The notes under the pieces are model-generated. The model worked only from the letters and a program-made list of their open reading frames with translations. It was not told where the DNA came from and ran no database searches. The position numbers and the translations under genes were made by a program. A stretch of DNA of 64,000 nt from Ianthella basta (lineage: Eukaryota > Porifera > Demospongiae > Verongiida > Ianthellidae), in assembly GCA_964019415.1 (NCBI GenBank), contig OZ025877.1:4046742-4110741 (forward strand), given 5' to 3'. Numbering within the stretch: the first letter of the stretch is position 1; each line of letters begins with the position of its first letter. Shown in pieces: positions 1 to 64,000 of this stretch.

Positions 1-2599
1 ATATATCCTGTCAGGGAACACTTTCAGGACCTGTCAATCCAGTGGACGGTGGTCTAACACTCTACCAACATGCATTAGTAAGAATGGAATGGCTAGCGTT
101 TAGCTAGGAATACCTGTGAAACATCATCATAGCTTTTTATTCTGTTATCTCGCTCTATAGGGTCGTGTGGCACTCCTAGCTTTCTGCTAAATGGACAGAG
201 AAACTACACCAACACCACTGCTGGGAGCACAGTCTGGTACACCTGTAATACAGGGTACAGGCTCTTTGGGATTTCTCATAGAACATGCCAGTCAACAGGG
301 CAGTGGTCAGGAAGCCATCCAACATGCTCTCGTAAGAAATAAATTATACATTAAAACACTCATCAAGGGCATTATTTCATCAGTGCCTTCTACTGCTGTT
401 GGATGAACTGAATATAGGTAGTTGCAGGGACCCAGGTGTTCCTACTAATGGAAGGAGAAGCCTCTCTGGTACTACAGAAGGGAAGGTCATCACTTACTTC
501 TGTGACTCAGGATACAAGCTCTCTGGAGATTCTAGCAGAACCTGTCAGTCTAATGGCAGATGGACAGGAAGCCTTCCAATCTGTCTTCGTAAGTTCCAAG
601 TGGAACAGACAACAGTCTTAAATGACATTCCTTGTGTGAAACATTAGATTATATGTGGCAAAATTTAATGCACCTTTAATTATAATTGCATTTAAAGTAT
701 AACCCGTAATGCGAATGTACCTAAACATCGTACATATTGGATTGTAAGGTCAGTCAGCACCTCAGATGAGTATATACTATGGCTTAGACACTTTCCCTTA
801 TGGGAACAAGGAATTTACCTTTCAGCTATGTACAATAGTGAGATATTAATGAGTATATATCATCGTGGAGTGAACATCAAAGCCTCATATGCATCATCTT
901 CTCATTCTACCTAGGAGACTGCAGTGACCCTGGTACTCCATTAAATGGAGGTAGGAATTATATCAACTCCACTGAAGGAAGCATTGCTTTCTACACATGT
1001 AACAAAGGCTACACTCTCTCTGGAAGTACAGACAGAACCTGTCTTTCAACCGGACTGTGGTCAGGGCACTTGCCATCTTGCTCAAGTAAGCAGATGAGTC
1101 GATGCCATTATTCATCACTTGAATAAGATGTTCATTTATATGCACACTCTTCAGCATATAGCCCTACACATCTTTTCTTGTAAGGGTCTTGTGGTACACC
1201 TGACTCCCTACTGAATGGACAGAGAAACTACACCAACACCACCGTTGGCAGCACAGTCACCTACACCTGTAACACAGGGTACAGGCTGACGGCAGGCAGT
1301 TCTAGTCGGACATGCCACTCGAGTGGCCTGTGGTCAGGGACACATCCTATTTGCTCACGTCAGTTTTAATTTGTTCTATAATTAGGTATATTATTATAAA
1401 TAATAGTTTTTCAAAAATTTCCTTGTAAGAGTTTCATGTTACTGCAAGCTGCTGACTGTGATGTATATAGGTAACTGCCAGGATCCAGGCAGTACCACCA
1501 ATGGAGGGAGAATCCTGTCAGGTACCACAGAGAGGCAAAACGTGACTTACTTTTGTAATGCAGGATACAGCCTCTCTGGAAATCATGGCAGAACCTGTCA
1601 ATCTAATGGACAATGGACAGGAAGCATCCCAGTTTGTGCCCGTAAGTTCTAATAATATAAAACTTGCAGAGTCCTTTGAAAATTTATTTGCATGTACTTT
1701 AATAAAGGTGACTGCAGTGATCCTGGTATTCCACTGAATGGAGGCAGGAATTATACCAGCACCACTGAAGGAAATATTGCTTTCTACACATGTAACAAAG
1801 GATACAGTCTCTCTGGAAGTTCAAGCAGAACTTGTCTTTCAAGTGGATTATGGGCTGGACATCTGCCAACTTGTTTGAGTTAGTCTTAATTCTTAATGTG
1901 GTATCAGGGAAAACTTTACACTATTTGCAGAAACCACAAAACTGAAACATTTCACTGAAATTTTCCACTGTTGCTGCATTAGGAGACTGTGGTGACCCAG
2001 GCAGTCCTGATGCAGGAGGACGAATCTATTCCAACACCACAGTTGGGCACACTGTCATTTATACCTGTGACACAGGTTACAAGATGTTGGGAAGTTTTCA
2101 CAGAATATGCCAGCAGAATGGACTATGGTCTGGAAGTGTTCCTCTCTGTAAACGTAAGTAATGTATTTTATAGTAATGCGAATTTATCATGATGTGTTTC
2201 ATTTTGTCTGTAGTATCAATAATGTTACAATAATTATTATTTATGGTGAGCATGCATGCATGCAATGTTTGCCATCAGCTGAAGCTCAAATTTTGACAAT
2301 TTATTGACTATTCATTGTCTTTACCTAGGATATTGTGGTGATCCTGGTGTTCCAACAAGTGGAAGTAGAAATTTGACTGGTGACACAGAGGGACATACAG
2401 TCGCTTACGCATGCATTACAGGATACAGGATTTCTGGAAGGATAACCAGGTCATGCCAGTCTAATGGAATGTGGTCTGGCAGCCTGCCCTCTTGTACCCG
2501 TAAGTGAATACACTATGAAACTATTAGCATGAAGTACAATTGCATGTGACACTTCCTCATTACAATTATATGACTGCTATATTAATTCCATTACCTCTG

Positions 2600-2640
<41 letters not shown>

Positions 2641-4317
2641 GCATGGTATGAATGATGGTCAGTTGCTCATGCAAGTAATTGTAAGCAGACACTTTCACCT
2701 CTTCTCTGTGCATCATGCACAAGGTGACTGCAGTGACCCTGGCAACACTACAAATGGACAGCAAAGCATTACTGATACCACAGTGGGACACAGCATCACT
2801 TATACCTGCAACACAGGGTACAGAATGACTTCTGGTACTGCAATCAGAAGATGCCAGTTAAATGGTCAATGGTCTGGGAGTCATCCAGTCTGCTCTCGTA
2901 AGTTGATGGTTGACAAAATGTACTATGTCCTATTTTCACATGGGATTTTGTTTGTGACAATATTCATCTGGAAATAGGATACTGTGGTGACCCTGGCAGC
3001 ACAATCAATGGAGGACGAAGCATCACTGGAACCACAGAAGGACACAACGTCACATACACTTGTAACACAGGGTACAGACTGACTGCTGGGAGTTCGTTCA
3101 GAAGATGTCAGTCAAGTGGTCAATGGTCAGGGATTCAGCCAACTTGTTCACGTAAGTTGCTGTACTCCTACTTTCATGTCTTTTGTAATTATTGCAATTT
3201 GCTAATATTGGCCAACACATGACCAAATCACAGGTTACTGTGGCACTCCTAGTACCATAGCTAATGGAAGAAGAAGCATCACTGGGTATACACAAGGACA
3301 CACAGTCTCTTACACTTGTGACAATGGGTACCTACTCTCCGGTAGTGTAACCATGACCTGCCAGTCAAATGGGATCTGGTCGGGAAGTCAACCTTCATGT
3401 AATCGTGAGTTGTAAACATAATAATTCATCTGCTGGAAGACTGATGCTGTGCCAGTGATGTTGTGTTTGGATATAGCAAGATTTGCATGATTGTAATTCA
3501 CAACGAAGTGACTCAACTGTGAAATTTACCTTCACCTGTTCAGGAAATTGTGGTGATCCAGGAGACCCTAAAAATGGAGTTGGAACCCTTACTGGCACCA
3601 TAGTAGGACACAATATCACTTACACCTGTACCTCAGGGTACAGACTAACTCATGGTAGTTCTGTCAGAAGTTGTCAGTCAAATGGTCAGTGGTCAGGGAC
3701 GCTGCCGACATGCTCTCGTAAGTACACACTTATGACAATTATGACTGTGAATTATGTGTTTTCATAGAAATATTGACTAATTGCAAGAAGCATTGCCAAC
3801 ATAGATTTTCTTTTCTGCCTACCTTTTGGCTATTACTAAGGGTATTGTGGTGACCCTGGGATGGCAATAAATGGTAGGAGAAGCATCACCGGGTTTACTG
3901 AAGGACACACTGTTACTTACACCTGTAAGACAGGGTACAGTCTCTTAGGAAGCACATCTACCAGAACATGCCAAACAGCTGGAATATGGACTGGGAGTTT
4001 GCCATCATGTGCTCGTAAGTTATGTACATACATATTATACATTCGGAATTGTGCTTACCTAGCTAGGTACTAGGAGTCCATGCATGTTATTCAATGTGTT
4101 CAAACTGCTGTTAGTGCCTCTCTGTGGAATGTATACTGTACAGGTGAGTGTGGTGACCCCGGCAATGTTGCAAATGGAATAAGAACTATTTCTGGCACCA
4201 CAGAAGGACATAGAGTCACATACTCTTGCAGTGCAGGGTACAGGCTTGTAGGTGATGCAGTCAGAACTTGCATGCCTGCAAGTGGACAATGGTCAGGCAC
4301 TCAGCCAAACTGCTCTG
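1..4317 (+). CDS. Gene 1 CCP (sushi) block, 15 one-exon modules
   Basis: Exons: 1-77 (partial), 161-331, 418-588, 915-1085, 1185-1358, 1471-1641, 1708-1878, 1983-2153, 2329-2499, 2724-2897, 2978-3151, 3234-3404, 3544-3717, 3841-4014, 4144-4317. Each complete exon is 171-174 nt, starts and ends in phase 1, and encodes one CCP with four Cys, the inner TGY/AGY turn and the W-x-G/S motif before the last Cys (for example C-GDPG, YTC-TGY, TCQ-NGxWSG, PxC). CCP modules are extracellular binding folds known from complement regulators and adhesion proteins. Symmetric phases make the modules freely shuffled or skipped without frameshift. Most donors are GTAAGT-like; exon 1708-1878 uses GTTAGT. An intronic CA microsatellite sits at 2602-2638. 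Confidence 0.93.
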
Positions 4318-7300
4318 GTATGTACCAGTTGTCATGCAATTGTAATGGGGCTCTATGGATCTGGCTCAACATGATAAACTTACATTCTAGTATATAAATC
4401 ATCAGTTTCATGTTAACTTGTGTGTACATGGAATCCAACTCTGTTGCTTGCTTCACATATGATTCTTCTCAGAAATACTTCCAACCATTATTGGTTTCAA
4501 GGAACCTTATCTGCAAGTGCAGATGGAGGAGGGAGTAGTGTCAGTCTGTTTGGTGAGGAAGAGAAACTTGTACCGAGTGGACTCCGCCACAGTAGTAACT
4601 TTACAACAGTTGGAGACTGAAATGGCAACAGGTTTGTAATTACTTCTATATTACTACCACTACTATGCAAATGTCAGTGCTTCAAATTTTTAATATAGAG
4701 AGACCTAGGGCTTATTATTTAATGTCTGTCATCATTTCAAGCATGGCTAGAGAGATAGCCGCAAAGAAGCACTATAAATTATTGTAGTCACCAGTAATGT
4801 TCATACGTACTTGTGCACCTAGTATGGACATTATTAACTATGAACGAACTTCTGTGTATCAGCAGAAATGATCAGATTGCAGTCAAATGCTTCAACATCA
4901 ATATTGACCATGATGCAGACTCACTTACATACACTGAAGAAACAAATGGAACAAAAATATTTACCTTATTTGTTTCAATATCAAAATCAGTATCCAGGAG
5001 AGCGGTGGTTGGGTAGCTGTGTCCTAGCTGCTTTATGTACAACCAGTATCAATGTTCAAGGCACCTAAGTGTGTCCTTGCGGAACTGGCTACATGGCTTT
5101 GTAATGGAAGCATGACAATTTTTGATAATTCTCGCTTGATCTATTGCAGATTCTGGAAACAACAGCATGACTGTCACGTTTGATATTGGTGTATCGGAAG
5201 CATGTTTTAACTACAGTTTTGTGGAAACAATGAATACTGAACAATTTAGTCTGATGATATTGAACAGTACAAACAAGACTGAAGTCAACCCAGGTTCAGA
5301 ATATGTTGTCATCAACATTGTGGAAAGAAATTCACGTAGGTAGATGACGTAGATTGATAAATAGCAACAGATGACATTTGAGTGTTTCTATTGATAGTAT
5401 CATTCAATTCTTCAATCTATTCTCTGTGTTTTTTCCATCAGCTTGTCCTTCTGCCTTCCTCTTTCCCGAGACCCCCATCAGCTCGCAAGCTGAAGTCCCT
5501 TGTTCATTGCTGGATGGTAGTTTCTTTCCAGGTGGTGTAATTACTGCTCGTTGCTCTATGCACAGCACATGGGATACTCTGGACATGTCTCAGTGCACCT
5601 TCAGGAATGATGCTCTACCATCTGCAGTAGCGGTGGTGGAGGTTATTACAGACGCGGATTCACAAAAGGAGACCCTTGAGGTATAATTCACAGAAATATA
5701 CAAGCTGAAACGTAACCTGGGGCCTATCTCTACTCATCTTTAACATTACATATAATCACACTATACCTTGCATTCAGACTGCTTTCCAAATTTCTTTCAC
5801 TTTAGAGAGCCATACAGCACTTGTCACAAGTGAAAAACACATCACAAATTTGGTCGCCTAGACAATCACAAGTGTATGCTATAAGGATGATCAATGAAAC
5901 AGATGCAAGTGCCCTAATGAGTCTCCTACAGAGTGTTTCAAGCAGGGTTTTGTCTGTGATGGTAGCCCACAAATCAGGTATGGTAATATATACCTCCTAT
6001 TATATATTTGTGTGGATTCCAAAATAAGCTGTATACACAGAGGCACTTACATTTATCTGTGTATATCAAACTAACTATTTCATTCGTAGATTTCTGCAAC
6101 TGCTGTGGTTACTCAGCAATTAGGGCACAACCACTGTTTTCACTGTCAGTCAGTTTCAATGTATGTGTTGGGAGGTCTGAGGCCCCCCAGGCCTGTTCCT
6201 GCTCCAGTGAAGGCCTAAAGGTGAGGTATTTATGACTGTGACATACCCTTCGTGCCATATAAAAAATAATTAACTCTCATTGTGGCCTCGCATACGTTTC
6301 AGTGCCATCCACGATTCAGCCGTATGCCTGGCCCACCAGCACAGTGTTTCCTTGATGTCGATGGAGACAGAATACCTGACCAGAAGGTGAACAAGCGAGA
6401 ACTGCACATCATCAAGCACATCACATGCACAACAAAACCACTGCACGCCACAACCCATTATATAGCATTATGTGAATGATTTTCTCCTTCATCCCTTCAT
6501 CAACACATGCTCGTTAGGACCCTTGTATTGGCTGCTGTCTGCCGGACTTTGACCTGACTTTCCAATGGCCTCAAACACCTCATAATTCAATTGCAGAGTT
6601 GCCGTGTACCACAATTCACTCTAGTTTCTCCAAAACCAGTGTGAGAAGGAGATGCCGTCCTGATGACTCCTGGGAAGCAGTAGACATGAGTTCATGCACT
6701 TTTAAGAACACTGCAAGGAATCCAATCTACTTCTTCACAGCTAATGGGACATTGAACAGTCAGGAGAACAATACTGAGGCATTTAGCGGAATGAAAAGAG
6801 CAGTTGAAACACAGGTAGCAGAAAATTAACACACCTTGAATGTGTTTATATATGTACATTAATCATTGTAATAATAGTATTATTTTGTTGGTACGTGTGT
6901 ACATCATGCCATTACTCATTACCTTGTATACAGCTGAACAAATTGACTGAGGGAGAAATCCTTGGCAATGATTCCTACAAAATTACAACACAGGCAATCA
7001 CCAGCAGTGGAGCTAATAGTTCCATTGTCTTGTTAACAGTAGAATTTCAACCAACTGTGAAATTAGCAGAAAATACAACATCCATCACATCTGTAACAGA
7101 CCCCTTCAATGGTGCAAACTACAATATTTTGAAGATTTTTGCTGCCACACCTTCAGGTAAAAGTGCAACTTCATTGCAATTGTTGAGTGTCTGTCTTTGG
7201 ATCCTCATTTGTCTCATCAACATGTTCTTGGTACATTTCCATGTTAATTATCTATTTGCATGCTTGCAGAAACATGTTCCTGTAGAGCAGGCACCAGTCA

Positions 7301-7621
7301 GGTTGCCCATCTCTGTGCTGGCCCATCCATTAGGCCATGTACCTGTGACTGCTTTGGAGCATGTGAAGTGAGCATGAAATGTGCAATCCAACGTAGGATG
7401 AAGGTTTTCACATTATATCACTGTACGCTTCTTTCCATGCTGTATGCAGTGCATTGACCCTTATGTGATGGACGTTAAGAGCGGTCAGTGCTCCTTGGAC
7501 ACAGATGGGGATAACATCCCAGACTACAGAGTAAGTGCTGCCTATACTAAAACTACTACAGTGATCATATTCTTCAAATGAAGCTATAGTTGCCAAGTGA
7601 ATTTTTGGTTCATTTCTTCAT

Positions 7622-7655
<34 letters not shown>

Positions 7656-10600
7656 ATGTGTGAGTGAGTGTGCCACACCTTGTTGTGTTTCCATGCGATA
7701 ATGTTTGATGTTTGATTATGACTGACGATGAAGTTATGGTATAAGAAATCATGAATTACAAACTGATGAAGCATCTTACTGTTGCATGAAATATTTGGTG
7801 AAAGTGGAATAGATAGTTGTAGCATATATTTATTCGCACATCTTAGAAGAAATAATAACTGAAGATAAATGACATAAATTATTGTGTATTCTGTCCTTTA
7901 TATCAATTACAACAATTGTTTGACTTCGTACACACACTGTCTTTGTTTGTCCTGCAGGATGATTGCCCCAGTGCACACGGACCAGCAGTAGGAGAATCTG
8001 GAGGATGCCGTGAGTTGATATGGCAACATAACACAGCAATCATGCAGCTAAATTAATGCATGCAATTTTCATGCACGTTTGATAATGCTGTTAGGAATAT
8101 CTGTGTAACTGCTCCTCCGTGACATTGTAATATATTCTGTGCTACCTTTTCCACGCTGATTGCTATACAGCAAGTAATGTAGGCCATTCAATATCTGTGA
8201 GTTGCCCTCAAGAGTATGACAAGCTGTGGAAGATCCAGTGGTCACCAGCTCCTACTGGAGCCAGCCAGTCTGTCCGCTGTCCTGGGGAGGGAGATGAAGT
8301 TGGGTTGGGGTTGGCTCACAGGAGCTGTCTGTCTGATGGCAATTGGGGACCTGTAGATGCAATTGCTTGTGAATCTGTCAGTGTCCGGGAGATCAGGATT
8401 GAGGTATCTTCCGTTCTACTATGAATATGCATGTTTCATACAGCACTTAGGGATGACTTCTATCTTGCCATTTCTTTCTGAACTAATGCGCAGATGGAGA
8501 ATTTGCTTTGTGCTATGAACCAGACAATTTCTTATGGCCTTCCTCTTCTGGCTGAGAACAAAGCCACAGTGGAGAGGTTAACGTTATACCTTCAGGATAC
8601 TCTGAACAAGTCAAATGGCAGATCTCTTCTACCTCAAGACTTGGAAACAGCAACTGCCTTTGTAGAATTTGTAGCCAGGTAAATTACGAAACGTTGAGTT
8701 TATGTTTTGGTGAATGAACAGTTTTCTGCCTTCATAATCTCATGCACATCATTGTGACTGAACATTTGAATCTTTTCTAATGTGTAGCCTCACTATGAAC
8801 AATGATCTATTTACGACGATGGTGAACAGACAGCCAGGAAAGGTATAATTATACGTAAATATATAGGTACTGTAGATCCAACGTTCTACAGTAACAATGG
8901 GAAGAACTGCATTATGCATGGCAGCTTCAAAGATATGTAATAAATAAATGTAAAAATTATGTTTGTAGGTTGAGGCGCACATTATCAGCTCCCTACTGGG
9001 TGAGAAGAACAAACCAGCATTAGAATTAACTAACAAGGTATGGATCCAAGATATTCTAATTGATACACGCAAAATTATTTTGCCATTTTGTTTAATATTG
9101 AGGCATTTTTATGTGGCCCTCTGTAACCAATTATTGTACAGTCTCTCGCCTCAAGGATGCTCAAGGCAACAGAAGTGATGGCTGATGCAGTGACGTCATC
9201 CATTCCTACTGACAAAACTAGTGTCACCATTTCAACACCAAATTTAGGTAAATTGATGTAACTTTACTGGCCATTCTTAGTAAGCTATTGGTGGTATATA
9301 CTTTCTGCCTAATCAATGTTCCTTGTCCATTTCCTTCAGCACTACATGGCACCAAACTTCCATTTGATAAGTTAGAAATGCACAGTACTCTGCTTTTCCC
9401 GGATGATTCAGTCAATCTACTTCAATTCAGCATACCATCACTGATCCCTCACATTAAGATGCCCACTGCATTTATCGCGGCAACCAGAAGTGGGGAGGTA
9501 CAAGTTGGAGTAAAGAGTATGGAAGTAGTGAATGTTGTCCCGAGAAACATAGAGGATTACCTTCAAGAAGTAATAAGGTATGATACAGAAGAGAAGTGAG
9601 TGACTGCATGTGGAGATGAAAACACAGTATTGCTTATTTCAGTAACAGTATCTTAGTATGCATGCATTCAATGACACAAATCCTGCACTTTTTGGAAACA
9701 GTATTATAAGAATGCATGTTGTCTACACATATTATCTGAAAACATGCAGTAAAGAACCATCCGAAGAGGCCACACCTGCTAGCCTTGTACTCTCTAGTCA
9801 AATCCTTGGCTACAGTGGTGGGGATCTGGACACCAATGAGACTGTGGAGCTGACATTCCCCATCAAGGTATATAAATAATATGTGCATTCTGTTATTTTA
9901 TAGTCCTTCCTTATACAAACAGTATTATTTTAATGCTGTCTAGTAGCACAAGGGAGTGGTTATTAAATTAAAGATTGTAAAATACATGTGTTTGAATAGA
10001 CTCATGGAGACGTCAATGGAATTGAACCAGTAGAATGTTGACTAATGGCAATTTTTCACCTCAATTACAGGAAGAGACAATTATGGCAACTGTGCCCACT
10101 GGAAAAATGAAGCTGTTCCGCTGTGCCTTCTTCAACTTCACTGGAGGTGCCAACCAAACTGGAGGGTGGTCCTACAGAGGACTGCTCACTGAAGTCATTA
10201 ATGACACACATGTTCTGTGTAAAACCTCCCACCTCACAAGCTTTGTGGTTCTGGTCAGTATTGTGCCCTCCAATGATCTAGTAAGTTAATACATGCACAT
10301 TGGGCTGTGTACAATTCAAATGACCATCACTATTGAGAATGTTCTTCCTCGTCTGCAGTCTCCACTGTCTTATATCATATACATTGGCACTGGTTTTTCT
10401 TTCCTTTGCTCAATTGTTGCTGTCATCTTTTATATTTCTTTAAGGTTGGTGCTGAAATTGCATGTAGAATGTAGCAGTAAATTTAGCTGGCACCTTTTGT
10501 TTGCAACTTCTCTGATTCAGAAAACAGTTGATTCTGAAACTCCATAATTTTGTTCACCTCAACCTGTGCATTGCCCTTTCCTTGGGACTGCTCCTGTTCC

Positions 10601-13114
10601 TCACTGGAATACAGACAGCCACAGACAATGTGGTAAGTGTGACTTACTCCCTCCCCCCACCCCCCCACCCCACCCCACACTCTTTCAAAAGGGCTTATGT
10701 GAAAACATACATTATGTATGTAACTGTAGTGTAACAAGTAACTGCTGCAGCACTTCAGATCTGTATGCTTACTAAACATTTATGGACATAGCATCTGTTG
10801 AAAATTACAAGAAATTAAAGCAACGGATGTCATGCTTTAAATTTTGGTTTCTCTTTGTTGTTGATCAATCATCCATAGGTAGCCTGCAAGAGTGTAACTA
10901 CCTTGTTACACTACCTCTTTCTGAGCATGTTCAGTTGGACACTGTGCGAAGCTATCCTCATTTGCAACCTCCTTACAAAATCTTTCGGAGTGAATGACAG
11001 GAAATGGATTTTCATCTATCTGGCACTGGGATGGGGTATGCATGGGTACATTTCCTATACTATATTAGACTCTTTAATTTTATCAGTTGCACAAAAATTA
11101 ATATAGCTCCTGTTTTCCTGCATAATTATAGCTAGCTATAGGAATTCTCTCAACCGCAGACTTGGCAATTATTCTCCCGGTTTAACCATTGTATTGTTTA
11201 GGTCTTCCCATTCTAATTGTGGCAATATCTGCTGCATTGAACCATGAGAACTACCTCATTAGACATTCATATGATGAAGGGAGCCCTCACAGCAGCAAAA
11301 TTTTAGCGTGAGTCATAACACCTCAGTCATGTCTGGATTGTAATATTCATGAATATATAATTATAGCTACATTATTTACTCATTTTGCTCCATGTGCAGT
11401 TGCTGGTTGCCCAGTGAGACAGGGGCAATTTCTGCTTTTGTAGTACCAGTTGCAGCATACTTTGTGGTGAGGAGTATATTTTCATGTAAAGTGGCAGTTG
11501 CACCACATGGCATCTCGTAAAACTCTGACCATTCATTGCAAATGATATACGATAATACTATTTTATATGATTATGCTATTCAAGATTTGAATCATGCTGC
11601 TATCCCTGGTATGCAACTTTGGTACTGACATGATTTCAATAGTGCTGTGCTGCATTCCTTGATTTATTCCACAGGTGAATGCAGTACTGCTCACTGTGAG
11701 CTTGGTGTCACTGGCTAGGTCAAAGTGCAGAAAATCTAGACTGGAGGATGATACCAGCGATGGGCAGGTTGAGGAGTATCTATCAGTGGGCAAGTGAGTG
11801 ATGATATAGTTAATATACCACTTCACTCACTAATGCTTGCCATGATTATGCAACTTTAATGGTTGTGTTATAATGGGCTACCCAACACATATATACATCT
11901 CCACATCAGTTCAAATTCTTCAGTGCAAACAACCAAATACCTGTAACAGTGTTTAGCTGACAGCAATAGTTCTACTTGATACTATGTCACAATGATAAAT
12001 TATAGCCACTATCCTACTAAAGAGTTTAGATATACTGCATAATAATATTACTATATTGTTTGCCCAATCTTAATGTCATATCAATGCAGCTTTCCTTCAA
12101 TCAAAATGATGTTTAATTGCTTGACTGCAGGCGTCTTCTTCAAGCCATATTCATCTTTGTTCCTGTACTGGCATTCACCTGGATCATTGCACTGTTTGCA
12201 GTGGGAGAGGAGGGGAGCGTCTTTACCTACCTCTTTGTCATCAGCAATGTGATTCAAGTAAGAGAGCTTCATTGGCATCTTTTATACTAAAGTGAAAATG
12301 GACCATTGTTACAACTCAGCTACAAAATTGCTGCGTTGTTGTTCTTTGTGAACTCCAACCAATGCAGGGGTTATTACTACTTCTGTTTTATGTCATAAGA
12401 CATGAGAATGTGTGGTGGAAAATAAAGGCACAATTTTCAAAGGTAATGATGATTATGACAGTTTAGACAATGTTTAATCATTTGCTGTGCATAATTTGAA
12501 CTGGTGCAAGCACCACATTTGTGTGCATACAGGCAAGGTTGATAGTCTTTTGTAATGTAATCACAGATGTAGAGATCAGGTATATAAATATATATAATGT
12601 GTGCTGTATTTTGCAATTAACATCTATCATTTAGAAAAGCTACACAATTGGAACAGGATCAATCCCCAATATTGCAGGTAACTGTATGTTTATATGCAAG
12701 CCATAACATTGAAGGAAACTTGAATACTTTTAATATAGCATTATACTATTAAAATATGATGTTATTACAGTATAATACTTATTTGCTTATACATTATGTC
12801 TCTCCTCAGATCAACTTCCGCCAGGTACCATCCCGTCTACTACTAGTAAGCTGGGGGAATTTGATGGCTGCAAGCGCTCAAGTGAAGTGGCAAGCGATGC
12901 TGGTTCCATTACTGATGAGTGTGGAGAAAGGGAGCAATGTGAGAGTGGCCAGGGAACAGGGATGCTTGAACTGCTGTCCAGTGCAGTGGATGAAGGGGAA
13001 AAAGGCAACGCCTATGACGTACCCTATCCCATTGCAACCACCGACTTTGAGGAAGGTGATATGGGGGATGAGGAATCACCTTATGCAGAAGTCCTGGATG
13101 AGCCATGCACATGA
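1..13114 (+). CDS. Gene 1: CCP-rich adhesion GPCR (3' part, 5' end outside window)
   Basis: Multi-exon gene for a large cell-surface receptor of the adhesion (class B2) GPCR family. Module order: at least 15 CCP, Calx-beta-like, repeated HormR-like/TSP3-like stalk, HormR, GAIN, GPS, 7TM, cytoplasmic tail. I placed about 44 exons by AG/GT boundaries and homology to the second copy at 28.4-38.1 kb. Every junction keeps reading phase: CCP exons are 1-1, the stalk mixes phases 0, 1 and 2, and the tail ends at TGA 13112-13114. No in-frame stop was found in any assigned exon, so this copy looks functional. Family knowledge: such receptors are self-cleaved at the GPS and the new N-terminus acts as a tethered agonist. 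The ligand is unknown; the ectodomain suggests adhesion or recognition. Signal peptide and promoter lie left of the window. Exon coordinates are in the domain entries below. Confidence 0.88.
2602..2638. repeat. CA microsatellite
   Basis: Short (CA)n in the gene 1 intron before the CCP exon 2724-2897. Confidence 0.95.
4473..5335 (+). CDS. Gene 1 Calx-beta-like domain (two exons)
   Basis: Exons 4473-4631 and 5150-5335, both phase 1 to phase 1. The first reads EILPTIIGF, a YLQVQ strand, then VVSVCLVR and ATVVTLQQL; the second reads DSGNNSMTVTFDIGV, EACFNYSFVE and FSLMIL. The order (conserved strand with V-S-V-C, then a V-T-F-x-x-G strand, a Cys-x-N strand, then F-x-L) is the pattern of Calx-beta-like extracellular repeats, which are abundant in sponge adhesion proteins. 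Calx-beta family domains bind calcium; I cannot confirm calcium ligands here. The 518-nt intron contains a sequence that is nearly identical in the second copy but does not fit as an exon (see rejected items). Confidence 0.6.
5442..8009 (+). CDS. Gene 1 stalk: two tandem HormR-like / Cys-rich / TSP3-like modules
   Basis: Exons: 5442-5680, 5806-5977, 6090-6220, 6303-6386 (module 1); 6518-6814, 6934-7156, 7270-7367, 7450-7530, 7958-8009 (module 2). Each module opens with a Cys-containing segment ending W-x-x-x-D-M-S-x-C-T-F, resembling the hormone-receptor (HormR) motif, followed by a helical, Thr/Ser-rich exon (GAIN-A-like), a Cys-rich exon, and a loop LDxDGDxIPD. Across the splice the loops read D-x-D-G-D-x-I-P-D-x-x-D, the calcium loop of thrombospondin type 3 repeats; in both modules the intron falls just before the final Asp. 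Likely an extended, calcium-stabilised stalk between the CCP/Calx part and the GAIN domain. I did not recognise a named domain for the Cys-rich exons. Confidence 0.72.
7625..7654. repeat. GT microsatellite, about 30 bp
   Basis: Pure (GT)n in the intron between the exons 7450-7530 and 7958-8009; orthologous position to 32192-32401. Confidence 0.95.
8171..9867 (+). CDS. Gene 1 HormR and GAIN domain exons
   Basis: Exons: 8171-8403 (HormR-like: Cys, W-x-I-x-W, R-C-P-G, R-S-C, G-N-W-G, I-A-C), 8494-8678, 8788-8842, 8969-9037, 9142-9247, 9340-9577, 9657-9867. The exons after the HormR segment are rich in short amphipathic helices (VERLTLYLQDTL, ATAFVEFVAR, VNRQPGK, LASRML), as in GAIN subdomain A, then beta-rich segments (VNLLQFSIPSLIP, VQVGVKSMEVV, ETVELTFPIK), as in GAIN subdomain B. 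They lead straight into the GPS exon. The phases (0, 2, 0, 0, 1, 2, 0) all match. The family role is autoproteolysis and holding the tethered agonist. The exon 9657-9867 is the one disrupted by a foldback element in the second copy. Confidence 0.8.
10071..10280 (+). CDS. Gene 1 GPS (GPCR proteolysis site) exon
   Basis: A 70-codon phase 0-0 exon. It carries RCAFFNF, GGWSYRG, VLC and SHLTSFVVLV. The H-L-T tripeptide at about 10233-10241 is the expected self-cleavage site (between L and T), and the downstream TSFVVLVSI would be the exposed tethered agonist. Of the four usual GPS cysteines, those at RC-AFF and VL-C are present; the one normally after W-x-x-x-G (here G-L) and the second of the usual C-x-C (here C-K-T) are both absent. 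See findings. Confidence 0.9.
10359..12442 (+). CDS. Gene 1 seven-transmembrane core, class B2
   Basis: Exons: 10359-10444 (TM1, YIIYIGTGFSFLCSIVAV), 10521-10632 (TM2, LHNFVHLNLCIALSLG), 10879-11035 (TM3 and start of TM4, LLHYLFLSMFSWTLCEAI, WIFIYLALGWG), 11202-11307 (TM4, LPILIVAISAAL), 11400-11466 (ECL2/TM5, CWLPSETGAISAFVVPV), 11675-11793 (rest of TM5 and loop), 12131-12257 (TM6 and TM7, FIFVPVLAFTWIIALF, YLFVISNVIQ), 12368-12442 (end of TM7, GLLLLLFYVIRHENVWW). H-L-N-L-C-I-A-L, L-L-H-Y-F/L-F-L, C-W-L and the N-x-x-Q-G turn at TM7 are hallmarks of adhesion GPCRs. The TM7 turn is split by an intron exactly between Q and G. Phases 2,0,1,2,0,2,0,0 all join in frame. Confidence 0.93.
12635..13114 (+). 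CDS. Gene 1 cytoplasmic tail with ITIM-like motif (last two exons)
   Basis: Exons 12635-12677 and 12810-13114. The tail is acidic, about 115 residues after TM7, with the tyrosine sites YDVPYPI and SPYAEVLDEPCT at the C-terminus. S-P-Y-A-E-V matches the ITIM consensus (S/I/V/L)-x-Y-x-x-(I/V/L); Y-D-V-P matches the Y-x-x-P class bound by SH2 adaptors such as Crk/Abl. Both are predicted only from sequence. Stop is TGA at 13112-13114. A possible polyadenylation hexamer ATTAAA lies at about 13233. Confidence 0.85.
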
Positions 13115-13689
13115 GAGTCAACAACAGAGTGTGACAGCTTTAGCTCACAGCAATAGAAATACATAGGATGATGGAAATCACTGCTACACTGATAATGCAT
13201 AGCACAGCTTAAGACTGAGAATTATAGTTACAATTAAATGGAGCTCATGCAATGTGGTGTGAATTATACATCTTACAATGAGTAAGATGAGCGTACTGTA
13301 TGTCATTATTGCATGTGTAACGTACAAACTACAGTACATGAATGGATGTTATTATCAACAAGCCAATACTGCAGCTGTCTGTGGAATTCTTCTATATATT
13401 GTACGATAAGCTAGACAGCTTTATACATGACTACTAAGTTACAAATTAACTTGCATTAATGTAATAATGTGAGCTTGAAAAGATTAAAAGGCTATTACAA
13501 TTGTTCGTGTTTAATTGTTTAATGCAAATGCATTAGATTGCAGCTATACCTAATGCAAACAGCTGAGGCTATTGTAAGTAGTAGTGAATACAGTGTGTGT
13601 GTGTGCATTGGAATACATGTAAAATGGGATTTACCAGATGGCCTATCCTTATTGAATGAAGATGATAGATTAAGAGTGTTCTTCCCCAG

Positions 13690-14401
13690 GAACAGCTTTC
13701 AACTTTTAAATTTGTCACTAACACCACGCTCACACATACTAATACTCCAGTAGGTAAGGTTTACCCCTGGCAATAACCACATGCATTGTTTGCTATGGTG
13801 GCAACCCACATGCTGCACAAGTAACTTGGCATAACAGCAGTGATGATCAGCTACTGGACAGTCTAGCACCTTGTGGAGACTGTGATGGCCGCTGTCAAAG
13901 CAATGGTGCTGTATACAGCTGATAGTGATAACAATTGGAACAGGAACACAATCGTCAATATTGCAGGTAACCTTATGTTTATATGAAAGCCATAACATTG
14001 ATGGAAACTCGAATACTTTTAATGTAGCATTATGATATTACAATATGATGTTATTACAGTAAAATAATTTTTCTTATACATTATGTCTCTCCTCAGATCA
14101 ACTTCAGCCAGGTACCATCACGTCTACTGCTGATAAGCTGGAGGAATTTGATGGCTGCAAGTGCTCAAGTGAAGTGGCTAGTGATGCCGGCTCCATTACC
14201 GATGAGTGTGGAGAAAGGGAGCAATGTGGGCGTGGCCAGGGAACGGGGATGCTTGAACTGCTGTCCTGTCCAGTGGATGAAGGGGCAAAAGGCAACGACT
14301 ATGACGTACCCTATCCCATTGCAACCCCCGACTTTGAGGAAGGTGATATGGAGGATGAGGAATCACCTTATGCAGAAGTCCTGGATGAGCCATGCACATA
14401 A
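13690..14401 (+). CDS. Duplicated terminal exons of gene 1 (possible alternative 3' end)
   Basis: A tandem copy of the gene 1 3' end. 14097-14401 is an intact last exon starting after CCTCAG, in the same phase as 12810, with the same YDVPYPI and SPYAEVLDEPCT sites and a TAA stop at 14399-14401. The matching small exon copy (about 13929-13967) has a 2-nt length difference from 12635-12677, which would shift frame, so splicing 12442 or 12677 directly to 14097 is the more likely way to use it (12677 to 14097 keeps phase 1). The non-coding flank after the stop is also duplicated. It could be an alternative terminal exon or a relic. Confidence 0.6.
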
Positions 14402-17400
14402 GAGTCGACAACAGAGTGTGACAGCTTTAGTTCACAGCAATAGAAATACATAGGATGATTGAAATCACTGTTACACTGATAATGCATAGCATAGCTTAAG
14501 ACTGAGAACTATATAGTTACAATTAAATGGAGCTCATGCAATTGTGGTGTGAATTATATGCATCTTAAAATGAGTAAGATGAGCGTACTGTTTGTCATTA
14601 TTGCATGTGTAACGTACAAATTACAGTACATGAATGGATGTTATATCAACTGTCAAGTGAAGTATCAACAAGCCAATACTGCAGCTGTCTATGGAAATCT
14701 TCTAGATTGTACAATAAGCTAAACAGCTTCATACATGACTTCTAAGATATGCATGTCAAGTTCTGTGCATGAAATTATGCCCTAACCCCAAATTATCAGG
14801 GAACATCCTCAGAGTTTTGGGAACAAATCAATGAAATCTTTCCCTGGGCTTTAAATTGATGGCAATGAATACATTGAGGGTAATGTAATATAGTCTTGAA
14901 TGTTGTTCAGTCAGCAATGCCTAGTCACCTTCAGGCTACAAGTGCACATTCTTGGTAGGATTTGTACATGAGGCAATAACTCATTTTTTGGTTGTTGGTT
15001 TGTTCTAATGGTGCTTAGACTTACAAAAGCCCTTCAAGTCCTGTATTCAAAGAAAGTTTATGCACTTTTAAATGTAGTCTTGTCTAGGTCTAATGAAGTA
15101 AAAAATGGAATGCATTACCACTGGTAATATGGGGTTTCTTGCAAATGGTCTTAATCCAAACCACCTCACTTGTTGGTCTTTATGTTCAACATTTCAGAGA
15201 ACTGAACATGCCTATTATAATGGATATGACTTGTACCAGTATATGTACAATTGTTGTCTTCACGAATACTATGCATGCATATATGGTGTGTGTGTGCATA
15301 TGTGTGTGTGAACTGTTTGCCATGGTCAGTCCATCATATGCATGTAAATGAGTGTTGAATAGGTGCTAGGGCATTCATTACAGTATATAGTGAACAATAA
15401 TGTAATAGCATACTGACATCAATGGTGAAATGTAGATGATGTGATGTGAAGAGCACAATTATAAAACTGACACACATATATTCTGTAGAGGATTATTGCT
15501 GTGTAGCATCATTGATAAGGAGAAATACTGGAGCAGGTCACAGCAGATCACAGCAGGAAAGCTTTCGATCCGTTGATCTTCATGAGTTGTACACAAAACA
15601 TAGGTGAGATGCAACTGTTTATAAGGCAATGTGGCGGGAAATAAGTAATTATGTGAAAAGTGTGACATAGGGAGACCATACGGTGATGTCATAGCTGTTG
15701 TAATGTAAAGGAAAGGACATTACAGTGACTTAAAGTTATGGTAGAATTTGACTTGTTAGAAGTAATAATGGTGAATTCATAAAAATTTCGTGGTACAATA
15801 CATAATATGCTGATGCAGACATTATTGCATGCACAGATGGCTAGGGGTGTAGACCTATATTCATTCAACATTAACATAATATTATTTACTGACAATGCAA
15901 AGTCCATGCTCTTTGGAAAATAATGTTATAATATATATTTAAACCAAGGTGGTCCATGAGTAAAACAAGACTTACCAACCGTTCTTCTGTTACAATGGTA
16001 ATATGGTGTGAGGATGTTTTGGCTTATTTCAATTGTGCTTTGACTTGCATGAGTTAACCCTTAATAACCTAGGATTTTTGTGTACTTGGTATTGTTGTAC
16101 AGACTGCATATTATGTCTATTGTTACAATTACGGCGAAAACAGTTTACATTGACAATGTATACAAGATTTGGCCAGTGTACACTAATGGTCACAAGCCAA
16201 TAACAGCTGCAAGTAGCTGCAAGCAAGTACTCGACTAAAGTGGGAAGCTCCAGGCCAGATATATAAGCAGAGTGTAGCGGTTGTGACTTGACGCATAAGT
16301 AGTCAGAATCGGTTGTTATTAGTAATGGATACAGCTACACACAATGACAGTTGTAACTTGTGTAGCCAAACATTACAACCAATTGCATAGAAACAGCATT
16401 ATTGTACCATGCAGTAATGCTGGCAATGTGAAAATGTTTATAATGCTACATATACTCTTCAATTCACACAAACGAGAGGTCCTCCCCTAACTACAATGGT
16501 TTTGTTGTCAAAGGGATAAAGAGGAGCTTGCAGCTTCCACATAATAATGTACACTAACATGCATGGTACAGTTTTAGCCTTTAAATAGTTGCTTCATGCA
16601 CTGCGCTGATATTGATGTCCAGTCCTGCTGACTATCAGCAACTTGCAATAGTGATATTTCCTTCTAGCAAACAGTATAATTATGCACTATGACGATAGAA
16701 GGTGAGATATCAAATGGTTTGAGGTGAAGCAGGGAAAGAGGCAGGGTTGCCCGATGGTGTTATGACATCATTCTGGACATGGCAGATGAGAGGCACAAGC
16801 CAGGTTTCAGGGAGGAGTGAGTTTGGATTCGCATATATGCATGCAAGGTACAGACAGTGTTGTTTGTAGCTGAAACAGTTACTTGGTCAGAAGATATCAA
16901 ATACAACAATACAACACTCCAAGGAACAGAAAGATGGCACAAGTTAGCAAGCATCATGTGGACGACAAGCAGGTATATAGCCATAGAGGTAAGATCATAA
17001 TGTGAATTAGTACTTAGTACTAAGTCTTGCAGTTGTGCGGGTGGTGAATTAGCACTTAAATGAAGGATGAATGGAGAGTTGGAAGAAAGTCCTGGTATTG
17101 TGACGAGTGCTGTTTGGGCAATGCAGATTAATGTACGTATTTGGGATCAGGGAGTTGAGAAGCAAGTGAAGGTGGAAGTGCATGTACCATGCAATGGTAG
17201 TGCCAGAAATTACATTTGCATATGAATCATGGGCGTTGATATGCTGCAGGCAACAGAATATACCACTTTACAATGATAATCAGTGAGGAGATGTGAAATT
17301 TAATGTCCTGGGGACTGAGAGGCACTGGTAGGAAGTAGGAATAGTGCAGTTTGAGACATGGAAGTAAACAGTGGTACAGCTGAGTAGCCAACTCAAATGA

Positions 17401-18314
17401 TTAATGGGTATATGAAAATCATGTACTGTATATACTACGTATGCATCTGTGCGAAGAGTGGACAGGAAGTACATTATTATACTTGTTGTATAAATGGGTA
17501 ATGCATTGGGTAAATTGCTCTAATGTTGTTTTGACAAACAGAAGCCCTTCAATTCCCATAATCACAGGACTAGTACTAGTACTGTTGTGTATTGCCTAAT
17601 GCTGTCCTGTCTTTCTCAAATTTAAGTAAATAATGTTTGCTGTAAGACTATGGGTTTCTTGAAAATAGGCTGGAGTTCCCCCACCACTAACTGAGTGAGT
17701 GCATGGTCACACATCCTTTTATAAAGGCAAAACACCACTTGAAGCGTAGAACGTTACAAGCAAATCGAAGAGATGAAGAAGGTTATAAAGATTTATTACA
17801 TCGTTAAAGCTATATCTGTACAAATGTAGTTAGCAGAACTAATACAAAATATTCATTAAATTTATTAATTCACAAAATTTTATAAAATTACATAGATAAT
17901 TATGATCTGGTATAAATTTTAGCATGAAGGAAAATCTCCACATGCAGCTTCACAATTCCATAATTATTATAATAACAGGTCAATGACAAACGCATGTACA
18001 CAGTATGTAGCTAATGAAATTCTAGGCTGTTAAATTCCCTGCCCACAAGCTGTCCAGATGGGCAATTATGGTATTCACTATTATTTCTACTTACATGCAT
18101 AATGGGGTGACACAGCAGAGGTAATGTCTGCACCTTAGTTAGCCATGTCCATGCTGCCACTTCCACTGCACAATGTATTAGAAAGTAAGACTACAGAATA
18201 TTAATAATTGTAAATCATGTGGCTTCCATATATTCACTGCTACCTGCGTACCTTAAAAGTGCTTCCTTACACAGTGAGAGCACCTCTCCTATGTGTTGGA
18301 TCCAAGTGTGAAAA
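14402..18314. other. Intergenic region between gene 1 and gene 2
   Basis: No convincing coding exon on either strand. Roughly 15.0-16.4 kb matches the flank of the second receptor copy at 38.9-41.4 kb, so it belongs to the segmental duplication. A degenerate foldback/hammerhead-like element lies at about 15480-15620. A short stretch near 17290-17410 resembles 40370-40450 but in a different relative order, indicating rearrangement. No RNA gene recognised. Confidence 0.6.
15480..15620 (-). repeat. Degenerate hammerhead-like foldback relic
   Basis: Resembles the left part of the foldback at 34466-34724 (shared CTGTAGAGG start, then TTCGATCCGTTGATCTTCAT). On the minus strand it reads CTCATGA, A, GATC stem with an AACG loop, GATC, GAAA: the same architecture as the better-preserved copies, with one core change. 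Likely a dead copy of the same non-autonomous element. Confidence 0.5.
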
Positions 18315-21300
18315 ATGTTCGAGCTGAGACTTATTGCGGTCTTGCTAATCTACACACATACTGCACAAGGTAAGCAGTGATAACTTATTTGTGCACAGTG
18401 CCATTGCACTAGCCTGTTAGGAGTTGCTAAATTCATTTATCTGTACATTGTTGACTGCAGAAATGTAGAACTGATTTCATTTGACATAATCATCAGCAAA
18501 TATGAAGGAGGAATATCTGCAATGACAGAATTAAAATTGCTGTATGTAAAAAGTGAATTAGTGAAATGTATGATTATTATTTACACAATTCTCATTGTAT
18601 TCAATATAGGTTACAGTAATGGCAACATTCGCCTGATTGGAGGGTCTTTAAGTCGACAGGGAAGAGTTGAGATTTGGTACAACAGCCGGTGGAATACTGT
18701 ATGTGATGACTATTGGGACTTGAGTGATGCAACCGTGGTATGCCAACAACTTGGGTACAGAGGAGCAGTAACAGCACATCAGAGTGCACATTTTGGACAG
18801 GGATCAGGACAAATACTACTCGATGACTTGCAATGTACTGGAACTGAAGCTTCCCTTCTTGAGTGCAGACATAGGGGGATCAATATTCATAACTGTGGAC
18901 ACAGTGAAGATGCCAGTGTAACATGTGAGTAAGATGAATGCTTAGATAATGTATGCGGCACTTGCTTTCTATGCAATGATGTTGATTTTCATAAGTATGC
19001 TTTACATCAAAAACTTATTACTTTCACAGGGCAAGATTATTTATGTGCCACATAAAGAAGTACAAAAAGTATAATGGGGAGTGATTGTTAAGTTACATGC
19101 TATATTCTTAACCAGGGTCTCTTGACTCCTCCTCATAGCCCACAAAGGAAGGGTCCGGTACTGTATCATCATGTACTTTGACTGTGCATGGCAGAGCAAT
19201 AGTAGCAATCCAATTAGATTGCAGGACACTCATTAACACTTCAAACTGGCTATAATGAATGTAACATAATCAGAAAGGATTCACTCAGCTTTCATTAATG
19301 GCCACCAAACAAGGCAGGTATAAATAAAATTGTGAGAGTAACCTGGTCAGGCTGAAAGTTGGTATAAAGCCATTTCATCTTTGTTCTTGCATTTACTGTT
19401 ACTGCAGAATCTAAGATAAGGAAAAGATTGTGCTTTGATTGCATACAAATTCCACTTGTGTCACATACCCACAAGCAAGGTGCACCACAGCAGGATAGTC
19501 TCACAACTAACCACGAATGGATCTTTGCAGCTAATTGTCTGTTTTCAAATACATATATACAAAGAACCCATTCTAAAAAGTGCATTACGTCGAAATCAGT
19601 TAATTTCAGCTTCAATATTTTCATTGAAGGGCAAAATTCAATGTCAATGTATACACGACAGTATGCATGATCTGACTCTTTCTCCTGGGCAGGGGTAAAA
19701 CGACGCATGACAAATTGTGATGCGCTATAGCTAGATCATTACATGTATCCAGAATTTTCTGGAAAATTTTGTGAATTTGTATGTTACTTATTATTAATGC
19801 AATGATCAAAGTAAGCTCAAAATGATCACTGCGTGTACAATGGTATTGAAAATAGAAACTCAAGAAAATTAATATACATGACAAAAAGTGTTTGCATGTT
19901 TAGGCTAAAGATGCATGCACACTTCTTATACAGTAGTAAGGAGGAAGAAAATATTATAACTTGAGAAGGGAAAAGGTATAATTTCTAGCAAGTAGAGTCC
20001 CTGCCATGTACTATCTCTTTACCTTTACACCACTTATACTCTCCCTAGCTATGTACCTTTTTTAAGGATTTGTAGGAAGTTAGACATTATCCAAGGAGAA
20101 TACTCTCAGATAGTTGAAGGATACATACTGTATGTGTGCTCTCTCTCCATTCCCCTGTGTGTATGTTTGCTTATGTGATGTGTGTGAACGAGAGATACAG
20201 TAACTGTGAATAGTTATGGTAATTGCATGAGAATGTGCAAAACTGTATGTTATAGATGTTATACATAATTTTAATAGGTGTGTCAATATTCTGTGCAGAT
20301 GCTTGTTTGCGTCAAATTATACAGAAATTCCTGTTAGTTATGTTCAATGGCTTGTATCTATTTTCAAATATGAAAGTGTGCACACAGGCGTGTTAAAAAC
20401 TTATGCAAAATTACTTAGCTAATATCAACAACATTACAGCGACTATAGGGAGCAAAGTAGCATTTTGAGTTTGGGCAGCACCTAATTTATCACTTTACTG
20501 AAATACTTTTTCTTGTCCTTTCCATCATGGATTAAAAGACCATGCTTGAAAACCTGCTTCATCTGCATAGAATCGTTAGCTGTCACAAATGACAAAGTGA
20601 AACAAACTTTATTGTGTCGGCATTTTCTGCCATTCAGGCACGAGTGGAAGGCAGTCAAGTGGCTCTGTCCGTCTTGCCAATGGAAATTTGTATTCAGGCA
20701 GAGTGGAGATATGGTACTCCAATCAGTGGAATACTGTTTGTGATGACTCCTGGAGCATAAGTGATGCTAGAGTTGTGTGCAGGCAATTGGGCTATTCCAG
20801 TGGCGTAAGTGCTCGGTGCTGTGCATCGTTTGGTCAGGGAACAGGTTCAATATTATTGGATGACCTTAAATGCACTGGATCAGAAGGATCTCTACTGTCA
20901 TGCCCACACTCTGGCCTGAATGTGCACAACTGTGGTCATGGTGAAGATGCAGGAGTAATTTGTAAGCTGACTTGCTCCTTTGAGATTGTAAATCATCTCA
21001 AAGCATACTCACAGACATGCTGCACTTGTGGTAATGAATCATAGTATCTATTAAATATATAATTCTATCTATACTATAATAGGTGCTAATAATGGTAACA
21101 CACGCTTAGTTGGTGGCTCTTCAGAAAGTCAAGGGAGAGTAGAGATTTGGTACAACAGCCAGTGGAATACTGTATGTGATGACAGTTGGAGCTTGAATGA
21201 TGCAAATGTGGTTTGCCGACAACTTGGGTACACAGGAGCAGTAACTGCACATCGAAGTGCTCATTTTGGACAGGGGTCAGGAAACATCCTACTGGATGAC

Positions 21301-24300
21301 TTAGTGTGCACTGGACGTGAATCAACACTATTAGAGTGTACTCACAGTGGAATCAATGTTCACAACTGTGGTCATAGTGAAGATGCAAGTGTAACATGTG
21401 AGTGTGATTTCTGCATGATTCGCCACATTGCCTTGATATTTACTGCACTTGACATGTTTGGATATCTCCTACATGATGCATGAATGTGAAGAATGCTTTG
21501 AATAGTGACAGATTGACTGACTATGTTCTTGCACATCAGGTAGCAGTTCAAAGTATTCAAGTGGATCTGTTCGTCTTGTCAATGGACCTGCATCATCAGC
21601 AGGCCGAGTTGAGATATGGTTTGCCAACCAGTGGAACACAGTTTGCGATGATAGCTGGAGCAGTTATGATGGATACGTGATCTGTCGACAACTTGGGTAC
21701 AGGGGCTTGGCAGCAGTCTACAATAGTGCTCATTATGGACAGGGTTCCGGGAAGATACTTCTAGATGAATTGAGGTGCACTGGATTTGAAACCTCTCTTT
21801 TGAAATGCCCTCACACTGGAACCTATGTACATAACTGCGGACACCGTGAAGATGCAAGTGTAGCATGTGAGTATTCATATATTCACACATACCAATTTCC
21901 TATGTAAACACCTACCATAATGGCATTTTGACATTATGTGTTTCACTTGAGCTTAAAGTTAAAGGGCAAGAAGAATTTATAATGTGACAGACGGTGTATT
22001 TGGAAAGTGATAATCTCAGATATTGAAAATAATTGTTATGGGTGTCATTGTATTGTAACTACAGAGACAGTGCATAATGGATAAAAAGAAGTCACTTAGT
22101 TACTACAGTGAGGAGTGCTCTTTATAATTTAGAATTAACTTGTTGAAGTTGGAACTTGAAGTCCAGTTATGCTCATGTCATGAAATTTCACACATTTCCC
22201 AATTTACAAAGCCCTAGTGGTTAACAGCTACTTGACCAGATCTTGCACACATGGATAGCTTCCTCATTTCTCTCATTGTCACATATATATGCATCAGTCC
22301 TTACCAAGAGTAGATGTCCTTACCAAGAGGAAAAGATTAAATGGCATTTTCTCATGTTTACCTCAGGTAGCTCTGGCTGTGGCACCACTATGGTTGACAT
22401 GCTAGTTAGTTGGTTAATCTGAGAAACAGAGCAATACAATCACTCACTGACAATTGAGGCAAAATGGTCATATGCATGAAAATTCACTGAAACGGCTGCA
22501 AACTGTACCCTCCGTGATGCACTGGTGAGGAAATTGCCTCTCACATTTTGTCTGAAGTTCCAATGCCTGACTCAACATCCATTTTGTGAACACCCTATCC
22601 AAATTTCCCATTATACAGTTGTTCAGGCATTTGAAGCATAGCTAGGAAAATTAATGAAAAGAGCAGTTGGACCTGAATTTTCTATGCCCTAAGTGCTACT
22701 GCCAATGACTTTGAATGGCATGTGCATGGAATGGTACCCATTTGCCATTAATTGGAAAGCTGCTGAAATGAAAGTAATTCCAGTATACTAGTCATTTTCT
22801 CATGTTTAACTCAGGTGGCTCTGGCTGTGGCACCCCTAGTTCCTTATCATATGGGCAGAGACGAGTCTCCAGTTTCACGTTTGGAGGTACAGTGACCTAC
22901 ACCTGTAACACAGGGTACGTTAGGACTGCAGGCAGTTCTAGGAGGAGTTGTCAGTCAAGTGGCCTGTGGTCAGGAAGTCACCCAACTTGTACTAGTGAGT
23001 CATTCAGTATTTTGCATGCTAAAAAGCAGAATACCCAACTTGTAGTTTCCTACATATCACTGCCTGTGCAAACTGTTCATTGTAGAGTTTTTGTGCATGT
23101 TCTAAAATTAATGGTTGACACTCAAGTTTTTCTGATGTCTGGCATAGCTGAAGTTACCTTGGTTTAGATTCCTGACGTTCCATTTGATTCTATCAAATCT
23201 AATATCTTTTGATCTAGAGTGCACACACAAACACAAAGTGAAGACACATGCATGTCCATGTTGTGGAATTATTGCTGCTAACCTCAGCACTATATGCACA
23301 CCTAGGGTGAAAATGTATATCATCTCAACATCTACCTCACCAGATCTATAACCCAAGCATGCATCATAGAAGGTATTTGATTTCCATCAGTTCACTTCTC
23401 TTGATAGCACCTACCTAGTTTCCTTAGTTGTGTGGTAGTGCAACAGTAACTATGGAGTTTGCTCCACTACTCTCTGAATTGCACAGTCATTACATAATTA
23501 TATTTGATCAATTGACAAAACATATTCAATTGTCATAGAAATGATGTTGACTGATATTGATCGTTAACTCTTAATGCTTGGAATTTTATTATTTTGCCTT
23601 TCATTTCCACAAACACTGAAGGGTCCTGTGGCACCCCCAGTTCCTTGTCAAATGGACGGAGAAGCTACTACAGCACTGCTGTTGGTAGCACAGTAACCTA
23701 CACCTGTAACACAGGGTACATTAGAACTGCAGGGAGTTCTAGTAGAACATGTCAGTCATATGGCTGGTGGTCAGGGAGTCATCCAACTTGTATCAGTGAG
23801 TGATTTCTAAGTATATATGCATGCTAAAACAGAATACCCCACTTGTAATAATTATACTATTCTGCATACATGTAACTGCATAATAATGCAAGCTGCTCAT
23901 TGCAGAGTTGTGCTTGCATGTTCTAATTGGTTGCCACATGAGTATTACGGATATGCCATTTAGCTGAAGTTTCTTTAGTTTAGACTCCTGAGGTTCCATT
24001 TGATTCCTTATTATGCCTAAAACCTCTTGATCAGGTCTAGAGAGCGCAAACACAAAGTCAAGACCCATGCATGTACAAGTTGTGTAATTCAGTTGGGATA
24101 CTATTGCAAACCTCAGTGCTTCATTCACACTTTGGGCATCAATCTCAACCTCCAGCTCAATGTATCAATAAACTAAGCATGATCGAATCATGGAAGGTAC
24201 TTTTCTTTCGGTTCACTTCTCTTGACAACACTTTCCTAGTTTCCTTCGTATATATAATTGTGGGGTAGTGTGACAGTAACTTTGGAATCTGCTCTGCTAC

Positions 24301-25745
24301 TCTCTGAACTGCACTGTCCTTACATAATGGTATTTGCTCAATTGACAATAAATCATACTCAGAAAATTTACAGAAGTGGTGTTGGCTAATATTAACTGTT
24401 ATGTCCAATTGTTGCCTGGAATGTTATTTTGTGCTTTTCGAATCCACGAAACATTTAAGGGTCCTGTGGCACCCCCAGTTTCTTGTCAAATGGACAGAGA
24501 AGCTACTCCGGTACCACTGTTGGGAGCAGAGTAACCTACACCTGTAGCACAGGGTACATTAGGACTGCAGGGAGTTCTAGTAGGAGGTGTCAGTCAAGTG
24601 GCCAGTGGTCAGGTAGTCATCCAACTTGTACCAGTGAGTGATTCCTAAGACTTAGTGTAATTATTGCAATCAAGCTTATTTAATGCCCCTTAATGTAATA
24701 TTAAGTAAATAAGTGATCATTCCCTTGTAGAGCTAGGTGTGCATGTTATGCACAACACTCTGAACTCCATTATATGTGTACTACTGTATACCTCCACCGC
24801 TCTTTTCTTGACAACACTTTCCATAATAGCTGTGTCATGATCTGGTAAGTAATGTATTCCAGTGCAAATGATGGTACAATAGAAACTATGACTAAGTGTT
24901 CTGTTACCTTATCAGGTAGGGAAATAACCCTAAGGCAATTCCTTTTGGCCAGAACAATACATGCAAATTCATACTAAAGAAACAGCTTAACTTGGAGAAA
25001 TAGGACAAGGAATTGAACCCCCCCTCCAACCCCACTATTTTCTTTTCTTTTTCATTGGCCACACCCCCTGTACACATAACTATGTTTCTGATTGGCTAAA
25101 CACATGTACACATAATCCTAGAAATTGAATGGTCACACACAGTCACCCATAGCTATATAAACCAGTCTCCCACTGTACATTCTCAGTTTTGTACGCAGCT
25201 GTCGAAGGCCTTCGGGCCAAAACGTCCTGCATTCAGTTGTTAAATAATCTGCTACATATTGCCCACAAACTATTCACTTACTCTTCTATATCTTGCCACA
25301 CACTGACAACTAACAGTACTTACTGACACATGTTGTTTGTGTTCCTGACCACTGTCCATTGGACTGACAGGTCCTGAAGCTGCTTCCTCTCAGGTGGTAT
25401 CCAGTGTTTCTGCCTAGCACGTACAATGTACATTCATTTCCCAATGCTGCATATTTGTGCTGTATTATACAGCACTTCATGATCCGTTAATAATTAACTG
25501 ATTTGTCATGTGCTACAGTTGTTACATGCAGTGTGCCCTGCACACCAAGTAATGGACAGAGTACTTACAGAGGGAGGAACTACAATGATAGAGTCATCTT
25601 CAGCTGCAACACTGGCTATAGCCTGAGAGGAAACAGCTCCAGGACTTGCCAATCAAGTGGACAGTGGTCTGGCACACAACCGACATGTGTCAGTAAGTGG
25701 AGCTGAATTTCGATTATAATAGGACACACACACATGTATACACAC

Positions 25746-25827
<82 letters not shown>

Positions 25828-25885
25828 ACACACGCACACGCACATACACACACATACACACACAGTACACACACATACACACACA

Positions 25886-25952
<67 letters not shown>

Positions 25953-27734
25953 CACACACATATGCCATCGCAGCAAACTTTAATTCATGATTAGTGATAA
26001 ATAGTACTAGTACTTCTGTGCCTATGCCTTCTTTCATCCTGTTAGGAGATTGTGGTGACTCTGTTACTCCAACTAATGGAAGGAAATCTAATGCTGGTAC
26101 CACTGTTGGAAGCACAGTGATATTCACTTGCCACACGGGGTACACACTCATTGGAAGCAACAGTAGAACATGTCAGAATAACGGACAGTGGTCTGGTACT
26201 CAACCGTCTTGCTTACGTAAGCTATAATGTAACCATTTGCATTCATGTACAGTATTCTACTCTACTCACACAGAATGTACAGTTAGTGTCAGAATTGGGT
26301 ATATTATGCCTGCATCTGGATAACCAATAACTGTTGCAAGCAGACTTGTGAATGTCTTCAAACCACAATATATTCATGGACTTGTCCTTACACTCCATGT
26401 CCATATGTGTATTGGTAGGAACTAATAGACTTACATTGCATCCGTCACATACCCTTATAGTGTCAGCCAGTCAGAACCCATGCACACATGTGAGATTGTG
26501 TAGTAATATGTAATTGCACAAAATGTCTTAACTCACAATCATCTAAAATGAACTTATAGACGTATATCATAAACATTCTCAAATTTGACAAATTTATCAT
26601 GCCTTTTTTTGCTTAATCTGTTTACATTGATTCCTCAATGTTCATGCAGGAACTATTGACGGTGGCTGGTCAGCCTGGGTTAAGGGTGCTTGCTCCATCA
26701 CATGTGGTGGAGAGGGTATACAAGTTGATACCAGAACATGTGATAAACCAACACCTCAGAATGGAGGCCAATCCTGCAATGGGACAGTCAAAAGAACCAT
26801 ACCGTGCTTCACCTGCCCATGTAAGCCATGGTAATTATAAGTGTACTCATTTCATTAATATATAATTCCAATTCTTAAACTGTGTTGTGCTGATGTCAAC
26901 AAGATTACTTTTGAATGTTGCCTGGCTAAAATGCATCGAGCATATTATATCAATTTGCTAAAAATTAATGCCAGTACATTTTGTAAGGCTTCCATATTAA
27001 ATCTACTTCTCAGGTGAAGAAGCCTGGTCTCCCTGGTCACCTGGACCATGTTCCCAAACTTGTGGAAGAGGGACCAGAAGGAGCACCAGAAACTGCACTA
27101 CTCCAGACCAGCCTGACTGCTGCCAAGGGAGCAACACTACCATTGAACTGTGTGAATTGGAAGAGTGCCCTCGTGAGCATTATGCAGTCAGATATACATA
27201 CATACCCTGCAAGCCTACTACTGTCATGTGTTGCATGATATCATACTGGGTATTTAAATTCATCAATTGTGACCGATTTGTTCTTAATCATTTCTCCAAC
27301 TGCTACGTACCTGCCTGAAATCCACCTGTGGAAACAAAGCTATTCATGGCGGTTGGTCTCCCTGGAGTGAAGCATCACCTTGTACAGTGTCCTGTGGAGG
27401 AGGAGGGAGAAAGGTCTTGGTGCGAACATGTAACAGCCCAGTCCCTGACAATGGAGGAAAGTTCTGCGAGGGGCCATCATTTAAGATAGACACCACCTGT
27501 GGAGACTGCCCTTGTGAGTTGTTGTAAGGGTTACGTTGTATTAAACTCGAATTATGCTGTGGTCTTTTTTCAGGTGATGCTGGCTGGTCCTCCTGGAGCT
27601 CTGGTGCCTGCAGAGGTCCTTGTGGGCAAAAAGGCACTACTCTGGCCACGAGAAAATGCAGGGGTTCCTCAGAGTGCTGCCCTGGAGAGAGTAGACGAGA
27701 AGAAAACTGCATCAATGTTCCTTGTAGTGGGTAG
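18315..27734 (+). CDS. Gene 2: SRCR x4 - CCP x5 - TSP1 x4 protein
   Basis: Starts at ATG 18315 with a signal-peptide exon 18315-18369 ([19 protein letters not shown], hydrophobic core, phase 1). Module exons, all phase 1-1: SRCR 18610-18924, 20638-20961, 21083-21397, 21540-21866; CCP 22815-22994, 23622-23795, 24460-24633, 25519-25692, 26046-26216; TSP1 26650-26820, 27014-27172, 27340-27513, 27574 onward. No TM segment or anchor was found before the in-frame TAG at 27732-27734. If that stop is used, the product is a secreted, all-modular protein. If the weaker donor GTGGGT at 27727 is used instead, it would continue in phase 1 into the receptor copy at 28.7 kb. SRCR+CCP mosaics are known as sponge surface or aggregation-linked proteins; the specific function here is unknown. 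Confidence 0.85.
18610..21866 (+). CDS. Gene 2 SRCR domain block (four one-exon SRCRs)
   Basis: Four exons of 315-327 nt, each a full scavenger receptor Cys-rich domain: G-R-V-E-I-W at the start, W-N-T-V-C-D-D, V-V-C-x-Q-L-G-Y, F-G-Q-G-S/T-G, I-L-L-D-D-L, C-T-G, H-N-C-G-H-x-E-D-A. SRCR1, 3 and 4 carry six core Cys, the number typical of group A, yet each is encoded by a single exon, the arrangement typical of group B. SRCR2 has an extra R-C-C pair where the others have a non-Cys segment. SRCR1 and SRCR3 are the closest pair. The 1.7-kb intron 18925-20637 shows no recognisable feature. Confidence 0.93.
22348..22420 (+). pseudogene. Truncated ghost CCP exon
   Basis: A copy of the acceptor and first codons of the CCP exon at 22815 (TTTTCTCATGTTTA then CTCAGGTAGCTCTGGCTGTGGCACC), followed by unrelated sequence and a stop. 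About 440 bp of non-matching sequence separates it from the intact exon, so it looks like an incomplete local duplication. Confidence 0.5.
22815..26216 (+). CDS. Gene 2 CCP block (five exons)
   Basis: Exons 22815-22994, 23622-23795, 24460-24633, 25519-25692, 26046-26216. The first three are close relatives ([24 protein letters not shown]) and their flanking introns are also alike, including a run ending in CTGA(C/G)GTTCC; the spacing is 807 and 838 bp. This is a tandem exon-plus-intron amplification. The fourth differs ([16 protein letters not shown]) and has an additional Cys near the start. A CA microsatellite of about 235 bp follows it at 25724-25960. Confidence 0.92.
25197..25230 (+). ncRNA. 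Degenerate hammerhead-like motif
   Basis: CTGTCGA, A, GGCC stem with a TTCG loop, GGCC, AAAA, CGTC. The layout matches the other hammerhead-like copies in this window but two core positions differ (CTGTCGA for CTGANGA and AAAA for GAAA), so probably inactive. It sits in a repeat inside an intron of gene 2. Confidence 0.35.
25724..25960. repeat. CA microsatellite, about 235 bp
   Basis: (CA)n with TA, GC and GT interruptions, in the gene 2 intron after CCP exon 25519-25692. Confidence 0.95.
26650..27734 (+). CDS. Gene 2 TSP1 block (four thrombospondin type 1 repeats)
   Basis: Exons 26650-26820, 27014-27172, 27340-27513, 27574-27726/27734. The repeats read [73 protein letters not shown]. They keep W-x-x-W and the C-x-x-x-C-G pattern, with later Cys pairs. 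TSP1 repeats are extracellular, matrix- or receptor-binding modules, and the W-x-x-W sites are typical C-mannosylation targets. Repeat 4 has C-R-G-P-C-G instead of the usual S/T-x-T-C-G. After its last Cys the frame runs S-G-stop (TAG 27732-27734). Confidence 0.9.
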
Positions 27735-28380
27735 CATAATATGCGCACACTGGCATATGTAGCTAGCTAGCCAGTGTAGGAAAGTTTGGTAGTGAGCTCT
27801 CAATAGCTATAGCCATGGATCACTAAAATAGAAGTGTGAACATTGTAGCCATGCATATTGTAGTGCTAACCAGATAATGTTGTTTGAAAACTTGACATTA
27901 TTTGTGACAAATGCATGCTCACATATCTTAGAAAGCTTACACTTCAAGGTTAACCTCTTGCATCAAACTTCCAGCTGCACAGCCTAATTGCTATGCTATA
28001 TAGGCTACACTCACGATGGCAATACGATGGCTGTTGAGTATATGAAGTATATGGATGATTTGTGTATGCTGAGTACGATATGTTTGCCACAAGCATAAAA
28101 TGTAATTGCAAATCCTCAGACAACAAGCATGTGTCAGGATGAAATATGAACTACAGCATTAGCTTCTGGTCCATAATAGGTGAGTTAGTGTAAGTGTAGC
28201 TAATTTTGCAATGATGTCATGCATACAGTACACGCATAATACAGCTAGTTATATGTATATACGTATGAGCTTGCTAAACATTTTATATACATAGCCCTCG
28301 TTGACCACATGCCCTCTATGGCTCTGACCATTAATTAACTATATACGTAAATGGAACAAAAAGCACTTCGAGCACTACAG
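27735..28380. other. Spacer between gene 2 TSP1 block and the receptor copy
   Basis: No exon, RNA gene or repeat recognised. It ends at the left breakpoint of the segmental duplication at about 28390. Confidence 0.5.
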
Positions 28381-28681
28381 AGGGACATAGACCCTGGGAT
28401 GGCAACAAATGGTAGGAGAAGTATCACTGGGTACACTGAAGGACACACTGTTACTTACACCTGTAAGACAGGGTACAGTCTCTTAGGAAGCACATCTACC
28501 AGAACATGCCAAACAGATGGAGTATGGACTGGGAGTTTGCCATCATGCGCTCGTAAGTTATGTACATACATATTATACATTCGGAATTGTGCTTACCTAG
28601 CTAGGTACTAGGAGTCCATGCATGTTATTCAATGTGTTCAAACTGCTGTTAGTGCCTCTCTGTGGAATGTATACCGTACAG

Positions 28682-28855
28682 GTGACTGTGGTGACCCCGG
28701 CAATGTTGCAAATGGAATAAGAACTATTTCTGGCACCACAGAGGGACATAGAGTCACATACTCTTGCAGTGCAGGGTACAGGCTTGTAGGTGATGCAGTC
28801 AGAACTTGCATGCCTGCAAGTGGACAATGGTCAGGCACTCAGCCAAACTGCTCTG
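28682..28855 (+). CDS. Intact CCP exon at the head of the receptor copy
   Basis: Phase 1-1 CCP ([32 protein letters not shown]), nearly identical to 4144-4317. It is the first undamaged exon of the copy and could in principle be spliced in phase to the TSP1 exon ending at 27726. Confidence 0.7.
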
Positions 28856-31800
28856 GTATGTACCAGTTGTCATTCAATTGAAGTATAATTGTTATGAGGC
28901 TCTATGGATCTGGTGAAACATGATAAACTTACATTCTAGTATATAAATCAAGTCTGACATAACATCAGTTTCATGTTACCTGTGTGTACATGGAATCTAA
29001 CTCTGTTGCTTGCTTCACATATTCTTCTTCTCAGAAATACTTCCAACCATTATTGGTTTCAAGGAACCTTATCTGCAAGTGCAGAAGGAGGAGGGAGTAG
29101 TGTCAGTCTGTTCGGTGAGGAAGAGAAACTTGTACCAAGTGGACTCTGCCACTGTAGTAACTTTACAACAGTTGGAGATGGAAATGCCAACAGGTTTGTA
29201 GTTACTTCTATACAACTACCACTACTACTATACAAATGTCAGTGCTTCAAAATTTACTATAAAGAGACCTACGGCTTATTATTTTTAAGTTTGTCATCAT
29301 TTCAAGCATGGCTAGAGGCAACTGCAAAGAAGCACTAGTCACCACTAATGTTCATATGTACTTGTGCACTTAGTTTGAACATTATTAACTATGTACGAAC
29401 TTCTTCGTATCAGCAGAAATGCTCAGATTGCAGTCAAATGCTTCAACATTAATATTGACCATGATGCAGACTTAGATACTCTGAAGAAACAAATGGAACA
29501 AAAGATTTTCCTTAGCTATTTTCAATCATACAATCAGCATGTGGGAGAGGAGTAGGTGAGTGGAGGTGTCCTAGCTGCTTTATGTATCACCATTGTCCAT
29601 GTTCAAGGCACCTATAGTGGGACCTAACCTAAGTGTGTCCTTGCGGAACTGGCTACATAGCTTTGTAATGGAAGCATAACGATTTTTGATAATTCTTGCT
29701 TGATCTATTGCAGATTCTGGAAACAACATCATGACTGTCACGTTTGATGTTGGTGTATTGGAAGCATGTTTTAACTACAGTTTTATGGAAACAATGAATA
29801 CTGAACAATATAGTCTGATGATATTGAACAGTACAAACAAGACTGAAGTCAACCAGAGTTCAGAATATGTTGTCATCAACATTGCGGAAAGAAATTCACG
29901 TAGGTTGATAAATAGCATAGTATAGATGATGTTTGAGTATTTTTATTGATAGTATCATTCAATTCTTCAATCTATTCTCTGCGTTTTTCCATCAGCTTGT
30001 CCTTCTGCCTTCCTCTTTCCTGAGACCCCCATCAACTTGCAAGCTGAAGTACCTTGTTCATTGCTGGATGGTAGTTTCTTTCCAGGTGGTGTAATTACTG
30101 CTCGTTGCTCTATGCACAGCACATGGGATACTCTGGACATGTCTCAGTGAACCTTCAGGAATGATGCTCCACCATCTGCAGTAGCAGTGGTGGAGGTTAT
30201 TACAGACTCTGATGCACAAAAGGAGACCCTTGAGGTATAATTCGCAGAAATATACAAGATGAAACGTAACCTGGGGCCTATCTCTACTCATCTTTAACAT
30301 TAAATACAATCACACTATACCTTGCATTCAGACTGCTTTCCAAACTTCGTCCACTTTAGAGAGCCATACAGCACTTGTCACAAGTGAGAAACACATCACA
30401 AATTTGGTCACCTAGACAATCACAAGTGTATGCTATAAATGATTAGTGAAACAGATGCAAGTGCCCTAATGAGTCTCCTACAGAGTGTTTCAAGCAGGGT
30501 TTTGTCTGTGATGGTAGCCCACAAATCAGGTATGGTAATTATACTTCATATTATATTATCTGTGTGGATACCAAATTAAGCTGTATAGACAAGAGGCACT
30601 TACTTTTATCCGTGTATGTCAAACTTCATTCATAGATTTCTGCAACTGCTGTGGTTACTCAGCAATTAAGGTACAACCACTGTTTTCAGTGTCAGCCAGT
30701 TTCAATGTATGTGTTGGGAGGTCTGAGGCAACTCAGGCCTGTTCCTGCTCCAGTCAAGGCATAGAGGTGAGGTATTTATGACTGTGACATACCCTTTGTG
30801 CCATATATAATATAATTACCTCTCATTGTGGCCTCACATACGTTTCAGTGCCATCCCCGATTCAGCCGTATGCCTGGCTCACCAGCACAGTGCTTCCTGG
30901 ATGTTGATGGAGACAGAATACCTGACCAAAAGGTGAACAAGCGATAACTGCTGCACATCCTCAAGCACATCACATGCACAATAAAACCATTATTATCTGC
31001 AAAATCAGATTTGTGAATGAACTGCACGCCACAACACATTATATAGCACTATGTGAATGATTTTCTCCTTCATCCCTTCATCAACAAATGCTCATTAAGA
31101 CCCCTGTGTTGGCTGTTGTCTGCCGGACTTTGACCTTACTTTCCAATGGCCTCAAATGCCTCATAATACAATTGCAGAGCTGCCTTGTACCACAATTCAC
31201 TCTAGTTTCTCCAAAACCAGTGTGAGAAGGAGATGCCGTCCTGATGACTCCTGGGAGGCAGTAGACATGAGCTCATGCACTTTCAAGAACACTGCAAGGA
31301 ATCTGATCTACTTCTTCACAGCTAATGTGACAATGAGCAGTCAGGAGAACAACACTGAGGCACTTAGTGGAATGAAAAGAGCAGTTGAAACACAGGTAGC
31401 AGATTACTAACATACTGTACATTAATCATCATATTAATAGTATTGTTTTGTTGGTACATGTGTACGTTGGTACATCATTCCATGGCTCATTACCTTGTAT
31501 ACAGCTGAACAAATTGACTGAGGGAGAATTCCTTGGCAATGATTCCTACAAAATTACAACACAGGCAATCACCAGCAGTGGAGCTAATAGCTCAATTGTC
31601 TTGTTAACAGTAGAATTTCAACCAACTGTGAAATTAGCAGAAAATACAACATCCATCACATCTGTAACAGACCCCTTCAATGGTGCAAACTACAATATAT
31701 TGATAACTTTTGCTGCCACGCCTTCAGGTAAAGTACTACTTCAATGCTATTGCGGAGTGTCTGTCTTTGGATCCTCATTTGTTCTGACCAACACGTTCTT

Positions 31801-32191
31801 GGCACATTTCTATGTTCGTTATCTGTTGCATGCTTGCAGAAACATGTTCCTGTAGAGCTGGCACCAGTCAGGTTGCCCATCTCTGTGCTGGCCCATCCGT
31901 GAGGCCATGTACCTGCGACTGCTTTGGAGCATGTGAAGTGAGCATGAAATGTGCAATCCAACATTGGATGAAGGCTTTTACATTATATCACCTCACGCTT
32001 CTCTTCCATGCTGTATGCAGTGCAGTGACCCTTATGTGATGGACGTTAAGAGCAGTCACTGCTCCTTGGACACAGAAGGTGATAACATCCCAGACTACAG
32101 AGTAAGTGTTGTCTACATATAGTGAAAATGTCATCATAATTATCCTTCAAACGAAGCTATAGTTGCCAAGTAAATTTTTGGTTGCTCTCAT

Positions 32192-32403
<212 letters not shown>

Positions 32404-34465
32404 TAAGTGTGCCACACCTTGCTGCATTACCATGCGATAATGTTTGATGTTTGATTATGCCTGCACGATGAAGTTATGGTATAAGAAATCATGAGTTACA
32501 AACTGATGAAGCATCTTACTATATATTGCATGAAATATTTGGTGAAAAATGGAATAGATAGTTGTAGCATATATTTACTCACAGATCTTAGAAGAAATAA
32601 GAACTGACGATAAATGACATAAATTACTGTGAATTCTGTCTTTTATATTTACTGCAACAATTGTTTGACTTTGTACATACACTGTCTTTGTTCGTCTTGC
32701 AGGATGCTTGCCCCAGTGCACACGGACCAGCAGTAGGAGAATCTGGAGGATGCCGTGAGTTGATATGGCGACATAACATAGCAAACATGCAGCTAAATTA
32801 ATGCATGCAATTTTCATGCACGTTCAACAATGTAGTTCTAAGGAATATTTGTATAACTGCTCCTCCGTGACATTGTAATACATTCTGTGCTACCTTTTCC
32901 ACGCTGATTGCTATACAGCAAGTAATGTAGGCCATTCAATACTTGTGAATTGCCCTGAAGACTAAGACAAGCTGTGGAAGATTCAGTGGTCACCAGCTCT
33001 CCCTGGAACCACCCAGTCTGTCCACTGTCCTGGTGAAGGAGATGCTGTTGGGTTGGGGTTGGCTCACAGGAGCTGTCTGTCTAATGGCAATTGGGGGCCT
33101 GTAGATGCAACTGCTTGTGAATCTGTCAGTGTCCGGGAGATCAGGATTGAGGTATCTTTCGTTCTACTATGAATATGCATGTCTCATGCTGCACTTAGGG
33201 ATGACTTCTATCTTGCCATTTCATTTCTGAACTAATGTGCAGATGGAGAATTTGCTTTGTGCTATGAATCAGACAATTTCTTATGGCCTTCCTCTTCTGG
33301 CTGAGGACAAAGCCACAGTGGAGAGGTTAACGTTATATCTTCAGGATGCTCTGAACAAGTCAACCGGCAGATCTCTTCTACCTCAAGACTTGGAAACTGC
33401 AACTGCCTTTGTGGAATTTGTAGCCAGGTAAATTACGAAACGTTGACAGTGTATGTTTTGGTGAATGAACAGTAGTCTGCTTTCATAATCTCATGCATTT
33501 CAATGTGACTGAGCATTTGAATCATTTCTAATGTGTAGCCTCACTATGAACAATGATCTATTTACGGCGATGGTGAACAGACAGCCAGGAAAGGTATATG
33601 CACAACTATATAGGCACTGTAGATCCAACAGTTCTACAGTAACAATGGGAAGAACTGCATTATGCATGGCAGCTTCAAAGATATGTAACAAATAAACGTA
33701 AAAATAATGTTTGTAGGTTGAGGCCCACATTATCAGCTCCCTACTGGGTGAGAAGAACAAACCAGCATTAGAATTAACTAACAAGGTATGGATCCAAGAT
33801 ATTCTAATTGATACACGCAAAATTATTATGGCATTTTGGTTAATATTGAGGCATTTTTATGTGGTCCTCTGTAACCAATTATTGTACAGTCTCTCGCCTC
33901 AAGGATACTCAAGGCAACAGAAGTGATGGCTGATGCAGTGACGTCATCCATCCCTACTGACAAAACTAGTGTCACCATTTCAACACCAAATTTAGGTAAA
34001 TTGATGCAACTTTACTGGCCATTCTTAGTAAGCTAATGGTGGTATAAACTTTCTGCCTAATCAATGTTCCTTGTCCATTTTCTCCAGCACTACATGGCAC
34101 CAAACTTCCTTTTGATAAGTTGGAAATGTACAGTAGTCTGCTTTTCCCGGATGATTCAGTCAATCTACTTCAATTCAGCATACCATCACTGATCCCTCAC
34201 ATTAAGATGCCCACTGCCTTTATCTTGGCAACCAGAAGTGGTGAGATACAATTTGGAGTAAAGAGTGTGGAAGTAGTGAATGTTGTCCCGAGAAACATAG
34301 AGGGTTACCTTCAAGAAGTAATAAGGTATGATACAGAAGAGAAGTGAGTGACTGCATGTGGAGATGAAAACACAGTATTGCTCATTTCAGTAACAGTATC
34401 TTAGTATGCATGCATTCAATGACACAAATCCTGCTCTTTTTGGAAACGGTATTATAAGAATGCAT

Positions 34466-34724
34466 GATACTGTAGAGGTTCATTACTGCGTGTTCACGAT
34501 GCAGGGGAAGTTAATGAGCTTCGAGCGCAGTACTGACTTCAGTGGGATACAAGACCTTTCGATCCGTAGATCTTCATCAGTTGTAATACAAAACCTAGGG
34601 AAGCGCGACATTAAATAAGGGCTTCCCTAAGTTTTGTATTACAACTGATGAAGATCTACGGATCGAAACGTCTTGTATTTCACTGAAGTCAGTACTGCGC
34701 TCGAAGCTCATTAACTTCCCCTGC
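34466..34724. mobile_element. Foldback element with paired hammerhead-like motifs, inside an exon
   Basis: Inserted in the pseudogene counterpart of exon 9657-9867. Target duplication ATAAGAATGCAT at 34454-34465 and 34725-34736. The two arms are near-perfect inverted repeats (GCAGGGGAAGTTAATGAGCT at 34501 and its complement ending at 34724). Each arm has a hammerhead-like core facing inward or outward: + strand at 34645-34672 (CTGATGA, A, GATC-TACG-GATC, GAAA, CGTC) and minus strand at about 34553-34580. No coding capacity. Likely a non-autonomous relative of Penelope-like elements. Confidence 0.8.
34645..34672 (+). ncRNA. Hammerhead-ribozyme-like motif, intact core
   Basis: CTGATGA core, one A, 4-bp stem GATC/GATC closed by a TACG (UNCG-type) tetraloop, GAAA core, then CGTC as the expected cleavage-site side. 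This is the best-preserved of the copies in the window. The extra A after CTGATGA is shared by most copies. Activity is a prediction. Confidence 0.5.
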
Positions 34725-35088
34725 ATAAGAATGCATGTTGCCTACACATATTATCTGAAAACATGCAGTGAAGTACCATCCGAAGAGGCCACACCTGCTA
34801 GCCTTGTGATCTCTAGTCAAATCCTTGGCTACAATGGTGGTGATCTGGACAGCAATGAGACTGTGGAGCTGACATTCCCCATTAAGGTATATGTATTATA
34901 AGTGCATTCTTTCATTATACAGTCCTTCATTATACAAACACTATTATTTTAATGCTGTCTAGTAGCATACGGGAGGGGTTATTAAATTAAAGATTACACA
35001 TTTATGTGTTTGAATTGAATCATGGAGACGTCAATGGAGTTGAACAAGTAGAATGTCGACTAATGGCAATTTTTAACCTCAATTGCAG

Positions 35089-38000
35089 GAAGAGACAATT
35101 ATGGCAACTGTGCCCACTGGAAAAATGAAGCTGTTCCGCTGTGCCTTCTTCAACTTCACTGGAGGTGCCAACCAAACTGGAGGGTGGTCCTACAGAGGAC
35201 TGACCACTGAAGTCATCAATGACACACATGTTCTGTGTAAAGCCTCCCACCTCACAAGCTTTGTGGTTCTGGTCAGTATTGTGCCCTCCAATGATCTAGT
35301 GAGTTAATACATGCACATTGGGCTGTGTACAATTCAAATGACCCTCACTATTGAGAATGTACTTCCTCTTCTGCAGTCTCCACTGTCTTATATCATATAC
35401 ATTGGCACTGGTTTTTCTTTCCTTTGCTCAATTGTTGCTGTCATCTTTTATATTTCTTTAAGGTTGGTGCCGAAATTACATGTAGAATATAATAGAGAAT
35501 TTTGCTGGCACCTGTTATTTGCAACTTCTCTGATTCAGAAATAAATTGATTCAGAAACTCAATAATTTTGTTCACCTCAACTTGTGCATTGCCCTTTCCT
35601 TGGGACTGCTCCTGTTCCTCACTGGAGTGCAAACAGCCACAGACAATGTAGTAAGTGTGACTTCCTCCCTCCCGCCCCACACTCTTTCAAAAGGGTTTAT
35701 GTGAAAACATACATTATGTATGTAACTGTAGTGTAACAAGTTACTGCTGTAGTTATATAGTATACTTACTGAACATTTTTGGGCATAGCATCCGTTGAAA
35801 ATTACAAGAAATTGAAGCAATGGAAGTCATGCTTTAAATTTTGGTTTCTCTTTGTTGTTGATCAATCATCCATAGGTAGCCTGCAAGAGTGTAACTACCT
35901 TGTTACACTACCTCTTTCTGAGCACATTCAGTTGGACACTGTGTGAAGCTGTCCTCATTTGCAACCTCCTTACAAAATCATTCGGAGTGAATGGCAGGAA
36001 ATGGATTTTCATCTATCTGGCACTGGGATGGGGTATGCATGGGTACATTTCCTATACTATATTAGACTCATTAATTTTATCAGTTGCACAAAAATTAATA
36101 TAGCTTCTGTTTTCCTGCATAATTATAGCTAGCTATAGGAATTCTCTCAACCGCAGACTTGGCAATTATTCTCCCAATTTAACCATTGTATTGTTTAGGT
36201 CTTCCCATTCCAATTGTGGCAATATCTGTTGCATTGAACCATGAGAACTACCTCATTAGACATTCATATGATGAAGGGAGCCCTCACAGCAACAAAATTT
36301 TAGCGTGAGTCATAGCACCTCAGTCACGTACACCTATGGCCAACTCGGAATAGTAATATTCATTAATATATAATTATAGCTACATTATTTACTCATTTTG
36401 CTCCATGTGCAGTTGCTGGTTGCCCAGTGAGACAGGGGCAATTTCTGCTTTTGTAGTACCAGTTGCAACCTATTTTGTGGTGAGGAGTATACCTTTATGT
36501 AAAGTGGCAGTTGCATCACATGGCATCTCGTAAAACTCTGACCATTCATTGCAAATGATATATGATAATTCTATTTTATATAATTATGCTATTCAAGTTT
36601 TGAATCATGCTGCTATCCCTGGTGTGCAACTTTGGTACTGACGTGAATTCAATAGTGCTGTGCTGCATTCCTGGATTCATTTTACAGGTAAATGCAGTAC
36701 TGCTCACTGTGAGCTTGGTGTCACTGGCTGGATCAAAGTGCAGAAGATCTAGACTGGAGGATGATACCAGTGATAGGCAGGTTGAGGAGTATCTATCAGT
36801 GGGCAAGTGAGTGATGATATAGTTAATATACCACTTTACTCACTAATGCTTGGCATGATTATGCAACTTTAATGGTTGTGTTACATAATGGGCTACCCAA
36901 CACATATATACATCTCCACATCAGTTCAAATTCTTCAGTCTAAACGACCAAATACCTGTAACAGTGTTTAGCTGACAGCAATAGTTCTACTTGATACTAT
37001 GTCACAATTATAAATTATAGCCGATATCCTACTAAAGAGTTTAGATATACTGCATAATAATATTATTATATTGTTTGCACAATCTTAATGTCATATCAAT
37101 GCAGCTTTCCTTCAATCAAAATGATGTTTAATTGCTTGACTGCAGGCGTCTTCTTCAAGCCATATTCATCTTTGTTCTTGTACTGGCATTCACCTGGATC
37201 ATTGCACTGTTTGCAGTGGGAGAGGAGGGGAGCGTCTTTACCTACCTCTTTGTCATCAGCAATGTGATTCAAGTAAGAGAGCTTCATTGGCATCTATTAT
37301 ACTAAAGTGAAAATAGACCATTGTTACAACTCAGCTGGAAAATTGCTGTGTGTCTGTTGTTTGCGAACTCCAACCAATGCAGGGGTTGTTACTACTTCTG
37401 TTTATGTCATAAGACATGAGAATGTGTGGTGGAAAATAAAGGCACAATTTGCAAAGGTAGTGATATGACATTATAGACAAAGTTTCACCATTTGCTGTGG
37501 ATTATTTTGAACTGGTGCAAGCACCACATTTGTGTGCATACAGGCAAGGTTGATATATAGTCTTTAGTAAATGTAATCACAGAGGTAGAGATGAGGTATA
37601 TATAATTCGTGCTGTATTTTGCAATGAACATCAATCATTTAGGACAGCTACACAATTGGAACAGGAGCAATCACCAATATTGCAGGTAACTGTATGTATA
37701 TATCAAAGCCATAACAATGAAAGAAACTTGAATACTTTTAATGTAGCATTATACTATTATAATATGATGATATTTACAGTATAATAATTTTTTCTTATAC
37801 ATTATGTCTCTACTCGGATCGACTTCCGCCAGGTACCATCACGTCTACTGCTGGCAAGCTGGAGGAATTTGATGGCTGCAAGTGCTCAAGTGAAGTGGCA
37901 AGCGATGCCGGCTCCATTACTGAAGAGTGTGGAGAAAGGGAGCAATGTAGGAGTGGCCAGGGAACAGGGATGCTTGAACTGCTGTCCTGTCCAGTGGATG

Positions 38001-38122
38001 AAGGGGCAAAAGGCAATGACTATGACGTACCCTATCCCATTGCAACCACCGACTTTGAGGAAAGTGATATGGGGGATGAGGAATCACCTTATGCAGAAGT
38101 CCAGGATGAGCCATGCACATGA
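35089..38122 (+). pseudogene. GPS, 7TM and tail exons of the receptor copy
   Basis: GPS exon 35089-35298 is intact and keeps SHLTSFVVLV. TM1 to TM6 exons are intact by reading. In the TM7 exon a T is missing in the run CTGTTTATG (gene 1: CTGTTTTATG), shifting frame to TAA at 37410-37412. The tail exon 37818-38122 keeps YDVPYPI and SPYAEVQDEPCT but its acceptor is CTCGG instead of CTCAG. The tail sequence is closer to the duplicated tail at 14097 than to the one at 12810. Confidence 0.82.
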
Positions 38123-38369
38123 GAGTCGACGACAGAGTGTGACAGCTTTAGCTTACATCTGCAATAGAAATACATAGGCCATGATGGAAATCAGTGTTAT
38201 ACTGATTAACATAGCTTAAGATTGAGAAATAGTTACAATTTAATGCAATTTCCAGGAATGGATGCTATTATCATCAGTCACGTGAAGTATCAACTAGCCA
38301 AAGCCTCTCTGTGAAAATATTAAGTGTCATATATTATATGCATATTTGATAGAAGAAGCTTGTCCAGCT

Positions 38370-38623
38370 AGGGTGTAAATTATGAATGTTTAATGTTTAA
38401 TTGAACATTCATAATTTACACCTCACAACCACTAATTACAACCACTCACAACAATTTTATTCATCGATCATCATCTTCACATCATCAGCTGTCACATCAT
38501 TAGCTGCCACTCTCATCTATTTAACCACCACACACCCTGTAAGCCATTACCACTGAAGAATGCACTACCTGTCCTGTGAAGTTGAAGCAAGTGAAGAAGG
38601 CAGCAGTTAGCTGCTGAAATGTT
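38370..38623. repeat. Palindrome with hammerhead-like motif
   Basis: Inverted repeat at 38370-38422 and, downstream, GTGAAGA, A, G-GCAGC stem with AGTTA loop, GCTGC-T, GAAA, TGTT at 38591-38623. Absent from the gene 1 flank, so inserted after the duplication. Confidence 0.45.
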
Positions 38624-39136
38624 TGGTAAAAAAAAGAAATCAAATCAAAGAGAACTACTAGTATATGCATAGTTGGTTGGGAGAAGACATACCATAGTAT
38701 AGGCCACTGGCATGGCATATAATGTAATAATATAGCCGTAAATGATGTTCAGTCAGCATTAAAAACTCATGGAGCTGGAGCTAGTCGCCTAGTCACCTAG
38801 ACATGCGATAACAATTGCACATTCATGATATGTTTTGTACATGCTGTAATTGCAGTGTTATGCATAATGCTGTTCTGTTGTTGGTTTGTTCTAATGGTGC
38901 TTAGACTTGCAAACCCTTCAAGTACTGCAACCAAACAACTTTAATGCACTTATAAATGTAGTCTTGTCTAGGACTAATGAAGTAGAAAAAGGATTGCTTT
39001 GCCACCAGTACTATTGGGTGTCTTGCTAATGGTCTTAATCACAACCACTGACTATAGAAAACTAAACATGCCCATTACAATGGGTATGAAGCAGTATTTT
39101 GTACAATTGTTGGCTTCATGAATGCCATGCATATGT

Positions 39137-40015
<879 letters not shown>

Positions 40016-42125
40016 TGGGTCTGTGGACTATTACCATGGTCAGGCATGTTACTGAGTGTTAAATAGGTGCTAGAACAACGTATATTACCAAAGTGAACGA
40101 TAAATTTGATAATTATTATTTCGACATTATTGGAATCAAATACTGCACACAATGAAATCTAGATGTGATGTGAAGCTGACATTTTCAAACTGACACATGT
40201 AGATATATGTAAGTGAGAATGTAAGTATATTGTCTAGTGGTTTGTCTCGCTGTATAGATAGAGACATTGTAATCTTAACATTGGGCGTGTTAGGAGATTA
40301 TAACTAATGGTGAAATTATTCGGAAATTGAAATGCTTGTTACAATGTCATGCACGTATCTTGTACAGTAGTGAAAGTAGGGAATTGTGCACTGTGAGGCA
40401 CAGGAGTAAACAGGGGTACAGCTGAGTAGCCAACTCGAATGATTAATGCTTATAGTTTATGTATTATGCTCCTTGGCTTACAGCTTTGCATGCATTATTA
40501 ATGCTACATCTAAGGCACATTCTGTGATGATATGCACTGATTATAGGTTTGTGTAATTGTACCATATATTATAAGGTTTCCAGTATGTTTGCATGACAAT
40601 GTAATCATTTTGGGGTTTCCTGTGCTCCCTTTTTACAGATAAATGTTGTTCATGTTACAATACATTATATGCTCATGCAGACATTCATGGAAAGCTTGCT
40701 GAAGGGCACATCTTACTTACCCTATGCCATGCCATGTTCACTCATGTAACGTTTAAAAATGCATTGCTTAAATTGGCAAGAACCTCATCTTTGGTATTAT
40801 GTAGGCTATACAATCTTATGCATGTTGGCGTAAACTATTGGAAATATACCTAAGATTTGCATTATTACAATTAGCTAGGGGTAGGCCCCATATTCATGCA
40901 TTCAACATTCACATAGTTTGCATTCAATGCAAAGTCCATGCTCGATGGAAATACTTATTGTAAGTAAACTGAGATGGCCCATGAATATAACTAGTTATAC
41001 ATTTGTTTTGTTATACTTTGACAATGTTCGGGTTCACTTCAATTGCACTTTGACTTGCATGAAACCCTCACAACATAGGACTTCTGTGTACCTGGTAGTA
41101 TTATGTAGAATGCATGTGTCTATTGTAATAATAATATTGAAAACAGTTTGCATTGGCAATGTAGAGGATCAGTGAGAGCACGCTAATGGTTGCAAGTCAA
41201 TAACAACTACAACTAGCTACAAGCAAGCACTCAATTAAAGTTGGAAGCTTCAAGCAAGATACATAAATAGAGTGCATATAGCAGTTGTGACTGTAAGCAT
41301 AGGTAGACTGAATTGGTTGTGATTGATTATGCAGCTACACCTTATACCTGCTGTAACTTGTTCCATGTACGTAGCTACACATTAACAACCATGGGAAAGA
41401 CCAAGGAAGGCAGTGAGAGTTGAATTTGCTTCAATAGTTTGCCACAAAACCTTGTCTGTTACTACCGCAGTTACTGTCTTACAATGATGATTGATAATGA
41501 TGATGTAATATATTGTCCTGGAATTAAGAGGTACTAGTGAATAGTTTTTTGGCATAGACATAAAGAATATAATTCTGAATTAAAAAATTTTAAGCGTAGC
41601 ACAAATATAAATTTGGCTTAATGTTCCTGCAAATGGTATTACAAGTGCCTGTGTGTGTCAGTTTTCATACGTTGTATGTAGGATTGGATGTATGCTTCAA
41701 ATTCATGTGAATACATAATCACTCTAGCTTTGAAAATTGTTTTTAGCTTTCCTATTTTTCCATTTGTCCCTCGATATGCTTGATAATTAGTCACTCCTAA
41801 GGATGTTATGACTTACAGTACAAATAGTCAATGAATGTTTCTGCTGCACTGCTTTCTATAAAAGAGTGAGCTAGAATTCTGTCTGCATTTGCCTTAGCTG
41901 GCAAATGCTGGGCAAAGGCAAAGGCAATAACTTGTTGGAGGCAGCGCAGAAAGCTGTTTAAGGTTGGCATCCAATTTATCAACTGTTCAAGAATCAGTTC
42001 ATTTCATGGACTTCTGTCGTGAACTGCAGGAACCAAGATCACCAAGGCTAACCTACTGTTTCTCCTTTCTTACTTTAGGCGATTGCAATTGCTGGTGTAC
42101 TACTCAATGCTGGTTGACTGGAATC

Positions 42126-42795
42126 ATGCACATTAAGGGTAAATGGCCATTTGTGTTCTCCCTGTTCCTACTGTTCATTCTCTGGGAGCAGGTGCAAGGA
42201 AGATGCTCCAGCTGTCCCAGTAATGGATGCTCCCAAACTGGGATGTCACAAGGGTGTGTTCTAAAATGCAGACTTTATTATACTTCTAGATAAATCTGAT
42301 TGTTTCAGTCATGTACAATCTGAGCATTCAGGGTGCTGTGGTTGCATCTTCTTAATCTGCAGCTCCAATCCCAATATTTCCTCTGCCAACTTTCTCTCTC
42401 TATATATACAGGAAGTGCTACAGGGCCAGATACTACACAAAATCCTACCAGTCATCATACTATGTTTTAGCCTATTACCGAGGATCTTATACAACCTCTT
42501 CTGCCTATACATGTGGCTCTTGGTGGCACTCCAGTTCGTGCACCAGATACCACACTGTATATCTGCTAGGGTATGTCGCTATTATCTTTTGCCAATTTGT
42601 ACACATAGCAATTCTGCATGCACATGTACAAATTATACAATGTGACTAATGCAGTGCTGTGAGCTTTACCAACTCTACACACCTCCGGCCACAGGACGTA
42701 CTCCCCACTGAAGTATAGAACATTATATCGCAGCAACCGAGCCTGTGATGAGTACTGCTGTACAGGATACAAACGAATATCAGGAAACTGCAAAA
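42126..42795 (+). CDS. Gene 3 signal peptide and EMI domain exons
   Basis: Exons 42126-42253, 42412-42570, 42695-42795. Mature start RCSSCPSNGC, then KCYRARYYTKSYQSSYYV, TCGSWWHSSSCTRYHTVY, KYRTLYRSNRACDEYCCTGY and ISGNCK. The C-G-x-W-W-x-x-x-x-C-x-R-Y-x-T-V-Y stretch, the tyrosine-rich repeats and the C-C-x-G-Y end are EMI hallmarks. Splice phases 2, 2 and 1 all join in frame. The start ATG at 42126 was preferred over an upstream in-frame ATG at 41964 because only the former gives a signal peptide at the N-terminus. Confidence 0.75.
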
Positions 42796-43526
42796 GTATG
42801 TATGGCTTTGTCTCTTTTACCACATTATTTTATGCCTTGCAGTATCTGTGATACTGCATAACTACTGTATACACAATTCCAGAATCTATATAATATACTC
42901 ATGCTATAGCAAGAGTAAGTTGCATCTGTTGACGACAACTAATGTAAGAGGCTGCAGATATAGTTAATGAAATGAAACATTTTCCAGCACCAAATGCTAG
43001 GGGAATGAGCACAAGCACCGGAGTCAAATGTGAAGTGGATATAGCATAACAATGCATGCAACTTGCTAATGACAAGGTTCACAGATTGAAATTGATAATT
43101 GTTGCATTGCTCTAATATAGCTGGCTATGCTGGCATTCATTCGCCTTCCATGACGTTTCCTAGAGATACATTCCTTCCATCCAGCAGCAAAGGCTTACTT
43201 CACTTGCATTATGTGGTAATCAATCTCTGCAACTTTAGCCAGATGTCTATTTTCTTCTAGCCCTGCACCAATATTTGTGTACTTATTGGAATCTATACAT
43301 GTGTTGCAGTAATGACTGTAGTATGTGGTAGTGGTTGCATGTTATTTGGCATATACTTGCAGAGGTGTACATTTAGGTGGTGGTGAGGCCCAGGATAACA
43401 CTGTTGGCATGATTATTGCAACTTTCTCTGTGTGATTGTGACATTACATGATCTAGTTTGGAATAATTGTGTTTGGTCCCATGCACACATTGTTTAAGTG
43501 CTGGTGATCAGCAGTCCAAGCATAGT

Positions 43527-43602
<76 letters not shown>

Positions 43603-46600
43603 CACGAGAAAAGTTCTCAATATCCGTCTCTCTGTGCCGGTCTTCTGGTTATAAGTACGAAGGTGTTAGTACTCATTTGTGTTCTTTCACAACTTCACCT
43701 TAAAAATAATGATTTGGAGCACTTCAAGTTTAAAATGCATCCAATAGGGAATACTGAAGCTGGACTTATGTGCATACTAAATAGTCAGTCTTGTTTGATT
43801 ATATTATAAAGGGCAAAGTCATAGTTTCTCAAATGTCTTCTTGACTCTGCATTCAAGAAGTAGTGAATACCATCATAGAAAAATTCCCATTACCTGACTT
43901 TAGGACATGTAAAGGAAAATTAATGTGACAGTTAGATCATATTTCCTGAACAAATCCTGCAGCAGCACATGTATTATGTCTGTGCACATTTCCCAGTTGT
44001 GAAATTTCTTTGACTTAATTGTCAGGTAGTGTAACATGCCACATATCATATGCATTTTGAACTCTTGTGGAAATGCCATATATGTCCTTGACTTGTCAGG
44101 TAATATGTACATGTCACATACCACATGCATTTCCAAATCCTGTGGTAGTGTTACATTGCATTGGTAGCAGTCGAGGTTAGAACCTTAGGACTTTGTGCGT
44201 CTTTCTACATCTTTCCATCGCAATTAATCTGCGATGCTGTTTCATATGGTCACCATGTGATGAACCAGTAGAAAGTTCATTGAAAAAGCCACAATAGCAC
44301 AAAGGCAATCAATGGTTCAATGTACACATCATGTCAAAATCATACAAATACCGTCGACAGCATTTCTGCAAAATCAACTTCCTGTATAATGTTCTCTTTC
44401 TAACCTAGACTAATTTAATTACGTATTAATAGTTTTTCCACGATAGTGCATGCTTGATCATTATGCATGGCATTGTATCATATGTGAGCAGATCTGAGAA
44501 AACGGATCACTTTGCATTAAATGTCGATTCTGCGTTAGTGGTATTGAGTCACAGTACAGTTTGTGGGCTCTCTGTTGCTCTTGAATAGCTGCCCCCATTC
44601 CCGAAATATGCTCGCTGAAAGTATGAAAATATGATCGGTGCAATTATGAGACAACGTTCCGTAGCACTTCCATTATTACTGAAATAATAAAAATTTTCTA
44701 CAAAAATAGTAAGGATGTAGGGATGGCACAAATAGTACAGAAACAAGTAAAGCGTGTTACACAGTGGAGCATTAGCCATGGTCCTTACATGCAAGAATGC
44801 TGCATCTTATAGTCCTACATCCTTGAATGTAGGGACGATGGTTAATGCTCACTGCATGTGCAACAGCCTTAACTTGTTTCTGTATTTCTTGTGCCATCCC
44901 TACATCCTTACTATTTTTCTAGAAATTTTTAATAATTCTAGTTTCTGTGCAATATTATGGTGTGAAAGTTGCACATGCTAAGTTGTCCTACATCCCAACA
45001 TAGAGAGTACTATCATACTCTCTGATATGAAGACGAAAATGTATGTTTTCAAGTGTCATTTTCTTGTTGACAGACCATGTTCGCTTGCCAGCCTTACCTA
45101 GCCTTGTTTTGGCGGTTTTCGGTGCTATTTTCGCGATTGCACCCCCATACCAATGTATTGTTAATTCCAAACACCCTGTACCATCCCTACATAGAGAGTG
45201 CTATTGTACTCTCTGATATCTGTAAACATGGTGACGGCGAAATGATTCTTCCTGGTTTGAAGTACAGGAAAGGACTAGGGATTTCAAACTTGGCCAGGGA
45301 GTCGGGACTACACCACATGTACATATGATTCGGTAATCCGACTATATACTAGAAATATGACTCGTTTGCGTGTTAATTTTCGCCTGTATAGTGACACTAT
45401 ATACATAGCGTGAAGTAGTCCCTTTTCTCAGATCTGCTCACATATTATATGATTATTTTCAATTTCACACTAGATGCTGTACATATGTGCATTCATGCAT
45501 GTGCATTATGCACTACACTAATGAATGGGCTAATTAGGAAATTTTGGTACTTACCCTATTATAGTTAATTGATTTCAGTTTATTTAGCAGCAGCATTTTA
45601 CAAGTGTATTAGTCTAGTGATGATAATTTGGTGATAGTGTGGTGCTGTTAACTAGGTGCAGTTCACTGTCATTAATTATAATTATTGATTAAATATTGTA
45701 ATCAATAGGAGACTGTGGGACCCCAGGCACCTTGTATTATGGCAAAAGAAGCTATTCTGGCACCACTGATGGGTACACAGTCACTTACACCTGTATAACA
45801 GGGTACAGGCAGACTGGAGGTAATTCCAGAAGAACATGTCAGTCAAGTGGCCGGTGGTCAGGGAGTCATCCCACATGTTCAAGTGAGTTATTTACCAATG
45901 CTGCAGAATCAGATGTCATGCTCGTGACATCTATTTAGGAATGTGCGATTCAATTTGGTGTCTCCTGTATGTAATGTATTAGCGCGCTTCAGCAAAACTA
46001 GCCAAACGGCGGTGGCAAAGAGCAACTGAAGGCCATGGATATGCTTCTTTAGATGTATTAAAGTCGGCAGTGCATCCAAACGCAACCTGGAGTTCACATA
46101 GGACAAAGGCTGAGGTACACAATGTCTGGCAAGGTGTGTACTATAAGAGGTTAGCTAGCTAGAAGTAATGTGAGATGGATTACACAAAATAAAAAGGAAG
46201 GAAATGTAAACTGAAGAGAATGCAAGTAGCTACAAGTAATAGAAATCAATAAGCAGCTGAAGTTGTGTAGGTAGTTTGAAGATGAAGTTCAATAGTTTTA
46301 CCTGCATGGGAAGGCATTGTTACTATTGACAGTGGAAGGACAGAAGAGGGGGTTGTCTCCATTCTAAGGTGCCCCTTGCCAGGAAAACTGCCTTGGAGCA
46401 GGCAATCATGATCTCTTCTGCATGGTCAAAGATTCTTTGCCACTGTAGTCGGTTTACTTGGGGAAGAGCATGGGACAGGTAATACGGGGTGTCCTTTGTG
46501 CTGTGACCCAGGGCACCAATTTCAATGGTGTCATACTTGGCATTCAGTTATTGTCTATGCAGGTCATTTGTGATTTCTAGGTAAGGTCTCTTCAATTACT

Positions 46601-49307
46601 TTCACTCCATTTGCTTGTCTCATTGTATCCTTGGAGTTGCCACTGACTGTCAGTTCAAGAAAGGTGATGTCTGACCCATATGCATTACCACATAAAATGT
46701 CAGGACTGGAGGATGTTTGCAATAGGCTTGGGCACGCATGTTATATATCCAGATCAGCATATATTTGGACATTTGAAAGTGCCTTCTCAAGAGACTTGAC
46801 CAATCTCAGTAGGACAGAGTCTTGCCTCCATGTGTATCTATCCTGCTCCAAGGCTTGATATGACCAGTTGCGGCCTGTGGTCCTTGACACAGATTGCAGT
46901 GAGAGGAGACCTGGATCTAGTATTATTTTCTGTAAGTTCAGTGGTGTTGGAAGGGTGTCAGATCCCACTCTGAGCACAAGGACAACTGGCCTGATGGTAA
47001 GACTTCCATAACTCGTCTCCAGAAATGATTCTCAGCCTCGAGCTCTGTGATGTGCAGAAACGTGTTCTGAATACAGAGCAAGGATAGTTTCTGGTTTCAG
47101 TAAAATGTTGAGCTATTCTTCAGAGATTTCCAGGTTCCTCTTTTGAAGGCCATCAGTGATGTTGTTGTGTTGGTATGAGAGGTATGCACGCAGTCAGTTG
47201 CTTCAGTCGGAATTTCCTATCTTCTGAGGAAGGCCAGACTATCAATCAGGTGTTTGAGATCAATGATAGCCGGGTCTGATGATGCCAAGATGGACGACAT
47301 ATAGCTCACTTTAGCTTTTGTGTGGCAGGATATGATGGAGGGAACAGCAAGAACAGAAGGATGGTACAGGATGGCTTGGGTCGCTTTACGAGGAAGCTTC
47401 ATCCACTTCTTCAGCATGGTCCCAATAGACTGTTCCAGCTTCTGGAGGAGAGTGGAAGAGATTGAGTTGACTTAGAGATGGAAAAGTAGGGAGGGAAGTA
47501 GGTAGAGCGAGATCCATACTTTTATTTCTCCTCTGATGGGACTCTCTGTTTATCAGGGCTGATTCCACCTTTTGTTGTGGACTTTTGGAGGCCTCCCCTT
47601 GGTCTGTGAGGGACAGGCTGTGACATCTTAGCCCAGGAATTTGTGGGGTAATCTAGGATGCTCTTTGTTGATCCCCTAAAGAGTGAAAACAAGCTGTTAT
47701 GCTTTACCTTTCCATTGTTAAGTGTCATGGAGACACATTTGGATGGATTGAGGGAGAGCCCAAGGTCCCTTGAACACTACACTATAATGAAGGGACTAAA
47801 TACAACATTTAGTACCTACCGTACCCTATGTAGGTACAGGGCCTTATTCTTGCAGCTCGTCACCAAGCACATTTCCGCACTAGCCCACCGAAAGAAGTTG
47901 GGAAATGGTGCCTGGAAGCTACCCAAGTAGTAATTAAAATATCAGTAAACCCTTTGAAACGCCAGATTGAAGCTTGTCTGGTATATGGCTCTGAACGGGC
48001 ATCAAATGGTCTTGCCAGGGTAATGAACAGAAATCGAAGGAACAGTAGGCGAAAAACTGCCGGTTGTCAATGGTGTCTCATGCGTAACAATGTTTCTGGA
48101 CAGATCTGGTGCCATAATGAGTGATATTTGCATGCGATGGTTTGTAACCTACAAAAGGTACCAGCTATGGAAACGGGCAGAAGAAATGTGGTCAAAAGAT
48201 CCGCCTATGACATGCACACTTCCCAGTTTCAAAATTGTGTAATTGTCAAATTTCCTTGACCTGTCAGGTAGAAAATCATGGTACATATTATACGGCTGTG
48301 GAACTGCCATATGTCCTTGGCGTGTTGGGTGGTATGTGCCTGTTGCCTCCCTCAACAACTCGACAGATTTTGTTGCTATGGTAATGGGTGGCTGCTGATT
48401 TTAAGGCTCGTTGATTGGTCTTGAGGCTTTTGCATATTTTTGATAGTTGTACATGTCTTGCAGACAGAGTGCACAGAACATCTAATAAAAATGATCCCAT
48501 TAATATCATCTGTATATAATTTATATGGCCTTTTATTTTATATTGCAATAGACATGTATTAACTTGTCACTGTTTGCTGACCAACTAGATGTTTGCAATT
48601 GCATGGTATTCTTTCGTGCGAAGTCCCTGCTTAGGATGCGGACATCACTAGGAAGAACAGCTAAGCTGACTTGCTATCCAACACCTTCTATTGTTTTTGT
48701 TAATGTGCATGGTACAATCCTGATTCCCTACTCATCGCTCTTTCATTTTCTTTGGCCATACACTTCCAATTTTTGTGAGCTTTCAACATCCATATATACC
48801 TCACATTTATACGCTATAGAGTATAGGTATCATCAATATACAGTGTCAATGTGTGTTGTAATCTTCATCCCACTAATTACTTTCATTTTAAGTCACGAGA
48901 CCACTGATGTTGCTCTATGTCAATCCTTTGCTCTTCTTGCCACCACACTATTCTCCCCAAATCTCATCCCTAGGTCTCCTTTGCTTGCTATAATGACTGT
49001 TTATGCTTCTTCCCCACCTATTACTGCCCCTGCTGCAGTTGTTGATTGTGGGACCCCTCCTACTGCTCATGTTAATGGTAATCCACCCGTGTACTCCAGT
49101 ACAACCTTTGAGTCCACAGTGACATACACTTGTCAACCAGGCTACATGCGGATAGGAGATAGAACTATCACTTGTTTGGCAGATGGACAGTGGAGTGCAA
49201 GTGCACCAGTTTGCAATCGTGAGTTAACTCTGCAACAGTAAGCCTTTGGCAGCTGGTACTACGGCGTCCATACTGTAAAGCAGCATCCTGATAGTGTAAT
49301 GTTGTAT

Positions 49308-49375
<68 letters not shown>

Positions 49376-52300
49376 CATCATCATCATCATCCTCATCATC
49401 ATCATCATCATCATCATCATTCATAACGGCAATGTCTCCTCTGCAGGAGGTAGCCTAATGTACAATGGGTAACATAGTATATGTCTGGAAATAGTAATGT
49501 TCTATAGTCAAAGTTCTAATGGATTACTTAAAATTATCAGTCCATCGCTTCCTTGGTCTTCCTCTCAGTCTCTTTCCCGTCATTTCTTCTTCATATACTT
49601 GCTTCACCAATCGATCCCCATCCATCTCCTCCACTTTCACCTTCCACCTTCTTTGCTTCTCTTCCACAATGTCCAACACTGCTTCCTGTCCAAGAGATCT
49701 CCTCACCGCTTCATTTCTCACCCAGTCCATCCTTGTCACATCCTCCACTCTTCTTAGGAACATCATTTCACATGCCTGTATCTTACCCTCGTGTCTCTTC
49801 TGCATAGTTCATGTCTCACAGCCATAGGTGAGTGTGGGCACCACCATAGCATTGAACACCCTCAGCTTAGTTTTCTTCAGTAGCTCTCTTCTTTCCAGCA
49901 CCTCCTTTCTTATTGCTCCTACCACTTTTGCTGCTGCCCCAACCCTCTGTTCAATTTCTTCATCGCACATCCCATCTGCACTGATCATTGCTCCTAGGTA
50001 CTTCAGCTTCTTAACATCTTCGATATCTTCACCCTCGATGCTCAATTTACATTCCTCTTCTGTCCTGCTTACCATCATCACTTTCGTTTTTCCCCAATGC
50101 ATCTTCATTCCCCATTTCTCCATCACTTTCTTCATCTCATCCAAGTTTCTCTGCATGTCGTCCTTCTTCTCAGTCACCATCACCACATCATCTGCAAATA
50201 GTAGCATCTGTACGATGGTAGTTGTTAGCTGCACCCCACCCAGTAGGTTCTCTTTCGCTTCTCTTATTATACCATCCATGAACACATTAAATAACCATGG
50301 GGACATCACACACCCCAGCCTCACTCCCTGGGTAATGGGGAACCATCCTGACATTTTCCCACTAGCACGGACACATGCTTGGCTCCCTAGGTACATGGAC
50401 CTGATTGCTGTCATTAGACCTCCCTGAATTCCATGCACTCCAGCACCTGCCATAACATGACTCTACAGACCTTATTGCATGCTTTCTCCAGATCTATGCA
50501 CGCTATCACCATCTGTTTGTTCTTCTCAAGCACTTTCTCGCTTAGTTGCCTGATTGTAAAGATTTGATCTACACAACTTCTTCCTCGCCTAAAGGCCCCT
50601 TGCACTTCCAATACCTTACTTTCCGTTTTGCTTCTCACTCGGCTGTCCAGGATTCGTGCATACACTTTGCTGGGTATACTGTATATATCTGGGGCTGGGG
50701 TAAAATGTTGTATATATCACCACTAAAATTAAGATCAGTATTCATTTCTAATGCTATGAACGATTGTTTTTGAATCTGCTTCTTTCACAATCATAACCCT
50801 GCTGCAGATATTTCCTGTGTGGACCCTCCTGATGCTCCTGCTAAAGGTCGACGTGGTACCTTCCGTACAACGTTCATGTCTACAGTAACCTACAGTTGTG
50901 ATACAGGCTACGCCCTGCAAGGGAGCAGCACTTTAACTTGCATGGCCAATGAACAGTGGAGTCCAAGTGTGCCTACTTGCAACAGTGAGTTTACTAAAGG
51001 CCTGAGTGGCTAGGGAAGTCGTTCATCATATCGCTTGCTACACACTAGCCCAAGTTAATAATTGTTCCAGACGATTTCGGTGACTCTACAGTCTACCTGT
51101 TTTCACGCTAGTGTGTACTACCTCTCTGCATGCAAAGAGTAATTCACTTAATTTCTGATCGATTTTCGGTTTTACTCACTTTGTAATTATATTCATATGC
51201 CACAACAATATTCATACATCCCATCATGTCCTGTCATCACACCCTTATTTAAACAGTTGGAGTGTTTCTTGTAGTCATTCACTGATTAAAGTGACAGTAG
51301 AGTCACCAAAACGTCTGGAACAATTATTAACTTGGGCTAGTGTGTAACAAGCGATATGATAAGTGAGTTTACTTTGTAATGAGTTATATTGGACTATTTC
51401 AGAATGCTATATAGAAATGTGTTCATTTCAGACTTCAAGGTATAGCTAAGTATTCTAACAACTATATAGAGTCTGTTGCCATGGTAATGAGTGTCTAATA
51501 TATTATTTTGCTGATTCTAAATATCATAGACTAGTCTTTGACACTGGGTCTATTGTTAATAGGTGTCCTGTGGACAGAGTGCACAAAACACATAAATGTA
51601 AGAGATCCCATCAATAATCTGCATAGAATGGCCCGCTATTTTATATATGTAATAACCTGCACAATTGTCATTGTATGCAGGCCAACTAGATGTTTACAAT
51701 TGCATTGTTTTCTTTTGAGCAAAGTCGCTGCTCAGAATGCGGACATTGCAAGAAAGAACAGCTAAGCCAATTTGCTATTCATATTTTTGGAAAAGTATGT
51801 GAACCTTCTATTAATGTGGTATAATCCTGATTCCATACTCATCGCTTGTACATTTTCTTGGACCATACAGTCCCTATACGTTTTGAGCTTTCAACATCCA
51901 TAATAGGGTATAGGTATCACCAATATAGTGTCACCTTGTGCTGTAATCTATAATCATTATACAAGTCCCAACTGATGTTGCTGCTGTGTTAATCCTTTGC
52001 TCTTCTCTCCACCACACTATATTCCCCCAATAAATCTCATCCCTAGGTCTCCTTTGCATGCTGTAATGACTGTTTATGCTTCTATCTCACCTATTACTGC
52101 CCCTGCTGCAGTTGTTGATTGTGGGACCCCTCCTGCTGCTCATGTTAATGGTAATCAACCCGTGTACTCCAGTACAACCTTTGAGTCCACAGTGACATAC
52201 ACTTGTCAACCAGGCTACATGCGGGTAGGAGATAGAACTATCACCTGTTTGGCAAACGGACAGTGGACTTCAAGTGCGCCAGTTTGCAATCGTGAGTTAA

Positions 52301-55300
52301 CTCTGCAACAGTAAGCCTTTGACAGCTGGTACTACGGCACCCGTACTGTAAAGCAGCATCCTGAAAAGTATCATCAGTATTCATTTATAATGTTAAGATG
52401 GTTGTTTTTGTTTCTGCTTCTTTCATACACTCATAAACCTGCTGTGTAGCTATTTCCTGTGGGGCCCCTCCTGCTGCTCCTGCTAAAGGTCGACATGGTA
52501 TCTTCAGTACAACATTTATGTCCACAGTAACCTACAGCTGTAATACAGGCTACATCCTGCATGGGAACAGCACTTTAACTTGCATGAACAATGAACAGTG
52601 GAGTTCGAGTGTGCCTACTTGCAACAGTGAGTTTACTCTGTAATGGGTAATATTGGTTAATCCCAGAATGCTAGAAATGGGGTCATTTCAGACTTCAAGG
52701 TATAGCTAAGTAGCTTTTCTAACAACTCTGTATAAAGATTCTGCAGCCATGGCAATGGATCTCTATTGTTTTACTGATTCTAAATTTTATAGACTGGTCT
52801 TTGGCATTGGGTCTAGCTATTTTTAATACATGTCCTGTGGACATAGTGAAATGAACATGTAAATTTATGAGATGCCACCGATATAATCTGTATAAAATGG
52901 CCCTCTAGATCTATTTTATGCATGTAGTAATTTTGTACTATTGTCACTATATGCAGACAAACTAGATGTTTGCAATTGTTTCTTGGGGTGCCGAAAGCGC
53001 CCCTATTATATATTTGTTTCATTTTAAGGTATTCGTGTGGCTTCATGTTCGTAATGGACTATGTATGTACGACATGTATATTTCAGGCAATTCAAGATGG
53101 CGGCACTAGAGGTCTCCGCTTTACAAGGCTTGCAATCATCTATGTTCGCATTAATTTCGCCATCTAATTATCAAATGAAATTAGGACATAGATATGTGGT
53201 TATACGGTAATACTAGTAAGTAGCCTATTGAAAGCCACTCCTGTGCGATATAGCTCTAAATATCATGAAGACCGAGCGACGAGCATTTTAAAATGACAGC
53301 GCTCTAAGACAAGTCACTATCGACTTACTACATTTAAGCTTCCTCTGTTGCATAGTGCTTGTTGGGGTGCCGAAGGCACCCCTATATTGTTTTCACTTTT
53401 AGGTATTTGTGTGGCTTCATGTTCGTATAATATTATATGTATGTATATATGTTACGGCCCGACCCTGTGTATTCATAGCATCTGAATGCACAAATATAAT
53501 ATTATTGTGTAAAGTATAAAGACTGTAATAGACATTCTGCATGTAAGTCTGCATGTATGCATGCTCTATGCAACTAACAGATTAGTTGAGGCAGGCAGGC
53601 ACTCCATGGTGGGTTCTTGGATCGAGTTGTTCTTACTAATCTCTGATGCAAGCTTCTTCTCCAGTCTGAGATGAGCTCTCCACTAATCCCTGGCTCTGCG
53701 GATGTCTAGGAAGGCCACTGACCAGTTGGATGTCACAATGCCAAATCGCAAGCAAACCCTCGATCACACTGTTCACAAATTCTCACCCAATGTCATAGTG
53801 TAGAATCCGTGGAACTCCAAAGTAGGGAAAAAGGTAGCGGTTGAGAGATACAGCCACAGTGGCTGCATTTTTCTGGGAAGGGCGAAGGCGAAATTGAATT
53901 TTGACCAATGGTCAACACAGTGCAAAATCCACCTGTTCTTGTTGTCTGACAAGTGTCTCATGTCTATGAGATTATCAGAAAGGGTTGGTTCTCTAATACC
54001 AGCTTCACAACAGGGTTGAAAACCTTGCCGACGTTTTGACCAGATGCTCTGGTCTTCTTTAGGGTGAATATATGCTAGCGCAAGCACTGATCATATTAAA
54101 CGCCTAGCATCACATCATGCGCTGTCACCGAAAGCCACATCAAGGGGTGTCACCGGAAGGTGCGGGATCGCCTTCCTCAAGGCGGCCATCCAACATCCAG
54201 GCAGCTCCAGCCCACCATCCCTGTTGAGGGAGGGGCGGTTCAGCCTGATGTGGATTGCCTCCTTGAGCATCACGTCTTTGGGGGTCCTCAAGACGAGAAT
54301 GAAGGAGCACTGGGATGCCTGTCAGAAGGGGCCACTGGAGAAGTCAGCCCTTGCAGAACATGCGTGGGAGAACCACCATCCAATCAGATGGGAGGAGGCA
54401 ACAGTGATTGACCAAGCCAGGACCCCCAAAGAACTGATGCTCAAGGAGGCAATCCAGATCAGGCTGAACTGCCCCTCCCTCAACAGGGATGGTGGGCTGG
54501 AGCTGCCTGGATGTTGGATGGCCGCCTTGAGGAAGGCGATCCCGCAACTTCCGGTGACACCCCTTGATGTGGCTTCAGGTGACAGCGCATGATGTGATGC
54601 TAGGTTATATGATCAGTGCTCGTGCTAGCATATCTTCGCCCTGAAGAAGACCAGAGCATCTGGTCAAAATGTCGGCAAGGTTTTCAACCCTGTTGTGAAG
54701 CTGGTATTAGTCTAAGAGAACCAACCCTTTCTGATGCCTGAGCCAGCTGAGAAGCCCTCACTTCTAGGAGATCAATCTGAATGAATAATTGAACTATGCT
54801 TATAACCCAAAAGACATTTTAATATTGATAGTGCTGCAACAATGTGTGCACGCATGCCCATATGTACATGCTAGGAAATTAATTATGCTCACCTGCAACC
54901 TACACAAAAAGCCATTAGCAATGATGGGCTTTAAAGGAGCAGTGGAAAGCTGAGGTTTGCGCAGCTGACAGTGGGGGCATGTGGCTACAAATCTTTCCAC
55001 TACACTCCGTGGGATGCCTTGGTACATGCTCTGAATCTAGTACAACAAATTTAATAGTTATAATGATCAGATTGCAAAATTTAATATCATTTTATGTACG
55101 ATACAGAACTACATAGTCACATGCATATGTACCTACATCCATATTCATTACATAAAATTGCATGCATACTTACCTTATCAAATGTCTTCTTGTAAGCTGC
55201 ATACAGGAGATCCTCTTCATGAACATCGTGGATAATGGAGTAAAATTCATTCACATATGCCACCCTATGATACTGTCCCAGGACAGAGTTGTCCTCCACT

Positions 55301-57031
55301 TTCTTTGTGAATGGAAGAAATAATAAGACAGTTATATGTAGCTATCAGGATGAATAGTATATATGCATCTAGGTTAAATATAATTTAGCTGGATCTTCAT
55401 GAAGTTACATAGCTATTCTATTGTATATAGCTATAGCTAGCTAGCTGTGACTACACTATACACTAGCTACTCTACAAGCACTTATTGTTAGCTAGCTGAC
55501 ACACCTGCTCCTTTGCTGGCACAATTGCAACTAGCACATCATGTGCATCTAGACTTGGGAGGTCTAGCAGTTGTAATCTGGTTTTCTTGACAAAGACCCT
55601 CAAGCTCTTATCTGCACTAGAGGGATCTTTGATTGCTGCTCTGACTCTGTCGCCAAAATCCTTGTGGTAAACTCCACTAGTTCCCTTCTTGCTGTCTGGG
55701 GGAAACTTCTGCAGTGTGAACTCCTCAAAGTCCCTTCTGTGGCTGGCTGCCGTGTTCATAGTGCACGATCGGCTTCCAAACACAGCTGCACACGATTTCG
55801 CGCCGATTGTAGCTGTGCCTGCTACTCGTTTTTGCTGCTGCTGCAGCGGCCCGTTTCGAAACCGGTTGACCCGTTTCGAAACGGGCCGCTGCAACAGGCA
55901 ACAAGATCAGCACTATACCCAGGCAGTGAAACCTAGGATGGCCTGCGTTGTCCACTGGGCTCCTATATAATAATTATTATAATCATATGTATTTCTCTCA
56001 TTGCAAATGGCGGCGCTCATGTCATTCTTTACAAAGCTTTAAATCATCTATAATGTTGTTTCGCTGTCTTTGAATCGAAGGAAATGTAGTCATGAACATG
56101 TGTTAATAGAGTGATACTAATGAAAAGCCTAAGGAACGTCTCTGACGGACATCATAAAATGGCCGCGCGCTCGACGCTCTGCTTGCGAGGCTCAAAATCA
56201 TCTTTCTTTAAATTTCGTCGACTATCCAAAGAACGCAAAGTGTTTCTAGTACATATTTAAGTGATAGTATTGTAGTAGGAAGCTTACCTAACTGTTATCC
56301 TGGAGCTACAGCCCCAAATACAGCAGAAGTCTAATGACCCAGTGGCCAGTAATGGCAGATCAGCCAATCATGACATATAATAGCTAGCCATGATTTACTC
56401 ATAGGCACACTCCTCTTGGCGCAAAATAACAATTACATTCTCGTTCAGAATGTCAAAAAGATGAAAAAGCAGTTAGCAAACATTTGACAGTTTGGTAGGG
56501 TGCTTTCACTGGATGACTGGCGGCTCTGGAGACTTGAAACTGTTGCAACCCCAACAGTCTAGTGTATGTTGATGAATCTTTCTGGTCAATAACAATGCTG
56601 TACCCCAACTATCGGATTTACTGCACATACATGGAGAAATTGCTAGCAAGTAGTTCGAGTTCAAGGGCGCCCGCCGCCCCAAGAGTTTATTATCTCAGAA
56701 TACTTGTTAGCTAATTAGATAATGTGGGCTTAGAACTATTTGTTCATTATAATATGCCAACACAATGGGGATCCTTTGATGAATTGGCTTGATTTTCAAC
56801 CGAAAATCCTGATAATGTGCACGATGGGAAGCTGGCTAGCTACCCTTGTGGAGTTCGTTGAGACAGTGGAACAGCCCGGTGCACTTCAGGAAATTCTGGG
56901 ACCGAAGTGTGCAAAGTTTAGTACCCCTAGAGGAATCGAAATTATGCTACGGGCATGTAACATACGCTGAAAAGTTCCTCCATTTACAACAGACTTTGCT
57001 AGCTGATGCTTTGTGTCTTCCCTCATCTCTC

Positions 57032-57127
<96 letters not shown>

Positions 57128-60100
57128 GTGTGTGTGTGTGCATGCATGCATGCATGCATGCATGCGTGTATGTGTGCGTGTGTGCGTGTGCACATGTGTT
57201 TGTGTGAGGCTGGCCGGTGACTTGAAACTCTTGCAAACCCAACAGTTTATTGCATCTTGATGTATATTTCAGGCCATCAGCATTGCTGTATCCCAAACGT
57301 TCTGAACTACTGAACATTCCTGTGAAGATTGCTAGCAAGTAGTTTGTGCTCAGGGGTGCCCCGGCGCCCCACAACTTTTTAAACTTGAAATACTTGATTC
57401 TTTTGATTGAGCAAAGTGGCTGCTTTGGATGCGGACATTGCTAGGAAGAATGGCTAAGCCAATTTGCTAGCAATTATGTGGGAAAGTACAATACACCTAC
57501 TATTAATGTGGTACAATCCTGATTCCATACTCATCGCTCATTGATTTTCTTGGACCATACAGTCCCAATTTTGTGTGAGCTTTCAACATCCATATGTCCC
57601 TCATATTCATACACTATAGAGTATGGGTATCACCAATACAGTGTCACTTTGTGCTGTAATCTTTGTCTATAATCTTCCTCCTCCCACTAATTATTTTCAA
57701 TATACAAGTCCCAACTGATGTTTATGCTGTGTCAATTATTTGCTCTTCTCTCCATCACAATATTCTCCCGATAAATCTCATCCCTAGGTCTCCTTTGCAT
57801 GCTGTCATGACTGTTTATGCTTCTATCTCACCTATTACTGCCCCTGCTGCAGTTGTTGATTGTGGGACCCCTCCTGCTGCTCATGTTAATGGTAATCAAC
57901 CCGTGTACTCCAGTACAACCTTTGAGTCCACAGTGACATACACTTGTCAACCAGGCTACATGCGGGTAGGAGATAGAACTATCACTTGTTTAGCAAATGG
58001 ACAGTGGAGTGCAAGTGCACCAGTTTGTAATCGTGAGTTAACTCTGCAACAGCAAGCCTTTGACAGCTGATACTACAGCACCCATACTGTAACACAGCAT
58101 CCTGATAGTGTAATGCCAGTGCCACTAAGAATACCTATTAATAATTCATCAGTATTCATTTCTAACGTGATGGCCGATTGTTTTTTAATCTGCTTCTTTC
58201 ACACTAATAAACCTGCTGCAGCTATTTCCTGTGGGGTCCCTCCTGCTGCTCCTACTAATGGTCTACGTAGTACGTTCAGTACAACTTTTATGTCCAGAGT
58301 GACCTACAGCTGTCATGCAGGCTACACCCTGCAAGGGAACAGCACTTTAACTTGCATGGCCAATGGACAGTGGAATCCAAGTGTGCCTACTTGCAACAGT
58401 GAGTTTACTCTGTAATGGGTAATATTGGATATTCCCAGAATGCTAGAAATGGAGTCATTTCCGACTTCAAGTTATAGCTAAGTATTCTACCATGCAACTC
58501 CGTAGATTCTGCAGCTATGGCAATGAATGTCTATATATTATTTAGCTGATTCTAAATCTTGTAGACTGGTCTTTGGCATTGGGTTTATCTATTTTTAATA
58601 CATGTCCTGTGGACATAGTGCACGAAACATGTAAATTTATGAGCTGCAACCAATATAATCTGTATGATGGCCTCATTTTAATACATGTAATAATGTTGTA
58701 CTATTGTCACTGTATGCAGACAAACTAGATGTTTGCAATTGCTTTTTCTTTTGATCGAGCAAAGTGGCTGCTTTGGATGCGGACATTGCTAGGAAGAACA
58801 GCTAAGCCGATTTGTTAGCAATTATGTGGAAAAGTACAATAAACCTATTATTAAATTGGTACAATCCTGTTTCCATACTCATTGCTCCTTCACTTTCTTG
58901 AACCATACAGTCCTATATAATATTTTGTGAGCTTTCAACATCAATATGTTCCTCAAATTCATACACCATAGGGTATAGGTATTACCAATACAGGGTCACA
59001 TTATGCTGTAATCTTTGTCTATAAACTTCCTCCTCCCACTAATTATTTCATTATACAAGTCCCCACTAATGTTGCTGCTGTGTTAATCCTTTGCTCTTCT
59101 CTCCACCACACTATATTCCCCCAATAAATCTCATCCCTAGGTCTCCTTTGCATGCTGTAATGACTGTTTATGCTTCTATCTCACCTATTACTGCCCCTGC
59201 TGCAGTTGTTGATTGTGGGACCCCTCCTGCTGCTCATGTTAATGGTAATCAACCCGTGTACTCCAGTACAACCTTTGAGTCCACAGTGACATACACTTGT
59301 CAACCAGGCTACATGCGGGTAGGAGATAGAACTATCACTTGTTTAGCAAATGGACAGTGGAGTGCAAGTGCGCCAGTTTGTAATCGTGAGTTAACTCTGC
59401 AACAGCAAGCCTTTGACAGCTGATACTACAGCACCCATACTGTAACACAGCATCCTGATAGTGTAATGCCAGTGCCACTAAGAATACCTATTAATAATTC
59501 ATCAGTATTCATTTCTAACGTGATGGACGATTGTTTTTTAATCTGCTTCTTTCACACTAATAAACCTGCTGCAGCTATTTCCTGTGGGGTCCCTCCTGCT
59601 GCTCCCACTAATGGTCTACGTAGTACGTTCAGTACAACTTTTATGTCCAGAGTGACCTACAGCTGTCATGCAGGCTACACCCTGCAAGGGAACAGCACTT
59701 TAACTTGCAAGGCCAATGGACAGTGGAATCCAAGTGTGCCTACTTGCAAGAGTGAGTTTACTCTGTAATGGGTAATTATGGTGTATCCCAGAATGCTAGA
59801 AATGGAGTCATTTCAGACTTCAAGGTATAGCTAAGTATTCCAATGGTTCAGGTGGTGGCTCTGATGGTCTGCTCCCCCAACATCTTCATCAAGACCTTAC
59901 CAGTCCTTCAGCTGGCGATGGTGGGGCATCCCTCTTGTCTGCTCTGGTACCCTTTGTGTTGGAAGGGAAAACACCGCCTTCCATTCGACCCCTCTTCTCG
60001 GAGCTAAGCTGACTGCCCTCAATAAGAAGAGTAGTTTGGTTTGGCCCATTGCTGCGGGTTACACACTGAGGAGGTTGATCTCCAAATGTGCCTGCCTCCA

Positions 60101-63100
60101 TGCTCTGGCTTCAATTCCCGATCTGCTGGCTCCCACCAACTGGGTTATGGCATTGAGGCTGGAGTTGAGGCAGCTATACATGCCAGCCGAGTATACCTTG
60201 CCCACCTGCCATCCAACAAAGCACTTGTCAAGGTGGACTTCCAGAATGCCTTCAACAGCATCCATCGAGACAAACTGCTGGAAGCAGTTAAAGGATGCAT
60301 GCCATATCTACTTCACTATGTGCATTCTGCCTACAGTGGACCATCTGTTCTCCTGTGGGACGGTGTTCAGCTTATCTCAGCTGAGGATTTTCAACAACCC
60401 CTTAGGTCCCATGTTGTTCTGCTTAGGGATTCATGATCTTGTGTCCTCCTTGTCAACTGAGTTCAATGTTTCTATCTAGATGATGGCACCATTGGTGATG
60501 ATTTGCTGGACCTTGAGAATGACTTAGCAGAAATTGAAAGTGTGGAAAAGGCCCTCGGGCTAGTTTTAAACATCATCTGCAAGTCAGAGGTGATTTCTCA
60601 CAATAAGTCTGCCGTTTCCTCCGTCCTCTCATCTCTCCACGATTTGCAGTTCACTGATGTTGAGCAAGCCCAATTGTTGGGATCTCCTTAGGTGGTGCAG
60701 CCATGCACCTATCTTTGCAGGAACAACTACATGAGCTGAAGCTAATTGGGGAACGGTTGTGCCATCTGTCCATGCATGATGCCATTACCATTCTCCGCCA
60801 TTCTTTATCGATTCCAAACCTCCTACACATCTTGCGGACATCCCCCGCCTTCTCATCTCCCTTCTTAGAAACAAGGTCCATTGTCTCCAGGATAACCAAC
60901 ATCTGCTTTGAATTTGTTGTGGTGCCAAGCGACCCTTCCTGTCAACCAGGGTGGCCTTGTGTTCCCAAAGCTGCTCTAGTCTTGCACGTCTGCCTTTCTG
61001 GCTTCTGCTGACGGAGCCTCCAAACTCATGTTAAAGCTTTTACCACCTCAGCTTCTGTCCATCCAATACATTTTCAAGGACTGTGCACTCACTGCTTGGA
61101 AGGGTGCTCTGCCAGCAGACACCCCCCTCCCCACCAACTTGAATCATCAGAAGTCTTGGGACCTACCCATTATCTAGCTTCACCTTGACACCCTCCTGGC
61201 TCGGTGTATTGACCAGACATCCCATTCCCATACCCACGGGGCAAGCTTCCGCGAATGAGGAGCTTGGCTTAACGCACTCACTCTTTGGGCCTCCGCATGT
61301 CAGATGATGTGATCCATACAGCCACTGGCCTGCGTGTCAGTGCTCCCATTTGTCTACCACACCCCTGCAGCTCCTGTGGTCATCTTGTAGATATATTTGG
61401 TCATCATGGGTGGAGCTGTAGGTTCAGCAAAGGGAGAGTCCCTTGTCATCACATGCTGAACACTATCATCCATCACTCCCTGGCCTTTGCTTACATACCC
61501 AGCAGATTGGAACCATCAAATGCCTCGACAGAGTAACAATGGTACCCTGGTCCAACGGAAGATTCCACATGTGTGACCCCACATGTGTAGACAGTCTCAC
61601 AAGCCAACTACAGCCATGCGGGTGGAGCCACTGCACTTGCTGAGTCTGGGAAGGCTAAGAAGCATGCCCATTTGAATCATGCCTACCTGTTCAAGCCTGT
61701 AGCTTTTGAAATTTGTGGAACAGTCAGGCCTGAGTCCATGTCTTTTTTCTGAAACACGGGTAAACGTCTCAGGTCTGTAACCAGAGAGCAAAGTTCGTTT
61801 GCCTATCTGCTCCAGTGCCTCTTTGTTGCCATCCAAGTGGGCAACTTGGCCTCCATTCTGGGATCACTCAATGCCACTGACATTGACTAGGTGACATTTC
61901 CCCTTTGTGGGGCTTATTCCCCTGTCGCTGATGATGACTAGGCTGCATGTTCTTTCTTGTTCTAGTTTTAGTTGTCTCTTATTTGCTTGTCCTTATAGTT
62001 ATTATTATCTTCTATTAATTAATGTGGTACAATCCTGATTCTATACTCATTGCTCCATCACTTTCTTGGACCATGAAGTCCCAATTTTTGTGAGCTTTCA
62101 ACATCCACGTTCCTCACATTCATACACTATAAGGTATAGGTATCACCAATACAGTGTCTTTGTCTTGGACTATAATCTTCTTCCTCCCACTAATTATTTT
62201 CATTATACAAGTCCCCACTGATGTTGCTGCTATGTCAATCTTTCGCTCTTCTCTCCATCACACTATTCTCCCTAAATCTCATCTCTAGGTCTCCTTTGCT
62301 TGCTGTAATGACTGTTTATGCTTCTATCCCACCTATTACTGCCCCTGCTGCAGTTGTTGATTGTGGGACCCCTCCTGCTGCTCATGTTAATGTTCGACGT
62401 GGTACCTTCAGTACAACATTTATGTCCACAGTAACCTACAGCTGTGATAGAGGCTACACCATGCAAGGGAGCAGCACTTTAACTTGCATGGCCAATGGAC
62501 AGTGGAATGCAAGTGCACCACTTTGTATTCGTGAGTTACAGAAAATCTGCAAAAGCAAACCTTTACTAGTGTAAGGTACTGCACTTGTACTATCAAGTAG
62601 CATCCTAGTAGTATAATGCCAGACACCACTAAGTGGGAGACAGAATCAAATTCTACTGTGAGAATGTCTTTATTATATTTTCACACCTGCTGCAGCTATT
62701 TCCTGTGCGGCCCCTCCTGCTGCTCCTGCTAATGGTCAACGAATTATCTCCAGTACAACTTTTATGTCCTCAGTGACCTACAGCTGTGATACAGGCTACG
62801 CCCTGCAAGGGAAGAGCACTTTAACTTGCATGCACAATGAACAGTGGAGTTCAAGTGTGCCTACTTGCAACAGTGAGTTTACTCTGTAATGGGTAATATT
62901 GGTTTATCCCAGAATGCTAGAAATGTGGTCATTTCAGACTTCAAGTTATAGCTAATTATTCTAACAACTCTGTAGATTCTGCAGCCATGGCAATGAAAGT
63001 CTATATATTATTATTTTGCTGATTCTAAATTTCGTAGACTAGTCTTTGGCATTAATTGGGTCTAGCTGTTTTTAATACATGTCCTGTGGACAGAGTGCAC

Positions 63101-63830
63101 GGAGCATGTAAATTTATAAGATGCAACCGGTATAATCTGTATATAATGGCCCTCTTTAATACATGTAATAATTTTGTACTATTGTCAATGTATGCAGACA
63201 AACTAGATGTTTGCAATTGCTTTTTTTCTTTTGATCGAGCAAAGTGGCTGCTCTGGATGCAGACATTGCTTGGAAGAACAGCTAAGCCGATTTGTTAGCT
63301 GTTTTGTGGAAAAGTACAATGCACCTTATATTAAATTGGTACAATCCTGATTCCTTACTCATTGCTTGGACCATGAAGTCCCAATTTTTGTGAGCTTTCA
63401 ACATCCATATGTCCCTCATATTCATACACTATAGGGTATAGGTATCACCAATACAGTAATCTTTGTCTATAATCTTCCTCCTCCCACTAATTATTTTCAA
63501 TATACAAGTCCCCACTGATGTTGCTGCTGTGTTAATCCTTTGCTCTTCTCTCCACCACACAATTCTCCCTAAATCTCATCCTTAGGTCTCCTTTGCTTGC
63601 TGTCATGACTGTTTATGCTTCTATCTCACCTATTACTGCCCCTGCTGCAGTTGTTGATTGTGGGACCCCTCCTGCTGCTCATGTTAATGGTAATCAACCC
63701 GTGTACTCCAGTACAACCTTTGAGTCCACAGTGACATACACTTGTCAGTCAGGCTACATGCGGGTAGGAGATAGAACTATCACTTGTTTGGCAAATGGAC
63801 AGTGGAGTGCAAGTGCACCAGTTTGTAATC
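42126..63830 (+). CDS. Gene 3: signal peptide - EMI - CCP array (3' end outside window)
   Basis: Signal-peptide exon 42126-42253 (MHIKGKWPFVFSLFLLFILW, then EQVQG before RCSSC), EMI exons 42412-42570 and 42695-42795, CCP 45709-45882, then A/B-type CCP exons: 49039-49218, 50808-50984, 52112-52291, 52450-52626, 57853-58032, 58222-58398, 59206-59385, 59575-59751, 62354-62530, 62696-62872, 63651-63830. Phases match throughout (2, 2, 1, then all 1-1). EMI domains sit at the N-terminus of secreted multimeric matrix proteins; EMI plus CCP repeats suggests a matrix or surface recognition protein. Joining the CCP array to the EMI exons across the 3.2-kb intron 45883-49038 is inference from phase and order; the array could belong to a separate gene. 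Confidence 0.68.
43529..43600. repeat. CA microsatellite
   Basis: (CA)n in the gene 3 intron between the EMI exons and the first CCP exon. Confidence 0.95.
44480..45445. mobile_element. Inverted-repeat (MITE-like) element, nested foldback
   Basis: Ends are 23-bp inverted repeats, ATATGTGAGCAGATCTGAGA at 44480 and its complement ending at 45445. Inside is a second inverted repeat (about 44685-44745 versus 44872-44940, sharing AGTAAGGATGTAGGGATGGC), and two copies of a small palindrome AGAGAGT...ACTCTCT near 45001 and 45193. No transposase reading frame. Type unknown; a non-autonomous DNA element is the likeliest. Confidence 0.6.
45709..45882 (+). CDS. Gene 3 first CCP exon
   Basis: Phase 1-1 CCP exon: [39 protein letters not shown]. 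It joins in phase to the EMI exon ending at 42795. It resembles the gene 2 CCPs more than the A/B-type CCPs downstream, so the local CCPs have mixed ancestry. Confidence 0.85.
45883..49038. other. Gene 3 intron before the A/B CCP array
   Basis: Apart from the minus-strand retroelement relic at 46560-47730 I see no coding exon. From about 48560 the sequence already matches the intronic part of the 1.3-kb CCP unit (for example ACTAGATGTTTGCAATTGCA and the pyrimidine-rich run before each A exon). Confidence 0.5.
46560..47730 (-). pseudogene. Degenerate retroelement coding relic (minus strand)
   Basis: Broken minus-strand frames contain MLKKWMKLPRKATQAILYHP (LPRxxxxA-L-Y type, seen in the C-terminal part of some reverse-transcriptase proteins), then SLQSVSRTTGRNWSYQ, RYTWRQDSVLLRLV and ITFLELTV in the next sense-order segments. 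The order LPR..., YTWR-H/Q-DSVL, ...DI-FLEL resembles the tail of non-LTR-type reverse transcriptase genes. No catalytic core is visible. Assignment is tentative. Confidence 0.4.
49308..49421 (-). repeat. (GAT)n tail/microsatellite at LINE 3' end
   Basis: On the minus strand a (GAT)n run directly follows the LINE 3' untranslated part, as expected of a LINE with a simple-repeat tail. It translates to a poly-Asp frame that is not a gene. Confidence 0.8.
49308..50703 (-). mobile_element. 5'-truncated non-LTR retrotransposon (LINE)
   Basis: Minus-strand reverse transcriptase, 3' end at left. Segments: GAFRRGRSCVDQIFTIRQL and MVIACIDLEKAC (RT palm start), QGVRLGCVMSPWLFNVFMDG, LLFADDVVMV (FADD catalytic motif at 50187-50198), MHWGKTKVMMV, LKYLGAMISADG, and a C-terminal RGRPRKRWTDNF. 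A target duplication AATGTTGTATAT(AT)CA flanks it (49298-49312 and 50704-50719). Dead: a frameshift near 50445 and a Trp codon changed to TGA at about 49806-49808. The 5' endonuclease part is missing. The clade is not certain; a short 3' UTR plus (GAT)n tail would suit RTE-like elements. Confidence 0.85.
51013..51372. mobile_element. Foldback element with hammerhead-like motif, next to a splice donor
   Basis: Inverted arms: GATATGATGAACGACTTCC type end at 51017 and its partner ending near 51360, sharing ACACTAGCCCAAGTTAATAA at 51045 and complement near 51340. A hammerhead-like motif lies at 51282-51316 (CTGATTA, then GTGAC stem, GTCAC, AAAA, CGTC). The sequence AGTGAGTTTACT occurs on both sides (50984-50995 and 51363-51374), indicating a 12-bp target duplication that includes the splice donor of exon 50808-50984. 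No coding capacity. Confidence 0.75.
53975..54734. mobile_element. Penelope-like element fragment as inverted dimer
   Basis: Left arm 53975-54288 is the reverse complement of right arm 54419-54734, with a 130-nt loop. The + strand right half encodes the C-terminal part of a GIY-YIG-type endonuclease (RMKEHWDACQKG, EKSALAEHAWENHHPIRWEE, KELMLKEAIQIRLN, LNRDGGLELPGCW) as in Penelope-like elements. Both arms have a hammerhead-like motif: + strand 54641-54673 (CTGAAGA, A, GACCAGA-GCA-TCTGGTC, AAAA, TGTC) and its minus-strand partner at about 54028-54063. Confidence 0.78.
54641..54673 (+). ncRNA. Hammerhead-like motif in Penelope-like repeat
   Basis: CTGAAGA core (fits CTGANGA), A, perfect 7-bp stem GACCAGA/TCTGGTC with GCA loop, then AAAA where GAAA is required, then TGTC. 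Probably a decayed ribozyme. Penelope-like elements are known to carry hammerhead motifs in their terminal repeats. Confidence 0.45.
55843..55893. repeat. Short GC-rich perfect palindrome
   Basis: Arms GCAGCGGCCCGTTTCGAAAC and its complement, 9-nt spacer, just upstream (minus strand) of the integrase ATG at 55759. Each arm contains TTTCGAAA. Confidence 0.8.
57035..57165. repeat. GT microsatellite followed by CATG run
   Basis: (GT)n at 57035-57140 then (CATG)n at 57141-57165, inside the composite insertion. Confidence 0.95.
59841..62008 (+). mobile_element. Degenerate reverse-transcriptase element
   Basis: Inserted in the intron of the fourth CCP unit with loss of some host sequence. Plus-strand fragments: ALVKVDFQNAFNSIHRDKL (RT motif A) at about 60223-60280, FYLDDG (RT catalytic motif, Y-x-D-D) at 60470-60487, then HPCSSCGHLVDIFGHHGWSC at about 61363-61420 (C-x-x-C-x-n-H-x-n-C zinc-knuckle-like), and TMVPWSNGRF with DPTCVDSL near 61541-61596. 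Fragments lie in different frames with stops between, so inactive. The order RT, then CxxC/H/C knuckle, then a D-x-T-C-V-D segment recurs in an uncharacterised family of animal retroelement proteins; I cannot name it. Confidence 0.7.
62354..62530 (+). CDS. Chimeric A/B/A CCP exon
   Basis: The first about 40 nt (VVDCGTPPAAHVN) are A-type, the middle (GTFSTTFMSTVTYSC, GSSTLTCMANGQW) is B-type, and the end (ASAPLCIRE, GTGAGTTA donor) is A-type again. Length 177 nt is the B-type length. The four CCP cysteines and the Trp are retained, so it should fold. Confidence 0.88.
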
Positions 63831-64000
63831 GTGAGTTAACTCTGCAACAGTAAGCCTTTGGCAGCTGATACTACGGCACCCATACTATAAAGCAGCATCC
63901 TGATAATGTAATACCAGAGCACCACTAAAATATTACCAGTATTCATTTCTACCGTTATGGACAATTGTTTTTAATCTACTTCTTTCACACTCACTAACCC

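Follow-up and report, generated by a model that had tools for sequence, protein, structure and literature searches.

The 64,000-nucleotide stretch of Ianthella basta DNA analysed here (the window) carries a receptor gene that we modelled as 41 exons, with CCP, HRM, GPS and seven-transmembrane (7TM) segments in that order and the 7TM gene intact. We did not locate the gene's 5′ end within the 64-kb window. Fourteen CCP/Sushi exons on the forward strand, each of phase 1-1, lie at 161–331, 418–588, 915–1085, 1185–1358, 1471–1641, 1708–1878, 1983–2153, 2329–2499, 2724–2897, 2978–3151, 3234–3404, 3544–3717, 3841–4014 and 4144–4317. When joined, they encode 803 amino acids without a stop, and the first three repeats together matched Pfam Sushi (2.5e-31). 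The other 27 exons, at 5442–13114, have AG/GT at every border and form a single open frame to the stop in the tail. A candidate linker exon (5150–5335, forward strand, phase 1 in and 1 out, AG/GT borders, open, with predicted splicing) would connect the CCP array in frame with the downstream exons, and is one among many candidates listed for 4400–5440. Its 61 amino acids had no match in Pfam.

All downstream features are on the same strand. Ten exons at 5442–8403 encode cysteine-rich modules of the HRM type together with a stretch resembling TSP3 (Pfam: HRM, 6.1e-15, in three stretches; TSP_3, 0.02, below its cut-off). Seven exons at 8494–10280 cover the expected GAIN region, which ends in a GPS (8.8e-8) with the cleavage sequence HL|T(S) (SHLTSFVVLVS) directly ahead of TM1. 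No GAIN model was among the five Pfam families (7tm_2, HRM, GPS, TSP_3 and SIDD_N) that matched the 1261-amino-acid part encoded by 5442–13114 at E up to 1, and we place a putative GAIN domain before the GPS by position. SHLTSF aligns with THLTNF of ADGRD1 (HLTNFAILM), and the start of the C-terminal fragment resembles a tethered agonist. The 7TM domain is encoded by eight intact, in-frame exons at 10359–12442, from 10359–10444 to 12368–12442. It matched 7tm_2 at 1.8e-39 over positions 3–249 of 250, and its best sequence match among solved structures was ADGRD1 (3.6e-35).

On the 7tm_2 match and the GPS with HL|T, the predicted product is an adhesion GPCR. With the adhesion GPCRs of class B2, of which ADGRD1 and ADGRL3 are the closest solved structures by sequence, it shares the HRM-GPS-7TM order, HL|T and the tethered-agonist-like start. 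It differs from ADGRD1/ADGRL3-type receptors in its array of no fewer than 14 CCP repeats and in the Y-[D/E]-x-P and Y-A-x-[I/V] motifs of its tail. CCP-bearing adhesion GPCRs were absent from the literature matches listed and from the passages of three papers that they led to (PMC6208332, PMC2246102, PMC4302439). Sushi is not named in the legend of a figure showing a selection of Amphimedon adhesion GPCRs (PMC4302439), and the main text of a survey of choanoflagellate GPCRs has no occurrence of "sushi" or "CCP" (PMC12716839).

After the 7TM exons comes a 43-bp juxtamembrane exon (KSYTIGTGSIPNIA; 12635–12677), which is entered in phase 0 and left in phase 1 and thus fixes the frame of the C-terminal tail exon (12810–13114). 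The tail exon reads ...NAYDVPYPIATTDFEEGDMGDEESPYAEVLDEPCT up to its stop and carries Y-D-V-P (13013–13024) and S-P-Y-A-E-V (13076–13093). A sequence-only reading had proposed that a CCP-rich adhesion GPCR ends here in a tail with these two tyrosine motifs. The letters of both were confirmed, and in our sequence-based gene model splice borders and phase join the tail in frame to the 7TM domain. The tyrosine frame had no stops in any of the 15 family tails described below and was the only frame open in all of them. A longer overlapping frame at 12753–13166 is also open in the other two window copies and has no stops in one paralogue (L015). It was rejected as coding, since it requires skipping of the 43-bp exon and has one to four stops in 11 of the 12 diverged tails.

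YDVP and SPYAEV are also present in two further copies of the tail exon, at 14097–14401 and 37818–38122. The copy at 14097 has an intact acceptor and an open frame. It lacks a TM exon of its own because the duplication that produced it (12644–13438 to 13931–14746) begins within the 43-bp exon; it is either an orphan or an alternative last exon. The copy at 37818 is the tail of a receptor pseudogene (29996–38122), which is 93.8% identical to the receptor over 7766 aligned bases. The pseudogene has 2-bp and 1-bp exon deletions, two in-register stops and two lost acceptors, one of them the tail's own (GG). Only the first tail copy, at 12810, belongs to an intact 7TM gene.

That both motifs survive in all three copies, even in the pseudogene, had been pointed out in the sequence-only reading. 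The letters are there, but the agreement says little because the copies are recent duplicates only about 6–7% apart in DNA (17–22 differences per 305 bp; dN/dS 0.41–1.09). The chance of escaping 15 random changes per 100 codons is 0.63 for three given codons and 0.46 for five. We discarded the three-copy agreement as evidence.

Because the window copies are nearly identical, diverged tails provide a better test. Searching the genome with the tail sequence returned 16 hits, of which 15 were retained: the three window copies and 12 diverged paralogues, ten on C10/C41 and two on C18. One hit (L024, E 5.5) was dropped since its sequence looks unrelated, while L023 (E 4.5) was kept because family TM6 and TM7 exons lie upstream of it. 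Since the paralogues were all drawn from a single genome and are in part closely related, they do not count as independent. A TM7 exon lies upstream of the tail in all 12 non-window loci. In 9 of 11 paralogous loci (L019 not included) we found a candidate counterpart of the 43-bp exon, matching it in length and phase; the exon in L021 has 40 bp, and L023 had no entry. A search for relatives in prokaryote contigs gave 31 pattern matches, none of which was confirmed. As judged from these sequences, the window receptor belongs to an amplified adhesion-GPCR family.

Y-[D/E]-x-P was found in 11 of the 12 diverged paralogues and in all three window copies. Y-x-x-P was present in 14 of the 15 tails, or 12 of 13 when the window copies were counted once, the exception being L023, where C replaces the tyrosine. 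The 15 tails have 26 such sites in total, one to three in each tail that carries any, with D or E at +1 in 24; the window tail has a single one. At the first site, tyrosine is present in 14 of 15 tails and P(+3) in all 15, with three different proline codons, while +1 varies among D, E, A and Q and +2 among V, S, M, A and L. The assignment of paralogue sites to the window's site depends on the alignment, and two alignments disagree. P(+3) is one of six invariant columns among 132 (13 tails, without the window copies at 37818 and 14097). Among control tails of adhesion GPCRs on C12, two of eight had Y-x-x-P (YGLP and YRLP); the controls were 8 of 155 reported matches, and their tails were started at the end of the 7tm_2 match and not from a gene model.

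The second motif behaved differently from branch to branch. Y-A-x-[I/V] near the C-terminus was found in eight of the ten C10/C41 tails, all eight as YANI, and the two C18 tails lack the site. In the other two C10/C41 paralogues the terminal tyrosine has been replaced, by D in L016 and by N in L019. Proline stands two residues before the site in each of the ten C10/C41 tails (EPVYANI), and alanine is at +1 in all 13 window and C10/C41 tails. N at +2, as in a Grb2-type pY-x-N site, is absent from the window tails, which have E. The conservation of the terminal tyrosine column was 0.65 against a mean of 0.52 (11 tails; the window copies at 37818 and 14097, L021 and L023 dropped).

The feature kept across the family would, on these sequences, be the Y-x-x-P adaptor-type site and not an ITIM. 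We give an about even chance to the tail being a phosphotyrosine docking module of the Crk-SH2 type with Y-A-[N/E]-[I/V] as a second, C-terminal site. Three other explanations were weighed against this one.

The terminal Y-A-[N/E]-[I/V] might instead act without phosphorylation, as a YxxPhi sorting signal for control of endocytosis. Such signals are read by AP-2-type adaptors. Of the 15 tails, 11 retain YxxPhi, and the motif adjoins an acidic stretch. YxxPhi alone, however, arose in 35–67% of shuffles across the five tails tested, the constant alanine at +1 exceeds what a sorting signal needs, and the Y-x-x-P sites are left unexplained. We regard it as unlikely.

A working ITIM was what the sequence-only reading had favoured: phosphorylated SPYAEV would recruit a tandem-SH2 phosphatase of the SHP type, and the receptor would be inhibitory. 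In the three window copies SPYAEV does match [S/I/V/L]-x-Y-x-x-[I/V/L], as well as [I/V/L/S]-x-Y-x-x-[L/V], and Y-A-x-[I/V] is kept in most C10/C41 paralogues. GPCRs with working ITIMs that recruit SHP-2 (sst2, OX1R, bradykinin B2 and CCK2) are established in the parts of the literature consulted, and they share with the window receptor a 7TM domain and an I/V/L/S-x-Y-x-x-L/V site (PMC6148080, PMC8398691). Shp2 has been reported from the sponge Amphimedon (PMC7260276, in part). The fit did not extend beyond the window: the strict or broad ITIM was found in 3 of 15 tails, all window copies, and in none of the 12 diverged paralogues, of which 11 keep Y-x-x-P. S-x-Y-x-x-V is not conserved, with proline at Y-2 in the ten C10/C41 tails and no site in the two C18 tails. 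In 20,000 shuffles of the window tail, the strict form matched by chance in 8.3% and the broad form in 11.1%. Paired ITIMs are common in receptors that recruit SHP, and here there is a single site without a second ITIM. Unlike sst2, B2, CCK2 and OX1R, which act with SHP-2, the window receptor is known from its sequence and has paralogues without the consensus. The ITIM fit appears to be a combination private to the window's branch, with S at Y-2. The window's receptor might recruit SHP, although the data lend this no support, and the ITIM explanation as a whole is improbable. No sponge adhesion GPCR with an ITIM was found in the literature searched, which included parts of PMC11999971.

Equally improbable is that the motifs are functionless chance matches in a weakly constrained acidic disordered tail: dN/dS among the window copies reaches 1.09, a single match is not unusual in shuffled tails (one Y-x-x-P in 19% for the window tail) and two paralogues have lost the terminal tyrosine, but among nine diverged tails (36 pairs; the three window copies, L019, L021 and L023 left out) mean dN/dS was 0.38 at dS 0.16–0.65, P(+3) is invariant and its tyrosine nearly so while the residues between them vary, and two Y-x-x-P appeared in L021 shuffles at a frequency of only 0.0002. 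These dN/dS values show, at the sequence level, that the diverged tails are under purifying selection; variable sites by codon position numbered 52/40/72 in ten tails. For the other paralogue tails among the 5 of 15 that were shuffled, the frequency of two or more Y-x-x-P was 0.0095 in L013, 0.035 in L020 and 0.041 in L017, which carries three.

A docking module could work as follows. The CCP/HRM ectodomain would bind a ligand or a surface, and the receptor, cut at HL|T as in its family, would expose TSFVVLVS as a tethered agonist acting on the 7TM domain. The tail may be phosphorylated by Src/Abl-type kinases. Phosphorylated Y-x-x-P is a docking site for Crk, and the conserved Y-[D/E]-x-P site or sites would recruit a Crk-type SH2 adaptor. 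pY-x-N is the rule for Grb2-like sites. The C-terminal Y-A-[N/E]-[I/V] would be a second site whose partner varies by branch, Grb2-like pY-x-N in most C10/C41 paralogues and pY-x-E-V in the window's receptor.

Several components of such a pathway have precedents, which we cite from parts of the sources. Phosphopeptides with the pYDVP core bound the choanoflagellate Crk SH2 domain, and cytosolic YxxP repeats occur in choanoflagellate membrane proteins (PMC5043372). Crkl and Grb2 were identified in Amphimedon together with Shp2 (PMC7260276). The tails share repeated cytosolic Y-x-x-P with BCAR1/p130Cas and the choanoflagellate YxxP proteins, and their YDVP core is identical to that of the Crk-SH2-bound peptides (PMC5043372). 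They differ in copy number, with 1–3 against 10 in PTSG_05573 and 15 in human BCAR1, and in lying on a GPCR tail, with no Pfam match to an SH3 or FAT-like domain in the part encoded by 5442–13114. The GPCR-TKs of choanoflagellates and sponges, in which a 7TM domain is fused to a tyrosine kinase, likewise link 7TM receptors to phosphotyrosine signalling (PMC12716839, in part), but the present receptor has a docking tail in place of the kinase domain.

As a more tentative proposal, which we consider possible but doubtful, this would be an early-animal adhesion-GPCR family that connects complement-type recognition to phosphotyrosine adaptors. The tail would be a small Cas-like scaffold, with one to three Y-[D/E]-x-P for Crk and a C-terminal site switched between Grb2-type pYANI and ITIM-like pYAEV. 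Tandem duplication of TM7-plus-tail cassettes or of tail exons would allow tails to be swapped by alternative last exons.

The locus also illustrates that a short motif must not be called conserved on the strength of tandem copies that have barely diverged. The tail motifs are peptides ready for immediate testing. The known way in which 7TM receptors connect to tyrosine kinases in early animals is the GPCR-TK fusion, according to the parts of the choanoflagellate survey consulted (PMC12716839). If the tail docks SH2 adaptors, the family would provide a concrete case of a GPCR that feeds Crk or Grb2 directly in an early-branching animal.

A gene model was assembled from splice borders and phase for the receptor in the window (the window being C10:4046742-4110741 of a 209-Mb genome). 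Its 27 exons at 5442-13114 have AG/GT borders and form one open frame, whose sole stop is at the end of the C-terminal cytoplasmic exon, the tail (12810-13114). Fourteen CCP exons at 161-4317, each of phase 1-1, are joined without a stop, and we infer that this array is connected to the 5442-13114 part via a candidate linker exon at 5150-5335, whose phases suit such joining. Pfam matched Sushi in the first three CCP repeats (2.5e-31), HRM in three stretches (6.1e-15), GPS (8.8e-8) and 7tm_2 (1.8e-39); no GAIN model was matched, so a GAIN domain is predicted from position only. The best match of the GPS-to-tail part among solved structures was ADGRD1 (3.6e-35), with SHLTSFVVLVS aligned over THLTNFAILMQ of ADGRD1. 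These matches indicate that the predicted core of the receptor is that of an ordinary adhesion GPCR. A 43-bp exon (12635-12677) between TM7 and the tail determines the tail frame.

As a sequence-only reading had reported, the window tails end with S-P-Y-A-E-V and also carry Y-D-V-P, and both motifs are present in all three copies, one of them in a pseudogene. However, only the first tail is carried by the intact gene. The second (14097-14401) is contained in a duplication of 12644-13438 to 13931-14746 (90% identical), which starts within the 43-bp exon; its acceptor is intact and its frame open, but it has no TM exon, so it may serve as an alternative last exon or else be an orphan. The third (37818-38122) is part of the pseudogene, whose lesions are 2-bp and 1-bp exon deletions, the loss of two acceptors (the tail's own among them) and two in-register stops. 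Pairwise, the three tails have 17-22 differences in 305 bases (dN/dS 0.41-1.09), and, given some 15 amino-acid changes in every 100 codons, the probability of chance escape is 0.63 for three given codons and 0.46 for five. Among 20,000 shuffles of the first tail, 8.3% had a strict ITIM, 11.1% its broad form, and 19% at least one YxxP. Because of the few differences, the high chance of escape and these shuffle rates, agreement among the three copies carries no weight as evidence of conservation.

The region 18384-27315, upstream of the HRM/7TM part of the pseudogene, has CCP exons at 22815, 23622, 24460 and 25519, together with SRCR matches in four stretches (2.5e-29 to 2e-33) and a TSP_1 match in one (1.4e-6); these could once have been the ectodomain of the pseudogene, or they could form a gene of their own. 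Near-identical repeated CCP exon units at 48552-63853 (49039, 52112, 57853, 59206 and 63651) look as if another CCP gene had recently undergone segmental duplication; a retroelement reverse-transcriptase fragment lies at 49812-50462 on the minus strand (RVT_1, 4e-21). Long (CA)n/(GT)n-like microsatellites (25616-26172, 32140-32473, 39567-40158, 43498-43809 and 57003-57268) show up as false open frames in which residues alternate.

A genome search with the tail gave 16 matches, of which one (L024, E 5.5) was dropped and 15 were kept: the three window tails, ten on sequences C10 and C41, and, on C18, two weak matches with E 0.009 and 4.5. The latter, L023, was retained because the family's TM6 and TM7 exons lie upstream of it. 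All 12 loci outside the window have a TM7 exon upstream, and 9 of the 11 examined have, between TM7 and the tail, a 43-bp candidate exon that agrees in phase; the corresponding exon is 40 bp in L021, and no candidate was listed for L023. The structure attaching the tail to the 7TM part is therefore conserved among the paralogues, a partial stand-in for RNA evidence. The tyrosine frame is the only frame open in all 15 tails, variable sites number 52, 40 and 72 by codon position in ten tails, the third being the most variable, and mean dN/dS is 0.38 in nine diverged tails (36 pairs). The tail is therefore coding and under purifying selection.

Two loci, L012 and L013 (C10:4161003-4167193), form a tandem duplicate of a TM7-plus-tail cassette in which a second TM6 exon was not found. 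Their TM7 stretches are 94.6% identical (92 bp) and their tail regions 76.7% (450 columns), a pattern suggestive of alternative 3' cassettes that are under selection.

YxxP, the Crk-type SH2 binding consensus, occurs in 14 of the 15 tails at 26 sites, 24 of them with D or E at +1. Each window tail has one site and L017 three; L023 has none, and the remaining ten tails have two each. When the 15 tails were aligned, the first site had Y in 14 and P(+3) in all, encoded by three different proline codons, with variation between them (D, E, A or Q at +1; V, S, M, A or L at +2). In 13 tails, the window being reduced to one row, six of 132 columns are invariant, this proline among them. In an alternative alignment of 11 tails, the window site pairs with the second YxxP of the paralogues, and Y is present in 11 of 11. 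Judged from these sequences, the tail is most likely a phosphotyrosine docking module. Several observations count against this: L023 is without the first-site Y, the window tail has a single YxxP, which 19% of its shuffles also give, YxxP occurs in 2 of 8 control adhesion GPCR tails from C12, conservation of the C-terminal Tyr column is only a little above the tail average (0.65 versus 0.52), and the paralogues, all from one genome, are mutually non-independent. A C12 cluster (C12:4781447-5038004) of 33 among the 7tm_2 matches listed has mostly single long open frames; the eight examined have short tails, dissimilar to the window family.

Coupling to SH2-phosphatases through an ITIM, as earlier proposed, is not borne out in the family, since the consensus is confined to the window copies (3 of 15 tails); it was also absent from the eight C12 control tails. 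The C-terminal site of the window tails is S-P-Y-A-E-V; that of 8 of the 10 C10/C41 tails is P-V-Y-A-N-I, and both C18 tails are without the site. Thus Y-A-x-[I/V] is shared, S at Y-2 is not, and +2 is N or E; the tail tree is unrooted and gives no order of these states. In sister paralogues the C-terminal Tyr is replaced by D (L016) or N (L019), with the following ANIQ intact. Interaction of the window receptor with SHP is possible, but as the evidence stands it would characterise a single intact gene. A further rival is that the C-terminal site acts as a YxxPhi sorting signal. Under the docking reading, it would be a pY-x-N site, which is of the Grb2 type, in the eight P-V-Y-A-N-I paralogues; that of the window does not fit.

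ITIMs on GPCRs (sst2, OX1R, B2 and CCK2 in the source text examined), CCP repeats and adhesion GPCRs are each already known, and tyrosine-kinase fusions of sponge GPCRs are described in the text consulted (PMC12716839). For a selection of Amphimedon adhesion GPCRs, a figure legend lists SRCR, Ig types, EGF, fn3 and HRM and does not name Sushi (PMC4302439), and the examined text of a 2026 review of adhesion GPCRs has zero occurrences of SH2 or ITIM (PMC13197933). Among the papers listed in the literature searches, no description of such a receptor was seen, judging by the listings and the text of a few. Crkl, Grb2 and Shp2 are identified in the sponge Amphimedon in the portion consulted (PMC7260276). 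According to the excerpted text of one study, a choanoflagellate Crk SH2 domain bound peptides with the core pYDVP, and cytosolic YxxP repeats are present on choanoflagellate membrane proteins (PMC5043372). In the Ianthella basta family, the predicted docking tail would, once its YxxP site or sites were phosphorylated, recruit a Crk-type SH2 domain.
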